NCBI GenBank assembly: GCA_000310025.1
Contig: FN649743.1
Location: forward strand, 2,946,126 to 3,010,125
From: Ectocarpus siliculosus
Taxonomy: Eukaryota > Sar > Phaeophyceae > Ectocarpales > Ectocarpaceae
Reading direction: 5' to 3'
Length of the DNA stretch: 64,000 nucleotides
Below the pieces are notes generated by a model. It saw nothing but the letters and a program-made list of their open reading frames with translations, ran no database searches and had not been told where the DNA came from. This document shows, one piece after another, positions 1-64,000 of this stretch (the first letter of the stretch is position 1; the number at the start of each line of letters is the position of its first letter). The position numbers and the translations under genes were made by a program.

Positions 1-739
1 CCCCCCAGGGTTTAAGGATTGGGGCATGCAGGATTAGGGGTCCCCCCCCCCCCCCCCCCCGTTGTCTTTGATCCGTGTCGCCCCCATCGCGGTGCAGGAG
101 GTTGGGTTCATGAGGTTGACGAAACAGTATACCATGACGTGCTCAAAACAACTCCTGTGCACCCGCTGCGGCCACGATGGTGATCCTGCTCGGACTTCCT
201 CCATTTTCTAGCACCGTCATACAACGATTGCTACCTCTTACCAAAAATAAATAGAATTCGGAATGAATGTGCTATTTCATGGGACCGCGGCGAAAAGATT
301 CCAACCATGCCGTCCACGAAGCAATTGCTGGTACTGGCCCTAATCCGTCTGCGCGTTTCGTACGATGCAGTACATGCCACCGTTATCGTCGATAAACGCA
401 CTTCTGGCTCGCGTTCAGGTACAATACACACGGTGGAACACCCGTTTTCGATAGATGCAATTTGTCAACTCGCCTTCAGGTAAGCAAGCGCTTCTATCGA
501 TACCGCACAAACCATACTACCAATTGTTGCCCTCGTGAAAAACTCGCACGTGCCCGCCTGCGGACAAACCAACGCCTTTGAAGGCGTTGGAACAGGTGCA
601 CCCAATGGGCAGGCGCCTTGCGCCGAAAACTTTTTCTTCCTCCCTTCACGTTACAGAATGAACGATTCCCCATGTAGGCATGCGAGGTCAAATAGTCTAA
701 CCACTACCTGGCATGCACGGCTATGAGTACACCACACAC
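1..739. other. No complete gene; poly-C tract
   Basis: No convincing exon is seen here. Positions 42-60 are an uninterrupted run of 19 C, which is also a likely sequencing or assembly weak point. If the exon at 740-952 belongs to a minus-strand gene, this stretch would be its next intron and the rest of the gene would lie off the left edge. Confidence 0.5.
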
Positions 740-952
740 CTGAGGTCTTCGAGCAAAGTAATCCTTGAGGGCCTCCGGGTCATACACCAGCGGAAGCCTG
801 TCCGTTTCTCCTCCCGCCCCCTCCGCCTCGCCGTCCTCGATCTCCAGGAGACGCATCTCTCCTTCGGCGGAGGCGTAGTCCCTGATCCCCGCCCCCCGCA
901 ACGCCTGCATGTACGCCTGGGCCTCCTCGTTCTCTTCGAGGTCTTTTCTCAT
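740..952 (-). CDS. Exon of an ABC1/ADCK-like atypical kinase (partial gene)
   Basis: A 213-bp open exon of 71 codons, phase 0 at both ends, is bounded on the minus strand by an acceptor (CCCCTCAG) and a donor (CAG|GTGTGT). It begins MRKDLEENEEAQAYMQALRG, has an acidic middle, and ends LPLVYDPEALKDYFARRPQ. The motif YDPEA..YF.RRP resembles the segment just before the kinase domain of plastid and mitochondrial ABC1K (ADCK) proteins, which act in quinone metabolism and organelle lipid homeostasis. No kinase motif is visible in the window, so the catalytic exons would lie beyond the left end. The family call rests on this one motif. It could instead be another acidic protein; the exon itself is better supported than its name. 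Confidence 0.45.
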
Positions 953-3355
953 CTGAGGGGAAACGCGGGTGTTTGGTTGTAGCGATAAAATACACATACC
1001 TCTATACAGAAAATTGGGAACGGGTCTATTGTGTGTTTTCGTTGGTGTGGTGCAAACGCGATTCTCAGCGTACGATGGCATACAGCCCCGGCCCCTATTC
1101 TGCCGGGGGAAAGGGCTTCAACATCAGGCAAAGGTACACCCGCGTGAGACCCTGCTCAGGGCTACTTTTGTCCAAACAAGTCCGCACGGGGAACGGGGAG
1201 TGAAGAGAGCGGTACTCCAAGCTCTGACTACAACCTGAGAGTTTGAGGTGAAAGCCGGAGTTGTCTCGGGGTTTGGTTTGGTATTGCAAAGGTGGACAAA
1301 CACACACGCATCTGCCGTATTCTCGCTTTAGAGAACGGGTCTAAATTTATCGTCGTGAGTGGAAAGAGAGCCTCTCTTCGTTCTCTTCAAGAACACCTTC
1401 CTCGCAGCAGTGGTGGTAAAACGGTCACCTCGTACTCAACAGCCAGTTGCTCATGAAAAAGTGCATGACCAAACGTGTTCCACCCATATCAACATACGTG
1501 CGTGTGTCAGGGATGTCCTGAGCATAGTTTCATAGGTCGGGGTGAAAGCTCCTAGCCTACATGTAGTCGGCATCCTCAAAGCCCCCCTGGCGGCTGAAAA
1601 GACGATTGAATGGAAACCATGGCGAGTTGTGGCGCCGTACCGTAATTCGTCCAATTCCTCACATTGCGGTAGTACTGTATGGTGCATTGGACATCAAGGA
1701 ATGCCGCAGCCATCAATGAGAGAACGTACAAAACAAGCGTGAAAACGCTGACACCGGAGCGCAACACAGACCGTAAACTCTGTAGGCACACGCTACTTAA
1801 AATGACTTATTGCTGCTGCGAGGTAGCGGTTTGTATGTGACCGTTGCTCCTACATAGTAGTACCATCTCAGACATGTAGTCCTTCCATCAGTTATTCGGC
1901 CTGCAATTGTTCTCCCAAGAATCATCCAGCTTCGATCCACGGCGCAACAACACCCCTTTAATTAAATTGCGGGACGACCGGGCTGCTGTTGTACCCCGCC
2001 CGCGTTCTCGTCTCAGGTATAAACGTATGGTCGTCAATTTGGAAATTAGTTTCAATTAGCCCCCCAACATCCGCAGCTAGAAATAATAGCTTCATCATGG
2101 TCGACCATGTACCAACGGAACAACAGTGATTTGCATCAAGGGGCGGGTAACAGCTTGCTTTCGCCGTTCACGTAGCATCGCGCCTTTTTGTGCGCTCCGC
2201 GTGCGCATGCATAGCCCCCCCCCCCCGCCCCCGCCCGAAAGGTCTTATTTTCCTCTCAAATAACGAGGTGACACTCGGACTCGGGGGAGTGAGAACAGCA
2301 GTCCATCTATCTGTAGCAGCAGCAATGCTTACGGTTTATTTGTAGCCCTTTGTACAGCAGTACTGCTTTCGGTGTGGGAATCTTTTTGGCATCGTCTGCA
2401 AAAGTTAGGATATGCTCAGTAACCAAAACCAAAACGAGAAATGCAGAGGACACCCAGGCGTGTTGCATGCCTGGCGCCGCGGACAAGCACATTGCTCTTT
2501 GCCTGCGCACCTGAGCACGCCGGTGACGAGGGCGTACGTACGTATGCATATGACGTGCAGCAACGTACGCATGTGTGTGACTCATGAAGCCAACCGGCAC
2601 TACATGTATTGTAAACGACAGCAGTTTGACAGACAGTCAGAACAACACTCGATTCACGCAAACTCAGCAGCAGCCAGCAGGCCAACAGAAAACGTCTCCA
2701 TCAGACCGGCCAACCCAAAGCCGACCTGATCACGCACCTGGCTCATCTGTGCACTCATTTCCCGCACTGACTGTGTTCCGCCATTGATGGTCTCGGTCTC
2801 TTGCTGCTGCTGTGTCCGAGAAGGCGGTGATGTCAACGTCATCTCGAGCCCATGTTTCGGTCGGGGATACCTACCATCCCACCGCGGCGATCCTCCCGCG
2901 GTAGACGCGGAGCTTCCACTCACGCCGCTGGTCCTGCTGAAGGTGCTCCTGGCTACGCCACCGTGGGAAGGAACCACGAGGCCATGTACCAGGTGCTCGC
3001 GCTGGCGGTGACACAGCAGCAGCAGCAAACATGACGACGTCGTCGCAAGCTTTGTGAGCTGACTCCTGGCCCTCCGCCGGCCTGGCTGGCTCGCAGATTG
3101 AGTGCTACATGGGAGATAGGAAGCTTTACTTAGATGGCCAGGCTTATTCATGGCTGCGTTGTTTCCCGTAGGGCGGGATACGCTGATGTAAGATCAACAA
3201 CCAGAACGTAGGCTGCAGAGCGGAGAACGAGAGCGCGAGAGCGGAGTAAAGCAAGAGGGCACACAGACTGGGCTTTCAGGTTTTGCTGATACCCCAAGAA
3301 CACGCTAAATACTAGCTGCCGGCCCTCTGGTGCTTTGTGCCAAATGTTTGTGCTC
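953..3355. other. Non-coding or unresolved stretch
   Basis: No gene can be supported. A C-rich run lies near 2214-2236 and CAG-type triplets near 3014-3027. A minus-strand open frame at 2654-3151 is Ser/Arg/Gln-rich; its last part (VREMSAQMSQVRDQVGFGL) reads like coding sequence, but there are no convincing splice sites or homology. Upstream exons of the 740-952 gene may be here but were not identified. Confidence 0.4.
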
Positions 3356-4267
3356 CTTGCACATGTGCAACTTCCTCCGTCCAACCCCGTCGCGGTTCTC
3401 TCTCGCACACTCCCCCATGCATGCCCATACCCGCCCCCTTGCGACGCCATCCCTTGTGTGAGATGGGACAAACTGTCCTCAGCACTATCCCCGCAGCAGA
3501 GGCCTTGAGACCCACGAATGGCCTGAACAGCAGTGCAGAAGGATCCGCTTTTATAGACTACTAAATTTTTCGGCCCGAAACATTCCGAGAACGACCCAGT
3601 CGCAGGCTATTTCAGCGGTCCCCAGCGATGCCGGTTCGCAAAACAAAATTTTCCTCTTTTATAAAATCTCCAAATTTCAAAAAAGACAACTGTTTGCTAC
3701 AGCAGTACACACAGCTCTAGTCTACATCGACTAAAGTCACCGGTACCTACATACATGCATACATATGCATACACACCGGCATACCCTGTGTACAGCACAA
3801 CCAACCTCCTCCGATGGCAAAGCAACTGCTGTGTATATGCTCAAGTAGAGCATGTCGGGAAGCTGGTGGCATGGCCAGCCTTACCCTACCGTCGGATGAC
3901 CGGAGGGCGAGATGGCTGAGATGTTTATTTTGGCGGCCGAACAGAACTACACGAAGCTTGGCGGGCGGGCGTCTCTCGTTCATGTCTCCCCAAGACCACC
4001 AATTGAAAAGCAACAAGCCGAATCAGGGCAGTGGCGGTTGCCCTCCGTTTGTTCGCGGACGCAAGGAAGGGTGCTGTCCCAGACCAGACGGACGGGCAGA
4101 CAAGGGAGGCGACAGCAGGAGCCTTGGGGAAGTTTCGGAAGACCGAAGCTCCGGCCGAAGCTCGGTGTGCTGCCTGGGAAAACGAAGCCTCGAGGCAAGG
4201 AGCTGGGGCATCGGACTTGTTTGATAAATTGCGGCTGTAGGACGAAGGACGATGTCATCTCTTCACT

Positions 4268-4568
4268 CCGAAGTGATGTTGTTACTTGTTTCGCTTCAAT
4301 AATGGTCGCCACCCACATCACACGCGACGGTAGCGTTGTCGAACACGCTCCCGGACGCGGCGAGCCCCTCTAGGTTACGCACGGACACGATCCAGAAGCG
4401 ACGGTGCTCTTACGGGACCACAGATACTACGCGCTGCGCTTGGCTGCAACCGCTTCAGGATCGTGTGGTTGAATCTCCCCTCCAGCCTGCCCCCCCCCCG
4501 ACTCTGTGCCTTCCACACGCCTGCCTGCCGTCGTTCTCACCATACCCCGCACTAGCAACATTATTCTC
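4268..4568. other. Loop of the foldback element
   Basis: This unique spacer separates the two arms. It has no ORF of note and contains a C-run at 4490-4499. It would form the single-stranded loop of a hairpin with arms of about 710 bp. Confidence 0.7.
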
Positions 4569-5217
4569 AGTGAAGAGATGGCATCGTCCTTCGTCCTACA
4601 GCCGCAATTTATCAAACAAGTCCGATGCCCCAGCTCCTTGCCTCGAGGCTTCGTTTTCCCAGGCAGCACACCGAGCTTCGGCCGGAGCTTCGGTCTTCCG
4701 AAACTTCCCCAAGGCTCCTGCTGTCGCCTCCCTTGTCTGCCCGTCCGTCTGATCTGGGACAGCACCCTTCCTTGCGTCCGCGAACAAACGGAGGGCAACC
4801 GCCACTGCCCTGATTCGGCTTGTTGCTTTTCAATTGGTGGTCTTGGGGAGACATGACCGAGAGACGCCCGCCCGCCAAGCTTCGTGTAGTTCTGTTCGGC
4901 CGCCAAAATAAACATCTCAGCCATCTCGCCCTCCGGTCATCCGACGGTAGGGTAAGGCTGGCCATGCCACCAGCTTCCCGACATGCTCTACTTGAGCATA
5001 TACACAGCAGTTGCTTTGCCATCGGAGGAGGTTGGTTGTGCTGTACACAGGGTATGCCGGTGTGTATGCATATGTATGTATGTAGGTACCGGTGACTTTA
5101 GTCGATGTAGACTAGAGCTGTGTGTACTGTAGACAAACAGCATGTCTTTTTTGAAAGTTGGAGATTTTATACAAGAGGAAAATTTTGTTTTGCGAACCGG
5201 CATCGCTGGGGACCGCT

Positions 5218-5222
5218 GAAAT
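5218..5222 (+). repeat. Copia target-site duplication, left (GAAAT)
   Basis: GAAAT sits directly before the TG of the 5' LTR and recurs directly after the CA of the 3' LTR at 10700-10704. Joining the flanks restores the right arm of the foldback element, as its left arm at 3606-3616 predicts. Confidence 0.95.
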
Positions 5223-5639
5223 TGTTCGTGATAGTTGCTGCTGTGTGTGTCGACAGAGTAACGTAGCACAATATGATTGGACAGTTTGAATTGAGGGACT
5301 GTCGATGTTGCAGATCGCTGAGTAGCCACATATTATCAGAACAGCAAGGAACGTTCTGTAGGAATGCTCCTCGTGGATGGTGCATTTCCCCGAGTGTATT
5401 CTTTATGGATAGTGCATCAACCAGAGGATTCATGGTACGTTGTGAAGTACGTTGGCCCCTGTTGAGTCGTTGTGTTCCGATATTGTGTTCTGCTTTCGTC
5501 CGTTGGTCGAGCGACGGGTGGTGCTGCGGCGCTGCGGTGCTCGCCCCACCCTTGCTCACTCCACCTTTTGACCTGTTCTCCTGGTCCAAGGTCTCATCAA
5601 TACAACATCTTTTCCCCAGAAGCCACGAGTTTACCAACA
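5223..5639 (+). repeat. Copia 5' LTR
   Basis: The 417-bp repeat begins TGTTCGTGATAG and ends TTACCAACA. It is identical by eye to 10283-10699. No TGG-type primer binding site is obvious immediately downstream; the sequence there begins CGCTATAGCGAACCAG. Confidence 0.97.
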
Positions 5640-5726
5640 CGCTATAGCGAACCAGTCGACTGCTGCTTGTCCCCTTGGACTGTACGTCAAGACTGAACGG
5701 AGGAAGATTGATCACCTTGCTTCGTG

Positions 5727-6656
5727 ATGAGTGGGCCTGCTGGGGATCATGTGGATTACCCACCTCCGGGTGATTCGCAGGATGTTATTGGTGGTGAGAG
5801 ACTGGATTCGATTGAGACACTGTTGTCCCAGCTCACGAGCATAATCAAGTCGTTTGTTGGGCAACGACGTGATCAGGTGGAGTCCTCTGTTTCATTTGCT
5901 GCTGCGCCGGGAAGCGGCGGAACAGAGTATGCTGGTGTGCATCAATCGGATGTCACTGGCAGGACTGTGGGAGGTACGGACAGTAGTGTCCAAGGCTTTG
6001 GCATGTCCAGCATGTGGGTTGGGAGTAGTAGTCTTGCAGACTCAGGCTTGAACCTTCGTGCAATTGTTGTTTGTCGTTCCTCTGCTGGTGGTAGAGCCAG
6101 CGGCGGAACCGACGCCGGTTGGCATCCTGTAGATGCTACTGGCAGGACTGCGGGAGGTAAGGGCAGCAGTGCCCAAGTCCTTGGCATGTCCAGCGTGAGA
6201 GTTGGGAGTAGTAGTCTTCTAGACTCAGACTTGAACCCTCATGCATCTGCTGTAAATCGTCCCTCTGCTGGTGCTGCAAGCTTCGGTTCGATTGGAACTG
6301 TTAGTAGGGCTTTGGGTAGCCAGTCTTTCGGTTCGGGAATGGTTAGTGGGACTTTAGGTGGATAGTCAGTCTTCCATTCCGGGAATGGTTAGTGGGGCTT
6401 TAGGTAGCCAGTCTTCCATTCCGCCCCCATCTACTCCATCGAGTGAGTGGTGGGGACGTGTCGCCAGTGGAAACACATATATTCCTGGGCCGGCATTAAT
6501 AACACAGGAGAAACCTTGGGTAGGAGTCCTTTCAAAGTTCCCAAAGCTTCTGTTTTTGACGGGACGGACATGTCGTATCCGTCGTGGTCACAATTGTGTG
6601 TACTGAGTGCCCACAACAATAATCTGTATGAGGCTTTGTTTCTGAGCTACATGTAG
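5727..6656 (+). pseudogene. gag: Copia gag remnant
   Basis: An ATG at 5727 (MSGPAGDHVDYPPPGDSQD) opens a 212-codon Gly/Ser-rich frame ending at a TAG at 6363-6365. It contains a direct duplication of about 61 codons (from about 5940, again from about 6123, sharing GMSS and GSSSL blocks) and a smaller repeat near 6320-6420. Past the stop the protein continues in other frames, through SSIPPPSTPSSEWWG and then KVPKASVFDGTDMSYPSW, so at least two frameshifts are present. The segment around FDGTDMSYPSW resembles the start of the Copia Gag core. No CCHC zinc knuckle and no aspartic protease D-S/T-G motif is found before the integrase, so the gag end and protease seem to have been deleted between about 6660 and 6960. 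Confidence 0.7.
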
Positions 6657-6932
6657 AGATTTCGATTGCAAGCATTGAATTCGATCTGACCCCCTGGGTA
6701 GAGAAAGGATACAACATACATGGGTGTGCTGTGCCAGACTGAGATATCAAGGTGGATTTTGTTCGACTGTTTGAATAAGAACTCTCTCAATACCATGGCT
6801 AGGCATGCAGGTTCCCCCACCAAGTCATTTCGAGTGTTGAAAAATCACTTTCTACCCTTGAACCAGAGCACTGTCTGGAACCTTGGAGTTGGTGTTTGTG
6901 ACTGCTGACGTGAGTTTCTGTAGAATTGGAGC

Positions 6933-8753
6933 ATGTATTGTAATCTCCCAACTTGGGATATCACCTCTTTTCTCCCAGCGCAGATATTGGTGGTGAGTCA
7001 TGGAATTACCTTGCTTGGTGGTCCTGATGGTGTGATGACTGTTTTCGACAGACATACTATTTTTCAGAGCTTCGATGGCATGCTATTTAAGACTGCGTAT
7101 CGTCTTGAAGATGAATCTGTTGGTTCGGTGTTAACTGCCCTCACTCCTTCAAACCCCAAGCATGAATCTAAGATGGATGTGAACGAGTTTCGTAACATTT
7201 ATGCTCATTCGCATGAGGGATTGCTTCGTACAACTGCAAAGCGACTAGGTATCGAGTTGACCGGTAAAATGCATGCTTGTACGGGATGTTCGATGTCGAA
7301 GGCATTCAAGAAAGGGATTGCTCATGAAACAAAATGCAGATCAGACAAAAAGTTGGGCAGAGTTTTTGTTGACCTGGGAGGGCGGAAGGACGTTGCGTCC
7401 GTAGGGGGTAAACATTACCCCATGATAGTGAAGGATGATTTCACAAGACGCACATGGATGTATTTCCTGAAAAGTAAATCAGACGCTGCGAGTGCTTTCC
7501 GGAGTTTCCTTGCAAGTGTGCGTGCTGATGGTATCCCATCATTGGTTGAGATTGTTAGATCTTACAATGGGGGGGAGTTTTTCGGAGGAGAATTTGCGTC
7601 CGTGTGCAACGAGCTCTTGATTAAGCAAGAGTTCACCCCGGCTTACAGTCCCCAACACAACGGTGTTGCAGAGCGTGGTTTGGGATTGATTGAGGCGGCG
7701 GCAATGGCTGCTCGTATTCAGGCAAAAGTTTTGTTTGGGCATGTGCAATTACCTAAGACTGATAGACTATGGGCTGAGGCGATGCATTGGGCTTGCGAAG
7801 CAATTAACCACACAGCTTGTTCCGCTAACCCCGACAGTAAGTCACCGTATGAGATGTGGCATGGTGAAGCTAGTCATGCTAGACCGTATCCGTTTTTGAA
7901 ACCGGCGTACTGTAGGTGGCAGCGTCCGTCTAAGCTGCTACCGAAGGGTGAGGCTTGCTTTTATGTCGGTCCTTCGAGAGACCACCCGCGTGACTGTCAT
8001 AGAGTACTTACGAGGGCTGGAACTATTCAGGAAACGAGGAATGTGACATGGGAAGCGTTGCCGTCACAGCTCCCTCCACCGCAACCGTCTCTCTTGCCGA
8101 TAGAGGTTGCAGAGCAGGGAGGGGAGGAACGTGACGACGATATAGAAGCTGAGGTATGGCCGCTTTTAGGGAGAGGAGTTCCCCACATTCTTTTGCGACG
8201 TGATATCTCTGATGGAACAATCGATGAGGTTGGCAGTGTTGATGCAGGCAGTGTAGGTCAACCCCCCTCTATGCCATCTTCGCCCGCGATTAATTCCCCT
8301 AGTAGCGCAGCTCCCCCTGTGTCTTCTCCAGCAGACGAGTTCTCCGATGAGGGAGGGCAGGGAGGGCCGGAGACAGGGCAGACAGAATCGGCGGGTCCGG
8401 GAGGGCAGGAGGTAGAGTCGGAGAGTCAGGAAGGTTTGGATGAAGAGTTGGTTGAGCCGGGAGGGCAGGAGGTACAATCGGAGGCATTTCCCCCTGCTAC
8501 GCACGTACCATCCAATCGTCGTGCGCGGCATGAGCTTGCTAGTTACAACACTGCTATGAATGAGAATGTTGAGGTCAGAGAAGGCAGAACCCGTGCGCAA
8601 ACTCGGGCAGTAAATCAGCAGAGCGTACCCGGCCTCATGGCCACTCTAGGACCCATCTCCGCATCAGAAATAATATTGGCACGCTTAGTCGAACAGAGAG
8701 CATCTGATGCAATGGAATTGCCGAAAGTACTAATTAGATGTAGAACCGGGTAG
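6933..8753 (+). pseudogene. int: Copia integrase (second catalytic Asp replaced)
   Basis: This 606-codon frame carries a GAG-pre-integrase/zinc segment (YAHSHEGLLRTTAKRLG, then CTGC) followed by the integrase core. The first acidic residue is in VFVDLGG. The block that is normally S-D-N-G-G-E-F reads RSYNGGEF, with TAC at 7563-7565, so the second catalytic Asp is Tyr. The Glu is present in NGVAERGL (7671-7673). A Copia-type C-terminal region and an acidic Pro/Ser/Gly/Gln-rich linker follow. The reading frame is lost near 8740, just before the RT. The missing Asp should abolish strand transfer, so this enzyme could not have inserted its own element. Confidence 0.88.
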
Positions 8754-9566
8754 CTATCAAGAAGCCCGCCAATCAAAGTATTCCACGATTTGGGACGAAG
8801 CCATGTCTGTAGAATTTGAAGGCTTGTTAAGAGCAGGAACGTTTGCGTTAGCAGTAAAGGCTCCGATAGGCTGTAACGTGATAGATGCTAGATGGGTCTA
8901 CAAATGGAAAGCAGATGAATCAGGCAAGATAGTGAAGGCCAAGGCTAGGCTTGTAGCGAAGGGCTTCAAGCAGAAGCATGGTGTGGATTATCTTGAGACT
9001 TTCTCGCCTACTGCAAATGCTGCATCGATTCGTTTGTTGGTAGCATTGGCGTGCAAGTATGATTTGGAATGTCTTCACTTTAACATTGAGCAAGCGTTTG
9101 TTCAGTCGGAATTGGATCACGAGGTGTTCATGAAGTTGCCTCCTGGCTGTGAGTCGATGACAGGAAAGGTAGTCCGTTTAGACAAGAGTTTGGACTGAGA
9201 CAGGCATCTAGAACATTTCACAAGGGACTTTTGTCGGACCTGAAGAGGATTGGTTTCGAACAGTCTCTGTCTGACCCCTGCGTTCTTCGTTTCATGATGG
9301 GAGACGAGGTGTTGGGTATGATTGCGATTCATGTGGATGACATTCTGTATGCAGGAATTGAGAGGCTTGCCAAGATGGTTGTGGAACCGCTAGGTGACTC
9401 TCTCCCCACGAAGAATTTGGGCGAGGTCAAGTTCTTTCTTGGTTGCGCATTCGTTCGCGACCGCAAGGCTGGTACGATTGAGATGTCTCAAGAGAGTTAC
9501 ATCAGGAGTGTTCTCGAGAGATTCAATGTTTGTCGCACCAGCTCGATCCCTGCTTCCCCTGTTAAG
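8754..9566 (+). pseudogene. RT: Copia reverse transcriptase (Asp-to-Asn, frameshifted)
   Basis: The fingers and palm are clear: the ARWVYKWK block, ARLVAKGFKQKHGVDY, then HFNIEQAFVQSELDHEVFMK. At 9082-9084 the codon AAC puts Asn where Copia RTs have the first catalytic Asp (usually F-D-V/I). Translation stops at 9196 because about 4 bp are missing where LYGLRQ is expected. The frame resumes with GLRQASRTFHKG and reaches the second catalytic motif HVDDILYAG (about 9330-9350). Another frame change occurs at 9560-9572, before RNase H. The polymerase cannot be functional as written. Confidence 0.88.
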
Positions 9567-10190
9567 TGATTACAGGTCCGTGATGGAGGATGAGGCGGCA
9601 GGGGATGTGCCGTTCCGAGAGGTGGTGGGGAGCCTGATGTGGATCGCCAACCAGACAAGGCCCGACATCTCAAATGCTGTGCGGGCGGTGGCGAGGCACT
9701 CTCACGAGCCAAAGAAGAGCCACTGGAAGGCGGCCCAGAAGATTCTGAATTATCTTCTGGAGACGGCACATCTAACTTTGAAGTACAAGCAGGACACTAT
9801 GGTAGACGTAGGCACGTTGGTGTACGTAGACGCAGACTTCGCCAGTAAGGCCACTGACCGTAGATCAGTTTCGGGAGCACTAGTTCTTGTAGCTGACTGT
9901 CTTGTTGCTTGGATTTCTAGGACGCACAAATGTGTCACACTTTCAACAACTGAAGCAGAGTATGTTGCGATGGGTGACGGTGTGAAAGAGGCTCTGTTTG
10001 TCAATGGAATGCTCGAGTTCTTGAGGCCTAGTGAGAAGCTTGGTAAGATCCAGGTACGCGAGGATAACGAGGGTGCGATTGCACTTGCTGAGAATCCACT
10101 AGCGAAAGACAGCATGCGGACATCCTGACGAAGGCGCTGCCGAGAGATCTTTTTGAAGTTCATCGTAATTTTGCTCTAGGCTCGAGATCT
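9566..10190 (+). pseudogene. RH: Copia RNase H, internally deleted
   Basis: The frame contains VPFREVVGSLMWIANQTRPD, then YVDADFASKATDRRSVSG and THKCVTLSTTEAEY, standard Copia RNase H landmarks with the first Asp and the Glu, followed by VREDNEGAIALAENP. At about 10107 the sequence jumps to what in another frame is the C-terminal tail (QHADILTKALPRDLFEVHRN). The usual stretch between them, containing the conserved His region, is missing, probably a deletion of about 100 bp or more. The tail ends at a TAG near 10198. Confidence 0.85.
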
Positions 10191-10273
10191 GAGAAGTAGA
10201 GGTCTGAGTCGTGTTTTATTTTGGTTTGTTGTTTTTCTGTTATATATTTGATCTGGCCGAAGACAACAGCCCC

Positions 10274-10282
10274 AAGGGAGGG
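10274..10282 (+). other. Polypurine tract of the Copia element
   Basis: AAGGGAGGG lies directly before the TG of the 3' LTR, the position and composition of the plus-strand primer tract. Confidence 0.8.
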
Positions 10283-10699
10283 TGTTCGTGATAGTTGCTG
10301 CTGTGTGTGTCGACAGAGTAACGTAGCACAATATGATTGGACAGTTTGAATTGAGGGACTGTCGATGTTGCAGATCGCTGAGTAGCCACATATTATCAGA
10401 ACAGCAAGGAACGTTCTGTAGGAATGCTCCTCGTGGATGGTGCATTTCCCCGAGTGTATTCTTTATGGATAGTGCATCAACCAGAGGATTCATGGTACGT
10501 TGTGAAGTACGTTGGCCCCTGTTGAGTCGTTGTGTTCCGATATTGTGTTCTGCTTTCGTCCGTTGGTCGAGCGACGGGTGGTGCTGCGGCGCTGCGGTGC
10601 TCGCCCCACCCTTGCTCACTCCACCTTTTGACCTGTTCTCCTGGTCCAAGGTCTCATCAATACAACATCTTTTCCCCAGAAGCCACGAGTTTACCAACA
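10283..10699 (+). repeat. Copia 3' LTR
   Basis: Same 417-bp sequence as 5223-5639. It is followed at 10700-10704 by the second GAAAT target duplication. Confidence 0.97.
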
Positions 10700-10704
10700 G
10701 AAAT
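10700..10704 (+). repeat. Copia target-site duplication, right (GAAAT)
   Basis: Matches 5218-5222. The foldback arm resumes at 10705. Confidence 0.95.
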
Positions 10705-11289
10705 AGCCTGCGACTGGGTCGTTCTCGGTATGTTTCGGGCCGAAAAATTAGGAGTCTATAAGCTGTGAGCAAAACCCCGTTGCGACTGCCTGAGTATCTG
10801 ACGGCGTCGACGGACGGACGCGATCCGCTATCCCGCCGACCTACAGCAGTACCTGCGTACCCAACGAATGCATGCATACACAACGAATCATTGTGACAAC
10901 AGAGCCAATACCTCAATACGGCAGTACCTTCTGACGGTTAAGTTGCTGCCCCCCTATTATCTGCTCAGCACGGACATGATGGATTGGTTATTACAACGTG
11001 ACCTTGCATGACCACAGAAAACGTTTCGAGCGGTGCTGCTGCATACCGCTGTGAGCAGAAATATTTTCCAGTTCTTTTGCGTCACCGTTCGAAATTCTTC
11101 GAAACCACCTTCTCCACTCTGTGCTCCCACGGATCTTATCTGTGGCGCAGGCACTCGTTCGGCCCGAAGTGGCTGGTGGTTGCCGAGCCCTTTGGCCCAA
11201 TACGATGGCACGGCACCACCTCGACGGTGTACATCTACCAAGTATCTACTACTGTATTTTGTACACCGCTCGGGACTCTTTTTGAAAAC

Positions 11290-11406
11290 ACCTGCAATGG
11301 GAATCGACCGCGTCAAGCGTTGGATCAGTACGGACATATGAAGGTACTGGGTAGAGAGAGATCGGAACGGTTTTTTATGTGAAGACAACAACAACAACAA
11401 CAACAA
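11290..11406 (+). mobile_element. 5'-truncated LINE tail in copy A
   Basis: GGGAATCGACCGCGTCAAG onward, through GGTACTGGGTAGAGAGAG and TATGTGAAGAC, matches the extreme 3' end of the LINE copies at 34767-39176 and 46895-50752. It ends in about 7 AAC units. The same fragment sits at the matching place in copy B (52680-52815), where the AAC array has about 15 units, so it predates the duplication and only the array length has changed. Confidence 0.85.
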
Positions 11407-11702
11407 TGGGCACGAAACCCACGGCGCTTTGTTCCCACGGTCTCCAGAAGCCGTCGTTCGGCCCATACTGACCGGCGGTTGCCAAGATATGCCGAAGGAG
11501 GCGGCCGCAGCCCCATCACTTCGGCGGTGGCGTAGATCGGGCTGACCGACGTATAACACCTCTCGAAAACCGTTTTTGAAACCACCTTCAACGGGCACGA
11601 AACCACCTGCAACTTTTTTTCCCCACCACCCCCAGCTGTTACACAATACAAGCCGTCGTTTGGCCCAAACCAACGCGTGGTTGCCGAGATATACCATCGG
11701 TT

Positions 11703-12026
11703 GTGGCGGGGGTGAACCAGTCGGTTGTGCTAGAATCGAAGGCTGCGACGGTGCGAGGTGGGGACGTGTTCGCTGCCGCCCAGGGGCAGCAGGTGGACGT
11801 CATGGTCATTCTTTCGGGTTCCGTAGTGGTCGACACGGGCGAAGCCGCGAACGAATGCCAGTTCACCATGAAGAACTACTGCGAAACAATGAGCAGCAGA
11901 GAGGGGAACCTACGGTCGTACGATCGTACGGGCGTGTACGTGGGAAACACCGGATACCTTTTCGGTTCAACGCCGTTGGTTTGTGCCATCGTTTGTACCA
12001 TCGTTTGTACCATCGGTTTTGAATAA
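11703..12026 (+). pseudogene. Short ORF shared by both duplicates; start lost in copy A
   Basis: The frame AGVNQSVVLESKAATVRGGD runs for about 107 codons with a hydrophobic middle (VMVILSGSVVVDTG) and a repetitive end (CAIVCTIVCTI, from three copies of a TTTGTACCATCG-like unit). In copy B the equivalent frame starts at an ATG at 53103; here that codon is ATA. Differences between the copies are mostly amino-acid changing (V/I, V/G, Y/D twice), which suggests no purifying selection. Function unknown; possibly a remnant from an old element. Confidence 0.35.
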
Positions 12027-12899
12027 TAATGCCGTTGCTTTTCTTCGATGGATGGTCGAGGTACCCACACAAAGGAGGGAGAGGTGGTTGTCACAGGGCC
12101 AACACCTCGCGAGAAGAAAGTCGACGGGGAAAACTTGAAAGAGAAGCACCGGCACTGGCCGCGCATCCACCCCTTGCTCTTCTCGCAACCAGAGGCTGAG
12201 CATGTAACACTAGTCTCTTGGAGGTGGAGAAACGGTGTCCCATCCATCAATCAGCGAGTTGGAGGACGGGGTGACAAGGCTATTAAGCAATATCTAACGC
12301 CGCTGGGACCGATGTTGCTACCACCGTTTCTTCGGCGAAGGGCTGCAAGACGCGTTGTGTGCTATTGGCGGCCAGTTGCAGTGGTACTGGCGTGTTCACC
12401 CTAGTGTATACAATATAGTCTACGTTCACAACACACGAGTTTGTGGCAAAACATGCGTGTATGTTGGTCAAAGCTACTTCTTGCGGGAGCGGAGCTGGTT
12501 GTCATCTCGAGGAAACAGTCGAGGGCATCACCAAGAGCTTGTCCCCAACACAGAACCAACGATGGCAAGAGCCAGATTCGGCCATATTGGCGCAAGCCAC
12601 ATTGGTGAGTTGTTGGCGGAACCGGTATAGAGGTGAATGTGAGCGATATGGGTATTTCCATCAAGATCACCCTGGAATTGTTTGGCTGGCACAAAACGTA
12701 TTTCAGTCTTCTCATCGATATCGGTCTCTTCCGGTGCGGCCTTGATTGATGAATGACAGTTTGGCTGGCACAAAGTGTTTCAGTCTCATCGATATCGGTC
12801 TCTCATTGGGGGGGGGATCCAACCCCCCCCCAGGCCACAACCACCACCATGCCATAACACACTGTGCACCACACCACACCGTACCCAGTATCCACCTCA
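12027..12899. other. Non-coding part of copy A; G/C hairpin
   Basis: No gene is supported. A near-duplicate of about 45 bp (TTTGGCTGGCACAAA, then ATCGATATCGGTCTCT) occurs at about 12679-12730 and 12770-12812. A run of nine to ten G is followed by GATCCAA and a run of C (about 12806-12832), forming a strong hairpin. Both features are retained in copy B (54215-54246). Confidence 0.5.
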
Positions 12900-13527
12900 C
12901 AGCAGGACGCGTTTCCGCGGCAGTCGAGAAAGGAAGTCGGCGTTACCGTTCGTGGAACCATTGCGGTACTCAAGAGTATAAGTGTAAGCGGTAAGAAACC
13001 CTAGGCATCGTTGTGCGTGGGCGTTGTGTTCTCACTAACCTTCACCAGTGCTCGAGAGACTTGCGTTCGGTGAAAATCTTGAAGTGGGTACCCCAGAGAT
13101 ACCCACGGAGGCGGTAAATGCACCAAATGGTGCTGCCGGCTTCAAGATCAAGAGGAGTCCAATGACGCTCAGATTCAAAAGTCGCCCGACATACGAAAAC
13201 AAGAGGTCGAACAGAACCATCAGGTTGCTCTAGTTCAAGAGTACCACCAAATCCATCGCGGCTCGCGTCACAATAGGGGCGAAAAGGCCGCGACCCGTAA
13301 GAGACGGTATCCCAGTCTGGATACACCGAAACTGGCGGGGTTGTTAATTCGGCAAGAAATTGCCTTTCGGCGGGTTCCATTGCATCCGTGAACTCAAACC
13401 GCAATTGTGTACGTATGGATGAAGAATATGGTCTCGCTCGATGGGTGTCGAGACAGCATGTTCGTTCGCTTTCCGTCAGATCTTGTTCGTATGCATTCCT
13501 GTGATATTGCACGATATAACTTGTCAA
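12900..13527 (-). pseudogene. Ty3/gypsy RNase H remnant (copy A)
   Basis: On the minus strand the frame shows RFEFTDAMEPAERQFLAELT, then TPPVSVYPDWD, PYCDASRDGFGG, RATFESERHWTPLDLEAGS and LRGYLWGTHFKIF. This is the thumb to RNase H part of a gypsy Pol. The block that is usually T-D-H-K reads TERK here (TEHK in copy B), replacing the Asp. A frameshift follows near 13045, after which the usual ending FLTAYTYTLEYRNG and DFLSRLP can be read. No RT palm, integrase or LTR is seen beside it, so it is an orphan fragment older than the duplication. Confidence 0.85.
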
Positions 13528-15135
13528 ACCGGTGTTGCGTTAGAGCGACCGTTCGGGTGGCGTCGGTTTCTACGGTAAGGAGCCTAATCCGAGGCGTTCC
13601 AAACGTGGAGTAAACTCGCCTTCCTCTCCTCTATACTGTCCATTTTCATCTGAATATTCCCCTGTTACTTGGTTTCTTTGGTGTTCGCCTCCTTAGGAGT
13701 TGGGATCGTAGCCCTCTGAAGTTTGCCTGGATCGAAATGCCCCCATTCTTGGTCGATATCCTGTCTTCGGTACTCGCTACTGATACTTTGAAGTATTTTA
13801 GAACCTTACGTAGTGTGCATTTTCAGAGTGCCCGGACCTGTGCAGTGTTTACCTTATTGACAAATATGCTCCTCGGTTGTCTTTGCGTTGATTTGAGTTC
13901 GCTCTTGGAGTCTCAGCGCCTGTACACTTGGTGTTAACAATGCGCATGAGGTCACGGTAACTTGATGTATGTATGCCACGAAAACGTAACAATTGATCCT
14001 CAAACTTTGGACGGCAAGTGGCGAATTTGCATCGTTCTCTTCAATGTGTGTATGTCGAGCCTGATTGTTCAACGGCGGGCTCTGCTCAGCACGTCCGGCT
14101 TCAGCGCGTGCTATCTCGTCCAAGGTATTGTAGCGATATACCGTTCACCCGGACGTGCCAGATATCGTATCGTCGGTCCCTGCTATGGTGCCTGCGGAGA
14201 GTCAGGACTCGGAGAATGGAACGACCGCCTTAGAGGGTAAGCTGCCATCCAATAGCTTTTCGTTGCGAATGAGAGTGTTCGTCGTCGTTTCAGGTATTGC
14301 TAAAATGGCGGGAATCTGTTTCCAGTGCAACCTCTTTGGGTGCTATGATCCTCTTTCATGTTGCGCAGTGTGTCAATCGAAGCCCCCCGTCCCACTTCAC
14401 ATTGCAATGCGAACACCTACTTCTAAACGTATCTGCAGGTTGTTGCTTGCACCTGTTGTCTCTCAAGTTTTACCGGTATGTAAGGGAGGGCGTACGGAGG
14501 AAATGAAACATTTCTCGCGTAACAGACACCTGGTGCAGCTGGATGCACTCTACCTGGCTAGATCCGCATGGTCACATCGAATGTTTCGCAGGTTTTTGTT
14601 TCAAGTATGAGCTTTGGGCCTAAGAAATGGGTGCACCCGGCGCGATCACAGCCACAGTCGGAAACCCCAAAACCCGGGGCTCGCAGCCACCGCGTGGCGC
14701 CATCTGATCGGCTGCTGCCCGCAGCCACCCAAGTGCATTCGTAACATCATGCTGTGCAAACTTCATTCTATGCTCTGCCGCCACCCCTGTCTCCTCCTCT
14801 TTTTTAACAGTTGCAATACATGCTCATCTCTCTAAGGGGCGTGCTATTGATCTGGATGACCCAGCACGCGTATACACAGACAGATGGTGTCCAACGTTCC
14901 CAAATGAGCCAGCCTGCTTTCGATTATTTCCAAATTCTACCTGGAAGTTGTCCAGAGGGAGACCGCTGCACCTTATTCCACCTATATAGGACGAAACAAA
15001 GGCGGACAATCGAGTGCGGTTGTTGTCATTTGTAGGCTTACAGAAGCAGTCCGATGTCGGATCGAAATGGGTATTTTTGGTCCAGAAGTCGTGATTTATC
15101 AATAACTCAAGGCCACCACCTCTATTTCGCAAAAA
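13528..15135. other. Unassigned part of copy A with weak coding traces
   Basis: Plus-strand frames such as MPDIVSSVPAMVPAESQDSE (from 14155), with a donor-like GTAAGC at about 14239 and an acceptor-like TTTCAG at about 14289, are kept in copy B (55572 on). They lack recognisable domains and could be remnants. On the minus strand near 15030-15075, FDPTSDCFCKP is the fused remainder of a Cys-rich exon that is longer in copy B (60093-60215). Confidence 0.35.
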
Positions 15136-15381
15136 TCAATGGAAGCATTTACCAAAGCCGACAACAAAGTTGGCCGGACGTCTAAGCATTCGTGTACTCG
15201 AACCAATGACGGCGTCCTTCATGTTATCATGCACGGCTGCGAAATGAGAACATAGCATTATCATCAAGGGTTCAAGTTGCTTGTTCCATAGAAAAAAGGT
15301 ACAACGTGCATAGACAGTGACTACATGTAGGGCATCCAACAAAAGGTCGAACCATATTATCAACCCAGCGACCATCGGCAC
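15136..15381 (-). CDS. Hypothetical ORF shared by both duplicates
   Basis: The 81-codon frame MPMVAGLIIWFDLLLDALHV runs through FAAVHDNMKDAVIGSSTRML and ends VVGFGKCFH. The copy at 60420-60665 is open over the same length with about seven amino-acid differences. It lies in line with, and just upstream of, the Cys-rich exon on the same strand, so it may be part of the same old gene. No known family is recognised, and the bias toward replacement changes argues against current function. Confidence 0.3.
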   Translation of the reverse strand: MPMVAGLIIWFDLLLDALHVVTVYARCTFFLWNKQLEPLMIMLCSHFAAVHDNMKDAVIGSSTRMLRRPANFVVGFGKCFH

Positions 15382-15434
15382 GACACAACACCAAAAACAG
15401 CGGCTCTCTCTTCGAGAAGAACCTTGTTCAGACC

Positions 15435-15748
15435 ATGCTCAATGCCGGCCCAGCTCTCGCCAGTCGTTTACTCACAGTCGCCACCATCGTAGGCGCAGTC
15501 GGCGTTGTTGTTCGCTGCGAAAGTCCAACCGAAGAACGAAACAACAACGCGATTCAGATTCTCAGTATACAGGGGGAGTTGGTCTGTCTACTAAACCCAC
15601 CCTGGCTTTCCTCCATTCTATGTCGCAGGCAGCATTGGTTTGCGCCTCAACCGCAAAGGAGATCCCATAGATTCAAAAGCGGACGTGTCCGCCGAAACGG
15701 TTTTCCGCTATCGTTGGATCGACGTTGCCAACGGAGGTGTACAGTAGG
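15435..15748 (+). CDS. Possible 5' end of a secreted-protein gene (copy A)
   Basis: ATG at 15435 starts MLNAGPALASRLLTVATIVG, a credible signal peptide or membrane anchor, then RCESPTEERNNNAIQILS. After a possible intron with an acceptor at ATGTCGCAG (about 15627), the frame SIGLRLNRKGDPIDSKADVS continues to RYRWIDVANGGVQ and a stop at about 15746. Copy B (60719-61020) keeps the first part but has lost 4 bp (TTTG) in the second, breaking the frame. No family recognised. Confidence 0.35.
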
Positions 15749-15922
15749 AGCACACACAAGCGGCAGGAGACAGGCGGAAGCGTATCGAAGAGAAGAGTAC
15801 TGGGGCACAACGGGGCATCAGTCTCCTGTTGCTCAGCCTTGACCTTGGGGGGAATTGGTTTGCTCCGGAAGTATTGGCTAGCCTTTAGCACTTTAGTAGG
15901 TTGAAGCAAGGCGCCTTTCATG

Positions 15923-18429
15923 CAGGGTAGACACTACGCTGGGCGGAGAAGCCCGACAGCGGAAACTCGGATGGCGGGTCTCTAAAACACATCATGGGTA
16001 CATCTTGCAGCATCACTGAGAGATTGGATGTGCTGCGAGAACGATGCTCACGGCGCCAGAATCATGGGGCAAACACCGCTGCGGGGATAGTCTATGCGGG
16101 CAATTCCCGTTCGACCGCGGGAATTTATTTCGCTCGACCGAGAGTTTTTGGTGAGTGGGGAGGACGATGAACGACGAGACCGCAGTCTGAGAGACTTCGT
16201 AGGAGGAGTGCGCAGTATCGTCTATCGTAGTATGCAAGCACTGCTTTATTGTTTTCTTTCGAATTGCCTTGATTCATATTTCTGTGGCCTACGGAGGGAG
16301 ACATCCCCCGTACAACACGTTCCGCACGGCACAAAGCCTCTGCGGTATCCTAACATGTCTCTGCTTCTTAAAACACAATATCTCCCTCCGAGTGCTACCA
16401 GACGGGACGAAACTGTTGAACAGTAGCAGTCTCGAACGATTGAGACTCCCAATGGTACGCACTACCATTCAGAAAATACCCAGTTCGAAGTCGTGCAATA
16501 TCTGCTTCGGGATACAACAGTACAACCCGTCGGGTCGTCCGATGTCGTGCAGTACGCTTATATTTCCAACACAGAACTGTGCGATACGCACCTTGCACGC
16601 AATTTGACCGCAAAACGGGACGGCACAGCTCAGCCGTTGACCTTCGTGACGCGCCGCCCGCCTAGAAAATCCCCAAATCGGAGGACTCAAAGAGTTCCTC
16701 CACCAAGAAGCACAACGGCGAGCGCTACCTCAGAGAGACCCTACTCTGTCTCTCGGCGGTGGCGTGCAGTACCGATAGTCAGCTGTGGCGCACTATGAAG
16801 CGCTAAGTATCGTTTGCCTTGCCCTTCTTGATCGCCATGTGCCCTGCGCCGTATGGTGGTTTCATGGCGTTGCTTGCTTCCCGCTGTATCTTTGAGGTTC
16901 CCGCGAAATAATCCGCATGATGCCTGGGATATCTCACTACACGGGAAAACATGACGAAAAGCACGAGGTTGAAAAAGAAAAGAAACAACAGAACGAAAGC
17001 GACAGGGCTGCGCTGTCGTGCATCCTGGGTTTCCAATCTCGTGGGCATCCGAACGTAACCGGGACAGGTTACATGGGATCAAGCGACGCGCGAGGCACGG
17101 TATCGTTTGTTTGTTTATTTGTTTTTTATTGGGGGGGGGTACGCGGCGCCACGTCGAATTCCTTCTTGCGGTTCGACTTACGCCGCGGCCCACGGTAGAA
17201 AAAAAAAACAATGGGACCGTACAGCCTGTGGCTTCATCATAGGAAAGGAATAAAGTGGCTTCGACGCGGTTGTCTCTGCAGATATCGTCGAGCGTCAATT
17301 ATTTGGCGCGCATCCGATATTCCCGAGCAAGCTGACCGACGAGCACATGACGACAATGCCGACCCGAGGCATTTCAACCATAATTAATTGTCCCCGCCCG
17401 CGTCATGGTTCCATTTGAAAGACGCGCTATGAATGGCGTAGTTTCTCGAAGTTCCAGACAAGGAAAATTTCCGGTGTTGCTGCATACTACGCCAACCGTG
17501 GTGAGAAACACAGGTATTCCTACCATCCTAACCGTGTTGGGGGAGGGGAGAGGGCATGTAGTTCGAACTTGACCCTGCGCTCTCGCCGCTATGCATCGTT
17601 CGAGACATATATGACCAAATATTATGAGAACATTCCCGGGTATATTTCACCCGCAGTAGATCGATTCCAACCATGCGACCGAAGCGATTTAGGTGGTCAA
17701 CGCCACTACACTAGTAAAGTCATGTTCGCGATCATCGATACCTGACGGATTAAAGTTTCTTTTACACACACGAACGTGCATGTGCACACACACACCATTA
17801 ACAACAAAATGTGCGTGGCGGAGCTGTTGCACCGTTGAATGCAGCCGTTCGGAAACATCACACCGGGAGATACTGCTCGCTGTCTATTGATAACGATGGC
17901 GGTGGATGAGATGTGATTAGCCAGCCCTCGATGAGATTTGACGCGAAGACACATACATACCATGCGGGTTGTCAAGCCCCCAGAGAAGTAGGTAGTAGTC
18001 CCCTTGTAGTTCCACGGCTGGTCGCTCCAGCCGAGCGTGTTCCATCATCATCCTGCCCTCGTTCCGCAGTACGAATTTCTGCTAAAGCTACGAATTTCTG
18101 CTAGCTACGGGTCCAACCTTCGATGTAGCTAGCTGCTGCCCTCCTTCCCGCGTGACCCTCCGACGCGGGCTGCGTGTTACACACTGTGCATTCCTCAACA
18201 CGTGGCCTTTGGTCCAGTAGGCACGCGTCTATCAAACTCTTGATGCAGGAGCAGCGAGGCAGCAGAATGAGAACTCCGTGAGACCTTCTTTTTGTAAGAC
18301 CCCAGAAAACCAAACCAAGACAACCCAACCGACACGCCTCCTAGGCGGCCAAATACAATCGTAGATCGAGATGTTCCGAATTCTTCCGTGCACAACAAAC
18401 TTAAAGTTTATTCGGTCTTCGACAACAAA
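15923..18429. other. No supported gene
   Basis: Several short frames exist without domains. The most gene-like is on the minus strand at about 16803-17000, with a hydrophobic helix followed by ADYFAGTSKIQREASN and MKPPYGAGHMAIKKGKA before a stop. It could be the last exon of a small membrane protein, but no splice partner was found. Poly-G (17131-17140) and poly-A (17200-17209) tracts are present. Confidence 0.3.
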
Positions 18430-19970
18430 CTTTCATTATACATTATGTACATAACGATGGAGAAGGCCGACGAGGAAGGTACGAAGAGAGGAAATTGCAC
18501 CCCACGTTCGAAGTCGGTGTGAAAACCGCCGCAAGGAAGGAGTGTGAAGGGAATTAAAAAAAAACGGAGACGTCGACGTTTGCGTCGTTGAACGATCCTT
18601 CCGTATAACGCAGGTACTCACCAATGCAAGACGGGGAGGTAAAATACCCATCTCAAAGCGCAGGTCATAACTGCATATGACTCATGCGCGGAGAAGTTAC
18701 CACGGAGAATAATCAACAAGAAGTTTGAAGGCGGGCTGACAAGGTTTGGAGACACAAACACTTGAGCGATGACGGCAAGCGCAACGTCAAAACTTCACAA
18801 GAAGAAAAATGCATACAAAAAAAGAACAGGCCGGATGCCGACCTATGGCTCTCTCGGAATGAAAGGATTCCCACAATTTCCAACAGGTAATCCACAAGTA
18901 TCGAGCCGACGACGATTAATGACACACATGCGGTACGCAAAGAGGGATGGGGGAAGGAAACGCAACGGGAAAAAAGTCGTACTTTAATGCAATCCTCCCT
19001 TATAACGCAGGTACTCACCAATGCAAGACGGGGAGGTAAAATACCCATCGTGAAAGTCGAAGCGCAGGGTCATAACTGCATATGACTCATTCGCGGAGAA
19101 GTTAACACAGAGACTTATCAGGAAGAAGTTTGAAGGCCGGCTAAGAAGGTTTGAAGACACAAGCGCTTAAGCGACGATGGCAATCGCAACGGCAGGAAGC
19201 TGCCATGACAACACAAGTACCTCGACAATCCCATCACGACCTCTATGTACAGTAGTACCGCAGAAAATAAAAATAAAAGTACAATGTGGAAAACCCCGAG
19301 GAGAGCCTTTGCGCGGCAACAACTACAGAGAGAGCGGGAGCTCTGCGTGTACCTGTTGGTGGACATGTGGCAGGCGCACGACACGCGAACGGATGTTTGC
19401 ATCGCATAGTAATGATAGTAGTCTGGCTCGCCGTCGCAGAAGGTATGCCATCCAGTCATGGTCGTTGCCTGCCGTAATAGGCGGACGTCGTTCGGCGTCT
19501 GGTCCACACTGCTGTGAAGCAAAAACAGTTATTGCGATATCTACATATGCATGCACGCAATTGTTTTGCTCATTGTTGCAGGAAAATTTGCTTCCATAAA
19601 GAACCCAAGAATTTCAGTGCTGTATCCCGACGTACAAGACTCCCATCGACACACCAGCACGGACGGGTAGGAGGAGTGGGTGCGTGGAAGATGCCGTCAC
19701 AACACAGCTAACTCCACACTTCTACGACTATGTGCAGTCGGCGTCTGGTCGATACGAAAGTCGAAGGTGGGCATGATGAAGGCCGACCCGTCCTGCGTCA
19801 TTCGGTGTAAAATGATAAATGCGAAAGATGGACGGCGTAAAGATACAGCGGTCTTCTCGGCAGTGCCAAAGGAAAACGGAAAATGCAAACACGTCGCAAA
19901 AAAAAAAAAAAAGGTGATCGTTATCTTACAATCTCACTCTGCAATTGTCGGATGGCAAATGAAATAACAA
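18430..19970. repeat. Dispersed repeat family, copy C1
   Basis: The block 18430-18900 matches 45350-45840 closely. Within C1 a piece of about 165 bp is itself repeated (about 18598-18760 and 18990-19165, with GCAGGTACTCACCAATGCAAG and AAGTTTGAAGG). Further blocks at 19578-19740 and 19776-19915 match 46120-46265 and 45952-46085, but in swapped order. Coding-like traces occur on both strands: plus GRMPTYGSLGMKGFPQFPTG followed by a GTAATC donor-like site, and minus DFHDGYFTSPSCIGEYLRY. The family was not identified; it may be a decayed multi-exon gene or an element. Confidence 0.75.
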
Positions 19971-20028
19971 TGATGATAACATCAGCAATGACAGAATCGT
20001 AGGAAATCTCTCAACGGTGTGTGTGGGA

Positions 20029-20580
20029 CACAGCTCGTACAGCAGCAGACGGCCCGTCTCAGACGTAATCGTCCGTCGCGGTGGGCAATCCTGTCTCTCG
20101 CTGAATGGTCTGGGAGAATCCCTTCAACGGTGTGGGACACAGCTCGAACGGCAGTAGACCGCGTGAGACACAATCGTCCGTGGCGGTGGACAATCCCGTC
20201 TCTACCTCCCTCTTGCGTGAAAGGAATTTATGAAGCACACAGAACGTTCAAAGGTGCTTGCTTGTTTCAGGAGCTCAAGCAGCTCGGAGAGCAGTAGGAG
20301 ACCGTGTGAGACGCAATCGTCCGTCGCGGTGGACAATCCCGTCTCTACCTCCCTCTCGCGTGAAAGGAATGTATGAAGCACAGAGAACGTTCAAAGGTGC
20401 TTGCTTGTTTCAGGAGTTCAAGTAGCTCGGAGAGCAGTAGAAGACCGTGTGAGACGCAATCGTCCGTCGCGGTGGACAATCCCGTCTCTACCTCCCTCTT
20501 GCGTGAAGGGAATGTTTCAAGCACAAAAGAACGTTCCAAAGCTGCTCGATGGTTTCAGGTGCTCAAATTATTCGGAGAGT
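20029..20580 (+). repeat. Tandem repeat, 143-bp period
   Basis: The landmark CAATCGTCCGT.GCGGTGGACAATCCCGTCTCTACC recurs at 20171, 20314 and 20457, exactly 143 bp apart, with a partial unit from about 20029. Each unit also contains GTGCTTGCTTGTTTCAGGAG and CTCGGAGAGCAGTAG. The period is not a multiple of three, so the array does not encode a repeated peptide. Confidence 0.9.
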
Positions 20581-22419
20581 AGCATGCGCACTCACTCTGA
20601 TCCGAAGATCATCATGCTGGCGTCGGGCTGTGCATGTGGAACTCCATCATCTCATCCGGGTACCATCTTCTGTCGGCCATGTTTAGTTTCACTCCTTGGA
20701 ACATTTCTCAGTGTCGTGGATTCATTGCGAACAGACCCACGGCTCTTGACAAAAACTTGGCAACGAGCGAACTCACTCTGCTCACAGGAGAGTTCGGCTG
20801 TGTCCAACTCCACCTCGCGTCTTCGTGTAGGTAGCCTGAGAGACTTGAAGAGGCGTCGGGGACTTCAGTGGTAGGGTGTTCGATTCAATCCCTCACACGT
20901 GCATTTCCTGTCCGAACCGCAAAGAGGGGGGGTTGATCGGATTGTAGGAGCTCCTCCGCGGTTTCGACTTGTGTTCTGTATGTGTCGATCGTCTCCCGTC
21001 GGGAGTACACTACAGTACTACCGATAAAAAAATGTCGAATATTCTCCTGGATCTTCCGCCATTGCGACACAGTATACAAGGCGGGTGGTGTCCTGCCTCT
21101 CTTTTCAAAGGTAAAGCCGAGACCATCGTTCTCCGTATTCTCCAGGCATGGTTGTGTGCCATGTTTGTGTCGAACTTCGACATACGTTAGTGTGCCATAG
21201 CGCTGGCGAGCAGGGACTTGTTGACCGTTACATTAGAGAGGACTTCGTGAGTCACGATGGAGGTTCGAATGTTGGTAGCGCGCCGTTTGATGCAGCTTAC
21301 CTCCGGCATGTCTCCGTGGACGCTGTGTACTGAAAATGATTTTTGCTCCGTTTACAAAAAGGGACGAGCCCCTGAGATGTCGGCAGGTGGTCGCCCGTTG
21401 CCCGTCGGCTTTCGAGCACATCCCGGGGCTCCTTCTGCTTGAAATCGAGCCGGCGAGAATGAGCAAGGTTTGGCTAGGCTCGATGCGAACCCCGAAGTCT
21501 GGGCTAGGGCCATTAATATGTTGTCCTCGGGCCCAAACCCTACCCCCAACCTTAGCCGTCCAACCCCCAACCCAAACCCTCTTAACACCTGACCCAAATT
21601 GAGGACAATTAAACGTGACAGTCTGGTGAATGGTGGTGTACGTGACTCTTGATACGTATGCTCCGAGCACTCACGGGTACTCTCTGTATGTGCAGCGGTG
21701 GAGCTACCTACTACTGGTATAAGGAAGGCTAACGTGAAACGTTGAGCAACTATATCAAACAATCAAATGCCCATCTCAAGACTACCAAAAAACTCAAAAC
21801 ACACGGCTTTCAACCTTCGCCCCCTGCCTGCTCCCTCACGCATAGGCAAAGCGGACGCAAAGCCAACGGAAAGCACGGAAATCTGTACTGCTGTGTGCAA
21901 GGAGCATGGTACATCATCCCCCCCCCCCCCCATGATGCTTGTACGCTGTACCGCTGCAATAAAAAACCATGACTACGTAGATTACACGCACAATACGTTG
22001 CCACGATAGCCGAAGCAGTTACCTCAGGCATCTCCAAGTCTGAGCCTCACGTGATCTTCATCCTTAGATGGCACCACACGTTGCATCTCAAATTTCAACA
22101 TCAGAAACGTCACAATCAGAACACTTAATTAGAAGGTACACACAAAGGTACATGAAACCGCTAGCTAGAGGTTCATCGCTGCCTGCGCAAGAAGAATGGT
22201 GCAGCGGATTCGTAAGAAAATCAGCATGCTGCAACCTGGAAGGCACATGGACACTCTTCGCCAATCACCACAAACGGTCCTCTCTCTCGCTCGCTCGCTC
22301 TCTGCTCCGTGGAGGGGCTTCCTCGCGCCGAATTCAGGCAACACCTGGCGGAATTCTCAAACTGCTGCCATTGCTCCTCTGCAACAGCCGGCGGTGAAAT
22401 GGGACGGTGAGTTGGCAAC
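20581..22419. other. No supported gene; degenerate CCCAAACCC-like patch
   Basis: Short frames have no recognisable domains. At about 21527-21600 one strand is C/A-rich with irregular CCCAAACCCT, CCCCCAACC and similar motifs, reminiscent of a degenerate telomere-like array but too irregular to call one. Poly-C at about 21920-21931. Confidence 0.4.
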
Positions 22420-23955
22420 TCACGGGACACCTCCGCAAGTGGGATCGTAGTCACTCAGAGAGACGGCAAAAGTATCAGACTGGGTGGAGGAGATGAAATC
22501 GCCCTCCTCGATCCACGCCACTTCTCCGGAAACGCGGGCAGTCAGGCGCCAAGTTTCCGTGGCCGCGTCGCCTGAGAAGAGTTTGACGTACGTCTCGTAC
22601 TCGCCGAGCACCTGGCTGGCGGCGGGATCGAGTCCGCTGTCGATGATGTAGTTCTCGGGCCCGAACCCGTACACATCGTCGTTGTCGAGGAACCCGACGT
22701 CCTACGGAATCAGCAGCAGGTTCGTGAGGAGAGGCGGGGATAAGCAATAAGTGACGACAGCTTCCACCAAAGGTACTGTTCGGGAGTGCTCACGGCTACG
22801 CCTGATGCCACTGAACACTGGTGTGCAGCCGACCCGTGCGCGCTAAAGCATGTTCGACTTCCCCAAGTTGCCATCCAACGGCAACAGGCCACAACGGCCG
22901 GTCAGACGTGCCTGAAAAGACTCTTTCCGTCGGCACTTCGCTTACCCCAAACCGGTTGCTGAAGTAGACGACCTCTCCGCCGGGCTCGACCACATAGAGA
23001 TCTACGTCAGATGTCTCGCCGGTCCACTCCAGGGTGATCGTCAGCGACGGCACACAGGCAGAGTTGGAGACGTCGAGCGCGAACGCCGTGTCGGCTCCCG
23101 CGGTATCAAGTGCCTCCGCGGGATCCACGACGACGAAGCTGAGGAGCAACCTGGTGCTGCCCGCTGGGATGTCGGTCACCACCGTCGAGAACGCCCCCGT
23201 CGAGGGATCCAGTGCCTCCTGGCCGCGGACGAAGTCGTCCGGCTGTGCCGTGTTCTCGGTGTAGATGAAGACGGAAGTCGAGCTCGGCAGCGCCGCGCCG
23301 TCGTCGCGAACGAAAGTGCCGGACAGCGACACGGAGCCGCCGTCCTCCTCGGTGAGCTGGATCGTTCCCGCCGGTGTCGTGGTGAGGGATCCCCGGGCCG
23401 GCAAAGCCGCCCGTGGCCTGTGCATGGAGAAGTTCACGGTACGCAGGAGGAGGGGTTTTTATGTGACCTTCAGAACTTCTCGTTCGAATTCGAACATTGT
23501 TTTTGTGCCAACGAACTTGGTGACGGTGGTCTGCCTGGACAAGAAGCTGCAACGGGCCGCCGGCCGGATGGGCCCGATGTTGTGTCCACGGCACGGTACA
23601 TGTCGTAGAGCTCGGCTGTGCATGGCCGTTTCTACCTGACGGCTTGGCAGCTTCTGGTGCGGTGCTCCCAAGGCGGAGAGCTGCGACCAAGACCACGATC
23701 CATGTCCTCGCGGGAACAAACAGATTTCGACACCAACGGCGTCTTGGCCAACGACATCTCAAAGACCTCGTTCAGTGATAAAGAACATGACACGGACAAC
23801 GCGAGCCATGAAGCGTACCACCATAAACGTAGAATCACGAGAGTTGATCATTTTTCGCACAGCTATTGCTAGCTAGGTAGAGCTGCCTGAAAGCAAACTT
23901 ACGTCAGCTGCCATGGCAGCGGCGATGTTCTCGGGGAGACTCAGACCCACGAGCT
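22420..23955 (-). CDS. Exons 14-16: DUF2135-like C-terminal region
   Basis: Exon 14 (23903-23955) gives ELVGLSLPENIAAAMAAD between CTTTGCAG and GTAAGT. Exon 15 reads LTEEDGGSVSLSGTFVRDDG, then LTITLEWTGETSDVDLYVVE and PGGEVVYFSNRFG, to the donor at 22945. Exon 16 continues DVGFLDNDDVYGFGPENYII and ends DYDPTCGGVP. The WTGETSDVDLYVVEPGGE..YFSN and GFGPENY signatures match DUF2135-like beta-sandwich domains. Two acceptors are possible for exon 15: at 23357 (phase 0, fits, but poor pyrimidine tract) or at 23418 (better tract, breaks phase by one base). Confidence 0.7.
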
Positions 23956-26900
23956 CTGCAAAGGAAAAGCAACGCGAGAGCAACAGGGGTTTCACGGCGT
24001 CAGCAAGAGCCACGCGATGGTAACGAGAACTTGCAATACATATGAAGGAAAACGTAAATTCTTGTATGCTGCGTCCCTCGTTGACGCACGAACGTTATGT
24101 GGTGCATGTCATACAGGTGTTGAACAATGTCTTGTAGCCAGCTTTGGGTCGCAATTTGCCTCTCCAGGTGGTTGTGAATGGAGGAGAAGAGACAACTTCC
24201 TGAACACTTCAGCAACCCCATTCTTTGTGAGTCCTATACCTTAGTCAGCAGTCCGTTGAAAGCTCCATGTCATTTAGAACACCGTTAGGTTTGGCGGCAG
24301 GTGCGCCTCAACATCGGCGTATATCCTTCCAACGCCTGACCGCTGACAATTTTCCCAACAACGTACATGCTTGTTCTCAGGAAATGCCTCCATGCCATGC
24401 TGTGTGCGCGGCATTTAAACGCAGCATGCGGCTTTAGACTGCGCTCGGGCACAAATGTTCGGGGCTACAGGCTCAGTAGGTCAAAATTGACTGCACCTTG
24501 ACGGATGCACGCGGTCGCCCCGGTGCCGGAAACTTCTCCGTCGGGGCAAGTCGTGCAGGGCGGCGCGCCGGTGCTGCTGAAAGAGTTGCTCGCGCACAAA
24601 CCTGTTTCGTGGGTTCAGGTACGTTTGGTGCAAACAACGCGTGGGGCTTAATTTAATTCGAGATCGAGGTTGCATAATGTGCCAGGCAGAGTTGGCGGTG
24701 ACTGCGGGTGTTGATGCCACAAGGGCTGCGTTTTGAGCCGGTTGCTGCCAGCATCGACGCCTTTTACCCGCCTAAAAGACGTGTATTTTGTCAGGTTTCG
24801 ACCACACAGCTACGCCGTAGTGATGACAGGCCCCGTTCAGCGCGAGGGATTTCGAAAAACAGTGACCATAACAACATAGAGAGCTGGAGGACAAGCGCGT
24901 CGCTAGAGAAGATCCAGGTTTCTCCCAAACCAACCGGCGGCGCCGTTCTTCTCTTTGACCTGCAATTGTTCATTTAGCCTTTGTCCCAGGTTCTTTCGCT
25001 ATTCAGTTTTCTTCGTGACTGAATCAGTCGCCGGTAGATCTAGCCTGCGTCCAACCTGTGAAAAAAGGTCTCTTCAGGGGACCTATTTAGACGCAATAAC
25101 CCACCCTCACCGCCACCAGCTACAATGGTGCAGGATCCACGCAAGTCGTGTACCACACGTGGTCAAGGTTTAAAGAGTGTTTGATTCATATTTTCACTAC
25201 GCAAACCGCTTCATCCATGCTGCAAACTGGGTTGATTTCGCAGGAGCAGGCGCATTGGAAAGGGAAACGACTAAGTCCACGACCACCGCCGCCATCAGTA
25301 CACTTGCCCGCGACTTCTTCCTGGTAGGCTCGATCCTCCGCTTGTCCTTCGAGCGTCGCCTGACCCACCTCCTCGCCAGCAAGAAGGGCGTCTATGATGC
25401 AGTCGGCGTTGTCGCCGCACAGCTGAGATAATTTTTTACGTAAAGTGGCGGGAGGAGTGAACCAGTCGACACGGCATCGCTGGGGAGAACCAAGTTCGGA
25501 TAGGTATGATGACGAGAAGTATGGATGCCCCTGACGCTCTATTTACTACTGTGCGATCGATCACGAAAACAGCTCTGCTCCTTCATGGAGGACACATGTC
25601 GACGTTTTAGTCTATGTAAACGTGTCGAATCGCACTCAAAACAAACGCGGCCAGCTACAGTGCGTCCCAGGGACCCCGAGGACATGTGTTCGAGTTTTTG
25701 GTCTTTCGCTGAAACCCGATGTGTTCTCCCGAACGTACCTCCGTGATTGACGCCGGGATGGCATCGGGCAACACGGGCGCCGCGTAGACCGCGTCGCACA
25801 AGTCGAACGTGCCGTGGTCCTCCCCCTCCGCGTAGGTGAAGAGAGACGCGTCTGCCGTGGTGCACCAGTTCGTGGTGCAGTAGTTCGTGCCTTCTTCCAC
25901 TGTCGGTGAGGCAGTCGCGAAGCCGACAGTCTCTCCGTCCACGGTCTGCCGCGTTCAGCAAGGGGAGGGACCTCAAGCGTCAACATATCTCCTGTTCTAC
26001 TCGATGAGGTGTGTGGAGTAGGGAGAGAGAATAGGGGTAGGCAGTAAGTGCAGACGGGCACAAGTTCGACGCACGGACAACACCGGTTATCGGCGAACAA
26101 ATTGACGGGAGGGAGGAACAAGAGTCGCGGAAGTACTTCGGTAACACTTGAAGTTCAAGCAAACAGCGGCGGCCTTTACTTCGTGTAGATGCTGGCAGAG
26201 GTACAACGCACAATGCAGCACCAACCGAGGTCTTGGTGAGGCGTAACCGCAGTGCATGACTGAAAAAAACTCGTTGCATGATTTGATTCGCGAAGCCTTT
26301 TCTCACGCTCACCGTAAAGTCGTCGCCCAGCTCTCCGTTGTTGTTGCCGAGGAGACCCGTAGTGGCGAGGCTGACGGGCGCATACGCGTTGACCCTCAGC
26401 ATTCCGTTGATGCTGGTTGACACGAACACGTCTAGTCCCGACTCAAAGCTAATCTCCACCCGAGACGACGTGACCTCCAGCGCAACTCCGATGACAGAAG
26501 TAGCACTCGCGTCGTACAGCTCTCCATCCACCAAGACCTCGACACCGCCGGAGGCAGCCGTCGTCACCTGGATCAAAGAAGAGGTTCCCTCGCGCGCTGC
26601 GATGCCGGTGGTGACCGTGACCGCTGGGTTCGGGTTTTGGCTCCACTGCTGGAAACGGGCCTGGACTTCGCTCTCCGTGGCGGCAGCCTTGGTCAACACA
26701 AACTCGCCCTGCCCGTGGCAGTCGTACCCGGTGCCGTCGTAGACCCGCAAGTGCGGATCTCCGTCTGCGGATCCACCTGACATGGCAGTCCAGACAAGGT
26801 GGAACAGGTCACCGGTAGAAGGTCAAGCATGGGCTTGGGCGGCGAGGCCACGGCCACAAGTGGGGTACGCCTTAAACTCTCTCGGTATACGCCAAAAGCG

Positions 26901-29900
26901 CGTATCAGACAAAACAAACGCTGGAAAGGCATTCTTCCATCTCTCCTTACCGCGTTTCTGCACGGGAACCGGGAAGAAGGAAGAGGTCGAAGATGGATTG
27001 CGACCAGCAGAATGATACGAAGGGGGTGGGTTGAGAGAGCGGGTAAGCTTATGTCCATGTAGTTGTTGACAGGATCAGCAACAAGCAGGGTGGATTAACC
27101 AAAGCATTACGGCTCCCTCGGCCTAGGCATCGACATCGTGCTGTTTCCAGCCTGTCCGCCCGAACACCAAACTCAGCACTGGTACAGCAATTCGTATGGC
27201 CTAATCAATTGTCGATGGTGCTTCGTTCGTTCAATGTCATGTGTGGCCCGGACCGATCCACGTTTCCAGCCTGGCTAGAGGCAGCCGGGGTACGCTCTGC
27301 CCTCCAAAGCGTGTGTATCGTATGTTAGGCACGTGTTAGACTGTGCCGGCGCGATTGTTGTCCCCGAATGACCGGCAGATCCTAGCGCGGAAAATCTCCG
27401 GTAGTTTAAAACGACGGCTCGGAGCAAACGACTAAGAGAATTGCGCGTACGATCGCAGGAAGGGAGATCCGTCTCGAATTTCCAGCAACGATAACTGGCC
27501 AATAGGCTTAGAGGCTTACCGGTTCGGGCGTGGGAGAGGGTGCGGGTGTGGCTTGGCAGGTTTCTTCCCAATCTCGCTGTTTCTGGACGGCCTCTTCATG
27601 GGCGTCATTCCCACCCAGAGCAACAGCAAGATAAAACGCTGTGCCGACAATGTTACATGCGGCTAAGGGTTTAGGGTTAATAATCGCAAGAAGCCCAAAC
27701 GTAGACCAACATCCGGCGAGGTTATCCCCCCAAAATTCCAAATCACAGCCACCCTTGTCTTCAAGTCTGGCAGACCAGCAGTAGTCATGGTTACAACACC
27801 CGTTGCCGAATGGTGTAAGTTCTGCGATAATTCTAGTAGCTGCACTCGGCCAATCCGCCGGACCACATCCATTATCACAACCGCTCGGGTTTGAGGAACA
27901 TTCATAACATTTGCCATCCGGACAATCATTGTAGGGACAAGGTGGACCCTCCCATGCATCCCTACATTCCCCCAACAGTTTACGACCATCGATCTCACTC
28001 GAAACACACATGCTCCCTGCGAGAGACTCCCAGGGAACGTCTTGGAGCTCGGTCAAACCGAGGTCGTCAACATCCGTACCAGAGACGGTGTCAAGCGGGG
28101 TCAGCAAATCTGAGGTCAGGATCCAACAACTCGACCCAGAACAACTAATCCCACTGTGCTCTTGAGAAGCTTCGATCCCAACAATCTTCCTCATTAGGGG
28201 AAAACATTCACACGAATCAACCAGGGTGTCTGCATATGACACGCCTTCTTGACCATTCATAATGAGCAAAAGCTCATCTGGTTGAATGGTAGGTGAAGTA
28301 GGCGACTCCACATAGATCCATGAATCTGAACACCCCAAAATAGTAATGTCATCTCCAACTTCCATTCGCACAGTACTTACAAACTCCAGTGAGGAGTTGG
28401 TAGGAACTACTGACGTGGTAGGGGCCGAGGTGGTGGGGGCCGAAGTGGTATCATCTGAAATGCAAAAATCGGCGGAAGATCGCGTAGGGCACATGCACGG
28501 CGTAGTTGGGGCAGAATGGTCAAAGGCAAGAGTCTACCACAGCCACCCGTGCAGTTGGCACAAGACAATTTTTCTTCCAAAAGCTCAAGTTGGAAAGGTT
28601 TCCCTTGAATGTCACGCAGATTACCAACGGGCGGTACTACGATGAGGTGACCCAGCTAGATTACAACTGAACATGTTGCTCGGTCAAGCAAACTCACCGT
28701 ACGTGCCGCGGGAGTACAGCGAGTACGCGTAGGACCCCCCGCGTGGGAAGTGCGGACAGGAAAAAATGGCGACGGCAACGAGGACGTTTTGAGATTGGTT
28801 CGGAGTAATCAAGAAATGATGCACCGACTACAAGACGTGATGATGTCGAAGCGAAACAAGAGGTATTGAGACAGTTTCGCCCGTAACACGGAAAGTGCAA
28901 GCACGAGAAAAACACCGCCAACGCAGAGAAACAAAAAAAAAGGCTTCATACGAAGCTGGAGGTTCATCCCCAGAACTAGCATGTCCGAAACGGAAGGAGT
29001 TTGGTGCGCAAGAACGCATCCGCTCGAGAACGGCACAAATCCAAAGCCAGAGAGACTCACCAGCGGTAGGAGCGCTGGTCGGCGTGCTGGTGGGCATGAC
29101 GGTGATTGTAGGGTCCAGAGTTGGGTACGAAGTCGGAGAGCCGGTAGGCGCAAACGACGGTTCAATCGTCGGACCCTCTTCTGAACAACATGTTAACCGA
29201 CGACCCCCAAGGTGGACGGAGGGTGGAGGGGATGAGTAAAGACAGTGGGATAGAGGAAGAGAAGGAGGGCGTCAGAGAGATCGATTGACAGGACGACAAG
29301 AAGGGCAGGACCGCCTCCAAAGCCCAACAAGCTTAGCTGCCCCGCGATCGAGTCGCCTCATTGTTTGAGGGGTCAATCTGGCGCTTTTCTTGCATCTGCC
29401 AACCAGCCTAGACCACCGGGGGTTCCTACGGGGACCACCCCCTCATGTCCTATTCTCACCGCAGGTTCCGCGATAGTACAGCGAAAACGCGTCGTACGCG
29501 CCGCAATCGCGAGAAGCCTCGCCCGTGCACGGGTGATCTGTGCAAGAGGCGGTACCGTGCCTGTCAAACCGGTGTCCCTCATCCAACAGGTCGCAGCCGC
29601 CACACCAACACCTGTTGAGCACGTCACACAACGGTTCACTTTCTGCGGGAAGACCTGCGTGTTGTGCCAGGATAGCAATGGTATTTTATCCCTCAGGCTG
29701 CTATCGTCTACGGGTTTCACAGAAAACACAGTGGAAATTGAGCCCAAAAAACGCGTTTGTGCACATGCCCATCCAAGTGGCAGCCTCGCAAGCCGTTTTC
29801 TACAGCCTTGGCGGAAACGGTCCCATCAACGTGTACCTCTACTTGTGAATTCCATGCCCAACATAGTTTTCGAAAAGGCGGTTGCTCTTTCAATATGTTC

Positions 29901-32534
29901 TCACACGCCTGGGCAGAAGCATCATTGTTCCACGTGAAGTACAACAAGTAGACCTCGCACACGCAAGCGAGTCCGCGGGAGAGTACTACTCACTCTCGTC
30001 CCCACTGAAGGGCGAAGAAAGGCTTGTCCATCGCCGTGCAGTAGTCCTCGCACAACTTCAGGTTCGGAGAAACCGACGCGGTGGGCGGGGAAGTCGGTTG
30101 TCAAGAAGGCGAAGGACAGCTTTGGTACAAGGCCGGGTGCTTGGCATGTTCTAGTGTTACAGGGCAACTAGATCCACGATGGGGTGCGTCGCTCCAGCGA
30201 ACGCCGTCCGTGAAACAGCTTTCACCTGCAGCGACATGTCGCCGGATGACATCTTGTCCCCTAGCACGCGGTCGCTCTTGTCATCGGCAAAGCATCCGAA
30301 GTAATGGTCCTCCGAGGGGGAAAGTGGCCCTAGCTCGAACAGGTCGAACGCATCAAAACCACCGCAGGTGGTGCCAGCATCCCCCGTGCACGCCATGTCG
30401 CAGGTTCCGTCGCCGTGCCTGAGGTGGACTTCGGCGGCGCACCAACACTTTTTAAAGGGGGCGTGAGGACAAGGGCAGGAGCGGGGCAACCGTGAGCGTG
30501 TGGAGCATGAATGAATGGGACAGCTTGATGAGACAGGCATCTTTCGCTCATGCGCCTGTGGTCCCACTCCTAAAGATTGTGCGACGACTTCGAACGAGCA
30601 CGGCGAAAAACCCTGAGTAAACGAGGTAAAGGAGCTCACGGCAAACCTCAAGTCCCGCCAAAACCCACCGGTGCTCTCGATCGCTACATCACAGAGAGTG
30701 CTGCAGATCAAACCACGCTGCTGGTACCGTACCTCGTGGCCCCACTGCGTGGCGTAGTACGTGTTACCGGGTGACTCGTCGGCACAGTAGGAGGCGCACG
30801 CCTGAAAACGAAACCGTAAGTGACAACAACCGGGGATGCGAGAGCCGACCATGTCAGAGAAACACCGCGGGTTGTCGAAGTTTGTACATTCGCCCCCCTG
30901 TTGCAGTTCGGCGCCAGGCTTTCGCGATAAAGGCCCCGACGACGCGTGTACCGGACAACGACCGTGACCTGTCTGTAACCGTGAAAAAACCTCTAGGCGA
31001 TGGCGTTGTTCCATGCACAAATTTGGCAACTGCCGACGTGCAGTATGCCTGGTACAGTGTATGCTCGCTTTGACGAAACACATGGAAAGGCGGTTATTTC
31101 GTGTGTCTGGTGTGTTCCCGTTTTTCCAGAATCTGTGCAACCCCGCCTGCCCATCTACCTCGGAGGTCATTTCGTTGGAAGACGATTTCGCTCCCAGGAC
31201 GCGGTCGTTCTGGTCGTCGGCAAAGCACCCCACGTAGTTATCGTCCGTAGGAGGGCTCGGAAGCTCCCCTTCCTCCAGATCGTACAAGGAAAACGAGTCG
31301 AACCCGCCGCACACAATCGAATCATCTCCGGAGCACTGGTAGTCGCACGTGGCGGCGCCGTGCCTTCTGAGGTCGACGCTTTCGTCCTGGCACCAGCATT
31401 CTCGACCGTACTGTGTCGCGTAGTGCGTGTAGCTGGAAGGTTGGCCACGGCAGTAGTCGGCGCAGACCTGGACAAGGAGTGCGCAAATAACGCGAACACG
31501 TCCGACACAAAAGCTACGTGATCGCAACACCGATCGACGACAACGCCAGTATCTCCAAGCACCGCCACTTTCGCACCGACGCTACCTTCGAGACGGCAGT
31601 TGGTGATCACGGGCGAAAGCACTGAAGGACACCAGATGCATAACAACCTAATCATGGTAGTATATATACCGACTAAAGTATTGCGGCGGCGCCTCATAGG
31701 TCAACATATATTCCCCTCACGCCTCTTTTTCGGAAGCGGTACTCCATGCCCATAACCGCGCAGACAAATAATCCAGAGTTGTTCATGGCGAACAAACGAC
31801 ACTCGGTAGCGTTCGACCTTCTATATGCCAAAATGTACAGCGCGAACTTGGTTGGCGACATAGCTCACAGCCTAACTCCTAGCCTGGCCAGCCGCTCCCG
31901 GGCACTCTGAGAGGGGCCTTTCGGGTGCGGCGTCTACTCTCTACTCACCGTAGGTGTCATTTCGCTACTCGACCATTTGGCCGTCAGCACTCGGTCCGAT
32001 CGATCGTCCGCGAAGCAGCCGACAGAACCGGGTTGCGCTGGGGTAGAGTACACGCGAACCCGCCAAGTGGTTGCAACGCCCAAACCCGAGGGAAGGGTGC
32101 AACGGGTGAGGAACGAGAGGATATGCAAGGAGAGCGATAACAGTGACGGTGCGGTGCGTACGAAAGCCGGCTGCCCATCTGGAACAACGTCATACGCACT
32201 GCCTGCGTTGTACCTCGCGTTCGGATCGTCTTTTTTGAAGTGCGAACCATGAGACTGTTTGCTGACACTCTGATCCAACTGGAAGGGGAGGCATAGGGTG
32301 CTGGTTGGCATTAGGCTATGTTTTCAGTCGCCGGTTCGGGCACGACGGGCTGTTCTTCAACAACTTGAAAATAGCTCTGTTGTACAGCGAAACGACCTCC
32401 ACAGTTCGGCCGCCAACCTGCCCGCGGCAGGAGACATGCATAAATTACACACCAAAGTTCACGAGCAGGCCCTCACCAGACGATATGCCAACGAGCGCAG
32501 CGCCGAGCGCCGCAAAAAGAGTGAAACGCCCCAT
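22420..32534 (-). CDS. Secreted mosaic protein: 3x WSC, PLA2-like, VWD, Cys-rich modules, DUF2135-like
   Basis: Exons, minus strand: 32477-32534, 31949-32037, 31159-31467, 30733-30801, 30226-30447, 29994-30055, 29460-29611, 29061-29180, 27520-28454, 26313-26776, 25739-25945, 25308-25422, 24497-24601, 23903-23955, 22946-about 23356 and 22420-22701. ATG at 32534 was chosen because it opens a signal peptide (MGRFTLFAALGAALVGISS) that splices in phase to the first WSC domain. Lengths and phases agree at every junction except exon 9 to 10 (one short exon missing) and the start of exon 15. WSC and VWD domains are extracellular modules, so a wall or cell-surface role is likely. About 1,200 residues. 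No membrane helix is seen. The end may instead continue through a good donor (GTGAGT) overlapping the stop at 22420-22422. Confidence 0.72.
24497..25945 (-). CDS. Exons 11-13: Cys-rich modules after VWD
   Basis: Exon 11 (25739-25945) is TVDGETVGFATASPTVEEG, then NYCTTNWCTTADASLFTY. Exon 12 (25308-25422) is LCGDNADCIIDALLAGEEVG and so on. It ends GCGG|GCAAGT, a GC-AG donor whose phase 1 fits exon 13. Exon 13 (24497-24601) is LCASNSFSSTGAPPCTTCPD then GEVSGTGATACIRQ, an ephrin-receptor-like/GCC2-GCC3 Cys repeat. This order of modules after a VWD is typical of metazoan-like mosaic proteins and their algal counterparts. Confidence 0.75.
26313..26776 (-). CDS. Exon 10: VWD domain
   Basis: This 464-bp exon reads GGSADGDPHLRVYDGTGYDC, then HGQGEFVLTKAAA and, later, LATTGLLGNNNGELGDDFT. 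GDPH with FDG/YDG and the GLLGNNNG.. DDF ending are hallmarks of von Willebrand type D domains. It needs one base from the preceding exon, whereas exon 9 ends in phase 0, so a short exon of 3n+1 bases should lie between 26777 and 27519. Confidence 0.85.
27520..28454 (-). CDS. Exon 9: PLA2-like domain
   Basis: A 935-bp exon starts at the acceptor TTTTGCATTTCAG and ends at CCG|GTAAGC. After a Thr/Pro stretch (DDTTSAPTTSAPTTSVVPT) comes an unassigned domain with paired Cys, then CPDGKCYECSSNPSGCDNGC and FGNGCCNHDYCW. The CC.HD.C motif matches the catalytic His-Asp signature of secreted phospholipase A2 proteins, with one residue fewer between CC and H than in the common form. The Ca-loop is not clear, so activity is uncertain. 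A hydrophobic stretch (IVGTAFYLAVALGG) and a Pro-rich tail (TPAPSPTPEP) follow. PLA2-like is inferred from the motif. Confidence 0.65.
29061..29180 (-). CDS. Exon 8: Thr/Pro/Ser linker
   Basis: This 120-bp exon reads EGPTIEPSFAPTGSPTSYPT, then LDPTITVMPTSTPTSAPT, a low-complexity spacer likely to be O-glycosylated, between the WSC array and the PLA2-like region. It enters and leaves at phase 1. Confidence 0.8.
29460..30055 (-). CDS. Exons 6-7: third WSC domain
   Basis: Exon 6 (29994-30055) reads LCEDYCTAMDKPFFALQWGR and ends inside the Glu codon. Exon 7 (29460-29611) completes it and continues CWCGGCDLLDEGHRFDRHG, CTDHPCTGEASRDCGAYD and FSLYYRGTC. The insert DLLDEGHRFD is longer than in the other two domains. 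The intron splits GA|G, giving the expected GRECWC. Confidence 0.83.
30226..30801 (-). CDS. Exons 4-5: second WSC domain and start of the third
   Basis: Exon 4 (30733-30801) is exactly 23 codons, ACASYCADESPGNTYYATQW then GHE, ending at the donor GTACGG. Exon 5 (30226-30447) starts CWCAAEVHLRHGDGTCDMAC, then TGDAGTTCGGFDAFDLF, closing the domain, and begins the third with FGCFADDKSDRVLGDKMSSG. Both exons are phase 0. Confidence 0.85.
31159..32037 (-). CDS. Exons 2-3: first WSC domain and start of the second
   Basis: Exon 2 (31949-32037) gives VGCFADDRSDRVLTAKWSSS and ends phase 0 at GTGAGT. Exon 3 (31159-31467) continues VCADYCRGQPSSYTHYATQ, CWCQDESVDLR and CSGDDSIVCGG, the Cys spacing of a WSC domain, which binds carbohydrate in yeast wall sensors and fungal and algal proteins. 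It then opens the second domain with VGCFADDQNDRVLGAKSSS. Splitting WSC domains at the same place by phase-0 introns is repeated in the next two domains, as expected for duplication by exon shuffling. Confidence 0.85.
32477..32534 (-). CDS. Exon 1: signal peptide
   Basis: Nineteen codons plus one base: MGRFTLFAALGAALVGISS, with a basic N-terminus, a hydrophobic core and a small-residue end, followed by the donor G|GTGAGG. Joined to exon 2 it reads SSAQPGSVGCFADD, so cleavage would fall just before the first WSC domain. Confidence 0.75.
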
Positions 32535-33136
32535 GAGAAGTAGCTGAATGACGATGGTGAATCTGCAAACAAACTTAAAGTTGTTAGAACATCGACGGGG
32601 TCAAGAGCAACACAGTGGGCAAAACCAGAGCAGAAAGGCGTGGAAAGGCGTGGTAGTATGTTTCCGGAAAGGCGAGGGCGCCGTGGGGTACAGCAACACA
32701 AAAAGACAACATCACAGTCTTTCTCGGCCCATGAGGACACCAGACCGCAGAAAAAAATTGTACTTCTTCGCCCACACAGTCTGCATAAGGCAGCTCAACG
32801 CTCTGCCAAGAGGCCGTCTATGCGTCCTGCAGCCACGTCATGTAGCCGCCGGAATAGGATTGTGATGAGGAAATCGTCGGCGCACACACCGCTCGGTGGT
32901 CCTGAGAAATTTGTTCTGGAACCGAGGGTGCTCTTGCTCCATAACCCTGTCACACTCGCTGCTGCTGTATAGACTATAGATCGTGCTGGGACATTTGAGT
33001 GAGTGAGTACCCTACCACAGCAGTGATGCGATCACGACCAGTGCTTGAGCATGATGAGCCGGTGTTCGATTTGTGGATCGTTATGGCGGCTGAGGTCTAC
33101 TAAGCCGATCGATTCATTCAGCCTCGCGCAAGGTGC
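32535..33136. promoter_or_regulatory. Upstream flank of the mosaic gene
   Basis: This is the sequence 5' of the predicted start codon. No TATA box or other element can be assigned. It ends at the boundary of the DNA element that begins at about 33137, so the promoter of the gene may be short or may overlap that insertion. Confidence 0.3.
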
Positions 33137-34146
33137 GGTGCATGACACAATATTTCACATTCTTATCAATGTTGATGCAAAATTGGCATCAACTTGAGTC
33201 AAGCCTCCATCCACACGCATCAAAGCTGATCAACGTTGATGGGAAGGGGGTGTATTGTAATCCAGTAGTGCAATCACAGTTGATCGACGTCGGTACAAGT
33301 TCGTCAACGTCGATCGAACTTGGGTGACAGTTGCGTATTTTGGTGTCTTCAGCTTGGATGGAAGTTCCATGATAACTTTCACCCAAATTTCATCTCATTG
33401 GTTACAACGAATTATCGTCAAAGTTGATGCAAACTATTTGATCCAAACAGAATATGATGAAGATGGATCATATAATGTGCGAGGTACATTTCACGTTGTT
33501 CGTGTGCTTCTGTCAATGTAGTATAAAACAAAGGATCAGGGAAGCTGGTCGACATTGATCTACCCTGATCGAGGTTGGACGGATTCCGGTTACATTATGA
33601 CCATTGAGCTCTCGTACATACACGTAGATGTTGATATCACTAACATCGAAGTAATGAAAGCTGATCAATATACGATGGAATTGATAGAGAGGCTCGCCTA
33701 CAATGTTCGGCAGACTTCTCATCATATCGCGCTCAACATATGGTCACTGTCAAGTATCAGTACTTGTGCTACTTTCATGGCAACTTCGATCGCATTCAAA
33801 TACAAATTGCCAAGGCAATTGCCATCGAAAGTGCGATCACAGGTCAACGGTGGTCGCGCGTCGTAGATTTCGTCTCATTCCATGATAATGTCATCAACTT
33901 CCATCGCATTGTGTATACCATTTCGTTTCGATGAGGGTCGCATCAACATTCGTGAAAGCAGCAGAAATGTATCAAAGAAGGTAAATTTTCCATCACAACA
34001 GCGGCAGTCAGTACCCGTGCAAGTGTGATCACAACTTGCAGGAACTTGAATCCATGTTGATCAATACTCACCAGCTGTGATCAACATTGGTCCAAGTTGC
34101 CATGCGAATTACTTGAAAATAAATGTAAAATAGTGTACATTACCCC
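33137..34146. mobile_element. Non-autonomous DNA transposon (hAT-like, about 1 kb)
   Basis: An AT-richer island is rich in GTTGATC/GATCAAC motifs. Its ends form an imperfect terminal inverted repeat: the left GGTGCATGACACAATATTTC pairs with the right end, whose reverse complement is GGGTAATGTACACTATTTTA. It is flanked by CAAGGTGC (33129-33136) and CAAGGTGT (34147-34154), an 8-bp target duplication with one mismatch. There is no transposase ORF. The 8-bp duplication suggests the hAT group, but other superfamilies also duplicate 8 bp. Confidence 0.6.
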
Positions 34147-34154
34147 CAAGGTGT

Positions 34155-34766
34155 GCGTCGTGGGGAAAAAACAAATCACCCATGGAAGCCAGGACACACC
34201 GTAACGGCAAACGTAAAACACCATTGACCATCCAGTGTTGACGATCCTTTTTCACTACCAAAATATTCATGCCATAGTGCTGTCGTTGTATCTGTGACGT
34301 TTGGTTTCGTCACCGACGGGTGAATCGAAATGTGGTGCTTTTTTGTTTAAATGGCACATGACAGAAATAGCTGCAGGGAACGAAAAAACACCATGCACAC
34401 ACCTGTTGTACGAAGTTCCGGCGTCTCGAAGCACCGCGTCCTCAGATCTTTTTTGCGCTTGTCGAAACAGAAGGAGCACAAGAAAAATTATGAGTCAGAG
34501 CGTGAGTTCAAGCCTAAACAGAGCAAACGCTTGACATCGCTCCGTTATTGTCGCTTTTTTCCCTGAAAAAGAACAATCGGGTGCCGCATCAACGATCAAA
34601 CTACACGTTTGCGACTGTTATCAGCACGTACAACGCATGTATGCACACGCCCGCGTACATCAGAGTGTGTGATTGAGCTAGCTGTTTCCGCGTCGTAAGC
34701 TCCGTATTTTGATGCACCGGCGGGTGACCGTCGCTACTTTGCCGCCTTTTCTCCGCCTATTACCCC
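34155..34766. other. No gene seen
   Basis: Intergenic spacer between the 33.1 kb DNA element and the truncated LINE. Short frames only. Confidence 0.5.
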
Positions 34767-34775
34767 CTTCCTGCA

Positions 34776-36587
34776 GAATTCCTCAAGATCGACGTCGACG
34801 ACGAGAAACCTTTCGTCCTGGAGCACCTCCGTGACATCGTCGTTGAGGTGTGGAACGGAAGAGAGATCCCCCAAGAGTGGAAGGACGCAACTATCAAGGT
34901 GTTGTACAAGAAGGGTGACCGGTCCAACTGCAACATTTTCAGGGGGATCTCGCTACTATCTCACGTAGGCAAGGTCCCCATCAAGATCATCACCAACCGC
35001 CTAAGCGCATTCTGCGAAACCAACGACATCCTCCCGGAGGAACAATGCGGGTTCCGACCCGCACGATCCACTATCGACATGCTTGTTCATCATGCGCCGA
35101 CTCCAGGAGCTGGGGCGGAGAAGGAAAATACCACTCTACATGTGCTTCGTCGACCTGAAGAAGGCGTATGATTCGGTGGACCGAGAGATGCTGTGGAAGG
35201 TCCTGGCCAGGGCCGGGATTCCTGAGGAGGTGATCGCCGTCATCCGCCAATTCCACGACGGAATGCGGGCCCGGGTGCGCATGGACGACGGAGAGTTTTT
35301 CGCCTGGTTCTTGGTCACACAAGGCCTATGACAAGGGTGTATGCTGTCCCCACTGCTGTTCAATATCTTCTTCGCCGCGGTCATCGAGGTCGTTGCCATT
35401 CGATTCAGCGAGGATGATGTTAGTCTGGAGAACCTCGTGTACCTGGAGGAGGAAACGGGAGCGGGGGCGAGGACACCACTTGACCGCGTGCGGAGGGCGG
35501 TATGGGGGATGCTGTATGCCGATGACGCCGGCGTCATATCGAGGTCTGCCGAAGGACTGGCGAGAATGATGACCAGGTGTTCGGGGAGTTCGGGCTGACG
35601 GTATCGGAGAAGAAGATGGAGACGCTCCTGATGCGCGCAAAGGAGAAGCACACAACAACACCACCGCCCCCCCCGCCGCCACCGCTGATCATCGAGGCAG
35701 CAGGGCAGAGGTATGCCCAGGCGCCTGAATTCCTGTACCTAGGTGGCCTCGTCAACGAACATGGCGACCTCACCCGTCAGATCAACTACCGGAGCAGAAC
35801 GGCGTGGGCATGCGTCAGGAGATATGGCCAGGAGCTCTTCGACAGGCCGAAAGCACCGTTCCTACTGAAAACTCGCCTGCTCCAGGCCGAGGTGATGGAG
35901 GCACTGCTGTTCGGCTGCTTGACATGGGCCCCACGTCAACACCAATACCGGACGTTGCGGACGATACACCACCGACTGCTTCTGCGAGTCATCGGTTACC
36001 AACGCAAGAAGGGCACCTACCGGCAACTTTCCTACGCCCAGATCCTGAAGAGGGTAGGGTGCCAGAGCGTGGAAACCACTATCCGGCAACGGCGCCTGCT
36101 GTTCGCGGGAGCGCTGGTAGGGCAGCCAGACGGACGACTCCCGAAACGGGTGATGGTTGACGAATTGGTGGGAGGGGAGGGCCCAGGCAGGGGGAAGCCG
36201 GAGCAAAACTGGCAGATGTGCCTGAAGGACGACCTCAAGATATTTGACGCAGAGCACGGATCTACGGACGCCGAGCCATGCTTCTTCGGAGTCCCGGAAA
36301 CAACTTGGATGGAAGCAGCGGAGGTGGACCTGGGGATACCGTGGCATACAGGGGTACTGCAGGGAGCAAAGAGGTTCATGGCTGCCTGGTATAAGAAAGA
36401 CGAGGAGGCTAGCCGACAACGAGCACTCAAACGAAACAAGAAGCCCGACAACAACACGGACACGGCAACAACCATGCGGGCGGGAGGGGTACAGCAGGCG
36501 GACGAGACGGCGAGGGGGAAGGCAGGAAACGCGAAGAGGCGGACCGAGTGGCGCGAAACACCGTGCCGAAATGAACCTCTTGCTTGA
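34776..36587 (+). pseudogene. LINE ORF2 remnant, copy 1
   Basis: RT motifs can be read in pieces: [55 protein letters not shown], then an in-frame TGA at 35329-35331 directly before QGCMLSPLLFNIFF, and MLYADDAGV with the catalytic Asp pair. Frameshifts occur near 35083 and 35573, the latter from a 10-bp deletion relative to copy 2. The C-terminal part is one open frame, 35577-36587, with KEKHTTTPPPPPPPP, FLYLGGLVNEHGDLTRQIN, LLFGCLTWAPRQHQYRTLRT and RRLLFAGALVGQPDGRLPKR. The gene cannot be expressed as one protein. Confidence 0.9.
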
Positions 36588-36589
36588 CT

Positions 36590-37070
36590 TATCTCCCCCC
36601 CCCCCCCTCCCCAGCACTGCATGCACCATTGCACCAACCCCCTGCTAGCGATGACGTGCATGGGCTGGCTCGAGTGGCCCGCGTTGTCTTGTGTTGTTTT
36701 GTGTTCTGTTTGTTTGTTTGTTGCTTGTCGCTAAGGCGTGTGTCTTTCTCTTTCTCTTTGCTTCTCTCCATCTGCTCTCTTCCTTTCTTTTTCTGTTTCT
36801 TGTTCTCTTTTTGCTCTTTTTTCTTTTCCCTACTTTTATTTTTTCTCTTTCCTTTTTTTACTGTTTCTATCTTTTTCCAATCTAGGGTTGCTTTGCATAG
36901 AGTGCAGAGAGGAAAGTGGAGTGGCCTAGACTATCTGTCGATGACTTTTCTTGGCTTGCGAACCCTTCGGGTCCATTTTATTTTCGTATATCTATTTTAT
37001 GGGTAAGTTATCCTGTGACCACGGGAATCGACCCCATCAACTGTTAGACTAGTACGGATAGAAGAAGGTA
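36590..37070 (+). other. LINE 3' UTR with pyrimidine tract
   Basis: A C-run at 36594-36606 is followed by a strongly T/C-rich stretch at 36690-36880, also present in copy 2 (50370-50515). Open frames here encode only Phe/Leu/Ser runs and are not genes. Confidence 0.8.
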
Positions 37071-37078
37071 CTAGGCAG
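37071..37078 (+). repeat. Target-site duplication of the 37-39 kb element (CTAGGCAG)
   Basis: CTAGGCAG at 37071-37078 recurs at 39111-39118. Removing the element and one copy restores a continuous LINE tail (GGTACTAGGCAGAGAG), matching other tails (GGTACTGGGTAGAGAG). Confidence 0.93.
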
Positions 37079-39110
37079 CACACCCTGGACAAAACGATAT
37101 GTATTTTATTCCAAGTCGATATTGGTTCAAGTTCGATATCAGTATGTTTCGTTTTGTTCAATACGTTGGATGCAGGTCGATCCGCGTGTATTAGGCTAAT
37201 CAATGTATTGAAACATTTACGATCACAATGTGTTGGTTGAGCAATATAGATGAAAAACGGTCGTTCAATATGTGTTCCTCTTTCCGATGGCTTCGAACGT
37301 ATTATACCAATTTGCGTTTGCCCTTCAACATCGTCCGTCAAGCTAGTTCCGATATGCATTACTAATACCGATACGTTGTCCAGGAACTCGATCGATACAT
37401 ATTGTTCGTCAATACGGCGCCCAGGAAAAAAACGATCGATAAATACTGTTCGTCAATATGGCGCCCAGGAAACCGATCGATACATACTGTTCGTCAATCA
37501 GTATGGCGCCCAGGTAACCGATCGATACGTCGCACAGCTCCAGGCGCGACTGCAGTTATGATCACCAGCCTCCGGCAACGCTCTAACAATTGGTCAACAA
37601 GTAGGACAACAGTTAAAGAGATCCTTGCGAACTCTCCAACCAAGCATCGATACAGATTCGACGAGCAATACACGTTGCTGTAGCATCGATGTAGATTGGG
37701 TGAACAATATACACTGCTGCTGTGTTTATATCGATATGCATTGATTGGCTGTTTTTTGTATTTGTCGAGGTGTGATTTCGATACATGTTGGTATTACGAA
37801 CACGTTTTCCGTCCATACATTGCATCAAATTGCCAACTCCAGCACATTCTCTGCACGTCGAGCGATAGAAAAGGGCAATGGCTATCGCTCGACTTAGTGT
37901 TGGATATCGATTCATTCAGTAAATAAATAGATTCGATACGATATCGCCCGTGAAGTGTTCGATATCGATATCGATATCGATAGCGAAGCGAGCCGCTGGT
38001 AGCGAACGAAGCGAGCCGTTAGTGGCGAGCGCAGCGAGCCGGCGAGCACAGTGAGCTGACGTGCGACGGCGCGGAAGCTCGCTGTGCGAGCCCAAGCGGC
38101 CCCCCCCCGGCTGGTGAGGGGGCTCCGCTGGAGGCGCCGCCGGAGGCAAAACAATTGGAGCAATTTCGCTTCATTTCCCATCAAAATTACCCGCTTTTCT
38201 CGATGCTTTCGAAATTTGTCATTATTTTGCGTACCCCCTTTGTTCGCCAAGGGGGAGGGGAAAAGAGCGGAGACCAGGCAGGGCAACACACCATACACGC
38301 CCCCGGTCTACTCCTTACGATCAGTATAAACATCAGCCACCCAACGGACGGTTTATTTCTGCCGCTTCTCACAAAACGCAGATTCCCTTACTTCGTCAGT
38401 CAACCTTTCGCAAATAGGCCTCCGAAACCTGCCGTCAGTGCACAGCCAGCTGCTTGAAAAAACAGTATGTATGTGGGTAATAGTCTATCTACATCTACAC
38501 CGAGAAATGAAAATCATATTCATCAGTTGATTCTTCTACACTGCTGCTCAAGAAAGCTCAGCGGTATCGCACGCCGCAACAAAAAAAGCAAGCTCGCTTG
38601 TCGCAGAAAAGCAAAGCTCTCACAACAATGAGGATAAATGGCACAACAATGAGAGATAAATTGATAGTAACTGCAGCTACTTCGTTGAATGCGCGCATTT
38701 CACTGCGTGCAGCTGCTGCTGTGTGCTGTGTGGTGTTCAGCTGTGGGGGTTCCGTGTGGAACATCAGGGGTTCCGTGGAGTATTTATCGATTTATCGTAT
38801 CGATATCGAATTATCGAAATATCGAAAAGTTCAAATGTTTTCGATATCCGATATCTATACGATAAATCGATACGATATATCGAAAAAATCGATACGATAT
38901 CCAACACCACTTGTGATACTTTTTGAAAGGACACATGCTATCGTATATCGCAGCAAGCAGCAGGTCCACGAACTGTCAATCGGTACATATTTTCCTCAAC
39001 GATACACTGTCAAGACACGTGCCGATGCGTATTACAGCCACCAGAACGTGGCGTATTACGATAGGAACGTACTGATATGTATTGACTGGATGTATATTGT
39101 CCAGGGTGTG
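37079..39110. mobile_element. hAT-like DNA transposon, non-autonomous (2,032 bp)
   Basis: The perfect 14-bp terminal inverted repeats are CACACCCTGGACAA and TTGTCCAGGGTGTG, with an exact 8-bp target duplication. The interior has direct repeats of 41-45 bp starting GATCGAT at 37390, 37434, 37475 and 37520, each with TTCGTCAATA..GGCGCCCAGG. It also has GATATC and TCGATA arrays (37935-37985, 38785-38905) and a GC-rich patch with degenerate GCGAGC units (37980-38110). No open frame resembles a transposase. Eight-base duplications suit hAT, Merlin and some others; CACACCCTGG is not the standard hAT end CAGGG, so the superfamily is left open. Confidence 0.8.
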
Positions 39111-39176
39111 CTAGGCAGAGAGAACGGAACGGTTTTTAATGTGAAGACAAGAACAACAACAACAACAACAACAACA

Positions 39177-39658
39177 TTATTATTACACCCGTTTTTTTGC
39201 GCTCATTTACCGCTCGGCAACCTGACCGTGCTTCTCATTTTTGGATATTATGTTGCAGGTCACCTCACCCCATCAAGAACACCTACCTGCAGCTAACCAC
39301 AACTGCTGCTGCTGGACGGTGGATAGTACACTTGTGCCGACAGCTGTACAGAACTGTGTACTGCCGTGCAGATCTCAACCACCGCGTGTGTGTAAATCTA
39401 CCCAAACAGATAGTGCCGCGGCTGATGAGGACTCGCTACGGACGCACACCGTGCGACTACCCAACTCCATGCTGACCTCGTGTGCTCACCCAACAGTTAG
39501 TTCATCAAAACGGTGCTGACTCACATTTACAGCAGTCTGGATCCGCTTGCAGAAGCCTGGATCATGGGCGTGGAGGTTGCTTGATGGAGTGAGGGTGGGT
39601 GCAGGCGTGGAAGTTGTGAGAGGACCGTTGTGAGAGGAAAAGAGCTCACAGAAGATTA
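39177..39658. other. Unresolved stretch; short plus-strand frame
   Basis: The frame at 39241-39519 reads VCKSTQTDSAAADEDSLRTH and so on, and follows an acceptor-like TGTTGCAG, but has no recognised domain and no splice partner. Otherwise nothing is seen. Confidence 0.3.
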
Positions 39659-40400
39659 GCAATTATTTCATGTACTGTATCTTTTCCTAGAATCGCAGCA
39701 TTTTCTGCGGGCCAGGGATCGTTCTCTCGAGCGCTCTCAGGCCACCACGCTTGATCACTTGGTTTCAGAGTGCAGTCCCGACCGTTGGAGCGCTCACAGG
39801 CCAGCATTTCGCATTTTGCAATTTTCGCAATTAATTTTGTCGCTCGGAGGGCAGTTCCTTCGGTCCGATTAGCTCTACGGTCCTCTCCAATACCATTCCA
39901 TTGGTCTCTGCCTTCCATGTTCTCTTCCGGTCTCGCTGTCTCGCCGTCCTTCCTGTCGTGAGGGATACTCTCTCTCTCTCTCTCTTCGGCGCTTTTTCGC
40001 TCTCCTCTCCGCTCTTCTCGGAAATTCCGAGTCGGAACCAGAATCGGAAGCAGAGTCAGAATGGGCGGTAGCAATTATTTCATGTACTGTATCTTTTCCT
40101 AGAATCGCAGCATTTTCTGCGGGCCAGCGATCGTTCTCTCGAGCGCTCTCAGGCCACCACGCTTGATCACTTGGTTTCAGAGTGCAGTCCCGACCGTTGG
40201 AGCGCTCACAGGCCAGCATTTCGCATTTTGCAATTTTCGCAATTAATTTTGTCGCTCGGAGGGCAGTTCCTTCGGTCCGATTAGCTCTACGGTCCTCTCC
40301 AATACCATTCCATTGGTCTCTGCCTTCCATGTTCTCTTCCGGTCTCGCTGTCTCGCCGTCCTTCCTGTCGTGAGGGATACTCTCTCTCTCGCGCGCGAGA
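39659..40400. repeat. Direct duplication, 412-bp offset
   Basis: 39659-about 39985 is repeated at 40071-about 40397, almost unchanged. A CT tract ends each unit. On the minus strand both units encode ETARPEENMEGRDQWNGIG and ALRATKLIAKIAKCEMLACE. Between them the minus frame has HSDSASDSGSDSEFPRRAER and KKRRRERERE, an Ser/Asp-rich and basic stretch. A related piece recurs at 42338-42440. The 412-bp offset is not a multiple of 3, so only one unit can be read in frame. Origin unknown; possibly exons of an element or a nuclear protein. Confidence 0.85.
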
Positions 40401-40822
40401 GGCGATTTTTTAGTGTCGGAGCCTCCCGTCGGTAGCGGGACACACACACACATGTTTTTGTACTACTGTAGAAATAGACTGGTACTTTGGCTGCCGTCGG
40501 TGACGGGACACGTTTGAAAAGGGGCACAGGAGGGGCACACATCACCTGCGATCTTGGCAGCACACAGCAGACACAGCATACCCAGCACACAGCACATACA
40601 TAGCACACAGAGAAGGCGGAGGAGTGTGTGGGACACGGAGGAAGCAACACGCCCTCGCTGCTGCTGCTGCTTCTGCTTTGCCGCAAGCACACAACAGGCA
40701 GCTACTGCTCTGCTGCTGCTGCTGTAGCTGTCGGAAAGAAGCGGCTTGATGATGCATGGATGGTCAGACGCAAACAAAAAAACAAACAATGTATGCAAAC
40801 GGTTTGCGCACTGACTGTAGGA

Positions 40823-41590
40823 TGATCCGAACTGGGGGTAGCTTGTCGCAAGACGTGTGTTGAATAGGGTGTCGGCAACTCGGCGAACTCGCGCCAAGGA
40901 GGAAAGATGTGCTGGGTTTGTTGTTGTATAGATAGACTTCTTCTTCGCATGAAAAACATGGACTCACATGAACACAACATGATGAACACATGAATGAACA
41001 CATGAATGAACACATGAACACGTGATGAACACATGAACGATGTCCTGCCGACGACGCCAAGTGTAGTGGTATGCACGCGTGATGAAGTCTAGTCTAACGC
41101 TGTTCCAGCCGGCCGAGCATGCCGGGGATCGCCTCCATCGGGGGGCTTGTGTCCACGCTCTCTGATGCGGGACGCTTCTCTTCGGTTCCTTGATTTTTTC
41201 TTGTATTCATTCCCTTCTCCACTTCCTCTTTGACGTGCGCCGATAATGCTTGATGGCGGTCCTCTTCCGTAAAGCTGCTGAGGTCGAGGGCTTCCATGAT
41301 CTACTTCTCTAGCCGAACCCTTTTATAGCTAACCTCACCTCGGGATCCCGCATGATATAACACACTAGCGTGTTAGGATGATCCGAACTGGGGGTAGCTT
41401 GTGTCGCAAGACGTGTGTTGAATAGGGTGTCGGCAACTCGGCGAACTCGCGCCAAGGAGGAAATATGTGCTGGGTTTGTTGTATAGACTTCTTCTTCACA
41501 TGAAAAACATGGACTCACATGAACATATGAACACATACATGAACACATGAACACATGATGAACACATGAACACATGAACTGCACGCACCA
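40823..41590. repeat. Direct repeats flanking a small ORF, with ACACATGA minisatellites
   Basis: About 200 bp at 40823-41035 (GATGATCCGAACTGGGGGTA on) recur at 41377-41585, 554 bp apart, with minor indels. Each ends in irregular copies of GAACACATGA. The two repeats bracket the minus-strand ORF 41094-41297. Confidence 0.85.
41094..41297 (-). CDS. Small hypothetical protein, 67 aa
   Basis: ATG-initiated frame MEALDLSSFTEEDRHQALSA, then HVKEEVEKGMNTRKNQGTEE and ending GMLGRLEQR. It is charged, helix-prone in its first half, and has no signal peptide or membrane segment. Codon use looks coding, but no family is recognised. It sits between two direct repeats, so it may be a cargo or remnant of a mobile unit rather than a host gene. 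Confidence 0.35.
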   Translation of the reverse strand: MEALDLSSFTEEDRHQALSAHVKEEVEKGMNTRKNQGTEEKRPASESVDTSPPMEAIPGMLGRLEQR

Positions 41591-42337
41591 ACAGCACAGG
41601 GGGCGACGCAGTATACAACAGGGGTACCTTGCACACCCTGGAAATACATTCCACGTACCACACAATCCTACAACCACTTTTGGCATTGCTACAAGTATAT
41701 CTATCACTGACGCAGTGGCACCATAGTACACTCTAGCAACTGCTGCTGTCCTTTTGTGTATGGTCTGGCGTGGTGCTGAACAACTGGGTGAGACAGAGAT
41801 CAGGCAGATCAGAGATGGTATCTGATGCTCGATTTTTGCCGTTGAGAATTCATTCATCATGTGGACAGCAGCAGCAGCAGCAGAGTTACAGGCGGGATCT
41901 TTCACTGCACACATCATCACAGGCGCGGATCTATCTCAAGGCGGCACCACCTCTCTCGACATGTTGGTTGCTCGAATCACCGCTGTGGTGCTACCGCTGG
42001 CCTCCTGTTGAGGCGGGCACAGAACTCTCCGGGGTTTGTGTTGAAACGCTACTACAGCAGTGACAGATAGATAGGCACATACATGAAGAAGATGATTTTT
42101 TTTACAAAAGTGCTGCTTGTGCGCTGCAAAACAGCACCGAGAGTGGACAAAAGGGGACAGTCATTCAGAGCGCAGACACATCAGGTCATTTCCTGCTTAT
42201 TCTGCATCATGTGCGGCAACCCACTTGTGAATCGACGTCGTGGTCGTCGAGATATATATACAGGTGTTTCGCGAAAGAAAGGCCTAGACTTTCTTCCTTT
42301 TTTTTTTTCTTTTTTTTCCAGGCGCCGCCAGTAAAAA
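41591..42337. other. No gene seen
   Basis: A short CAG array lies at 41868-41884. Short frames only. Confidence 0.45.
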
Positions 42338-42440
42338 ATCGCCCTCTCTTCGGCGCTTTTTCGCTCTCTCCGCTCTTCTCGGAATCAGAGAGTCGGAAGC
42401 AGAATCGGAAGCAGAGTCGGAATGGGCGGAAGCAATTATT
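42338..42440. repeat. Third partial copy of the 40.0 kb repeat
   Basis: TCTTCGGCGCTTTTTCGCTC through GAATGGGCGGAAGCAATTAT matches the segment joining the two 412-bp units (39986-40080). The minus frame again gives SDSASDSASDS and KKRRREG. Confidence 0.8.
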
Positions 42441-43080
42441 TCGTTTATATTTTTCCCCCCCGTTTCTCGCTCTGTCTGTCTGTGTATTTCCCTCTCCGTC
42501 GCTGTGTCTCTTTTAGTGTCTGTCTGTGTCTTTCCCTGCATTCTCACTTTCTCCTTTGTTTTTTGTCTCTCTTCTTGTGTCTCTCTCTCTCTCTCTCTGT
42601 CACACCCAATAGTACCTATAAAATACCTTTTTACACGTTTGTAACACATCATGTTATATATACAAGGGCTCTGGACTTCGTAGAGGCGCCCACGTCCTCA
42701 GTAGTAGGCTTAAAGGGAAAAGGTGTGAAGGCTGTGCACAGCATACATACCAAGGGCATGAAGCCGCAGGGTGATCGAATGAACGGTGTGAAGATGTTCG
42801 CGTTGTATTCGAGAAATGTGTCGTTCCCGGTGTGACATGAAGCCAAAAGAGTCGCGTGTACGTGAATTTTTGTCTAGCTTCGCCCGGTGCGGACGAAAAG
42901 GAGTCGCCTCTCTATTCTTAGCCGGTAAGAACGTAGTCATACTCTCAGGCAACCTTCTCTATTAGTGGCTTTGCGGTGGCCAATATCCTCCCCAAAGGGG
43001 CCAAAGAAAGAACGAACATTGCAATTGCTCGACGGTATTACGGTAGTTGATGGCGTGTTGCCGCCTAGCTCTCACATTCA
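42441..43080. other. CT-rich and unassigned sequence
   Basis: The stretch 42455-42600 is pyrimidine-rich with CTCTCT at its end. A short plus frame at 42655-42835 and its minus counterpart lack domains. No gene supported. Confidence 0.4.
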
Positions 43081-43245
43081 AACTTCTTCAGTGTCGCGCC
43101 TTTCTCTAATGTCCCCCTCTAATGTTCTGGAGCTATTATCCTAACTTCTTCAGTGTCGTCCCGCTCGAATGGTCATATTCTAACTTCTTCAGTGTCGATC
43201 CGCTCTAATGTGGCGCCCTTCTCTAATGTCCCCCTCTAATGACGC
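43080..43245 (+). repeat. Interspersed short direct repeats
   Basis: AACTTCTTCAGTGTCG occurs three times (about 43081, 43143, 43181), and CTCTAATGTCCCCCTCTAATG twice (about 43103, 43212), with related CTCTAATG/CTCGAATGG pieces between. The order is alternating rather than strictly tandem. Confidence 0.85.
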
Positions 43246-43439
43246 CGATATGCGGTATCCCTCACATTGTGAAAGGAGTCGAACACCTACAACATTCAGA
43301 CAAAGTAAGAACGAACACCGCACGCAGTGGTTCGACTGCGTTGCCGCTAGTTGATGGTGAAAGAGTTGACGCCTCCCGCCTCGGGTCATCGTTGCCCCTT
43401 ACGGCCCTGGTGGTTATTGCCGATTACCACTGCGGAAGG

Positions 43440-44520
43440 TATGGTTTAGTTTGCAGCCTTGTACGCAGGTCTCGAGCTTCTTAGTGTTGAAGCGCGACGG
43501 TGATGGCCGTGATGATGTCGGTGATGGTGCAGGCGGAAGGGTGCCTGCGCTGGCGTCAGAATGCAATTATTGGGGAGATGGATATATATGTAAGAGCGTG
43601 TACGTGTCATAATGCCTAGGTGATACCGTATAACGTACATTTAAAGCAGAAGAAAGAGGTTGTTGGGGAGGAGGTAATGTGGAGGCATTAAAGTGGATGT
43701 TTATCTGGGCATCAAAAATTCGTTTAGCTGCGATGATTTCTTCGACACGGAATAGCTCTCATAATGTTGTTGGAGGTCGAACACGCCGAGATAAGCACGT
43801 CCATGCAACGTGAGCATTGAAAGGGCTGGCGGTTCAGTCCATGTCTTTTTTTTAATACCGCTTGCGCCGAATGCAGTATATCCGAAAAGCCCGTTGTACC
43901 TTCTTTGAGCAGAAGTTGAGCATTGCAGTGAGAACAGTTATATTTTGTGGATCATCCAAATCCGTGTGTTTTAGCTCGAAAGGTGCCGAGGGAAGTCGAA
44001 TGACTGTGAGTCAATGTTTTGCACTCCAAGGCGGACTCGGTTATTAACATCACCGCGATGGCTGTCTAGACTGGATACCGGTAACCTTGGTGCACGATTC
44101 CTCATTTGGCTAAAGTGTTGACGTATCATATCGAGTTCAGGGTCTGAGTGGTGTGGTGTGTTTTTGTTTGCATTGCGACGTCGGTCGACGTTCCATTGAG
44201 ATTTCAGCACGTCTTCGTCTGCGAGATCTTGCTAGTTCTGCATGTTGCGCGTTATCCGAACATTTTTGTGGTGTTTGAGTTTCAGGCGTCGTTCGGGGTT
44301 GGATGAGCGATCTTCGTTGGGTATTTCGACGAGCTGAAGGTGGTCGTCGAGTTGGAGTTGTTTGTACGTTCCTTGAGGGAGTGTTACTCTGGCTGGGTGT
44401 GGAACTTTGGTGTGGATTGTAACGTGCAGTATGTGATCGTGTTTGGCGATTTTGAGATGCGGCTGCTGAACGAGTTACCCGATGAATTGGCGTCGGCCGA
44501 CATCGATGATTGTCAGACAT
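43440..44520 (-). pseudogene. Possible Helitron-like N-terminal remnant
   Basis: Minus-strand frames show an Arg/Thr/Pro/Ser-rich lead (SARRNTQRRSLIQPRTTPE and RSRRRRRAEIS at 44137-44520), then HSTSLGTFRA, and in a nearby frame YNCSHCNAQLLLKE, followed by RAFRIYCIRRKRY. The order basic lead, H..LG, C..C.A, CC..G/K resembles the start of Helitron Rep-helicase proteins. Frameshifts and stops break it, and no helicase or Rep motif is seen. The call is by resemblance only. Confidence 0.3.
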
Positions 44521-44636
44521 GGGGTCATATCTTTACTCTATTGATAGTTCGCGATAGCCAGTTGAAGGTGGCAACAATGTGCCTTGAATAACTTGAGACG
44601 TTTACTTTTTTCTGAAATGGAAACACGCGTCTTACT

Positions 44637-44897
44637 TTAGAGGTCGGCGAGGGTGGCCAGGACGGTGGCAGAGGGCTGGGAAGACTCCTTGTCGTGGGTA
44701 GTTCCCAGGTCGCGGTGCTCGTCGGTCTTGTTGAGGATCTCGTTGATGGTCTGGTCCCACAGGCGGCGGGCACACTGGTAGTGCAGCGGCGGGGAGTCTC
44801 AATCCTTGATGATCAGGTCGTCCTCGACGATCTCGCCCGTGCACCCGTCGGCCAGGTCTTCCTCGTTAGTCGCTGCGTCGGAACACTCGCAGTGCAC
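44637..44897 (-). pseudogene. Terminal exon with an in-frame TGA
   Basis: After an acceptor (CTGCAAAG) the minus frame reads VHCECSDAATNEEDLADGCT, then GEIVEDDLIIKD, TGA at 44799-44801, then DSPPLHYQCARRLWDQTINE and ILNKTDEHRDLGTTHDKESS, to a TAA at 44637-44639. Both sides of the TGA are convincingly coding in one frame, so one nonsense change, a recoded stop or a sequencing error is present. The other exons are not seen nearby. Family not recognised. Confidence 0.55.
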
Positions 44898-45349
44898 CTT
44901 TGCAGTGGATATCGGATGGGTGACAGGGGAAAATATAAGGAATAAGTTTCACATGGTTTCCCCATATGACACAAGATTAACACACCTACATAAGAAAGCA
45001 CACCCCCCACAGAATACGACACCCCGGTGATGTTGGGGGCTTTTCTGACAAACCATCGATTTATCACCGGGGGTACATAAGACTAGGGTGAAGGATTGGC
45101 CCCCCGCCCCCCAATGGGGCTGGGGGCCAACATCCAGGACGGATGCTGGTGAGTGTCCGGGGGGAAGGAAAGAAGAAGAAGAAGGGGAGCAGATTTGTTG
45201 GGGCGGGAAGAAGGGACGGTGTTGGGAGAGGCAAGGAAGTGGTGAAGAATTTCGGCACTCGACAAGCGCGCGGTCCTCCCGTCGGGGGTGAAAGGGAAAT
45301 GTCAGTCCGTAGTCTTGTCTCTATCGGAATCGAAAAGCCGAAAAATCGA
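44898..45349. other. No gene seen; GC-rich spacer
   Basis: Possible intron upstream of the 44.6 kb exon, then G-rich and GAA-rich sequence (45100-45250). No supported feature. Confidence 0.4.
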
Positions 45350-45904
45350 GGTATACATTATGTACAGAACGATGGAGAAGGCCGACGAGGAAGGTACGAA
45401 GAGAGGAAATTGCACCCCACGTTCGAAGTCGGTGTGAAAACCGCCGCAAGGAAGGAGTGCGGAGGGAACAAAAAAAAAACGGAGACGTCGACGTCTGCGT
45501 CATGGAACGATCGTTCCGTATATAACGCAGGTACTCACCAATGCAAGACAAAGAGGTAAAATACCCATCGTGAAAGTCAAAGCGCAGGTTATACCTGCAT
45601 ATGACTCATGCGCGAAGAAGTTACCACGGAGACTTATCAACAAGAAGTTTGAAGGCCGGCTGAGAAGGTTTGAAGCCACAAACACTTCAGCGACGATGGC
45701 AAGCGCAACATCAAAACTTCACAGGAAGAAAAGTGCATATAACAAAAGTGCATACAAAAAAAGAAAAGGCCGGATGCCGACCTGTGGCTCTCTCGGAATG
45801 AAGGGATTCCCACAATTTCCAACAGGTAATCCACAAGTAAGTACGGACATACATATGAAGGTACTGGGTAGAGAGAGATCGGAACGGTTTTTCATGTGAT
45901 GAAG

Positions 45905-45950
<46 letters not shown>

Positions 45951-46265
45951 CGATGAAGGTCGACCCGTCCTGCGTCGTTCGGTGTAAAATGATAAATAAA
46001 TGCGAAAGGTGGACTGCGTAAAGATCCAGCGGCCTTTTTCGGCAGTGGCAAAATATGCAACCACATGTCGCAAAAAAAAAAAAAGTTGAGCGGGATACTT
46101 AGTAAATAGAACACCGCCTTCTCTGTTGTTGCAGGCAGGTTTGCTTCCACAACCCGGGAACCCAACCCACTCTTGTATTTCGGCGTACAAGACTCCAATC
46201 GACGCAAGCACCGGTAGGAGAGTGCGTGGAAGATGCCGTGGCAGCACAATTCCACTCTCCTACGA
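45350..46265. repeat. Dispersed repeat family, copy C2
   Basis: 45350-45840 matches 18430-18900. After a LINE tail, 45952-46085 matches 19776-19915 and 46120-46265 matches 19578-19740, the reverse of their order in C1. Poly-A at 46073-46084. Confidence 0.8.
45838..45951 (+). mobile_element. 5'-truncated LINE tail
   Basis: AGTACGGACATACATATGAA, GGTACTGGGTAGAGAGAG and CATGTGATGAAGAC precede about 15 AAC units. It is inserted in repeat copy C2 just after GGTAATCCACAAGTA; copy C1 has the uninterrupted sequence there (about 18887-18901). Confidence 0.85.
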
Positions 46266-46284
46266 CATCTATGTGCAGTAGTGT

Positions 46285-46505
46285 ACTGCTGTCGTTGTTG
46301 TTGTTGTTGTTGTTGTTGTTGTCTTCACATTAAAAACCGTTCCGATCTCTCTCTACCCAGTACCTTCGTATGTCCGTACCGATCCAACACTCGACGCGGT
46401 CGATTCCCGTGGTCACAGGTTAACTTACCCTAAAAAGGTACACTCAAATAGACTGGCCCCGAGGGGTCCGCAAGTCAATAGAAATCAACGACAGATATCG
46501 TTCTA
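46285..46505 (-). mobile_element. 5'-truncated LINE tail, minus orientation
   Basis: A GTT array at 46291-46320 is followed by CTTCACATTAAAAACCG, CCCAGTACCTTCGTATG and CGATTCCCGTGGTCACAGG, the reverse complement of the LINE 3' end. It extends about 100 bp further into the 3' UTR than the tails at 11.3 and 45.8 kb. Confidence 0.85.
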
Positions 46506-46894
46506 GCACCATGTGGAAGATCTCCGAGGGGTCCTCCTGCGCGGTAACGACAACATGGCGAGAGCTCTATTAGCGTGTGTCTACGCGTGGCCATTGGATT
46601 CTGCAACAATAGTCTACACCCTTATGTTTTCGATTCTGCAACAATACACTTGCACCTCACCCCTATGTTTACATGCCATCGTCTACATGTTATCACGCTA
46701 TAGACATGCGCACCACACGGGCATACTCTACGACACATAACGTCGAGTTAACCTTCCACGATCCACACACGACCGCCCCCATGTACCTTGGGACTCGTTG
46801 CATTGGGCGTGGCGGCGTAAGCCGCCAAAATACTTGTACTTTATTTTATTTTATTGCTTTTGTAATTTATCGAAACCACCCCGTAATATCCATC

Positions 46895-48009
46895 GTGTAG
46901 GAAAAGAGTCACTGTGCAAGACCTCCACTTTCACCACGAACTATGTCGATGAACGCCTCATGGCCATGAGGTTTGAGGTGACGGGCCACCGCGGAGCTGT
47001 CAACTTCGTTGCTGCGTACGCCCCAACCGAGGTCGCTGCCGCTGACAGCAAGAGAGAGTTCTGGGGAAAACTTGACAGTCTCGTGCGGAGGATTCCCTCC
47101 AAAGAGTGCGCGTATATCTTGATGGACGCCAATGCTCGGACGGGAGAGAGGATGGATGGGGAAGACGAGGGCGTCATGGGGATACACGGGCGTCATGAGC
47201 TAAACGAGAATGGCAGACTACTGCTGACCTTCGCAGCGGAGAACAAGCTAGCACTCGCGAACACGTTCTTCGAGACACGCAAGGGTGGAATATGGCACAC
47301 CTACAACGGTGCGTCAGGGACCAACCGCTGGCGCCTCGACTACATTCTAACGCGGCAGACACACCGCGGCCGAGTGTCTAACATGGTTGTCATCCCCCAA
47401 CTGGTATACCCAGTCAAGGCGGACTCAGATCACAACATGGTGATAGCCACCGTCAACCTCGGTGGCAGGCTTGCCCACAACAGAGCAGTCCGGACCAAAC
47501 CCAAACAGAAGCAGTTCGACCTACGGGAACTGCAGGTCGAAGCAACGCGATGGGACATGACTACGCGGTTCCTCCTCAACCTCGACCAACAGCAGGGTGA
47601 ACGAGCGACCACCACCCCGGAGAAGGCGACCGAGTTCACCAATGCTCTCCTCGAAGCGGCGAGGGCGATACTACCCGAGGAACCGCGGAGACGACGCACG
47701 CAGGAATGGTGGGAGACCCCTGAAACAAGAGCAGCATTGGAGGAGGCCCTCACCAAACGGCGGGAAGCGCGCCGAGCGATGAAGGACAAGTTGAACACAA
47801 CATCGTGGAGGGCCCTCAAAGCAGCGTGTAAGGGAGTGGCCGCAGCAGTCAAAACGGGCATGTATGCCCACCTGGACAGATATGTGACGGGACTCGAAGC
47901 GATCTACAAGGACCGCGATATGCGAGGCCTCTACCAAAACCTCAAAGAGATCAGTGGGGCTCAGTGGGACACAAGCGGGAGGACGGCAGCCCGTTGCGGA
48001 CGAGAATGA
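46895..48009 (+). pseudogene. LINE AP endonuclease domain, N-terminally truncated
   Basis: The open frame gives STFTTNYVDERLMAMRFEVT, VNFVAAYAPTE, YILMDANARTG (metal and active-site Asp/Asn), RWRLDYILT and SDHNMVIA (catalytic Asp-His). The first metal-binding motifs expected at the N-terminus are absent. A charged linker (RRRRTQEWWETPETRAALEE) leads towards the RT. The frame changes near 47955-48005, where the RT frame takes over. APE-like endonucleases nick the target for target-primed reverse transcription; this copy is incomplete. Confidence 0.88.
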
Positions 48010-49988
48010 CGTGCTGCTCCGGAGAACGAACGACATCCTCCAGCGATGGGCGAGATTCTTCGGCACCCTCCTCAACACCATGTCCCCCACCCTGAACCCA
48101 GCCATCATCGAACAAGTGACGCAGCGACCGGCGACACGTGCCACTCGACGCTTGGGAGCGGTGCCAGACCTCGAGGAAGTGGAACGGGCAACGAAAGGAT
48201 TGCAGAACTGGAAGGCGCCCGGCAACGACTCCCTTCCTGCAGAATTGCTCAAGATCGACGTCGACGACGAGAAACCTTTCGTCCTGGAGCACCTCCGTGA
48301 CATCGTCGTTGAGGTGTGGGAGGACGCAACTATCAAGGTGTTGTACAAGAAGGGTGATCGGTCCAACTGCAACAACTTCAGGGGGATCTCGCTACTATCT
48401 CACGTAGGCCAGGTCCCCATCAAGATCATCACCAACCGCCTAAGCGCATTCTGCGAAACCAACGACATCCTCCCGGAGGAACAATGCGGGTTCCGACCCG
48501 GGCGATCCACCATCGACATGCTGTTCGTCGTGCGCCGACTCCAGGAGCTTGGGCGGAGAAGGAAAATACCACTCTACATGTGCTTCGTCGACTTGAAGAA
48601 GGCGTATGATTCGGTGGACCGAGAGATGCTGTGGAAGGTCCTGGCCAGGGCCGGGATTCCTGAGAAGATGATCGCCGTCATCCGCCAATTCCACGACGGA
48701 ATGCGGGCCCGGGTGCGCATGGACGACGGAGAGTTTTCGGCCTGGTTCTTGGTCACACAAGGCCTATGACAAGGGTGTGTGCTGTCCCCACTGCTGTTCA
48801 ATATCTTCTTCGCCGCGGTCATCGAGGTCGTTGCTATTCGTGTGTGCATGAGCGGATGAGAATATTCCAACGGGACTGTAGGGATTGGCTACGCAGATAG
48901 GAATTGATAGTCCCCTGGGTTGGTTTCATGGTTGATCCAAGGGGCTCGACCCTGCGGGAGTGCTTGCTGTGTCGTGGCACTCTCTCTCTCCCGCCGCGTC
49001 CTGATCGTGTCTGCTGTCCTAAATACAAGTGATACCATCATCTTCAACACACTTACAAGGGTATACTAACAGTTGCCATTCGATTCAGCGAGGATGATGT
49101 TAGTCTGGAGAACCTCGTGTACCTGGAGGAGGAGACGGGAGCGGGGGCGAGGACACCACTTGACTGCGTGCGGAGGGCGGTATGGGGGATGCTGTATGCC
49201 GATGACGCCTGCGTCGTACCGAGGTCTGCCGAAGGACTGGCGAGAATGATGACCGTCATCGTGGAGGTGTTCGGGGAGTTCGGGCTGACGGTATCGGAGA
49301 AGAAGACGGAGACGCTCCTGATGCGCGCAAAGGAGAAGCACACAACAACAACACCGCCCCCCCCCGCCGCCACCGCTGATCATCGAGGCAGCAGGGCAGA
49401 GGTATGCCCAGACGCCTGAATTCCTGTACCTAGGTGGCCTCGTCAACGAACATGGCGACCTCACCCGTCAGATCAACTACCGGAGCAGAACGGCGTGGGC
49501 ATGCGTCAGGAGATATGGCCAGGAGCTCTTCGACAGGCGTTCCTACTGAAGACTTGCCTGCTCCAGGCCGAAGCGATGGAGGCACTGCTGTTCGGCTGCA
49601 TGACATGGGCCCCACGTCAACACCAATACCGGACGTTGCGGACGATACACTACCGACTGCTTCTGCGAGTTATCGGTTACCAACGTAAGAAGGGCACCTA
49701 CCGGCAGCTTTCCTACGCCCAGATCCTGAAGAGGGTGGGGTGCCAGAGCGTGGAAACCACTATCCGGCAACGGCGCCTGCTGTTCGCGGGAGCGCTGGTA
49801 AGGCAGCCAGACGGACGACTCCCGAAACGGGTGATGCTTGGCGAACTGGTGGGGGGGGAGGGCCCAGGCAGGGGGAAACCGGAGCAAAACTGGCAGATGT
49901 GCCTGAAGGACGACCTCAAGATGTTCGAAGTAGAGCACGGATCTACGGACGCCGAGCCATGCTTCTTCGAAGTCCCTGAAACAACTTG
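47954..49988 (+). pseudogene. LINE reverse transcriptase and C-terminal region, copy 2
   Basis: RT motifs read cleanly from GLQNWKAPGNDSLPAELLKI through [40 protein letters not shown] and [20 protein letters not shown] to a TGA at 48767-48769, followed in frame by QGCVLSPLLFNIFFAA. After the 231-bp insertion, MLYADDACVVPRSAEGL carries the catalytic Asp pair. A slip in the poly-C at 49360-49370 and a deletion near 49537 shift the C-terminal frame (ALLFGCMTWAPRQHQYRT and GALVRQPDGRLPKR). Relative to copy 1, 48318-48324 lacks about 25 bp. The same TGA in both copies is noteworthy. Confidence 0.9.
48841..49071. mobile_element. 231-bp insertion in the LINE RT (solo-LTR-like or SINE-like)
   Basis: The insert starts TGTGTGCATGAGCGG and ends ATACTAACA. 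It is flanked by GTTGCTATTCG (48830-48840) and GTTGCCATTCG (49072-49082); LINE copy 1 has a single GTTGCCATTCG (about 35392-35402). TG..CA ends suggest a solo LTR, but an 11-bp duplication is too long for a typical LTR element and fits a retroposon better. No tail or promoter boxes can be assigned. Confidence 0.75.
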
Positions 49989-50716
49989 ATGGAAGCAGCG
50001 AAGGTGGACCGGGGGGTACCGTGGCATACAGGGGTACTGCAGGGAGCAAAGAGGTTCATGGCCTCCTGGAATATGAAGGAAGAGGTGGCTAGCCGACAAC
50101 GAGCGCTCAAACGAAACAAGAAGCCCGACAACAACACGGACACGGCAACAACCACGGGGGTGGGAGGAGTACAACAGGCGGACGAGACGGCGAGAGGAAA
50201 GGCAGGAAACGCGAAGAGGCGGACCGAGTGGCGCGAAACACCGTGCCGAAATGAACCTCTTGCTTGGCTTATCTCCCCCCGCCAGCACTGCATGCACCAT
50301 TGCACCATCCCCCCGCGAGCGATGACGTGCATGGGCTGGCTCGAGTGGCCCGTTTTGCCTTGTGTTGTTTTGTGTTGTTCTGTTTATTTGTTTGTTGCTT
50401 GTCGTCAAGGCGTGTGTCTTTCTCTGTCTGTGTATTTCTCTTTCCCTTTCTTCTCTCCATCTGCTCTCTTCCTTTCTTGTTCGTTTTTTTTTTTTTACTG
50501 TTTCTATCTTTTTCCAATCTAGGGTTACCTCGCTTAGCGTGCAGAGAGGCGAGCGGAATGGCCTAGACTATCTGTCGTTGACTTTTATTGGCTTGCGGAC
50601 CCTTCGGGCCCATTTTATTTTCGTATACCTTTTTTTGGGTAAGTTAGCCTGTGACCACGGGAATCGACCCCGTCAAGTGTTAGACTAGTACGGATAGAAG
50701 AATTTTGTATGTGAAG

Positions 50717-50752
<36 letters not shown>

Positions 50753-51246
50753 TGTGCAACTTCCTCCATCCAACCCCGTCGCGGTTCTCTCTCGCACACT
50801 CCCCCATGCATGCCCATACCCGCCCCCTTGCGACGCCATCCCTTGTGTGAGATGGGACGAACTGTCCTCAGCACTTTCCCCGCAGCAGAGGCCTTGAGAC
50901 CCACGAATGGCCTGAACAGCAGTGCAGAAAGATCCGCTTTCTTTAGCTGTGAGCAAAACCCCGTTGCGACTGCGTATTCTTAAGGAATAATAATAAAAAC
51001 ACACACAGAAAGACTACCCATTCGAGATATACCCACAATCGAACGGGATGTGGTGGAGTCTTTTCAGTGAGTGGAGGGAAACCTATTCTTGTACCGGAGT
51101 ATCCGACGGCGTCGACGGACGGACGCGATCCGCTATCCCACTGACCTACAGCAGTACCTGCGTACCCAACGAATGCATGCATACACAACGAATCATTGTG
51201 ACAACAGAGCCAATACCTCAATACGCGGCAGTACCTTCTGGGTTAA

Positions 51247-52324
51247 CCCTTTTGAGTCTTCAGGCGTTCTCACTGATCATTGATTGATCATTTGCAAATG
51301 CTGGTGTAGTGGCAAGTCGTGGAGTTGCCGCCCTGCAGCCCTTCGCGCCGTGTATTGGCAAGTCCATAGGTAGGTGCGTCTAGATTATAAGCACCCGCGC
51401 TAACCGGCTGACCAATGAAGAGACTTCAGTGACAGCGGGTAATGTCAAGGTCTCGGGAATGGGAATCCCATGGGGTCAATCAATGCCAAATCATGAATCT
51501 CTCAACGTATGCACATGTCAATGAACGCGTGTGTGCATACAGTACATACATACATACATATGTGTTCTTTCGCAGCACCACACATACACTCGCCCGAACG
51601 TAGGAAGCCACTGCTGCAAAGAGCAGAGGACAGCAAAAGGGAAGGGTATTGCAGTCCCTGCCGAAACCCAGATATCGAGGATATCGTGGTTCCCAACAAT
51701 TTGAAAATCGTTCCGAAGATCCAGCAGTCATTGTGTCAACAGCTACAACGAACGCTACAACAACACTACTACTGCTGTAGACGAGTAAAACATATCAGCA
51801 ACACATCCACACTCGTAGCGCCACACATACCACCCTCGCCCGAACCTAGGAAACCACGAGGTACAGGTGTGTGCTGGTGGATGTGCTTGTTTGCAAAACA
51901 CAGGAGCTCTAGAGAGTTGGCAGGGCACATTTCGGGGGGGGACAGAGAACAGAGAAGTACAGAAGTACAAATACCAGCTATGGGTCTTCACTGATCATTT
52001 TGCCCTCTCTGGACTGATCATTTACAATATACCGAAAATAGACTAGTTGAGGCAGCTAGACGACTGATCATTTCAAAGGCTACACAGCTAACCTGCCCTA
52101 CTGACCGCAGCGCGACCACCCACCAACCCTTCTACGACGCTGTCTGTGGCCACCACCCTGTCGCCGGCTTCTCTCATGGCCTACAGGGGGAGATAGCTGT
52201 TGCGTGTGCAGAAGTACACTGGTGTCTTTCTCTGCACTTCTCTCTCTCCCGCTCGCTCTCGCTCTCATTTTTTTTTTTTGGAGCAAAAAAAAAAATCTGA
52301 CAGTCCAGCCTAGACCCAAAGGGG
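51247..52324. mobile_element. piggyBac-like non-autonomous element with TTAA duplication
   Basis: TTAA at 51243-51246 and 52325-52328 flank 1,078 bp whose ends are CCCTTTTGAGTCT and, reverse complemented, CCCCTTTGGGTCT: 11 of 13 positions match. Copy A has one TTAA at 10938-10941 in the same context (CTGACGGTTAAGTTG), the empty site. Subterminal CTGATCATT motifs occur near the left end (51270) and three times near the right (51991-52075). An internal repeat, CACACATAC.C.CTCGCCCGAAC, is at about 51582 and 51823. The one long frame (51509-51994) has no transposase features. Confidence 0.8.
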
Positions 52325-52679
52325 TTAAGTTGCCCCCCTATTATCTGCTCGGCATGGACATGATGGATTGGTTACCACCCGACCAAAGAAAACGTTTCGA
52401 GCGGTGTGCTGCTGCATACCGCTGAGCAGAATTTTTTTTAGTTCTTTTGCGACACCGTTCGAAATTCTTCGAAACCACCTTCTCCACTCTGTGCTCCCGC
52501 GGATCTTATCTGTGGCGCAGGCACTCGTTCGGCCCGAAGTGGCTGGTGGTTGCCGAGCCATTTGGCCCAATACGATGGCACGGCACCACCTCGACGGTGT
52601 CTGTCTGTACAGTGGATCTACCAAGTATCTACTATTACTTGTGTACACCGCTCGGGACTCTTTTTGAAAACACCTGCAA

Positions 52680-52768
52680 TGGGAATTGACCGCGTCAAGT
52701 GTTGGATCAGTACCGACATACGTATGAAGGTACTGGGTAGAAAGAGATCGGAACAGTTTTATGTGAAG

Positions 52769-52815
<47 letters not shown>
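52680..52815 (+). mobile_element. 5'-truncated LINE tail in copy B
   Basis: Orthologous to 11290-11406. The AAC array is about twice as long (about 15 units). Confidence 0.85.
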
Positions 52816-52816
<1 letters not shown>

Positions 52817-53102
52817 GGCACAAAACCCACGGCGCTTTGCTCCCACGGTCTCCAGAAGCCGTCAATCGGCCCTTACTGACCGGCGGTTGCCAAGATATGC
52901 CGAAGGATGCGGCCGCAGCCCCATCACTTCGGCGGTGGCGTAGATCGGGCTGACCGACAGCAGTATGACACCTCTCGAAAACCGTATTTGAAACCACCTT
53001 CAACGGGCACGAAACCACCTGCAACTTTTTTTCCCCACGACCCCCGGCTGTTACACAATACAAGCCGTCGTTTGGCCCAAACCAACGCGTGGTTGCCGAG
53101 AC

Positions 53103-53438
53103 ATGCCATCGGTTGTGGCGGGGGTGAACCAGTCGGTTGTGCTAGAATCGAAGGCTGCGACGGTGCGAGGTGGGGACGTGTTCGCTGCCGCCCAGGGGCA
53201 GCAGGTGGACATCATGGTCATTCTTTCGGGTTCCGGAGTGGTCGACACGGGCGAAGCCGCGAACGAATGCCAGTTTACCATGAAGAACTACTGCGAAACA
53301 ATGAGCAGCAGAGAGGGGAACCTACGTTCGGACGATCGTACGGGCGTGTACGTGGGAAACACCGGAGACCTTTTCGGTTCAACGCCGTTGGTTTGTGCCA
53401 TCGTTTGTACCATCGTTTGTACCATCGGTTTTGAATAA
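53103..53438 (+). CDS. Hypothetical ORF, copy B counterpart of 11703-12026
   Basis: ATG at 53103 gives MPSVVAGVNQSVVLESKAAT, 111 codons, ending in the CTIVCTIGFE repeat. No domain is recognised. Replacement-biased differences from copy A suggest it is not a maintained gene. Confidence 0.3.
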   Translation: MPSVVAGVNQSVVLESKAATVRGGDVFAAAQGQQVDIMVILSGSGVVDTGEAANECQFTMKNYCETMSSREGNLRSDDRTGVYVGNTGDLFGSTPLVCAIVCTIVCTIGFE

Positions 53439-54309
53439 TAATGCCGTTGCTTTTCTTCGATGGATGGTCGAGGTACCCACACAAAGGAGGGAGAGGTGGT
53501 TGTCACAGGGCCAACACCTCGCGAGAAGAAAGTCGACGGGAAAAACTTGAAAGAGAAGCACCGGCACTGGCCGCGCATCCACCCCTTGCTCTTCTCGCAA
53601 CCAGAGGCCTAGCATGTACCACTATTCTCTTGGAGGTGGAGAAACGGTGTGCCATCCATCAATCAGCGAGTTGGAGGACGGGGTGACAAGGCTATTAAGC
53701 AATATCTAACGCCGCTGAGATCGATGTTGCTACCACCGTTTCTTCGGCGAAGGGCTGCAAGCGCGTTGTGTGCTATTGGCGGCCCGTTGCAGTGGTACTG
53801 GCGTGTTCACCCTAGTGCATACAATATAGTCTATGTTCACAACACACGAGTTCGTGGCAAAACATGCGTGTATGTTGGTCAAAGCTACTTCTTGCGGGAG
53901 CGGAGCTGGTTGTCTTCTCGAGGAAACACAGTCGAGGGCATCACCAAGAGTTTGTCCCCCACACAGAACCAACGATGGCAGGAGCCAGATTCGACCATAG
54001 TGGCCCAAACCACATTGGTGAGTTGTTGGCGGAACGGGTATAGAGGTGAATGCGAGCGAGATGGGTATTTCTATCAAGATCACCCTGGAATTGTTTGGCT
54101 GGCACAAAACGTGTTTCAGTCTTCTCATCGATATCGGTCTCTTCCGGCGCGGCCTTGATTGATGAATGACAGTTTGGCTGGCACAAAGTGTTTCAGTCTC
54201 ATCGATATCGGTCTCTCATTGGGGGGGGGATCCAACCCCCCCCCAGGCCACAACCACCACCATGCCATAACACACTGTGCACCACACCACACCGTACCCA
54301 GTATCCACC

Positions 54310-54938
54310 TCACAGCAGGACGCGTTTCCGCGGCAGTCGAGAAAGGAAGTCGGCGTTACCGTTCGTGGAACCATTGCGGTACTCAAGAGTATAAGTGTAA
54401 GCGGTAAGAAACCCTAGGCATCGTTGTACGTGGGCGTTGTTCTCACTAACCTTCACCAGTGCTCGAGAGACTTGTGTTCGGTGAAAATCTTGAAGTGGGT
54501 ACCCCAGAGATACCCACGGAGGCGGTAAATGCACCAAATGATGCTGCCGGCTTCAAGATCAAGAGGAGTCCAATGACGCTCAGATTCAAAAGTCGCCCGA
54601 CTTACGAAAACGATAGGTCGAACAGAACCATCAGGTTGCTCTTGTTCAAGAGTGCCACCAAATCCATCGCGGCTCGCGTCACAATAGGGGCGAAAAGGCC
54701 GCGACCCGTCAGAGACGGTATCCCAGTCTGGATACACCGAAACTGGCGGGGTTGTTAATTCGGCAAGAAATTGCCTTTCGGCGGGTTCCATTGCATCCGT
54801 GAACTCAAACCGCAATTGTGTACGTATGGATGAAGAATATGGTCTCGCTCGATGGGTGTCGAGACAGCATGTTCGTTCGCTTTCCGTCAGTTCTTGTTCG
54901 TATGCATTCCTGTGATATTGCACGATATAACCTGTCAA
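54310..54938 (-). pseudogene. Ty3/gypsy RNase H remnant (copy B)
   Basis: Same fragment as 12900-13527: YCDASRDGFGGTLEQEQPDG, ERHWTPLDLEAGS and FKIFTEHKSLEHW, then after a one-base shift FLTAYTYTLEYRNG and DFLSRLP. It is slightly less decayed than copy A (TEHK against TERK, IVFVSRATF against LVFVCRATF). Confidence 0.85.
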
Positions 54939-56383
54939 ACCGGTGTTGCGTTAGAGCGACCGTTCGGGTGGCGTCGGTTTCTACGGTAAGGAGCCTAATC
55001 CGAGGCGTTCCAAACGTGGAGTAAACTCGCCTTGCTCTCCTCTATACTGTCCGTCTTCATGTGAATATTCCCCTGTTACTTGGTTTCTTTGGTGCTCGCC
55101 TCCTTAGGAGTTGGGATCGTAGCCCTCTGAAGTTTGCCTGGATCGAAATGCCCCCATTCTTGGTCGATATCCTGTCTTCGGTACTCGCTACTGATACTTT
55201 GAAGTATTTTAGAACCTTACGTAGTTTGCGTTTTTCAGAGAGCCCGGACCTGTGCAGTGCTTACCTTATTGACAAATATGCTCCTCGGTTGTCTTGGCGT
55301 TGATTTGAGTTCGCGCTTGGAGTCTCAGCGCCTGTACACTTGGTGTTAAAAATGGGTCACGGTAACTTAATGTATGTATGCCACGAAAACGTAATGCGCC
55401 CACGAAGAATTGGTCCTGAAACTGTGGACGGCAAGTGACGAATTTGCATCGTTTTCTTCAATGTGTGTATGTCGAGCCTGATTGTTCAACGGCGGGCTCT
55501 GCTCAGCACGTCCGGCTTCAGCGCGTGCTATCTCGTCCAAGGTATTGTAGCGATATACCGTTCACCCGGACGTGCCAGATATCGTATCGTCGGTCCCTGC
55601 TATGGTGCCTGCGGAGAGTCAGGACTCGGAGAATGGAACGACCGCCTTAGAGGGTAAGCTGCCATCCAATAGCTTTTCGTTGCGAATGAGAGTGTTCGTC
55701 GTCGTTTCAGGTATTGCTAAAATGGCGGGAATCTGTTTCCAGTGCAACCTCTTTGGGTGCTATGATCCTCTTTCATGTTGCGCAGTGTGTCGATCGATGG
55801 CCCCCGTCCCACTTCCCATTGCAATGCGAACACCTACTTCTAAACGTATCTGCAGGTTGTTGCTTGCACCTGTTGTCTCTCAAGTTATACCGGTATGTAA
55901 GGAAGGGCGTACGGAGGAAATGAAACACTTCTCGCGTAACAGACACCTGGTGCAGCTGGATGCACTCTACCTGGCTAGATCCGCATGGTCACATCGAATG
56001 TTTCGCAGGTTTTTGTTTCAAGTATGAGCTTTGGGCCTAAGAAATGGGTGCACCCGGCGCGATCATAGCCACAGTCGGAAACCCCAAAACCCGGGGCTCG
56101 CAGCCACCGCGTGGCGCCATCTGATCGGCTGCTGCCCGCAGCCACCCAAGTGCATCCGTAACATCATGCTGTGCAAACTTCATTCTATGCTCTGCCGCCA
56201 CCCCTGTCTCCTCCTCTTTTTTAACAGTTGCAATACATGCTCATCTCTCTAAGGGGCGGGCTATTGATCTGGATGACCCAGCACACGCATACACAGACAG
56301 ATGGTGTCCAACGTTCCCAAATGAGCCAGCCTGCTCTCGATTTTTTCCAAATTCCACCTGGAAGCTGTCCAGAGGGAGACCGT
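54939..56383. other. Unassigned part of copy B
   Basis: Counterpart of 13528-14960, with the same weak plus-strand frames (55572-56027). Nothing further can be supported. Confidence 0.4.
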
Positions 56384-57438
56384 TCTCGACACAATGCATT
56401 GCCGCACCCCCCAGCGTCCCAACACTACATTAGAACCAAAAACATCTTCATCACACCTCTTTGAATAAACGTAAACCTCGCAACGGACGCACCGGAGTGC
56501 GAAGTTGATTATGAAAGTATAACGTTCGTTCTCATAATTATTTACGAACGACCCGGTGCCAATTTAAACGTCCCGGTGCGACGTTTCGTCTCGGCACGAA
56601 ATCTAATTCGATCACGCCCTTCTCGTAATTTTCGCGTACCCCTTGTGCCCAATCACTCCCCGTTTTGGAATTATGCCCCGCTGCGCTCTTAGTGAGCTTT
56701 ACGTACTCTGTACGGTTGGGGGGGGCATGAACTAATCTTTTCTTGAGAACACTTTGCCGGTATCGCAAGTCTACGCCTTGATCTGATCAGTAGCTTACGA
56801 CCAATAAAGCGTGTATTTCCTCCCCGGCATCAACACACCTAACACCGCCGTGTGGTGTCACTTGAACGTGTACCGAAGAATCTGACGCCACCTGAACGGT
56901 AGCAATTCAACATGGCCAGACCGGCAGGCCGATCAACGTTTACACTATGCTACGGCCAAGCAACAACGATCACTGGAGTATATATACATGTGTTCCAGTA
57001 CTTGTACAAGCAGAACGTGCGAAGATTCAATATGAACTTTCTTGAGGTTAAGGAAGCCAGGCTCATCAGAAATAAATATTAGAACTTGACCCTAAGAAGA
57101 ACAGGTGCTCAGAAAAGCAGCCTACACGAAACTTATATGGTCGCCGTTGGGATACCCTACAGAGGAAATACGAAACGAGCCTCGGCCAAATCAGAGCTTA
57201 CGGTTAAGCAGTGCCGCCCTCTGCTGCAGTCTCCACACCCATCGAGCGAGACAATACTCCCATACGTACACGCCAGCAGGTGCTAACGCCTCTTGTGGAA
57301 AAATATAGAGCCAGACCCCATAGCGACGTGCTCCGTTGTCAATCCACGCCTTCCCAGGCCGTCAGCAGCCTTGCAGTCGAGTTGACTTATTATTTACATT
57401 TGTGGTGCCGTCATCCTGTGGAGCAACCCGAAAAGAAC
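56384..57438. other. Copy-B-specific sequence, mostly non-coding
   Basis: Absent from copy A. A minus frame at 56538-56768 reads YVKLTKSAAGHNSKTGSDWA, QGVRENYEKGVIELDFVP and so on; it looks coding but is not recognised and could be a gene fragment. Confidence 0.4.
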
Positions 57439-59245
57439 TCATGCCACCTGAGGATACTGGCAGCCTGCAGTCGACATCGTGCCGTGACCAGAACTACCGT
57501 ACGCAGGAGGGGGAGGTTTCACACCGGGAGCGGCAAGAGCGCCAGCAGCATAGCCCGCAGGCGCAGAAAATGTGTTGGTCGCCGTTTGGGCCGAGCCGTG
57601 ACCAGCAGGGGCAGCAGGGGCAGGAGGCTTTGAGGAGCTGCAGCAGCACTCGGAGCACTTGAGGCGACCAGTCGCGAACAACCACATGAAGACGGCGGCA
57701 GCAGCCACAACGGCCACCCCCCCGACTGTTCCACCGACGATAGCGCCCAATGGATCTGCACGGTTGTCATGCGATGCAAAGGGTAGGTGACCAAGGGTGG
57801 ATCGTGTTGATATTGGGGAAAACACTGGCGATACATAGTGCGCACCGTGCACGGGAGAGGATCGGTGTCAGCTCGATTGGAACAGAGTTTTGACGCAACA
57901 TGCACTGCTCGTCCCACGTGCAGCAAGAGCGGAACGAACAAAGAAATGCACATCACGGTCGGTATTCTACAAAGCGCACCAGTTGAACCCACCGACACCG
58001 AACACTTGGGTTGCAGATACATGCACGCATTTCCCGTCTTGCTGGGGATGATACGTGCGCTCGGTGAGGTTGAGAAATGAAACCGGAACCACAAGAAGCC
58101 GCAGGAGAAGCGAACCAGTTGGATAGCCTCGAGAGTACAGTCCACAGTCTATGTTGCTGGGCTTCAAAGGCAAACAGCGATACATATCACGGCGATCCGG
58201 CGTCGTTCCCGCAATTCAATGAACGCCGAAAAAAGGATGACAAACCTACCTTCACTACTATCGTCTAACGCCGACATATCGGTGGCACCACGGATGACGG
58301 ATAGAGCCCCGCCCATGACCGAGGTTGCGCGGTTGTGTCCACGCGAAGGTGGGGAAACATTGCAAGGGATACACGGATGCGACATACAGAGATCATGAGG
58401 TCAGATTACGTTGATAGTGCGCCAAAGTTTCGACGTTTGTACGCGAGCGAGAGTCGAATCTTGGCGCACGTCACACCAACAAAGTTGATTTTACATTGGA
58501 CTAGATAGTCTGTGCCTAAACAAGAAGTGAATGATAGGGATAACATAAAGTACCCGAATTGTTTGTGTAGGAGAGTTTCAACGGTGCGGTCGACGAGGCA
58601 AAGAAGCGGCTCAAGGGTTGCCGCGACAACGAAAGCATGAACCGCAGGGGAGAGGGTGGGAAGAACGACAAATTCCTTCATGTGGGTTTCCCCCTGTGAA
58701 CCCCGGCTGGTCGCCCCAAACCGGGTTGCAAAAGGTTAGAAACCAAAACATCGACCTCCAGCATGAATGGGATCACAAAACACATATCCGAACAAGACCG
58801 GCGCCATCCAGGTCGACTGGGCGGCATCTTTTGATGAACTACTGAGAGTGAATACCTCGCAGGACACAAGATGAGTTGAGTGATCCAACTGCAAATGCAG
58901 AAGCTACGCAGAACAAGACTGGCTGTGTTTTGCGGTTTCCCTCGAACGATTGCTTTCCAGACTCAATTTGTTTCCCAGCTTGAAATCCCCGGCCCCCGCC
59001 GGAAATGCTCGAGCGTCATAGATTACAAATGTATGTCGATACGTTGGGGATTCTGATATCAAGGCGCGCTTCTTCAAGCAAGCGCTGATCGGACCATCGC
59101 ATCCCCAATGCCCGTTTACCGTCATCGGAGGGGCTGTCCTCGGGTATGGTGGGCCCGGGTGTGCTGGGCTTGTCGTCGGTGAGGCAGTCAACTCCGTATT
59201 CGTACTCGTACTCGTACTCGGATTCGTCATCGTAATAATGGTGAT
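57439..59245 (-). CDS. Single-pass membrane protein gene, 3' exons only
   Basis: Three exons join in phase. 59120-59245 (126 bp) is HHYYDDESEYEYEYEYGVDC then LTDDKPSTPGPTIPEDSPSD. 58250-58264 is a 15-nt micro-exon, and 57439-57755 is the last exon. Joined across the micro-exon the protein runs SDDDDSSEDPLG, then the transmembrane segment AIVGGTVGGVAVVAAAAVFM, a Cys cluster (CSECCCSS) and a Pro/Ala/Gly-rich cytoplasmic tail ending PQVA. It resembles the C-terminus of type I surface receptors with an acidic stalk. The 5' exons were not found. The whole gene fragment lies in the block present only in copy B. Confidence 0.65.
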
Positions 59246-59497
59246 CTGAACACAAATTCGTCATCGTTGAAAAAGGTATGTGCGAGCGAGGAGACTGTTG
59301 GGACGGTTGGAGCGGCACATACACGTCGATAGAAACGAAAAGCGGACAAGGGAGGGGAAGGATGTTCCGGGAAAACAACGCGAGTTTGTTACGTTTCAGG
59401 GTAGGCAACCAAGATTGTATTGGATTCAAGTACTACCGATGTCTGTATCTGGGTACTTTCTTCGTTCATTTGCTGCCTGAACCCAACCTTTTTTCAG

Positions 59498-59676
59498 GGC
59501 TCTTGTTTGACCGAGGTCATCACCATTATACAACCAAGAGGGACTACTACCGCAACCTAACTGAAGAACACTCCTTGGACTGCCGGTGTGGAGCCACCGA
59601 CGAAGAGGTCGCCTCGACCGTGCGAGAAAACATTATGGCCAATACTCGGAAGCACTACTGTACCATCAGCAGCAGG
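59498..59676 (+). CDS. Candidate internal exon
   Basis: A pyrimidine-rich acceptor (CCAACCTTTTTTCAG) and a good donor (AGG|GTAAGC) bound a 179-bp open frame, LLFDRGHHHYTTKRDYYRNL, then LDCRCGATDEEVASTVRENI and MANTRKHYCTISSR. Phase is 1 in, 0 out. No partner exon was confirmed and the family is unknown. The minus strand is also open here, so strand is not certain. Confidence 0.35.
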
Positions 59677-59950
59677 GTAAGCTTGGGTGAAATGTTGTTG
59701 CGAAGTGTGTATGTCGAGGCGTACCGCCCAAAGAAATATCAAGTCTCTTTTTACGATGTTCACCTTCACGTGCGTGTTTACTACAACTAACTGTGTGTAG
59801 CTTTTCGGCCAGAGCTACAAATCACAGCTATGTCTTAGATGGACCTATTGAGGGCAGGGGCTTGACATAGGAGTGATCCATGCCATCATCTGGGCCTAAA
59901 CGACAGCTGCCGCTGCATCTTATTCCACCTATCGAGCACGAAACAAAGGC

Positions 59951-60090
59951 ATCAAAATAATAATTATTTGATAAGTTTTTCATGTTTAACAGAAGATTTT
60001 GGAATAAACGTTTTCAAAATTATGTAAAAAAAGATATTTTTTGCCATTTATCTTTTTTTTGTTGTATTTTTTTTGTCTAAATTTTTTTAA
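59951..60090. other. AT-rich insertion in copy B
   Basis: About 140 bp of very AT-rich sequence lies between ACAAAGGC and GACAATCG, which are adjacent in copy A (about 14995-15011). It looks foreign to its surroundings; an organellar fragment or a small AT-rich element are both possible. Confidence 0.7.
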
Positions 60091-60092
60091 TT

Positions 60093-60405
60093 GACAATCG
60101 GGTGCGGCGTTGTCATCTTTAGGCTTACAGAAGCAGTCCGATGTCGGATCGAGACAGTAGAAGCCGGCAAAACCGCAGCAGTAGGACTCGGTGTCGTCGC
60201 AGTCGCATCCGCAGCCTAGAAGTGCCGGCAACGTTACACGCAACGAGAAGGACGGTGACAGCACGCGAGGAACGTCAGTGCTCGTTTGACGTTGTGAAAT
60301 TGAACGCACACGCGGGAACACATGACCCATCGTTGGTACTTACATGTAGAATGGGCATTTTTGGTCCAGAAGCCGTGATTTATCAATGACTCAAGGTCAC
60401 CATCT
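60093..60405 (-). CDS. Two exons of a Cys-rich protein (intact in copy B only)
   Basis: Exon a (60344-60405) reads DGDLESLINHGFWTKNAHST and splices at T|GTAAGT, phase 1. Exon b, from 60215 down, continues CCGCDCDDTESYCCGFAGFY, then CLDPTSDCFCKPKDDNAAPD. The Cys density implies a secreted, disulfide-rich module. The 3' side of exon b runs into the AT-rich insertion, so its real end is unclear. In copy A the intron and the start of exon b are missing, leaving WTKNTHFDPTSDCFCKP. Confidence 0.5.
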
Positions 60406-60419
60406 CTATTTCGCAAAAA

Positions 60420-60665
60420 TCAATGGAAGCATCGACCAAAGCCGACAACAAGGTTGGCCGGACGTCTAAGCATTCGTGTACTCGAACCAATCACGGCGTC
60501 CTTCATGTTGACATGCACGGCCGCGAAATGAGAAAATAACATTTTCATCAAGGGTTCAAGTTGCTTGTTCCATAGACAACAGGTACAACGTGCATAGACA
60601 GTGACTGCATGTAGGGCATCCAACAAAAGGTCGAACCATATTATCAACCCAGCGACCATCGGCAC
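60420..60665 (-). CDS. Hypothetical ORF, copy B counterpart of 15136-15381
   Basis: The 81-codon frame MPMVAGLIIWFDLLLDALHA ends VVGFGRCFH. It lies just upstream of the Cys-rich exons on the same strand and may be a further exon or an upstream gene end. No family recognised. Confidence 0.3.
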   Translation of the reverse strand: MPMVAGLIIWFDLLLDALHAVTVYARCTCCLWNKQLEPLMKMLFSHFAAVHVNMKDAVIGSSTRMLRRPANLVVGFGRCFH

Positions 60666-60718
60666 GACACAACACCAAAAACAGCGGCTCCCTCTTCGAG
60701 AAGAACCTTGTTCAGACC

Positions 60719-61020
60719 ATGCTCAATGCCGGCCCAGCTCTCGCCAGTCGTTTACTCACAGTCGCCACCATCGTAGGCGCAGTCGGCGTTGTTGTTCGCT
60801 GCGAAAGTCCAACCGAAGAACGGAACAACAACACGATTCAGATTCTCAGTACACAGGGGTAGTTGGTCTGTCTACTAAACCCACCCTGGCTTCCCTCCAT
60901 TCTATGTCGCAGGCAGCATTGGTGCCTCAACCGCAAAGGAGATCCCATAGATTCAACAGCGGACGTGTCCGCCGAAACGGTTTTCCTCTATCGCTGGATC
61001 GACGTTGCCAACGGAGGTGC
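60719..61020 (+). pseudogene. Copy B counterpart of the 15435 secreted-protein start
   Basis: MLNAGPALASRLLTVATIVG is kept, but a TAG follows after QILSTQG, and the second block has lost 4 bp near 60920, so GLRLNRKGDPID is out of frame with its partner. Confidence 0.35.
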
Positions 61021-61203
61021 AGTAGGAACACACAACAAGCGGCAGGAGACAGGCGGAAGCGTATCACAGAGAAGAGTACTGGGGCATACGGGGCATCAAT
61101 CTCGTGTTGCTCTGCCTTGTCCTTGAGGGCATTGGTTTGCTCTGGACGTATTGGCCAGCCTTTAGCTCTTTGGTAGGTTGAAACAAGGTGGCTTTCATGC
61201 ATG

Positions 61204-61698
61204 GTGTCAGCTGCAGTCCATGAAACCAGACGTGGTGCTGTACCATTGAGTACGGTAAGTGCATTATCATGTGCTCGCCGTAGAGACTAATATGGATTGC
61301 ACATTTAGATCTGTAGTACACTCTCCAATGGTCAAATCCAACTCAAGCAGGAAGTGGACTCGCCACAAACATCCACCACGGGGCGAAGATCTTCGAGAAA
61401 CGACACATAGACTAGACAATACTGTTTCAATGGCTCCTCGGCTATATCCCCATTCTAGAAGATGGAGTGGCCCCACGTATCTCCGGTTCCGTGGAACAGC
61501 AGCGCCACCGACTCACCATCTTCAACACTAGCTGGAACAACGGCCTAGTCGATCGGACGAACCAATGGTTGAGGGTATTCTGGCGTACAAGCCAAACGCT
61601 GTTTGAGCCATGCCCGTCAAACTCAAGGCATACGCTGCACACGGCCTGTCCATCTGATGGCATCATCAATAGCAAATGCGTCAAGCAAACCCACTCAC
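61204..61698. other. No supported gene
   Basis: Unique sequence right of the duplication. Short frames without domains. Confidence 0.4.
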
Positions 61699-61740
61699 AT
61701 GAGTCGCACATTCCATCACTGATCCACGAAGGTATGCAAT
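61699..61740 (-). CDS. Candidate 42-bp exon, LNR/Notch-like module
   Basis: Bounded by the acceptor GGTTGTGCAG and the donor T|GTGAGT, it reads CIPSWISDGMCDS, the W-I-x-D-G-x-C-D core of a Lin-12/Notch repeat. Phase 1 in and out, which is usual for such modules. Partner exons were not found, so this is a single-exon inference. Confidence 0.35.
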
Positions 61741-62094
61741 CTGCACAACCGTTGAGGCCGGGGAGGCGTCGGGGAGCAGGGGTTGTCGGACACGCATGTA
61801 AGTCTGATGGGATGCAAGTGTATCTGTTTGTTTTTGTCGCGGTCGTTTCGATGTTGAAAATGCATCCCGTTCGAGACGACACTGTTCTTTATCACGTGTA
61901 GATGTTGACAAAGTTCACCCTTGTTTTTGCTCGTTTTGTTTGACGAATGCGTATGTGCTGCAGTTCTTGGAACCCGAACTTTGCCGACGATGCTGTCTCT
62001 GCTTGCGTTCCTCTTACCCGCGTCATTTGATGCCGACTACCGTATCCTACGTTCCACGTCGCCGTTGCGAGTGTCCCTCACTTTCGGCGGACTT
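61741..62094. other. No supported gene
   Basis: Flank of the LNR-like exon, probably intronic or intergenic. Confidence 0.35.
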
Positions 62095-62500
62095 GCTAAA
62101 CCGCCCATGGGCCCCATGATGGGCTGCCCATAGACAGCACACGGGCCGCACATGGGCAGTTTGCGCCGCACATGGGCAGAGCGGGGCCCATGGACCCGCC
62201 CATAGGAAATGCCCATGGGGTGCCCATGGCCATGGACCACCCATGGGCAAGCCCATGGTCGTGGGCGTCAATTAGTGCCCTTCAACCGGAACCAGTGTAC
62301 TCCTAAACATTAAATGGTCTGCTTTAGAAGGGCAAATAACGGCCAAAACCCCAAACGCTAACCGTAACGCTAACCCTGACTCAAACCTGAAGTCCGCACG
62401 ATACGTGCTAGGTTGGCGCTTGGTGGCTAAGTTCTAGGTTGTAATGCCCACGGTGGGCACTTCGTTGGCAGTTCATGGGCTGCCCATGGTTGCCCCATCG
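62095..62500. repeat. Cluster of CCCATGGGC-type palindromes
   Basis: Between 62100 and 62270, CCCATGGGC, GCCCATGG, CATGGGC and close variants occur about a dozen times. A second smaller group lies at 62440-62490 (GCCCACGGTGGGC, CATGGGCTGCCCATGG). Between them (62340-62400) is a degenerate CCAAACGCTAACC..GCTAACCC stretch. The DNA is highly self-complementary. No gene. Confidence 0.8.
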
Positions 62501-63870
62501 GCGGATTAGCAAAACTGCCAGTAGTGTGGGAGATTCTAGGGGGGTCACCTCATCTTACACCTTCGGGTAGGGAGACAAACTTTACGTAAACCTGTACATG
62601 TAGCGTAGATAACGCTGGTCAGCTTTTCGTTTGTGTGTGACTAAAACTTTCTGCACGACATGTGCGAAAAGTCCAGGTTGACAGACAGGTGCGGAAAGCG
62701 AACTGTTTTTGGGTACTCGTTCGTCTTCAGGCAGAGACTATATGTACGTAGCTCGGTTTCCATGAAGACTACTCCACCGACAGGCGATGTTTTCAAAAGA
62801 ATGTTGTTCGCGCAACAAAGTAGGCGAAGCAAGCTAGAAGGCGATGTTTCCCTTGCTACCCTCGTCGAGACGGGCGACATGTGGGCTAGAGGCCGTTCCA
62901 GAAGGTTCGCCGGCGTATGCATTAGAACCTTCTGAAGGTATCCCTTGAGGGGGTCTCGGGATGTCGGCCACCTCTCAGCGCCGGTCTCCAGGTCTACAGA
63001 TGGGATATGCATACACACATACCGGTAGGACCTGACTCCTCAGCGAAAACGCTCCAGCTGGAAACCCGTGGGTCTCAGTTCTGTGACCCCCCCAAATCAC
63101 CCCCCCGCGGTCCCAGATTTCAATTGGTGGGCATAGATTATGCGTCTTGAAACAAATTCGTGCATACCCTTGCCAACGCCGCGTGGGGGGCGGGGAGGCA
63201 AGCCTACGCGTCGGGTGCAGGCGAGGTGGACAGCGGCGGGGAGGGTGTAGAGGACGGCGACTCCGGCGGCGAAGACGTGACGGCAAGAATGCTCTCATCG
63301 GATTCATACCGCTCCCCGAGGTGTTGTTGTTGTCGTTGATCTGTTGTTGCTAGAATCAATTTTTTAACGTGGTTGATACTTCTTACAGCGTTCCGTGGTG
63401 CATCTCCATGCAGCCAGTCATTGCCCCCGGGTACAGCGGCGAATTCGGCCATCTGGACGAGGAGGATGACTACGCAGACGACTAGATGGACGGCATGGAG
63501 TACGGGACGTATTTCGCTTGCGGACGTGTACGGTCGCCGCCCTTGACAATGCGTTACTGCAGCGTGGAGTGCTCGTGGGGCTAGGCACGGAGAAATGGAG
63601 TTCTGGGAAATCGCTCGACGAATAATGAATGAACGGTACCACTTCTTTTTATGCTTTATCCAGTGCCAAACACGGGTACCTTCCCAGAGAATGACAACTT
63701 GCATACGGTACTCCTTGTACAAATATGAACAAGAGTTTGACCTTTCAGCGGGATAGGCTTGCCCAAACTCCGAAATAAACAAATTGCAACAGCCGGTCGA
63801 TTTGGAGTAGTCACCGTGAGCCTCACGCAAAAGCGGAGGGGCGGCGTCATCACCGCCAACAAGCGCTTAC
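62501..63870. other. Unresolved right-hand stretch
   Basis: Overlapping open frames at 62660-62935 (plus) and 62641-63018 (minus, MCMHIPSVDLETGAERWPTS on) are both ATG-initiated but lack domains. The minus strand at 63204-63440 is Pro/Ser-rich (SSPPESPSSTPSPPLSTSPA) and might be a later exon of the gene starting at 64000; phase could not be checked. Confidence 0.3.
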
Positions 63871-64000
63871 CGGGCGAAGGAGAGGGCGAATAGTAGGATG
63901 GATACGCAGTGTATTCCCCCGAGCTGGTCGACGTAGGGAACGAATAAGTAGTGTATCCCCGCACGCTGCTGAAGCAAAGAACGGAGAGCAGTGCGCCCAT
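63871..64000 (-). CDS. First exon of a secreted protein, at the window edge
   Basis: The last base of the window begins an ATG on the minus strand: MGALLSVLCFSSVRGYTTYS, then FPTSTSSGEYTAYPSYYSPS, ending CCCG|GTAAGC in phase 1. The hydrophobic start followed by a Ser/Tyr/Pro-rich segment resembles a signal peptide and a wall-protein-like N-terminus. As the edge cuts the sequence, the ATG may be internal to a longer exon. Confidence 0.45.

What the first reader, a model, noticed from the sequence alone, without database searches (positions are those of the whole stretch)
22420..32534. Mosaic extracellular protein combining three WSC domains, a PLA2-like domain, VWD and a DUF2135-like end
The reading frame can be followed through at least 16 exons with matching phases. 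WSC and VWD modules are known separately in algae; a WSC array joined to a PLA2-like His-Asp motif and VWD in one secreted chain is unusual and suggests a wall- or surface-tethered lipase-like protein. The PLA2 assignment rests on the CC.HD.C motif.
Basis: partly seen in the sequence, partly recalled or inferred. Interest (0 to 1): 0.72.

Follow-up and report, generated by a model that had tools for sequence, protein, structure and literature searches.

The report
Wall protein with inserted lipase-like exon
A gene probably from an alga seems to encode a secreted wall protein built from known adhesive modules plus one odd, foreign-looking exon that resembles a lipid-cutting enzyme, but whether that exon really belongs to the same chain still needs RNA evidence.

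Summary
On the minus strand, 32534..22420, 17 exons can be followed: signal peptide, three WSC domains (Pfam 1.8e-39), a Pro/Thr linker, exon 9 with a PLA2-like motif, a VWD domain (3.4e-11) with a GDPH motif, a C8-3-like piece and a C-terminus similar to bacterial YfaP/DUF2135 (E. coli YfaP 5e-6). Phases match at every junction except the critical one: exon 9 ends in phase 0, the VWD exon needs phase 1. A 7-nt microexon would repair it, but 30 of 300 control windows offer as good a candidate. The gene reads in frame without exon 9, whose own frame meets a stop just past its donor. Exon 9 is coding yet compositionally foreign (GC3 0.46 against 0.75, P = 3e-20) and lies beside a truncated WSC exon. 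PLA2 kinship: no Pfam hit, a failed fold, but 9.3 bits against a bacterial PLA2 set (1 of 1000 shuffles higher). Best reading: a wall-associated WSC/VWD protein into whose phase-1 intron a PLA2-like module was inserted; GDPH may cut the chain just after it. A new combination of known modules; one-chain membership and enzyme activity are unproven.

The parts
32477..32534 (-). E1: start codon and signal peptide MGRFTLFAALGAALVGISS|A
   Evidence: hydrophobic N-terminus
31949..32037 (-). E2: start of WSC domain 1
   Evidence: Pfam WSC over the spliced array
31159..31467 (-). E3: rest of WSC 1, start of WSC 2
   Evidence: Pfam WSC
30733..30801 (-). E4: part of WSC 2
30226..30447 (-). E5: end of WSC 2, start of WSC 3 (weak acceptor AAAAAG)
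29994..30055 (-). E6: part of WSC 3 (weak acceptor)
29460..29611 (-). E7: end of WSC 3, phase-1 donor
29061..29180 (-). E8: Pro/Thr-rich linker, phase 1 in and out
   Evidence: sub-threshold Pfam PT repeat
28693..28750 (-). Relic: 3' end of a fourth WSC exon with its donor, no acceptor seen, 5'-truncated (boundaries approximate)
   Evidence: aligns to E7 end with score 57; maximum of 500 shuffles 41
27520..28454 (-). E9: linker, uncharacterised Cys-containing stretch, PLA2-like stretch with CCNHDYCW and GCD, second Pro-rich linker; GC3 0.46; frame runs into TAA at 27508-27510
26951..26957 (-). Candidate microexon AAACGCG that would join E9 (phase 0) to E10 (phase 1); hypothetical
   Evidence: 30 of 300 control windows as good
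26313..26776 (-). E10: VWD domain with GDPH motif
   Evidence: Pfam VWD 3.4e-11, FCGBP 2.6e-10
25739..25945 (-). E11: Cys-containing stretch after the VWD
25308..25479 (-). E12: C8-3_MUC4-like piece; GC-AG donor
   Evidence: 24.3 bits, cut-off 25
24497..24601 (-). E13: short Cys-rich module (ephrin-receptor-like by eye, recalled)
   Evidence: only a weak sub-threshold Pfam hit, NCD3G
23903..23955 (-). E14
23636..23766 (-). E15: fits the phases, no known domain, the exon of the second block I trust least
22946..23417 (-). E16: first part without a known domain, then first half of the DUF2135-like region
22420..22701 (-). E17: second half of the DUF2135-like region, stop codon

Best explanation
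One gene for a secreted, probably wall-associated protein of about 1300 residues. SHOWN by sequence: signal peptide, three WSC domains, Pro/Thr linkers, VWD with GDPH, a C8-3-like piece, a DUF2135-like end; exon 9 is coding, differs in composition from the rest, and lies between two exons that are phase-compatible without it. INFERRED: the ancestral gene was WSC3-linker-VWD-C8-3-DUF2135; exon 9, a PLA2-like module with its own linkers, was inserted later in the phase-1 intron between E8 and E10, next to a broken WSC exon, perhaps from a related WSC-PLA2 gene. WSC domains hold the protein on wall polysaccharide; the exon-9 module would act on lipids near the plasma membrane or on invading cells, or be a catalytically weak relative. 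The VWD may self-cleave between Asp681 and Pro682 (numbering of the model with the microexon), just after exon 9, dividing the chain into a WSC-PLA2-like half and a VWD-DUF2135 half that stay together only if other contacts hold them.
For: WSC x3 1.8e-39, VWD 3.4e-11; VWD to FCGBP 2.6e-10; C-terminus to E. coli YfaP 5e-6 and a Citrobacter DUF2135 protein 1e-4. Exon 9 GC3 145/312 against 744/991 elsewhere, P = 3e-20; period-3 0 of 2000 shuffles. Relic WSC exon end, score 57 against a shuffle maximum of 41. PLA2-like: 9.3 bits, 1 of 1000 shuffles higher; hhalign P = 1.6e-4, 0 of 150 shuffles; the bridge set is recognised as PLA2 by Pfam (L141 6.6e-10). GDPH cleavage: passages of PMC10880436, abstract and section 2.5 of PMC6696261. 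WSC as putative carbohydrate-binding partner domain in brown algae: passages of PMC12879055 and a figure legend in PMC8307928.
Against: E9 to E10 is out of phase without a postulated microexon that chance often supplies (30 of 300). No Pfam or NCBIfam PLA2 hit; fold failed; not significant against 120 actinobacterial PLA2-like proteins (3.4 bits, E = 0.98); CC and HD are one residue closer than in the classical motif (recalled); the PLA2 alignment spans only 24 columns. The best-scoring relatives of the C-terminus (Comamonas, 4e-8) are annotated as hypothetical and the one scanned has no Pfam hit. No relative of the whole architecture was found; no eukaryotic genome collection was available. 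GDPH is not always cut: MUC2 made in one host was uncleaved (passage), and the SUSD2 paper's abstract suggests a serine protease rather than autocatalysis. At the offset of the Gln that assists cleavage in FCGBP (Asp+14 by that paper's numbering, ungapped) this protein has His.
Confidence: 0.45

Rival explanations
1. Exon 9 is an alternative part of the gene: one isoform ends after E9 (WSC3-PLA2-like, stop TAA 27508-27510), another skips E9 or uses an internal E9 donor (28080 or 27999, phase 1) and runs into VWD-DUF2135, so PLA2 and VWD are never in one chain.
For: E8 out and E10 in are both phase 1; the E9 frame meets TAA within four codons of its donor; phase-1 donors inside E9 upstream of the PLA2-like part.
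Against: E9 has a good donor (8.4, within the range 6.2-9.8 of the accepted ones; the model was trained on these sites) right after a Pro-rich linker, which is what a mid-chain module would have.
Confidence: 0.27
2. Two adjacent genes: WSC3-PLA2-like ending after E9, and a separate VWD-DUF2135 gene.
For: Phase conflict at E9/E10; E9 stop codon.
Against: A search of 28454-26800 for an initiating exon ending in phase 1 found six candidates, all inside E9 and none with a signal peptide by eye; E8 to E10 fits in phase.
Confidence: 0.13
3. Exon 9 is not a phospholipase A2 but an unrelated Cys-rich extracellular module with a chance CC.HD.C motif, or a catalytically dead relative.
For: No Pfam or NCBIfam hit; motif one residue short of the recalled pattern; no fold; one of 1000 shuffles scored higher.
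Against: E9 beats 999 of 1000 and 150 of 150 shuffles; the match includes a second conserved Cys-Asp at the place of the third catalytic residue (assignment recalled).
Confidence: 0.35

Closest known systems
MUC4/SUSD2-type VWD proteins (VWD with GDPH, C8-3)
   Same: VWD with GDPH followed by a C8-3_MUC4-like stretch; possible Asp-Pro cleavage
   Different: No Pfam AMOP or NIDO hit and no clear transmembrane segment in the model (these domains of MUC4/SUSD2 are recalled); N-terminal half is WSC domains and a PLA2-like exon; C8-3 just below the Pfam cut-off
Brown-algal WSC multidomain proteins (e.g. WSC plus CAP in PR-1, passages of PMC12879055)
   Same: WSC as putative carbohydrate-binding module joined to another extracellular domain
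   Different: Partner domains are PLA2-like, VWD and DUF2135-like
Bacterial plasmid-borne PLA2-family proteins (L133-L144)
   Same: HD.C[YW] preceded by Cys, and a following Cys-Asp
   Different: Bacterial proteins with a CG..CG.G-type loop, which exon 9 matches only in part (NGCGP)
YfaP/DUF2135 bacterial proteins
   Same: C-terminal region 32-52% identical over 41-91% of the query in the 20 plasmid hits listed; four of the 20 are annotated YfaP or DUF2135
   Different: There it lies in bacterial proteins; here at the end of a eukaryotic mosaic, and below Pfam's reporting level

Membership tests
WSC domain (PF01822) | Profile match above the gathering score | tested here: met
   134.3 bits against 27.8, three stretches
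VWD domain (PF00094) | Profile match above the gathering score | tested here: met
   44.1 bits against 22.9; FCGBP chain 2.6e-10
Self-cleaving VWD | GDPH motif | tested here: met
   GDPH at model residue 680
Self-cleaving VWD | Cleavage between Asp and Pro | not testable with these tools
   Needs protein; mechanism from passages of PMC10880436
C8-3 of MUC4 type (PF23263) | Profile match above the gathering score | tested here: inconclusive
   24.3 bits against 25, 21.4, 24.2
Secreted phospholipase A2 | Profile match to a Pfam PLA2 family | tested here: not met
   0 families for exon 9 and its parts at E up to 10
Secreted phospholipase A2 | Catalytic His-Asp in a CC..HD.C context | tested here: inconclusive
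   CCNHDYC has His-Asp and Cys but one residue fewer than the classical pattern (recalled)
Secreted phospholipase A2 | Homology to recognised PLA2 sequences | tested here: inconclusive
   9.3 bits, 1 of 1000 shuffles higher; hhalign P 1.6e-4, 0 of 150 shuffles; not significant against the actinobacterial set
Secreted phospholipase A2 | PLA2 fold | tested here: inconclusive
   AlphaFold2 without alignment, pLDDT 40
Secreted phospholipase A2 | Calcium-dependent lipase activity | not testable with these tools
   No assay
DUF2135 (PF09906) | Profile match above the gathering score | tested here: not met
   No hit at E up to 10
DUF2135 (PF09906) | Sequence similarity to annotated DUF2135/YfaP proteins | tested here: met
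   Citrobacter DUF2135 protein 1e-4, E. coli YfaP 5e-6; the Citrobacter protein scores 62.5 bits for PF09906, the Comamonas one has no Pfam hit
One-chain WSC-PLA2-VWD protein | In-phase splice from E9 to the VWD exon | tested here: inconclusive
   Direct join out of phase; microexon candidate matched in 30 of 300 control windows

The most novel reading that the evidence does not exclude
A wall protein with an insertable lipase cassette: a PLA2-like exon of foreign composition was captured in a phase-1 intron of a WSC-VWD gene, can be left in or out by splicing, and when included is separated from the VWD half by autocatalytic Asp-Pro cleavage a few residues downstream, giving a wall-bound lipase half that self-processing exposes.
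Probability: 0.15. Interest if true: 0.72.

Novelty: new variant of a known kind. Interest (0 to 1): 0.5.

Why it matters
If the chain is real, it would join a wall-anchoring array, a lipase-like module and a possibly self-cleaving mucin-type domain in one secreted protein of a eukaryote that appears to be an alga, and would show an exon capture whose composition still differs from its host gene. That would give a concrete case of how extracellular proteins in such lineages gain new functions, testable with one full-length cDNA.

Tried and rejected
Own genome: none held. Relatives of exon 9 in viral and prokaryote contigs: none confirmed; phage tblastn with the PLA2 part best E 0.8, in capsid genes; plasmid tblastn with exon 9 best E 6; PHROGs none. 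PDB sequence search with the PLA2 part: only chance-level hits, best E 0.25. Structure of the PLA2 part without an alignment: pLDDT 40, so no fold search was run. Group XIV-type actinobacterial PLA2 as closest family: not significant. PLA2G12 family in 3 genomes: nothing, but the 14 controls did not ring either, so it says nothing; a bacterial PLA2 protein in 100 genomes of one phylum: nothing. DUF2135 in 149 genomes of that phylum: none; the control E. coli rang. Relatives of the DUF2135-like part in viral contigs: none. Transposon-style ends or target duplication around exon 9: no inverted repeat of 14 nt or more, one 14-nt near-repeat judged chance. NCBIfam hits of the VWD exon to dehydrogenases (5.5e-4, 19.3 bits against a cut-off of 258) were judged spurious. 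Literature for such a domain combination: the listings showed no title or abstract on it; most listed papers were not opened and the library lacks most subscription journals, so this is no proof of absence.

Full report
What was checked. The finding describes a minus-strand gene, 32534..22420. Reading the strand in three frames (one search was cut and its middle was read) and assembling exons by splice sites gave 17 exons, from an ATG at 32534 to a stop ending at 22420. Exons 2-7 encode three WSC domains (134.3 bits, 1.8e-39, three stretches in the spliced N-terminal part). Exon 10 is a VWD domain (Pfam 3.4e-11; closest solved chain FCGBP, 2.6e-10). Exon 12 gives a C8-3_MUC4 match just under the cut-off (24.3 bits against 25). 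The last two exons give no Pfam DUF2135 hit, but tblastn finds 22 plasmid records with similar sequence. Of the 20 listed, three are annotated YfaP (E. coli, 5e-6 to 2e-5) and one DUF2135 (Citrobacter, 1e-4); most others are hypothetical or unannotated, among them the best scores (Comamonas 4e-8, 51% identity over 42% of the query). The Citrobacter protein is a clear PF09906 member (62.5 bits); the Comamonas protein has no Pfam hit.

The weak junction. Phases agree inside E1-E9 and inside E10-E17, but E9 ends in phase 0 and E10 needs phase 1. Of the three donors in E9 scoring above 5, only the final one lies past the PLA2-like part, and it is phase 0; the two phase-1 donors (28080, 27999) lie upstream of it. 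The best repair is a 7-nt microexon, AAACGCG at 26957-26951 (score 13.6); but 30 of 300 control windows of equal length, tiled on both strands outside the gene, contain a candidate as good. The splice model was trained on the same 16 introns, this one included, so these scores are relative only. Two observations bear on the alternatives. E8 ends in phase 1 and E10 begins in phase 1, so the gene reads through without E9. And the E9 frame reaches TAA at 27508-27510, within four codons of the donor. Against a separate second gene, the six initiating exons of the right phase found in 28454-26800 all start inside E9 and have no signal peptide by eye.

Exon 9 is different. Its third-position GC is 145 of 312 codons, against 744 of 991 in all other exons together (Fisher P = 3e-20). 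It is nonetheless coding: period-3 signal 5.43, with none of 2000 shuffles reaching it (maximum 2.91), the nine introns over 300 nt 0.22-1.24, and 0 of 20000 shuffles stop-free. Its third positions are T-rich (0.36, against 0.09-0.14 in E3, E10 and E16), rather like the integrase and RNase H frames of retrotransposons in the same window (T 0.32-0.33, GC3 0.46), while two LINE-like RT frames have GC3 0.74 and 0.65, so this resemblance does not name a source. In the intron before E9 lies the 3' end of a further WSC exon with its donor but no acceptor that I could see; it aligns to the end of E7 with score 57, against a maximum of 41 in 500 shuffles. E9 carries Pro/Thr-rich linkers at both ends. 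Together this suggests that a module was inserted in a phase-1 intron with a broken piece of a WSC exon; the source is unknown, and a local duplication could also have made the relic.

Is it a PLA2? Pfam and NCBIfam give nothing for exon 9, and the single-sequence fold failed (pLDDT 40). A motif scan of viral contigs (11 stretches) held one long frame, an Rhs-like protein with a PLA2-like end (L124/L132), which led to PLA2-like proteins on Bacillota plasmids. I fetched 12 of the 25 records; left out were seven near-duplicates of one Bacillus hit, five staphylococcal records and a second Brochothrix record. Four of these 12 proteins were scanned and all four hit Pfam PLA2 families, one above the cut-off (L141, PF00068, 6.6e-10). 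Exon 9 scores 9.3 bits against a profile of the 13 sequences (E 6.5e-5 as a single comparison, with a large composition-bias term; 1 of 1000 shuffles higher; controls: WSC part -17.1, reversed -11.0, VWD part -1.1), and hhalign gives P = 1.6e-4, probability 51%, 0 of 150 shuffles as good, over 24 columns. The aligned stretch includes His-Asp and the later Cys-Asp, which by recalled PLA2 chemistry would be the third catalytic residue. Against 120 actinobacterial PLA2-like proteins the score is not significant, although no one of 200 shuffles exceeded it (3.4 bits, E = 0.98). The spacing CC-N-HD is one residue shorter than the classical pattern (recalled). I judge PLA2 kinship about 60-65% likely and an active enzyme about one in three.

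How it may work. WSC domains are described as putative carbohydrate-binding modules in brown-algal proteins (passages of PMC12879055), and WSC proteins are named among brown-algal wall proteins (figure legend in PMC8307928). The VWD has a GDPH motif at model residue 680. In other VWD proteins such motifs are cut between Asp and Pro; in FCGBP, Asp and His of the motif are needed, and where the linking disulfide is lacking the cut could in principle fragment the protein (passages of PMC10880436). The same paper reports that cutting stabilises the FCGBP domain, that the purpose of cutting is not known, and that MUC2 was uncut in one host. In SUSD2 the two fragments stay disulfide-linked, and that paper's abstract suggests a serine protease. 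Here no Cys lies between residue 660 and the GDPH, so the usual strand-1 disulfide appears absent. If cut, the chain divides just after exon 9. This step is inferred, not shown.

Novelty and limits. The modules are all known; their combination was not seen in the listings of six paper searches, which cover open-licence papers only and of which I opened only two papers (passages). I therefore call it a new variant of a known kind, with the decisive evidence being one full-length cDNA.

Noticed in passing
window 5223-10582: 300-nt direct repeats, 100% identical, 5060 apart, around an integrase (rve, 31.8 bits, just under the cut-off) frame at 6924-8750: probably a recently inserted LTR retrotransposon.
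   Followed up: partly
window 11060-14287 and 52430-55704: Blocks repeated at about 41.4 kb spacing with 96-98% identity, including an RNase H retrotransposon frame at 13045-13539; another 300-nt block at 15066 recurs at 60350, 94% identical.
   Followed up: no
window 34877-36998 and 48316-50635: Two copies of a LINE-like reverse-transcriptase element, 87-99% identical block by block, about 13.5 kb apart; one lies about 2 kb upstream of the gene start.
   Followed up: no
window 3748-5088: Inverted repeat with 525-nt arms, 99% complementary, 291 nt apart.
   Followed up: no
L124/L132 (IMG/VR 3300015371_001168): A contig of the viral collection encodes an Rhs-like repeat protein (by eye) ending in a PLA2-like domain.
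   Followed up: partly
L133 1147-2731; L134 2054-4614: Plasmid genes for PLA2-like proteins annotated as hypothetical lie beside sigma-70-family sigma factor genes (and an anti-sigma gene in L134).
   Followed up: no
L068: A contig labelled Bifidobacterium breve MAG carries the actinobacterial PLA2-type motif.
   Followed up: no
window 25308: The donor after exon 12 is GC (GCAAGT), a GC-AG intron if the model is right.
   Followed up: partly
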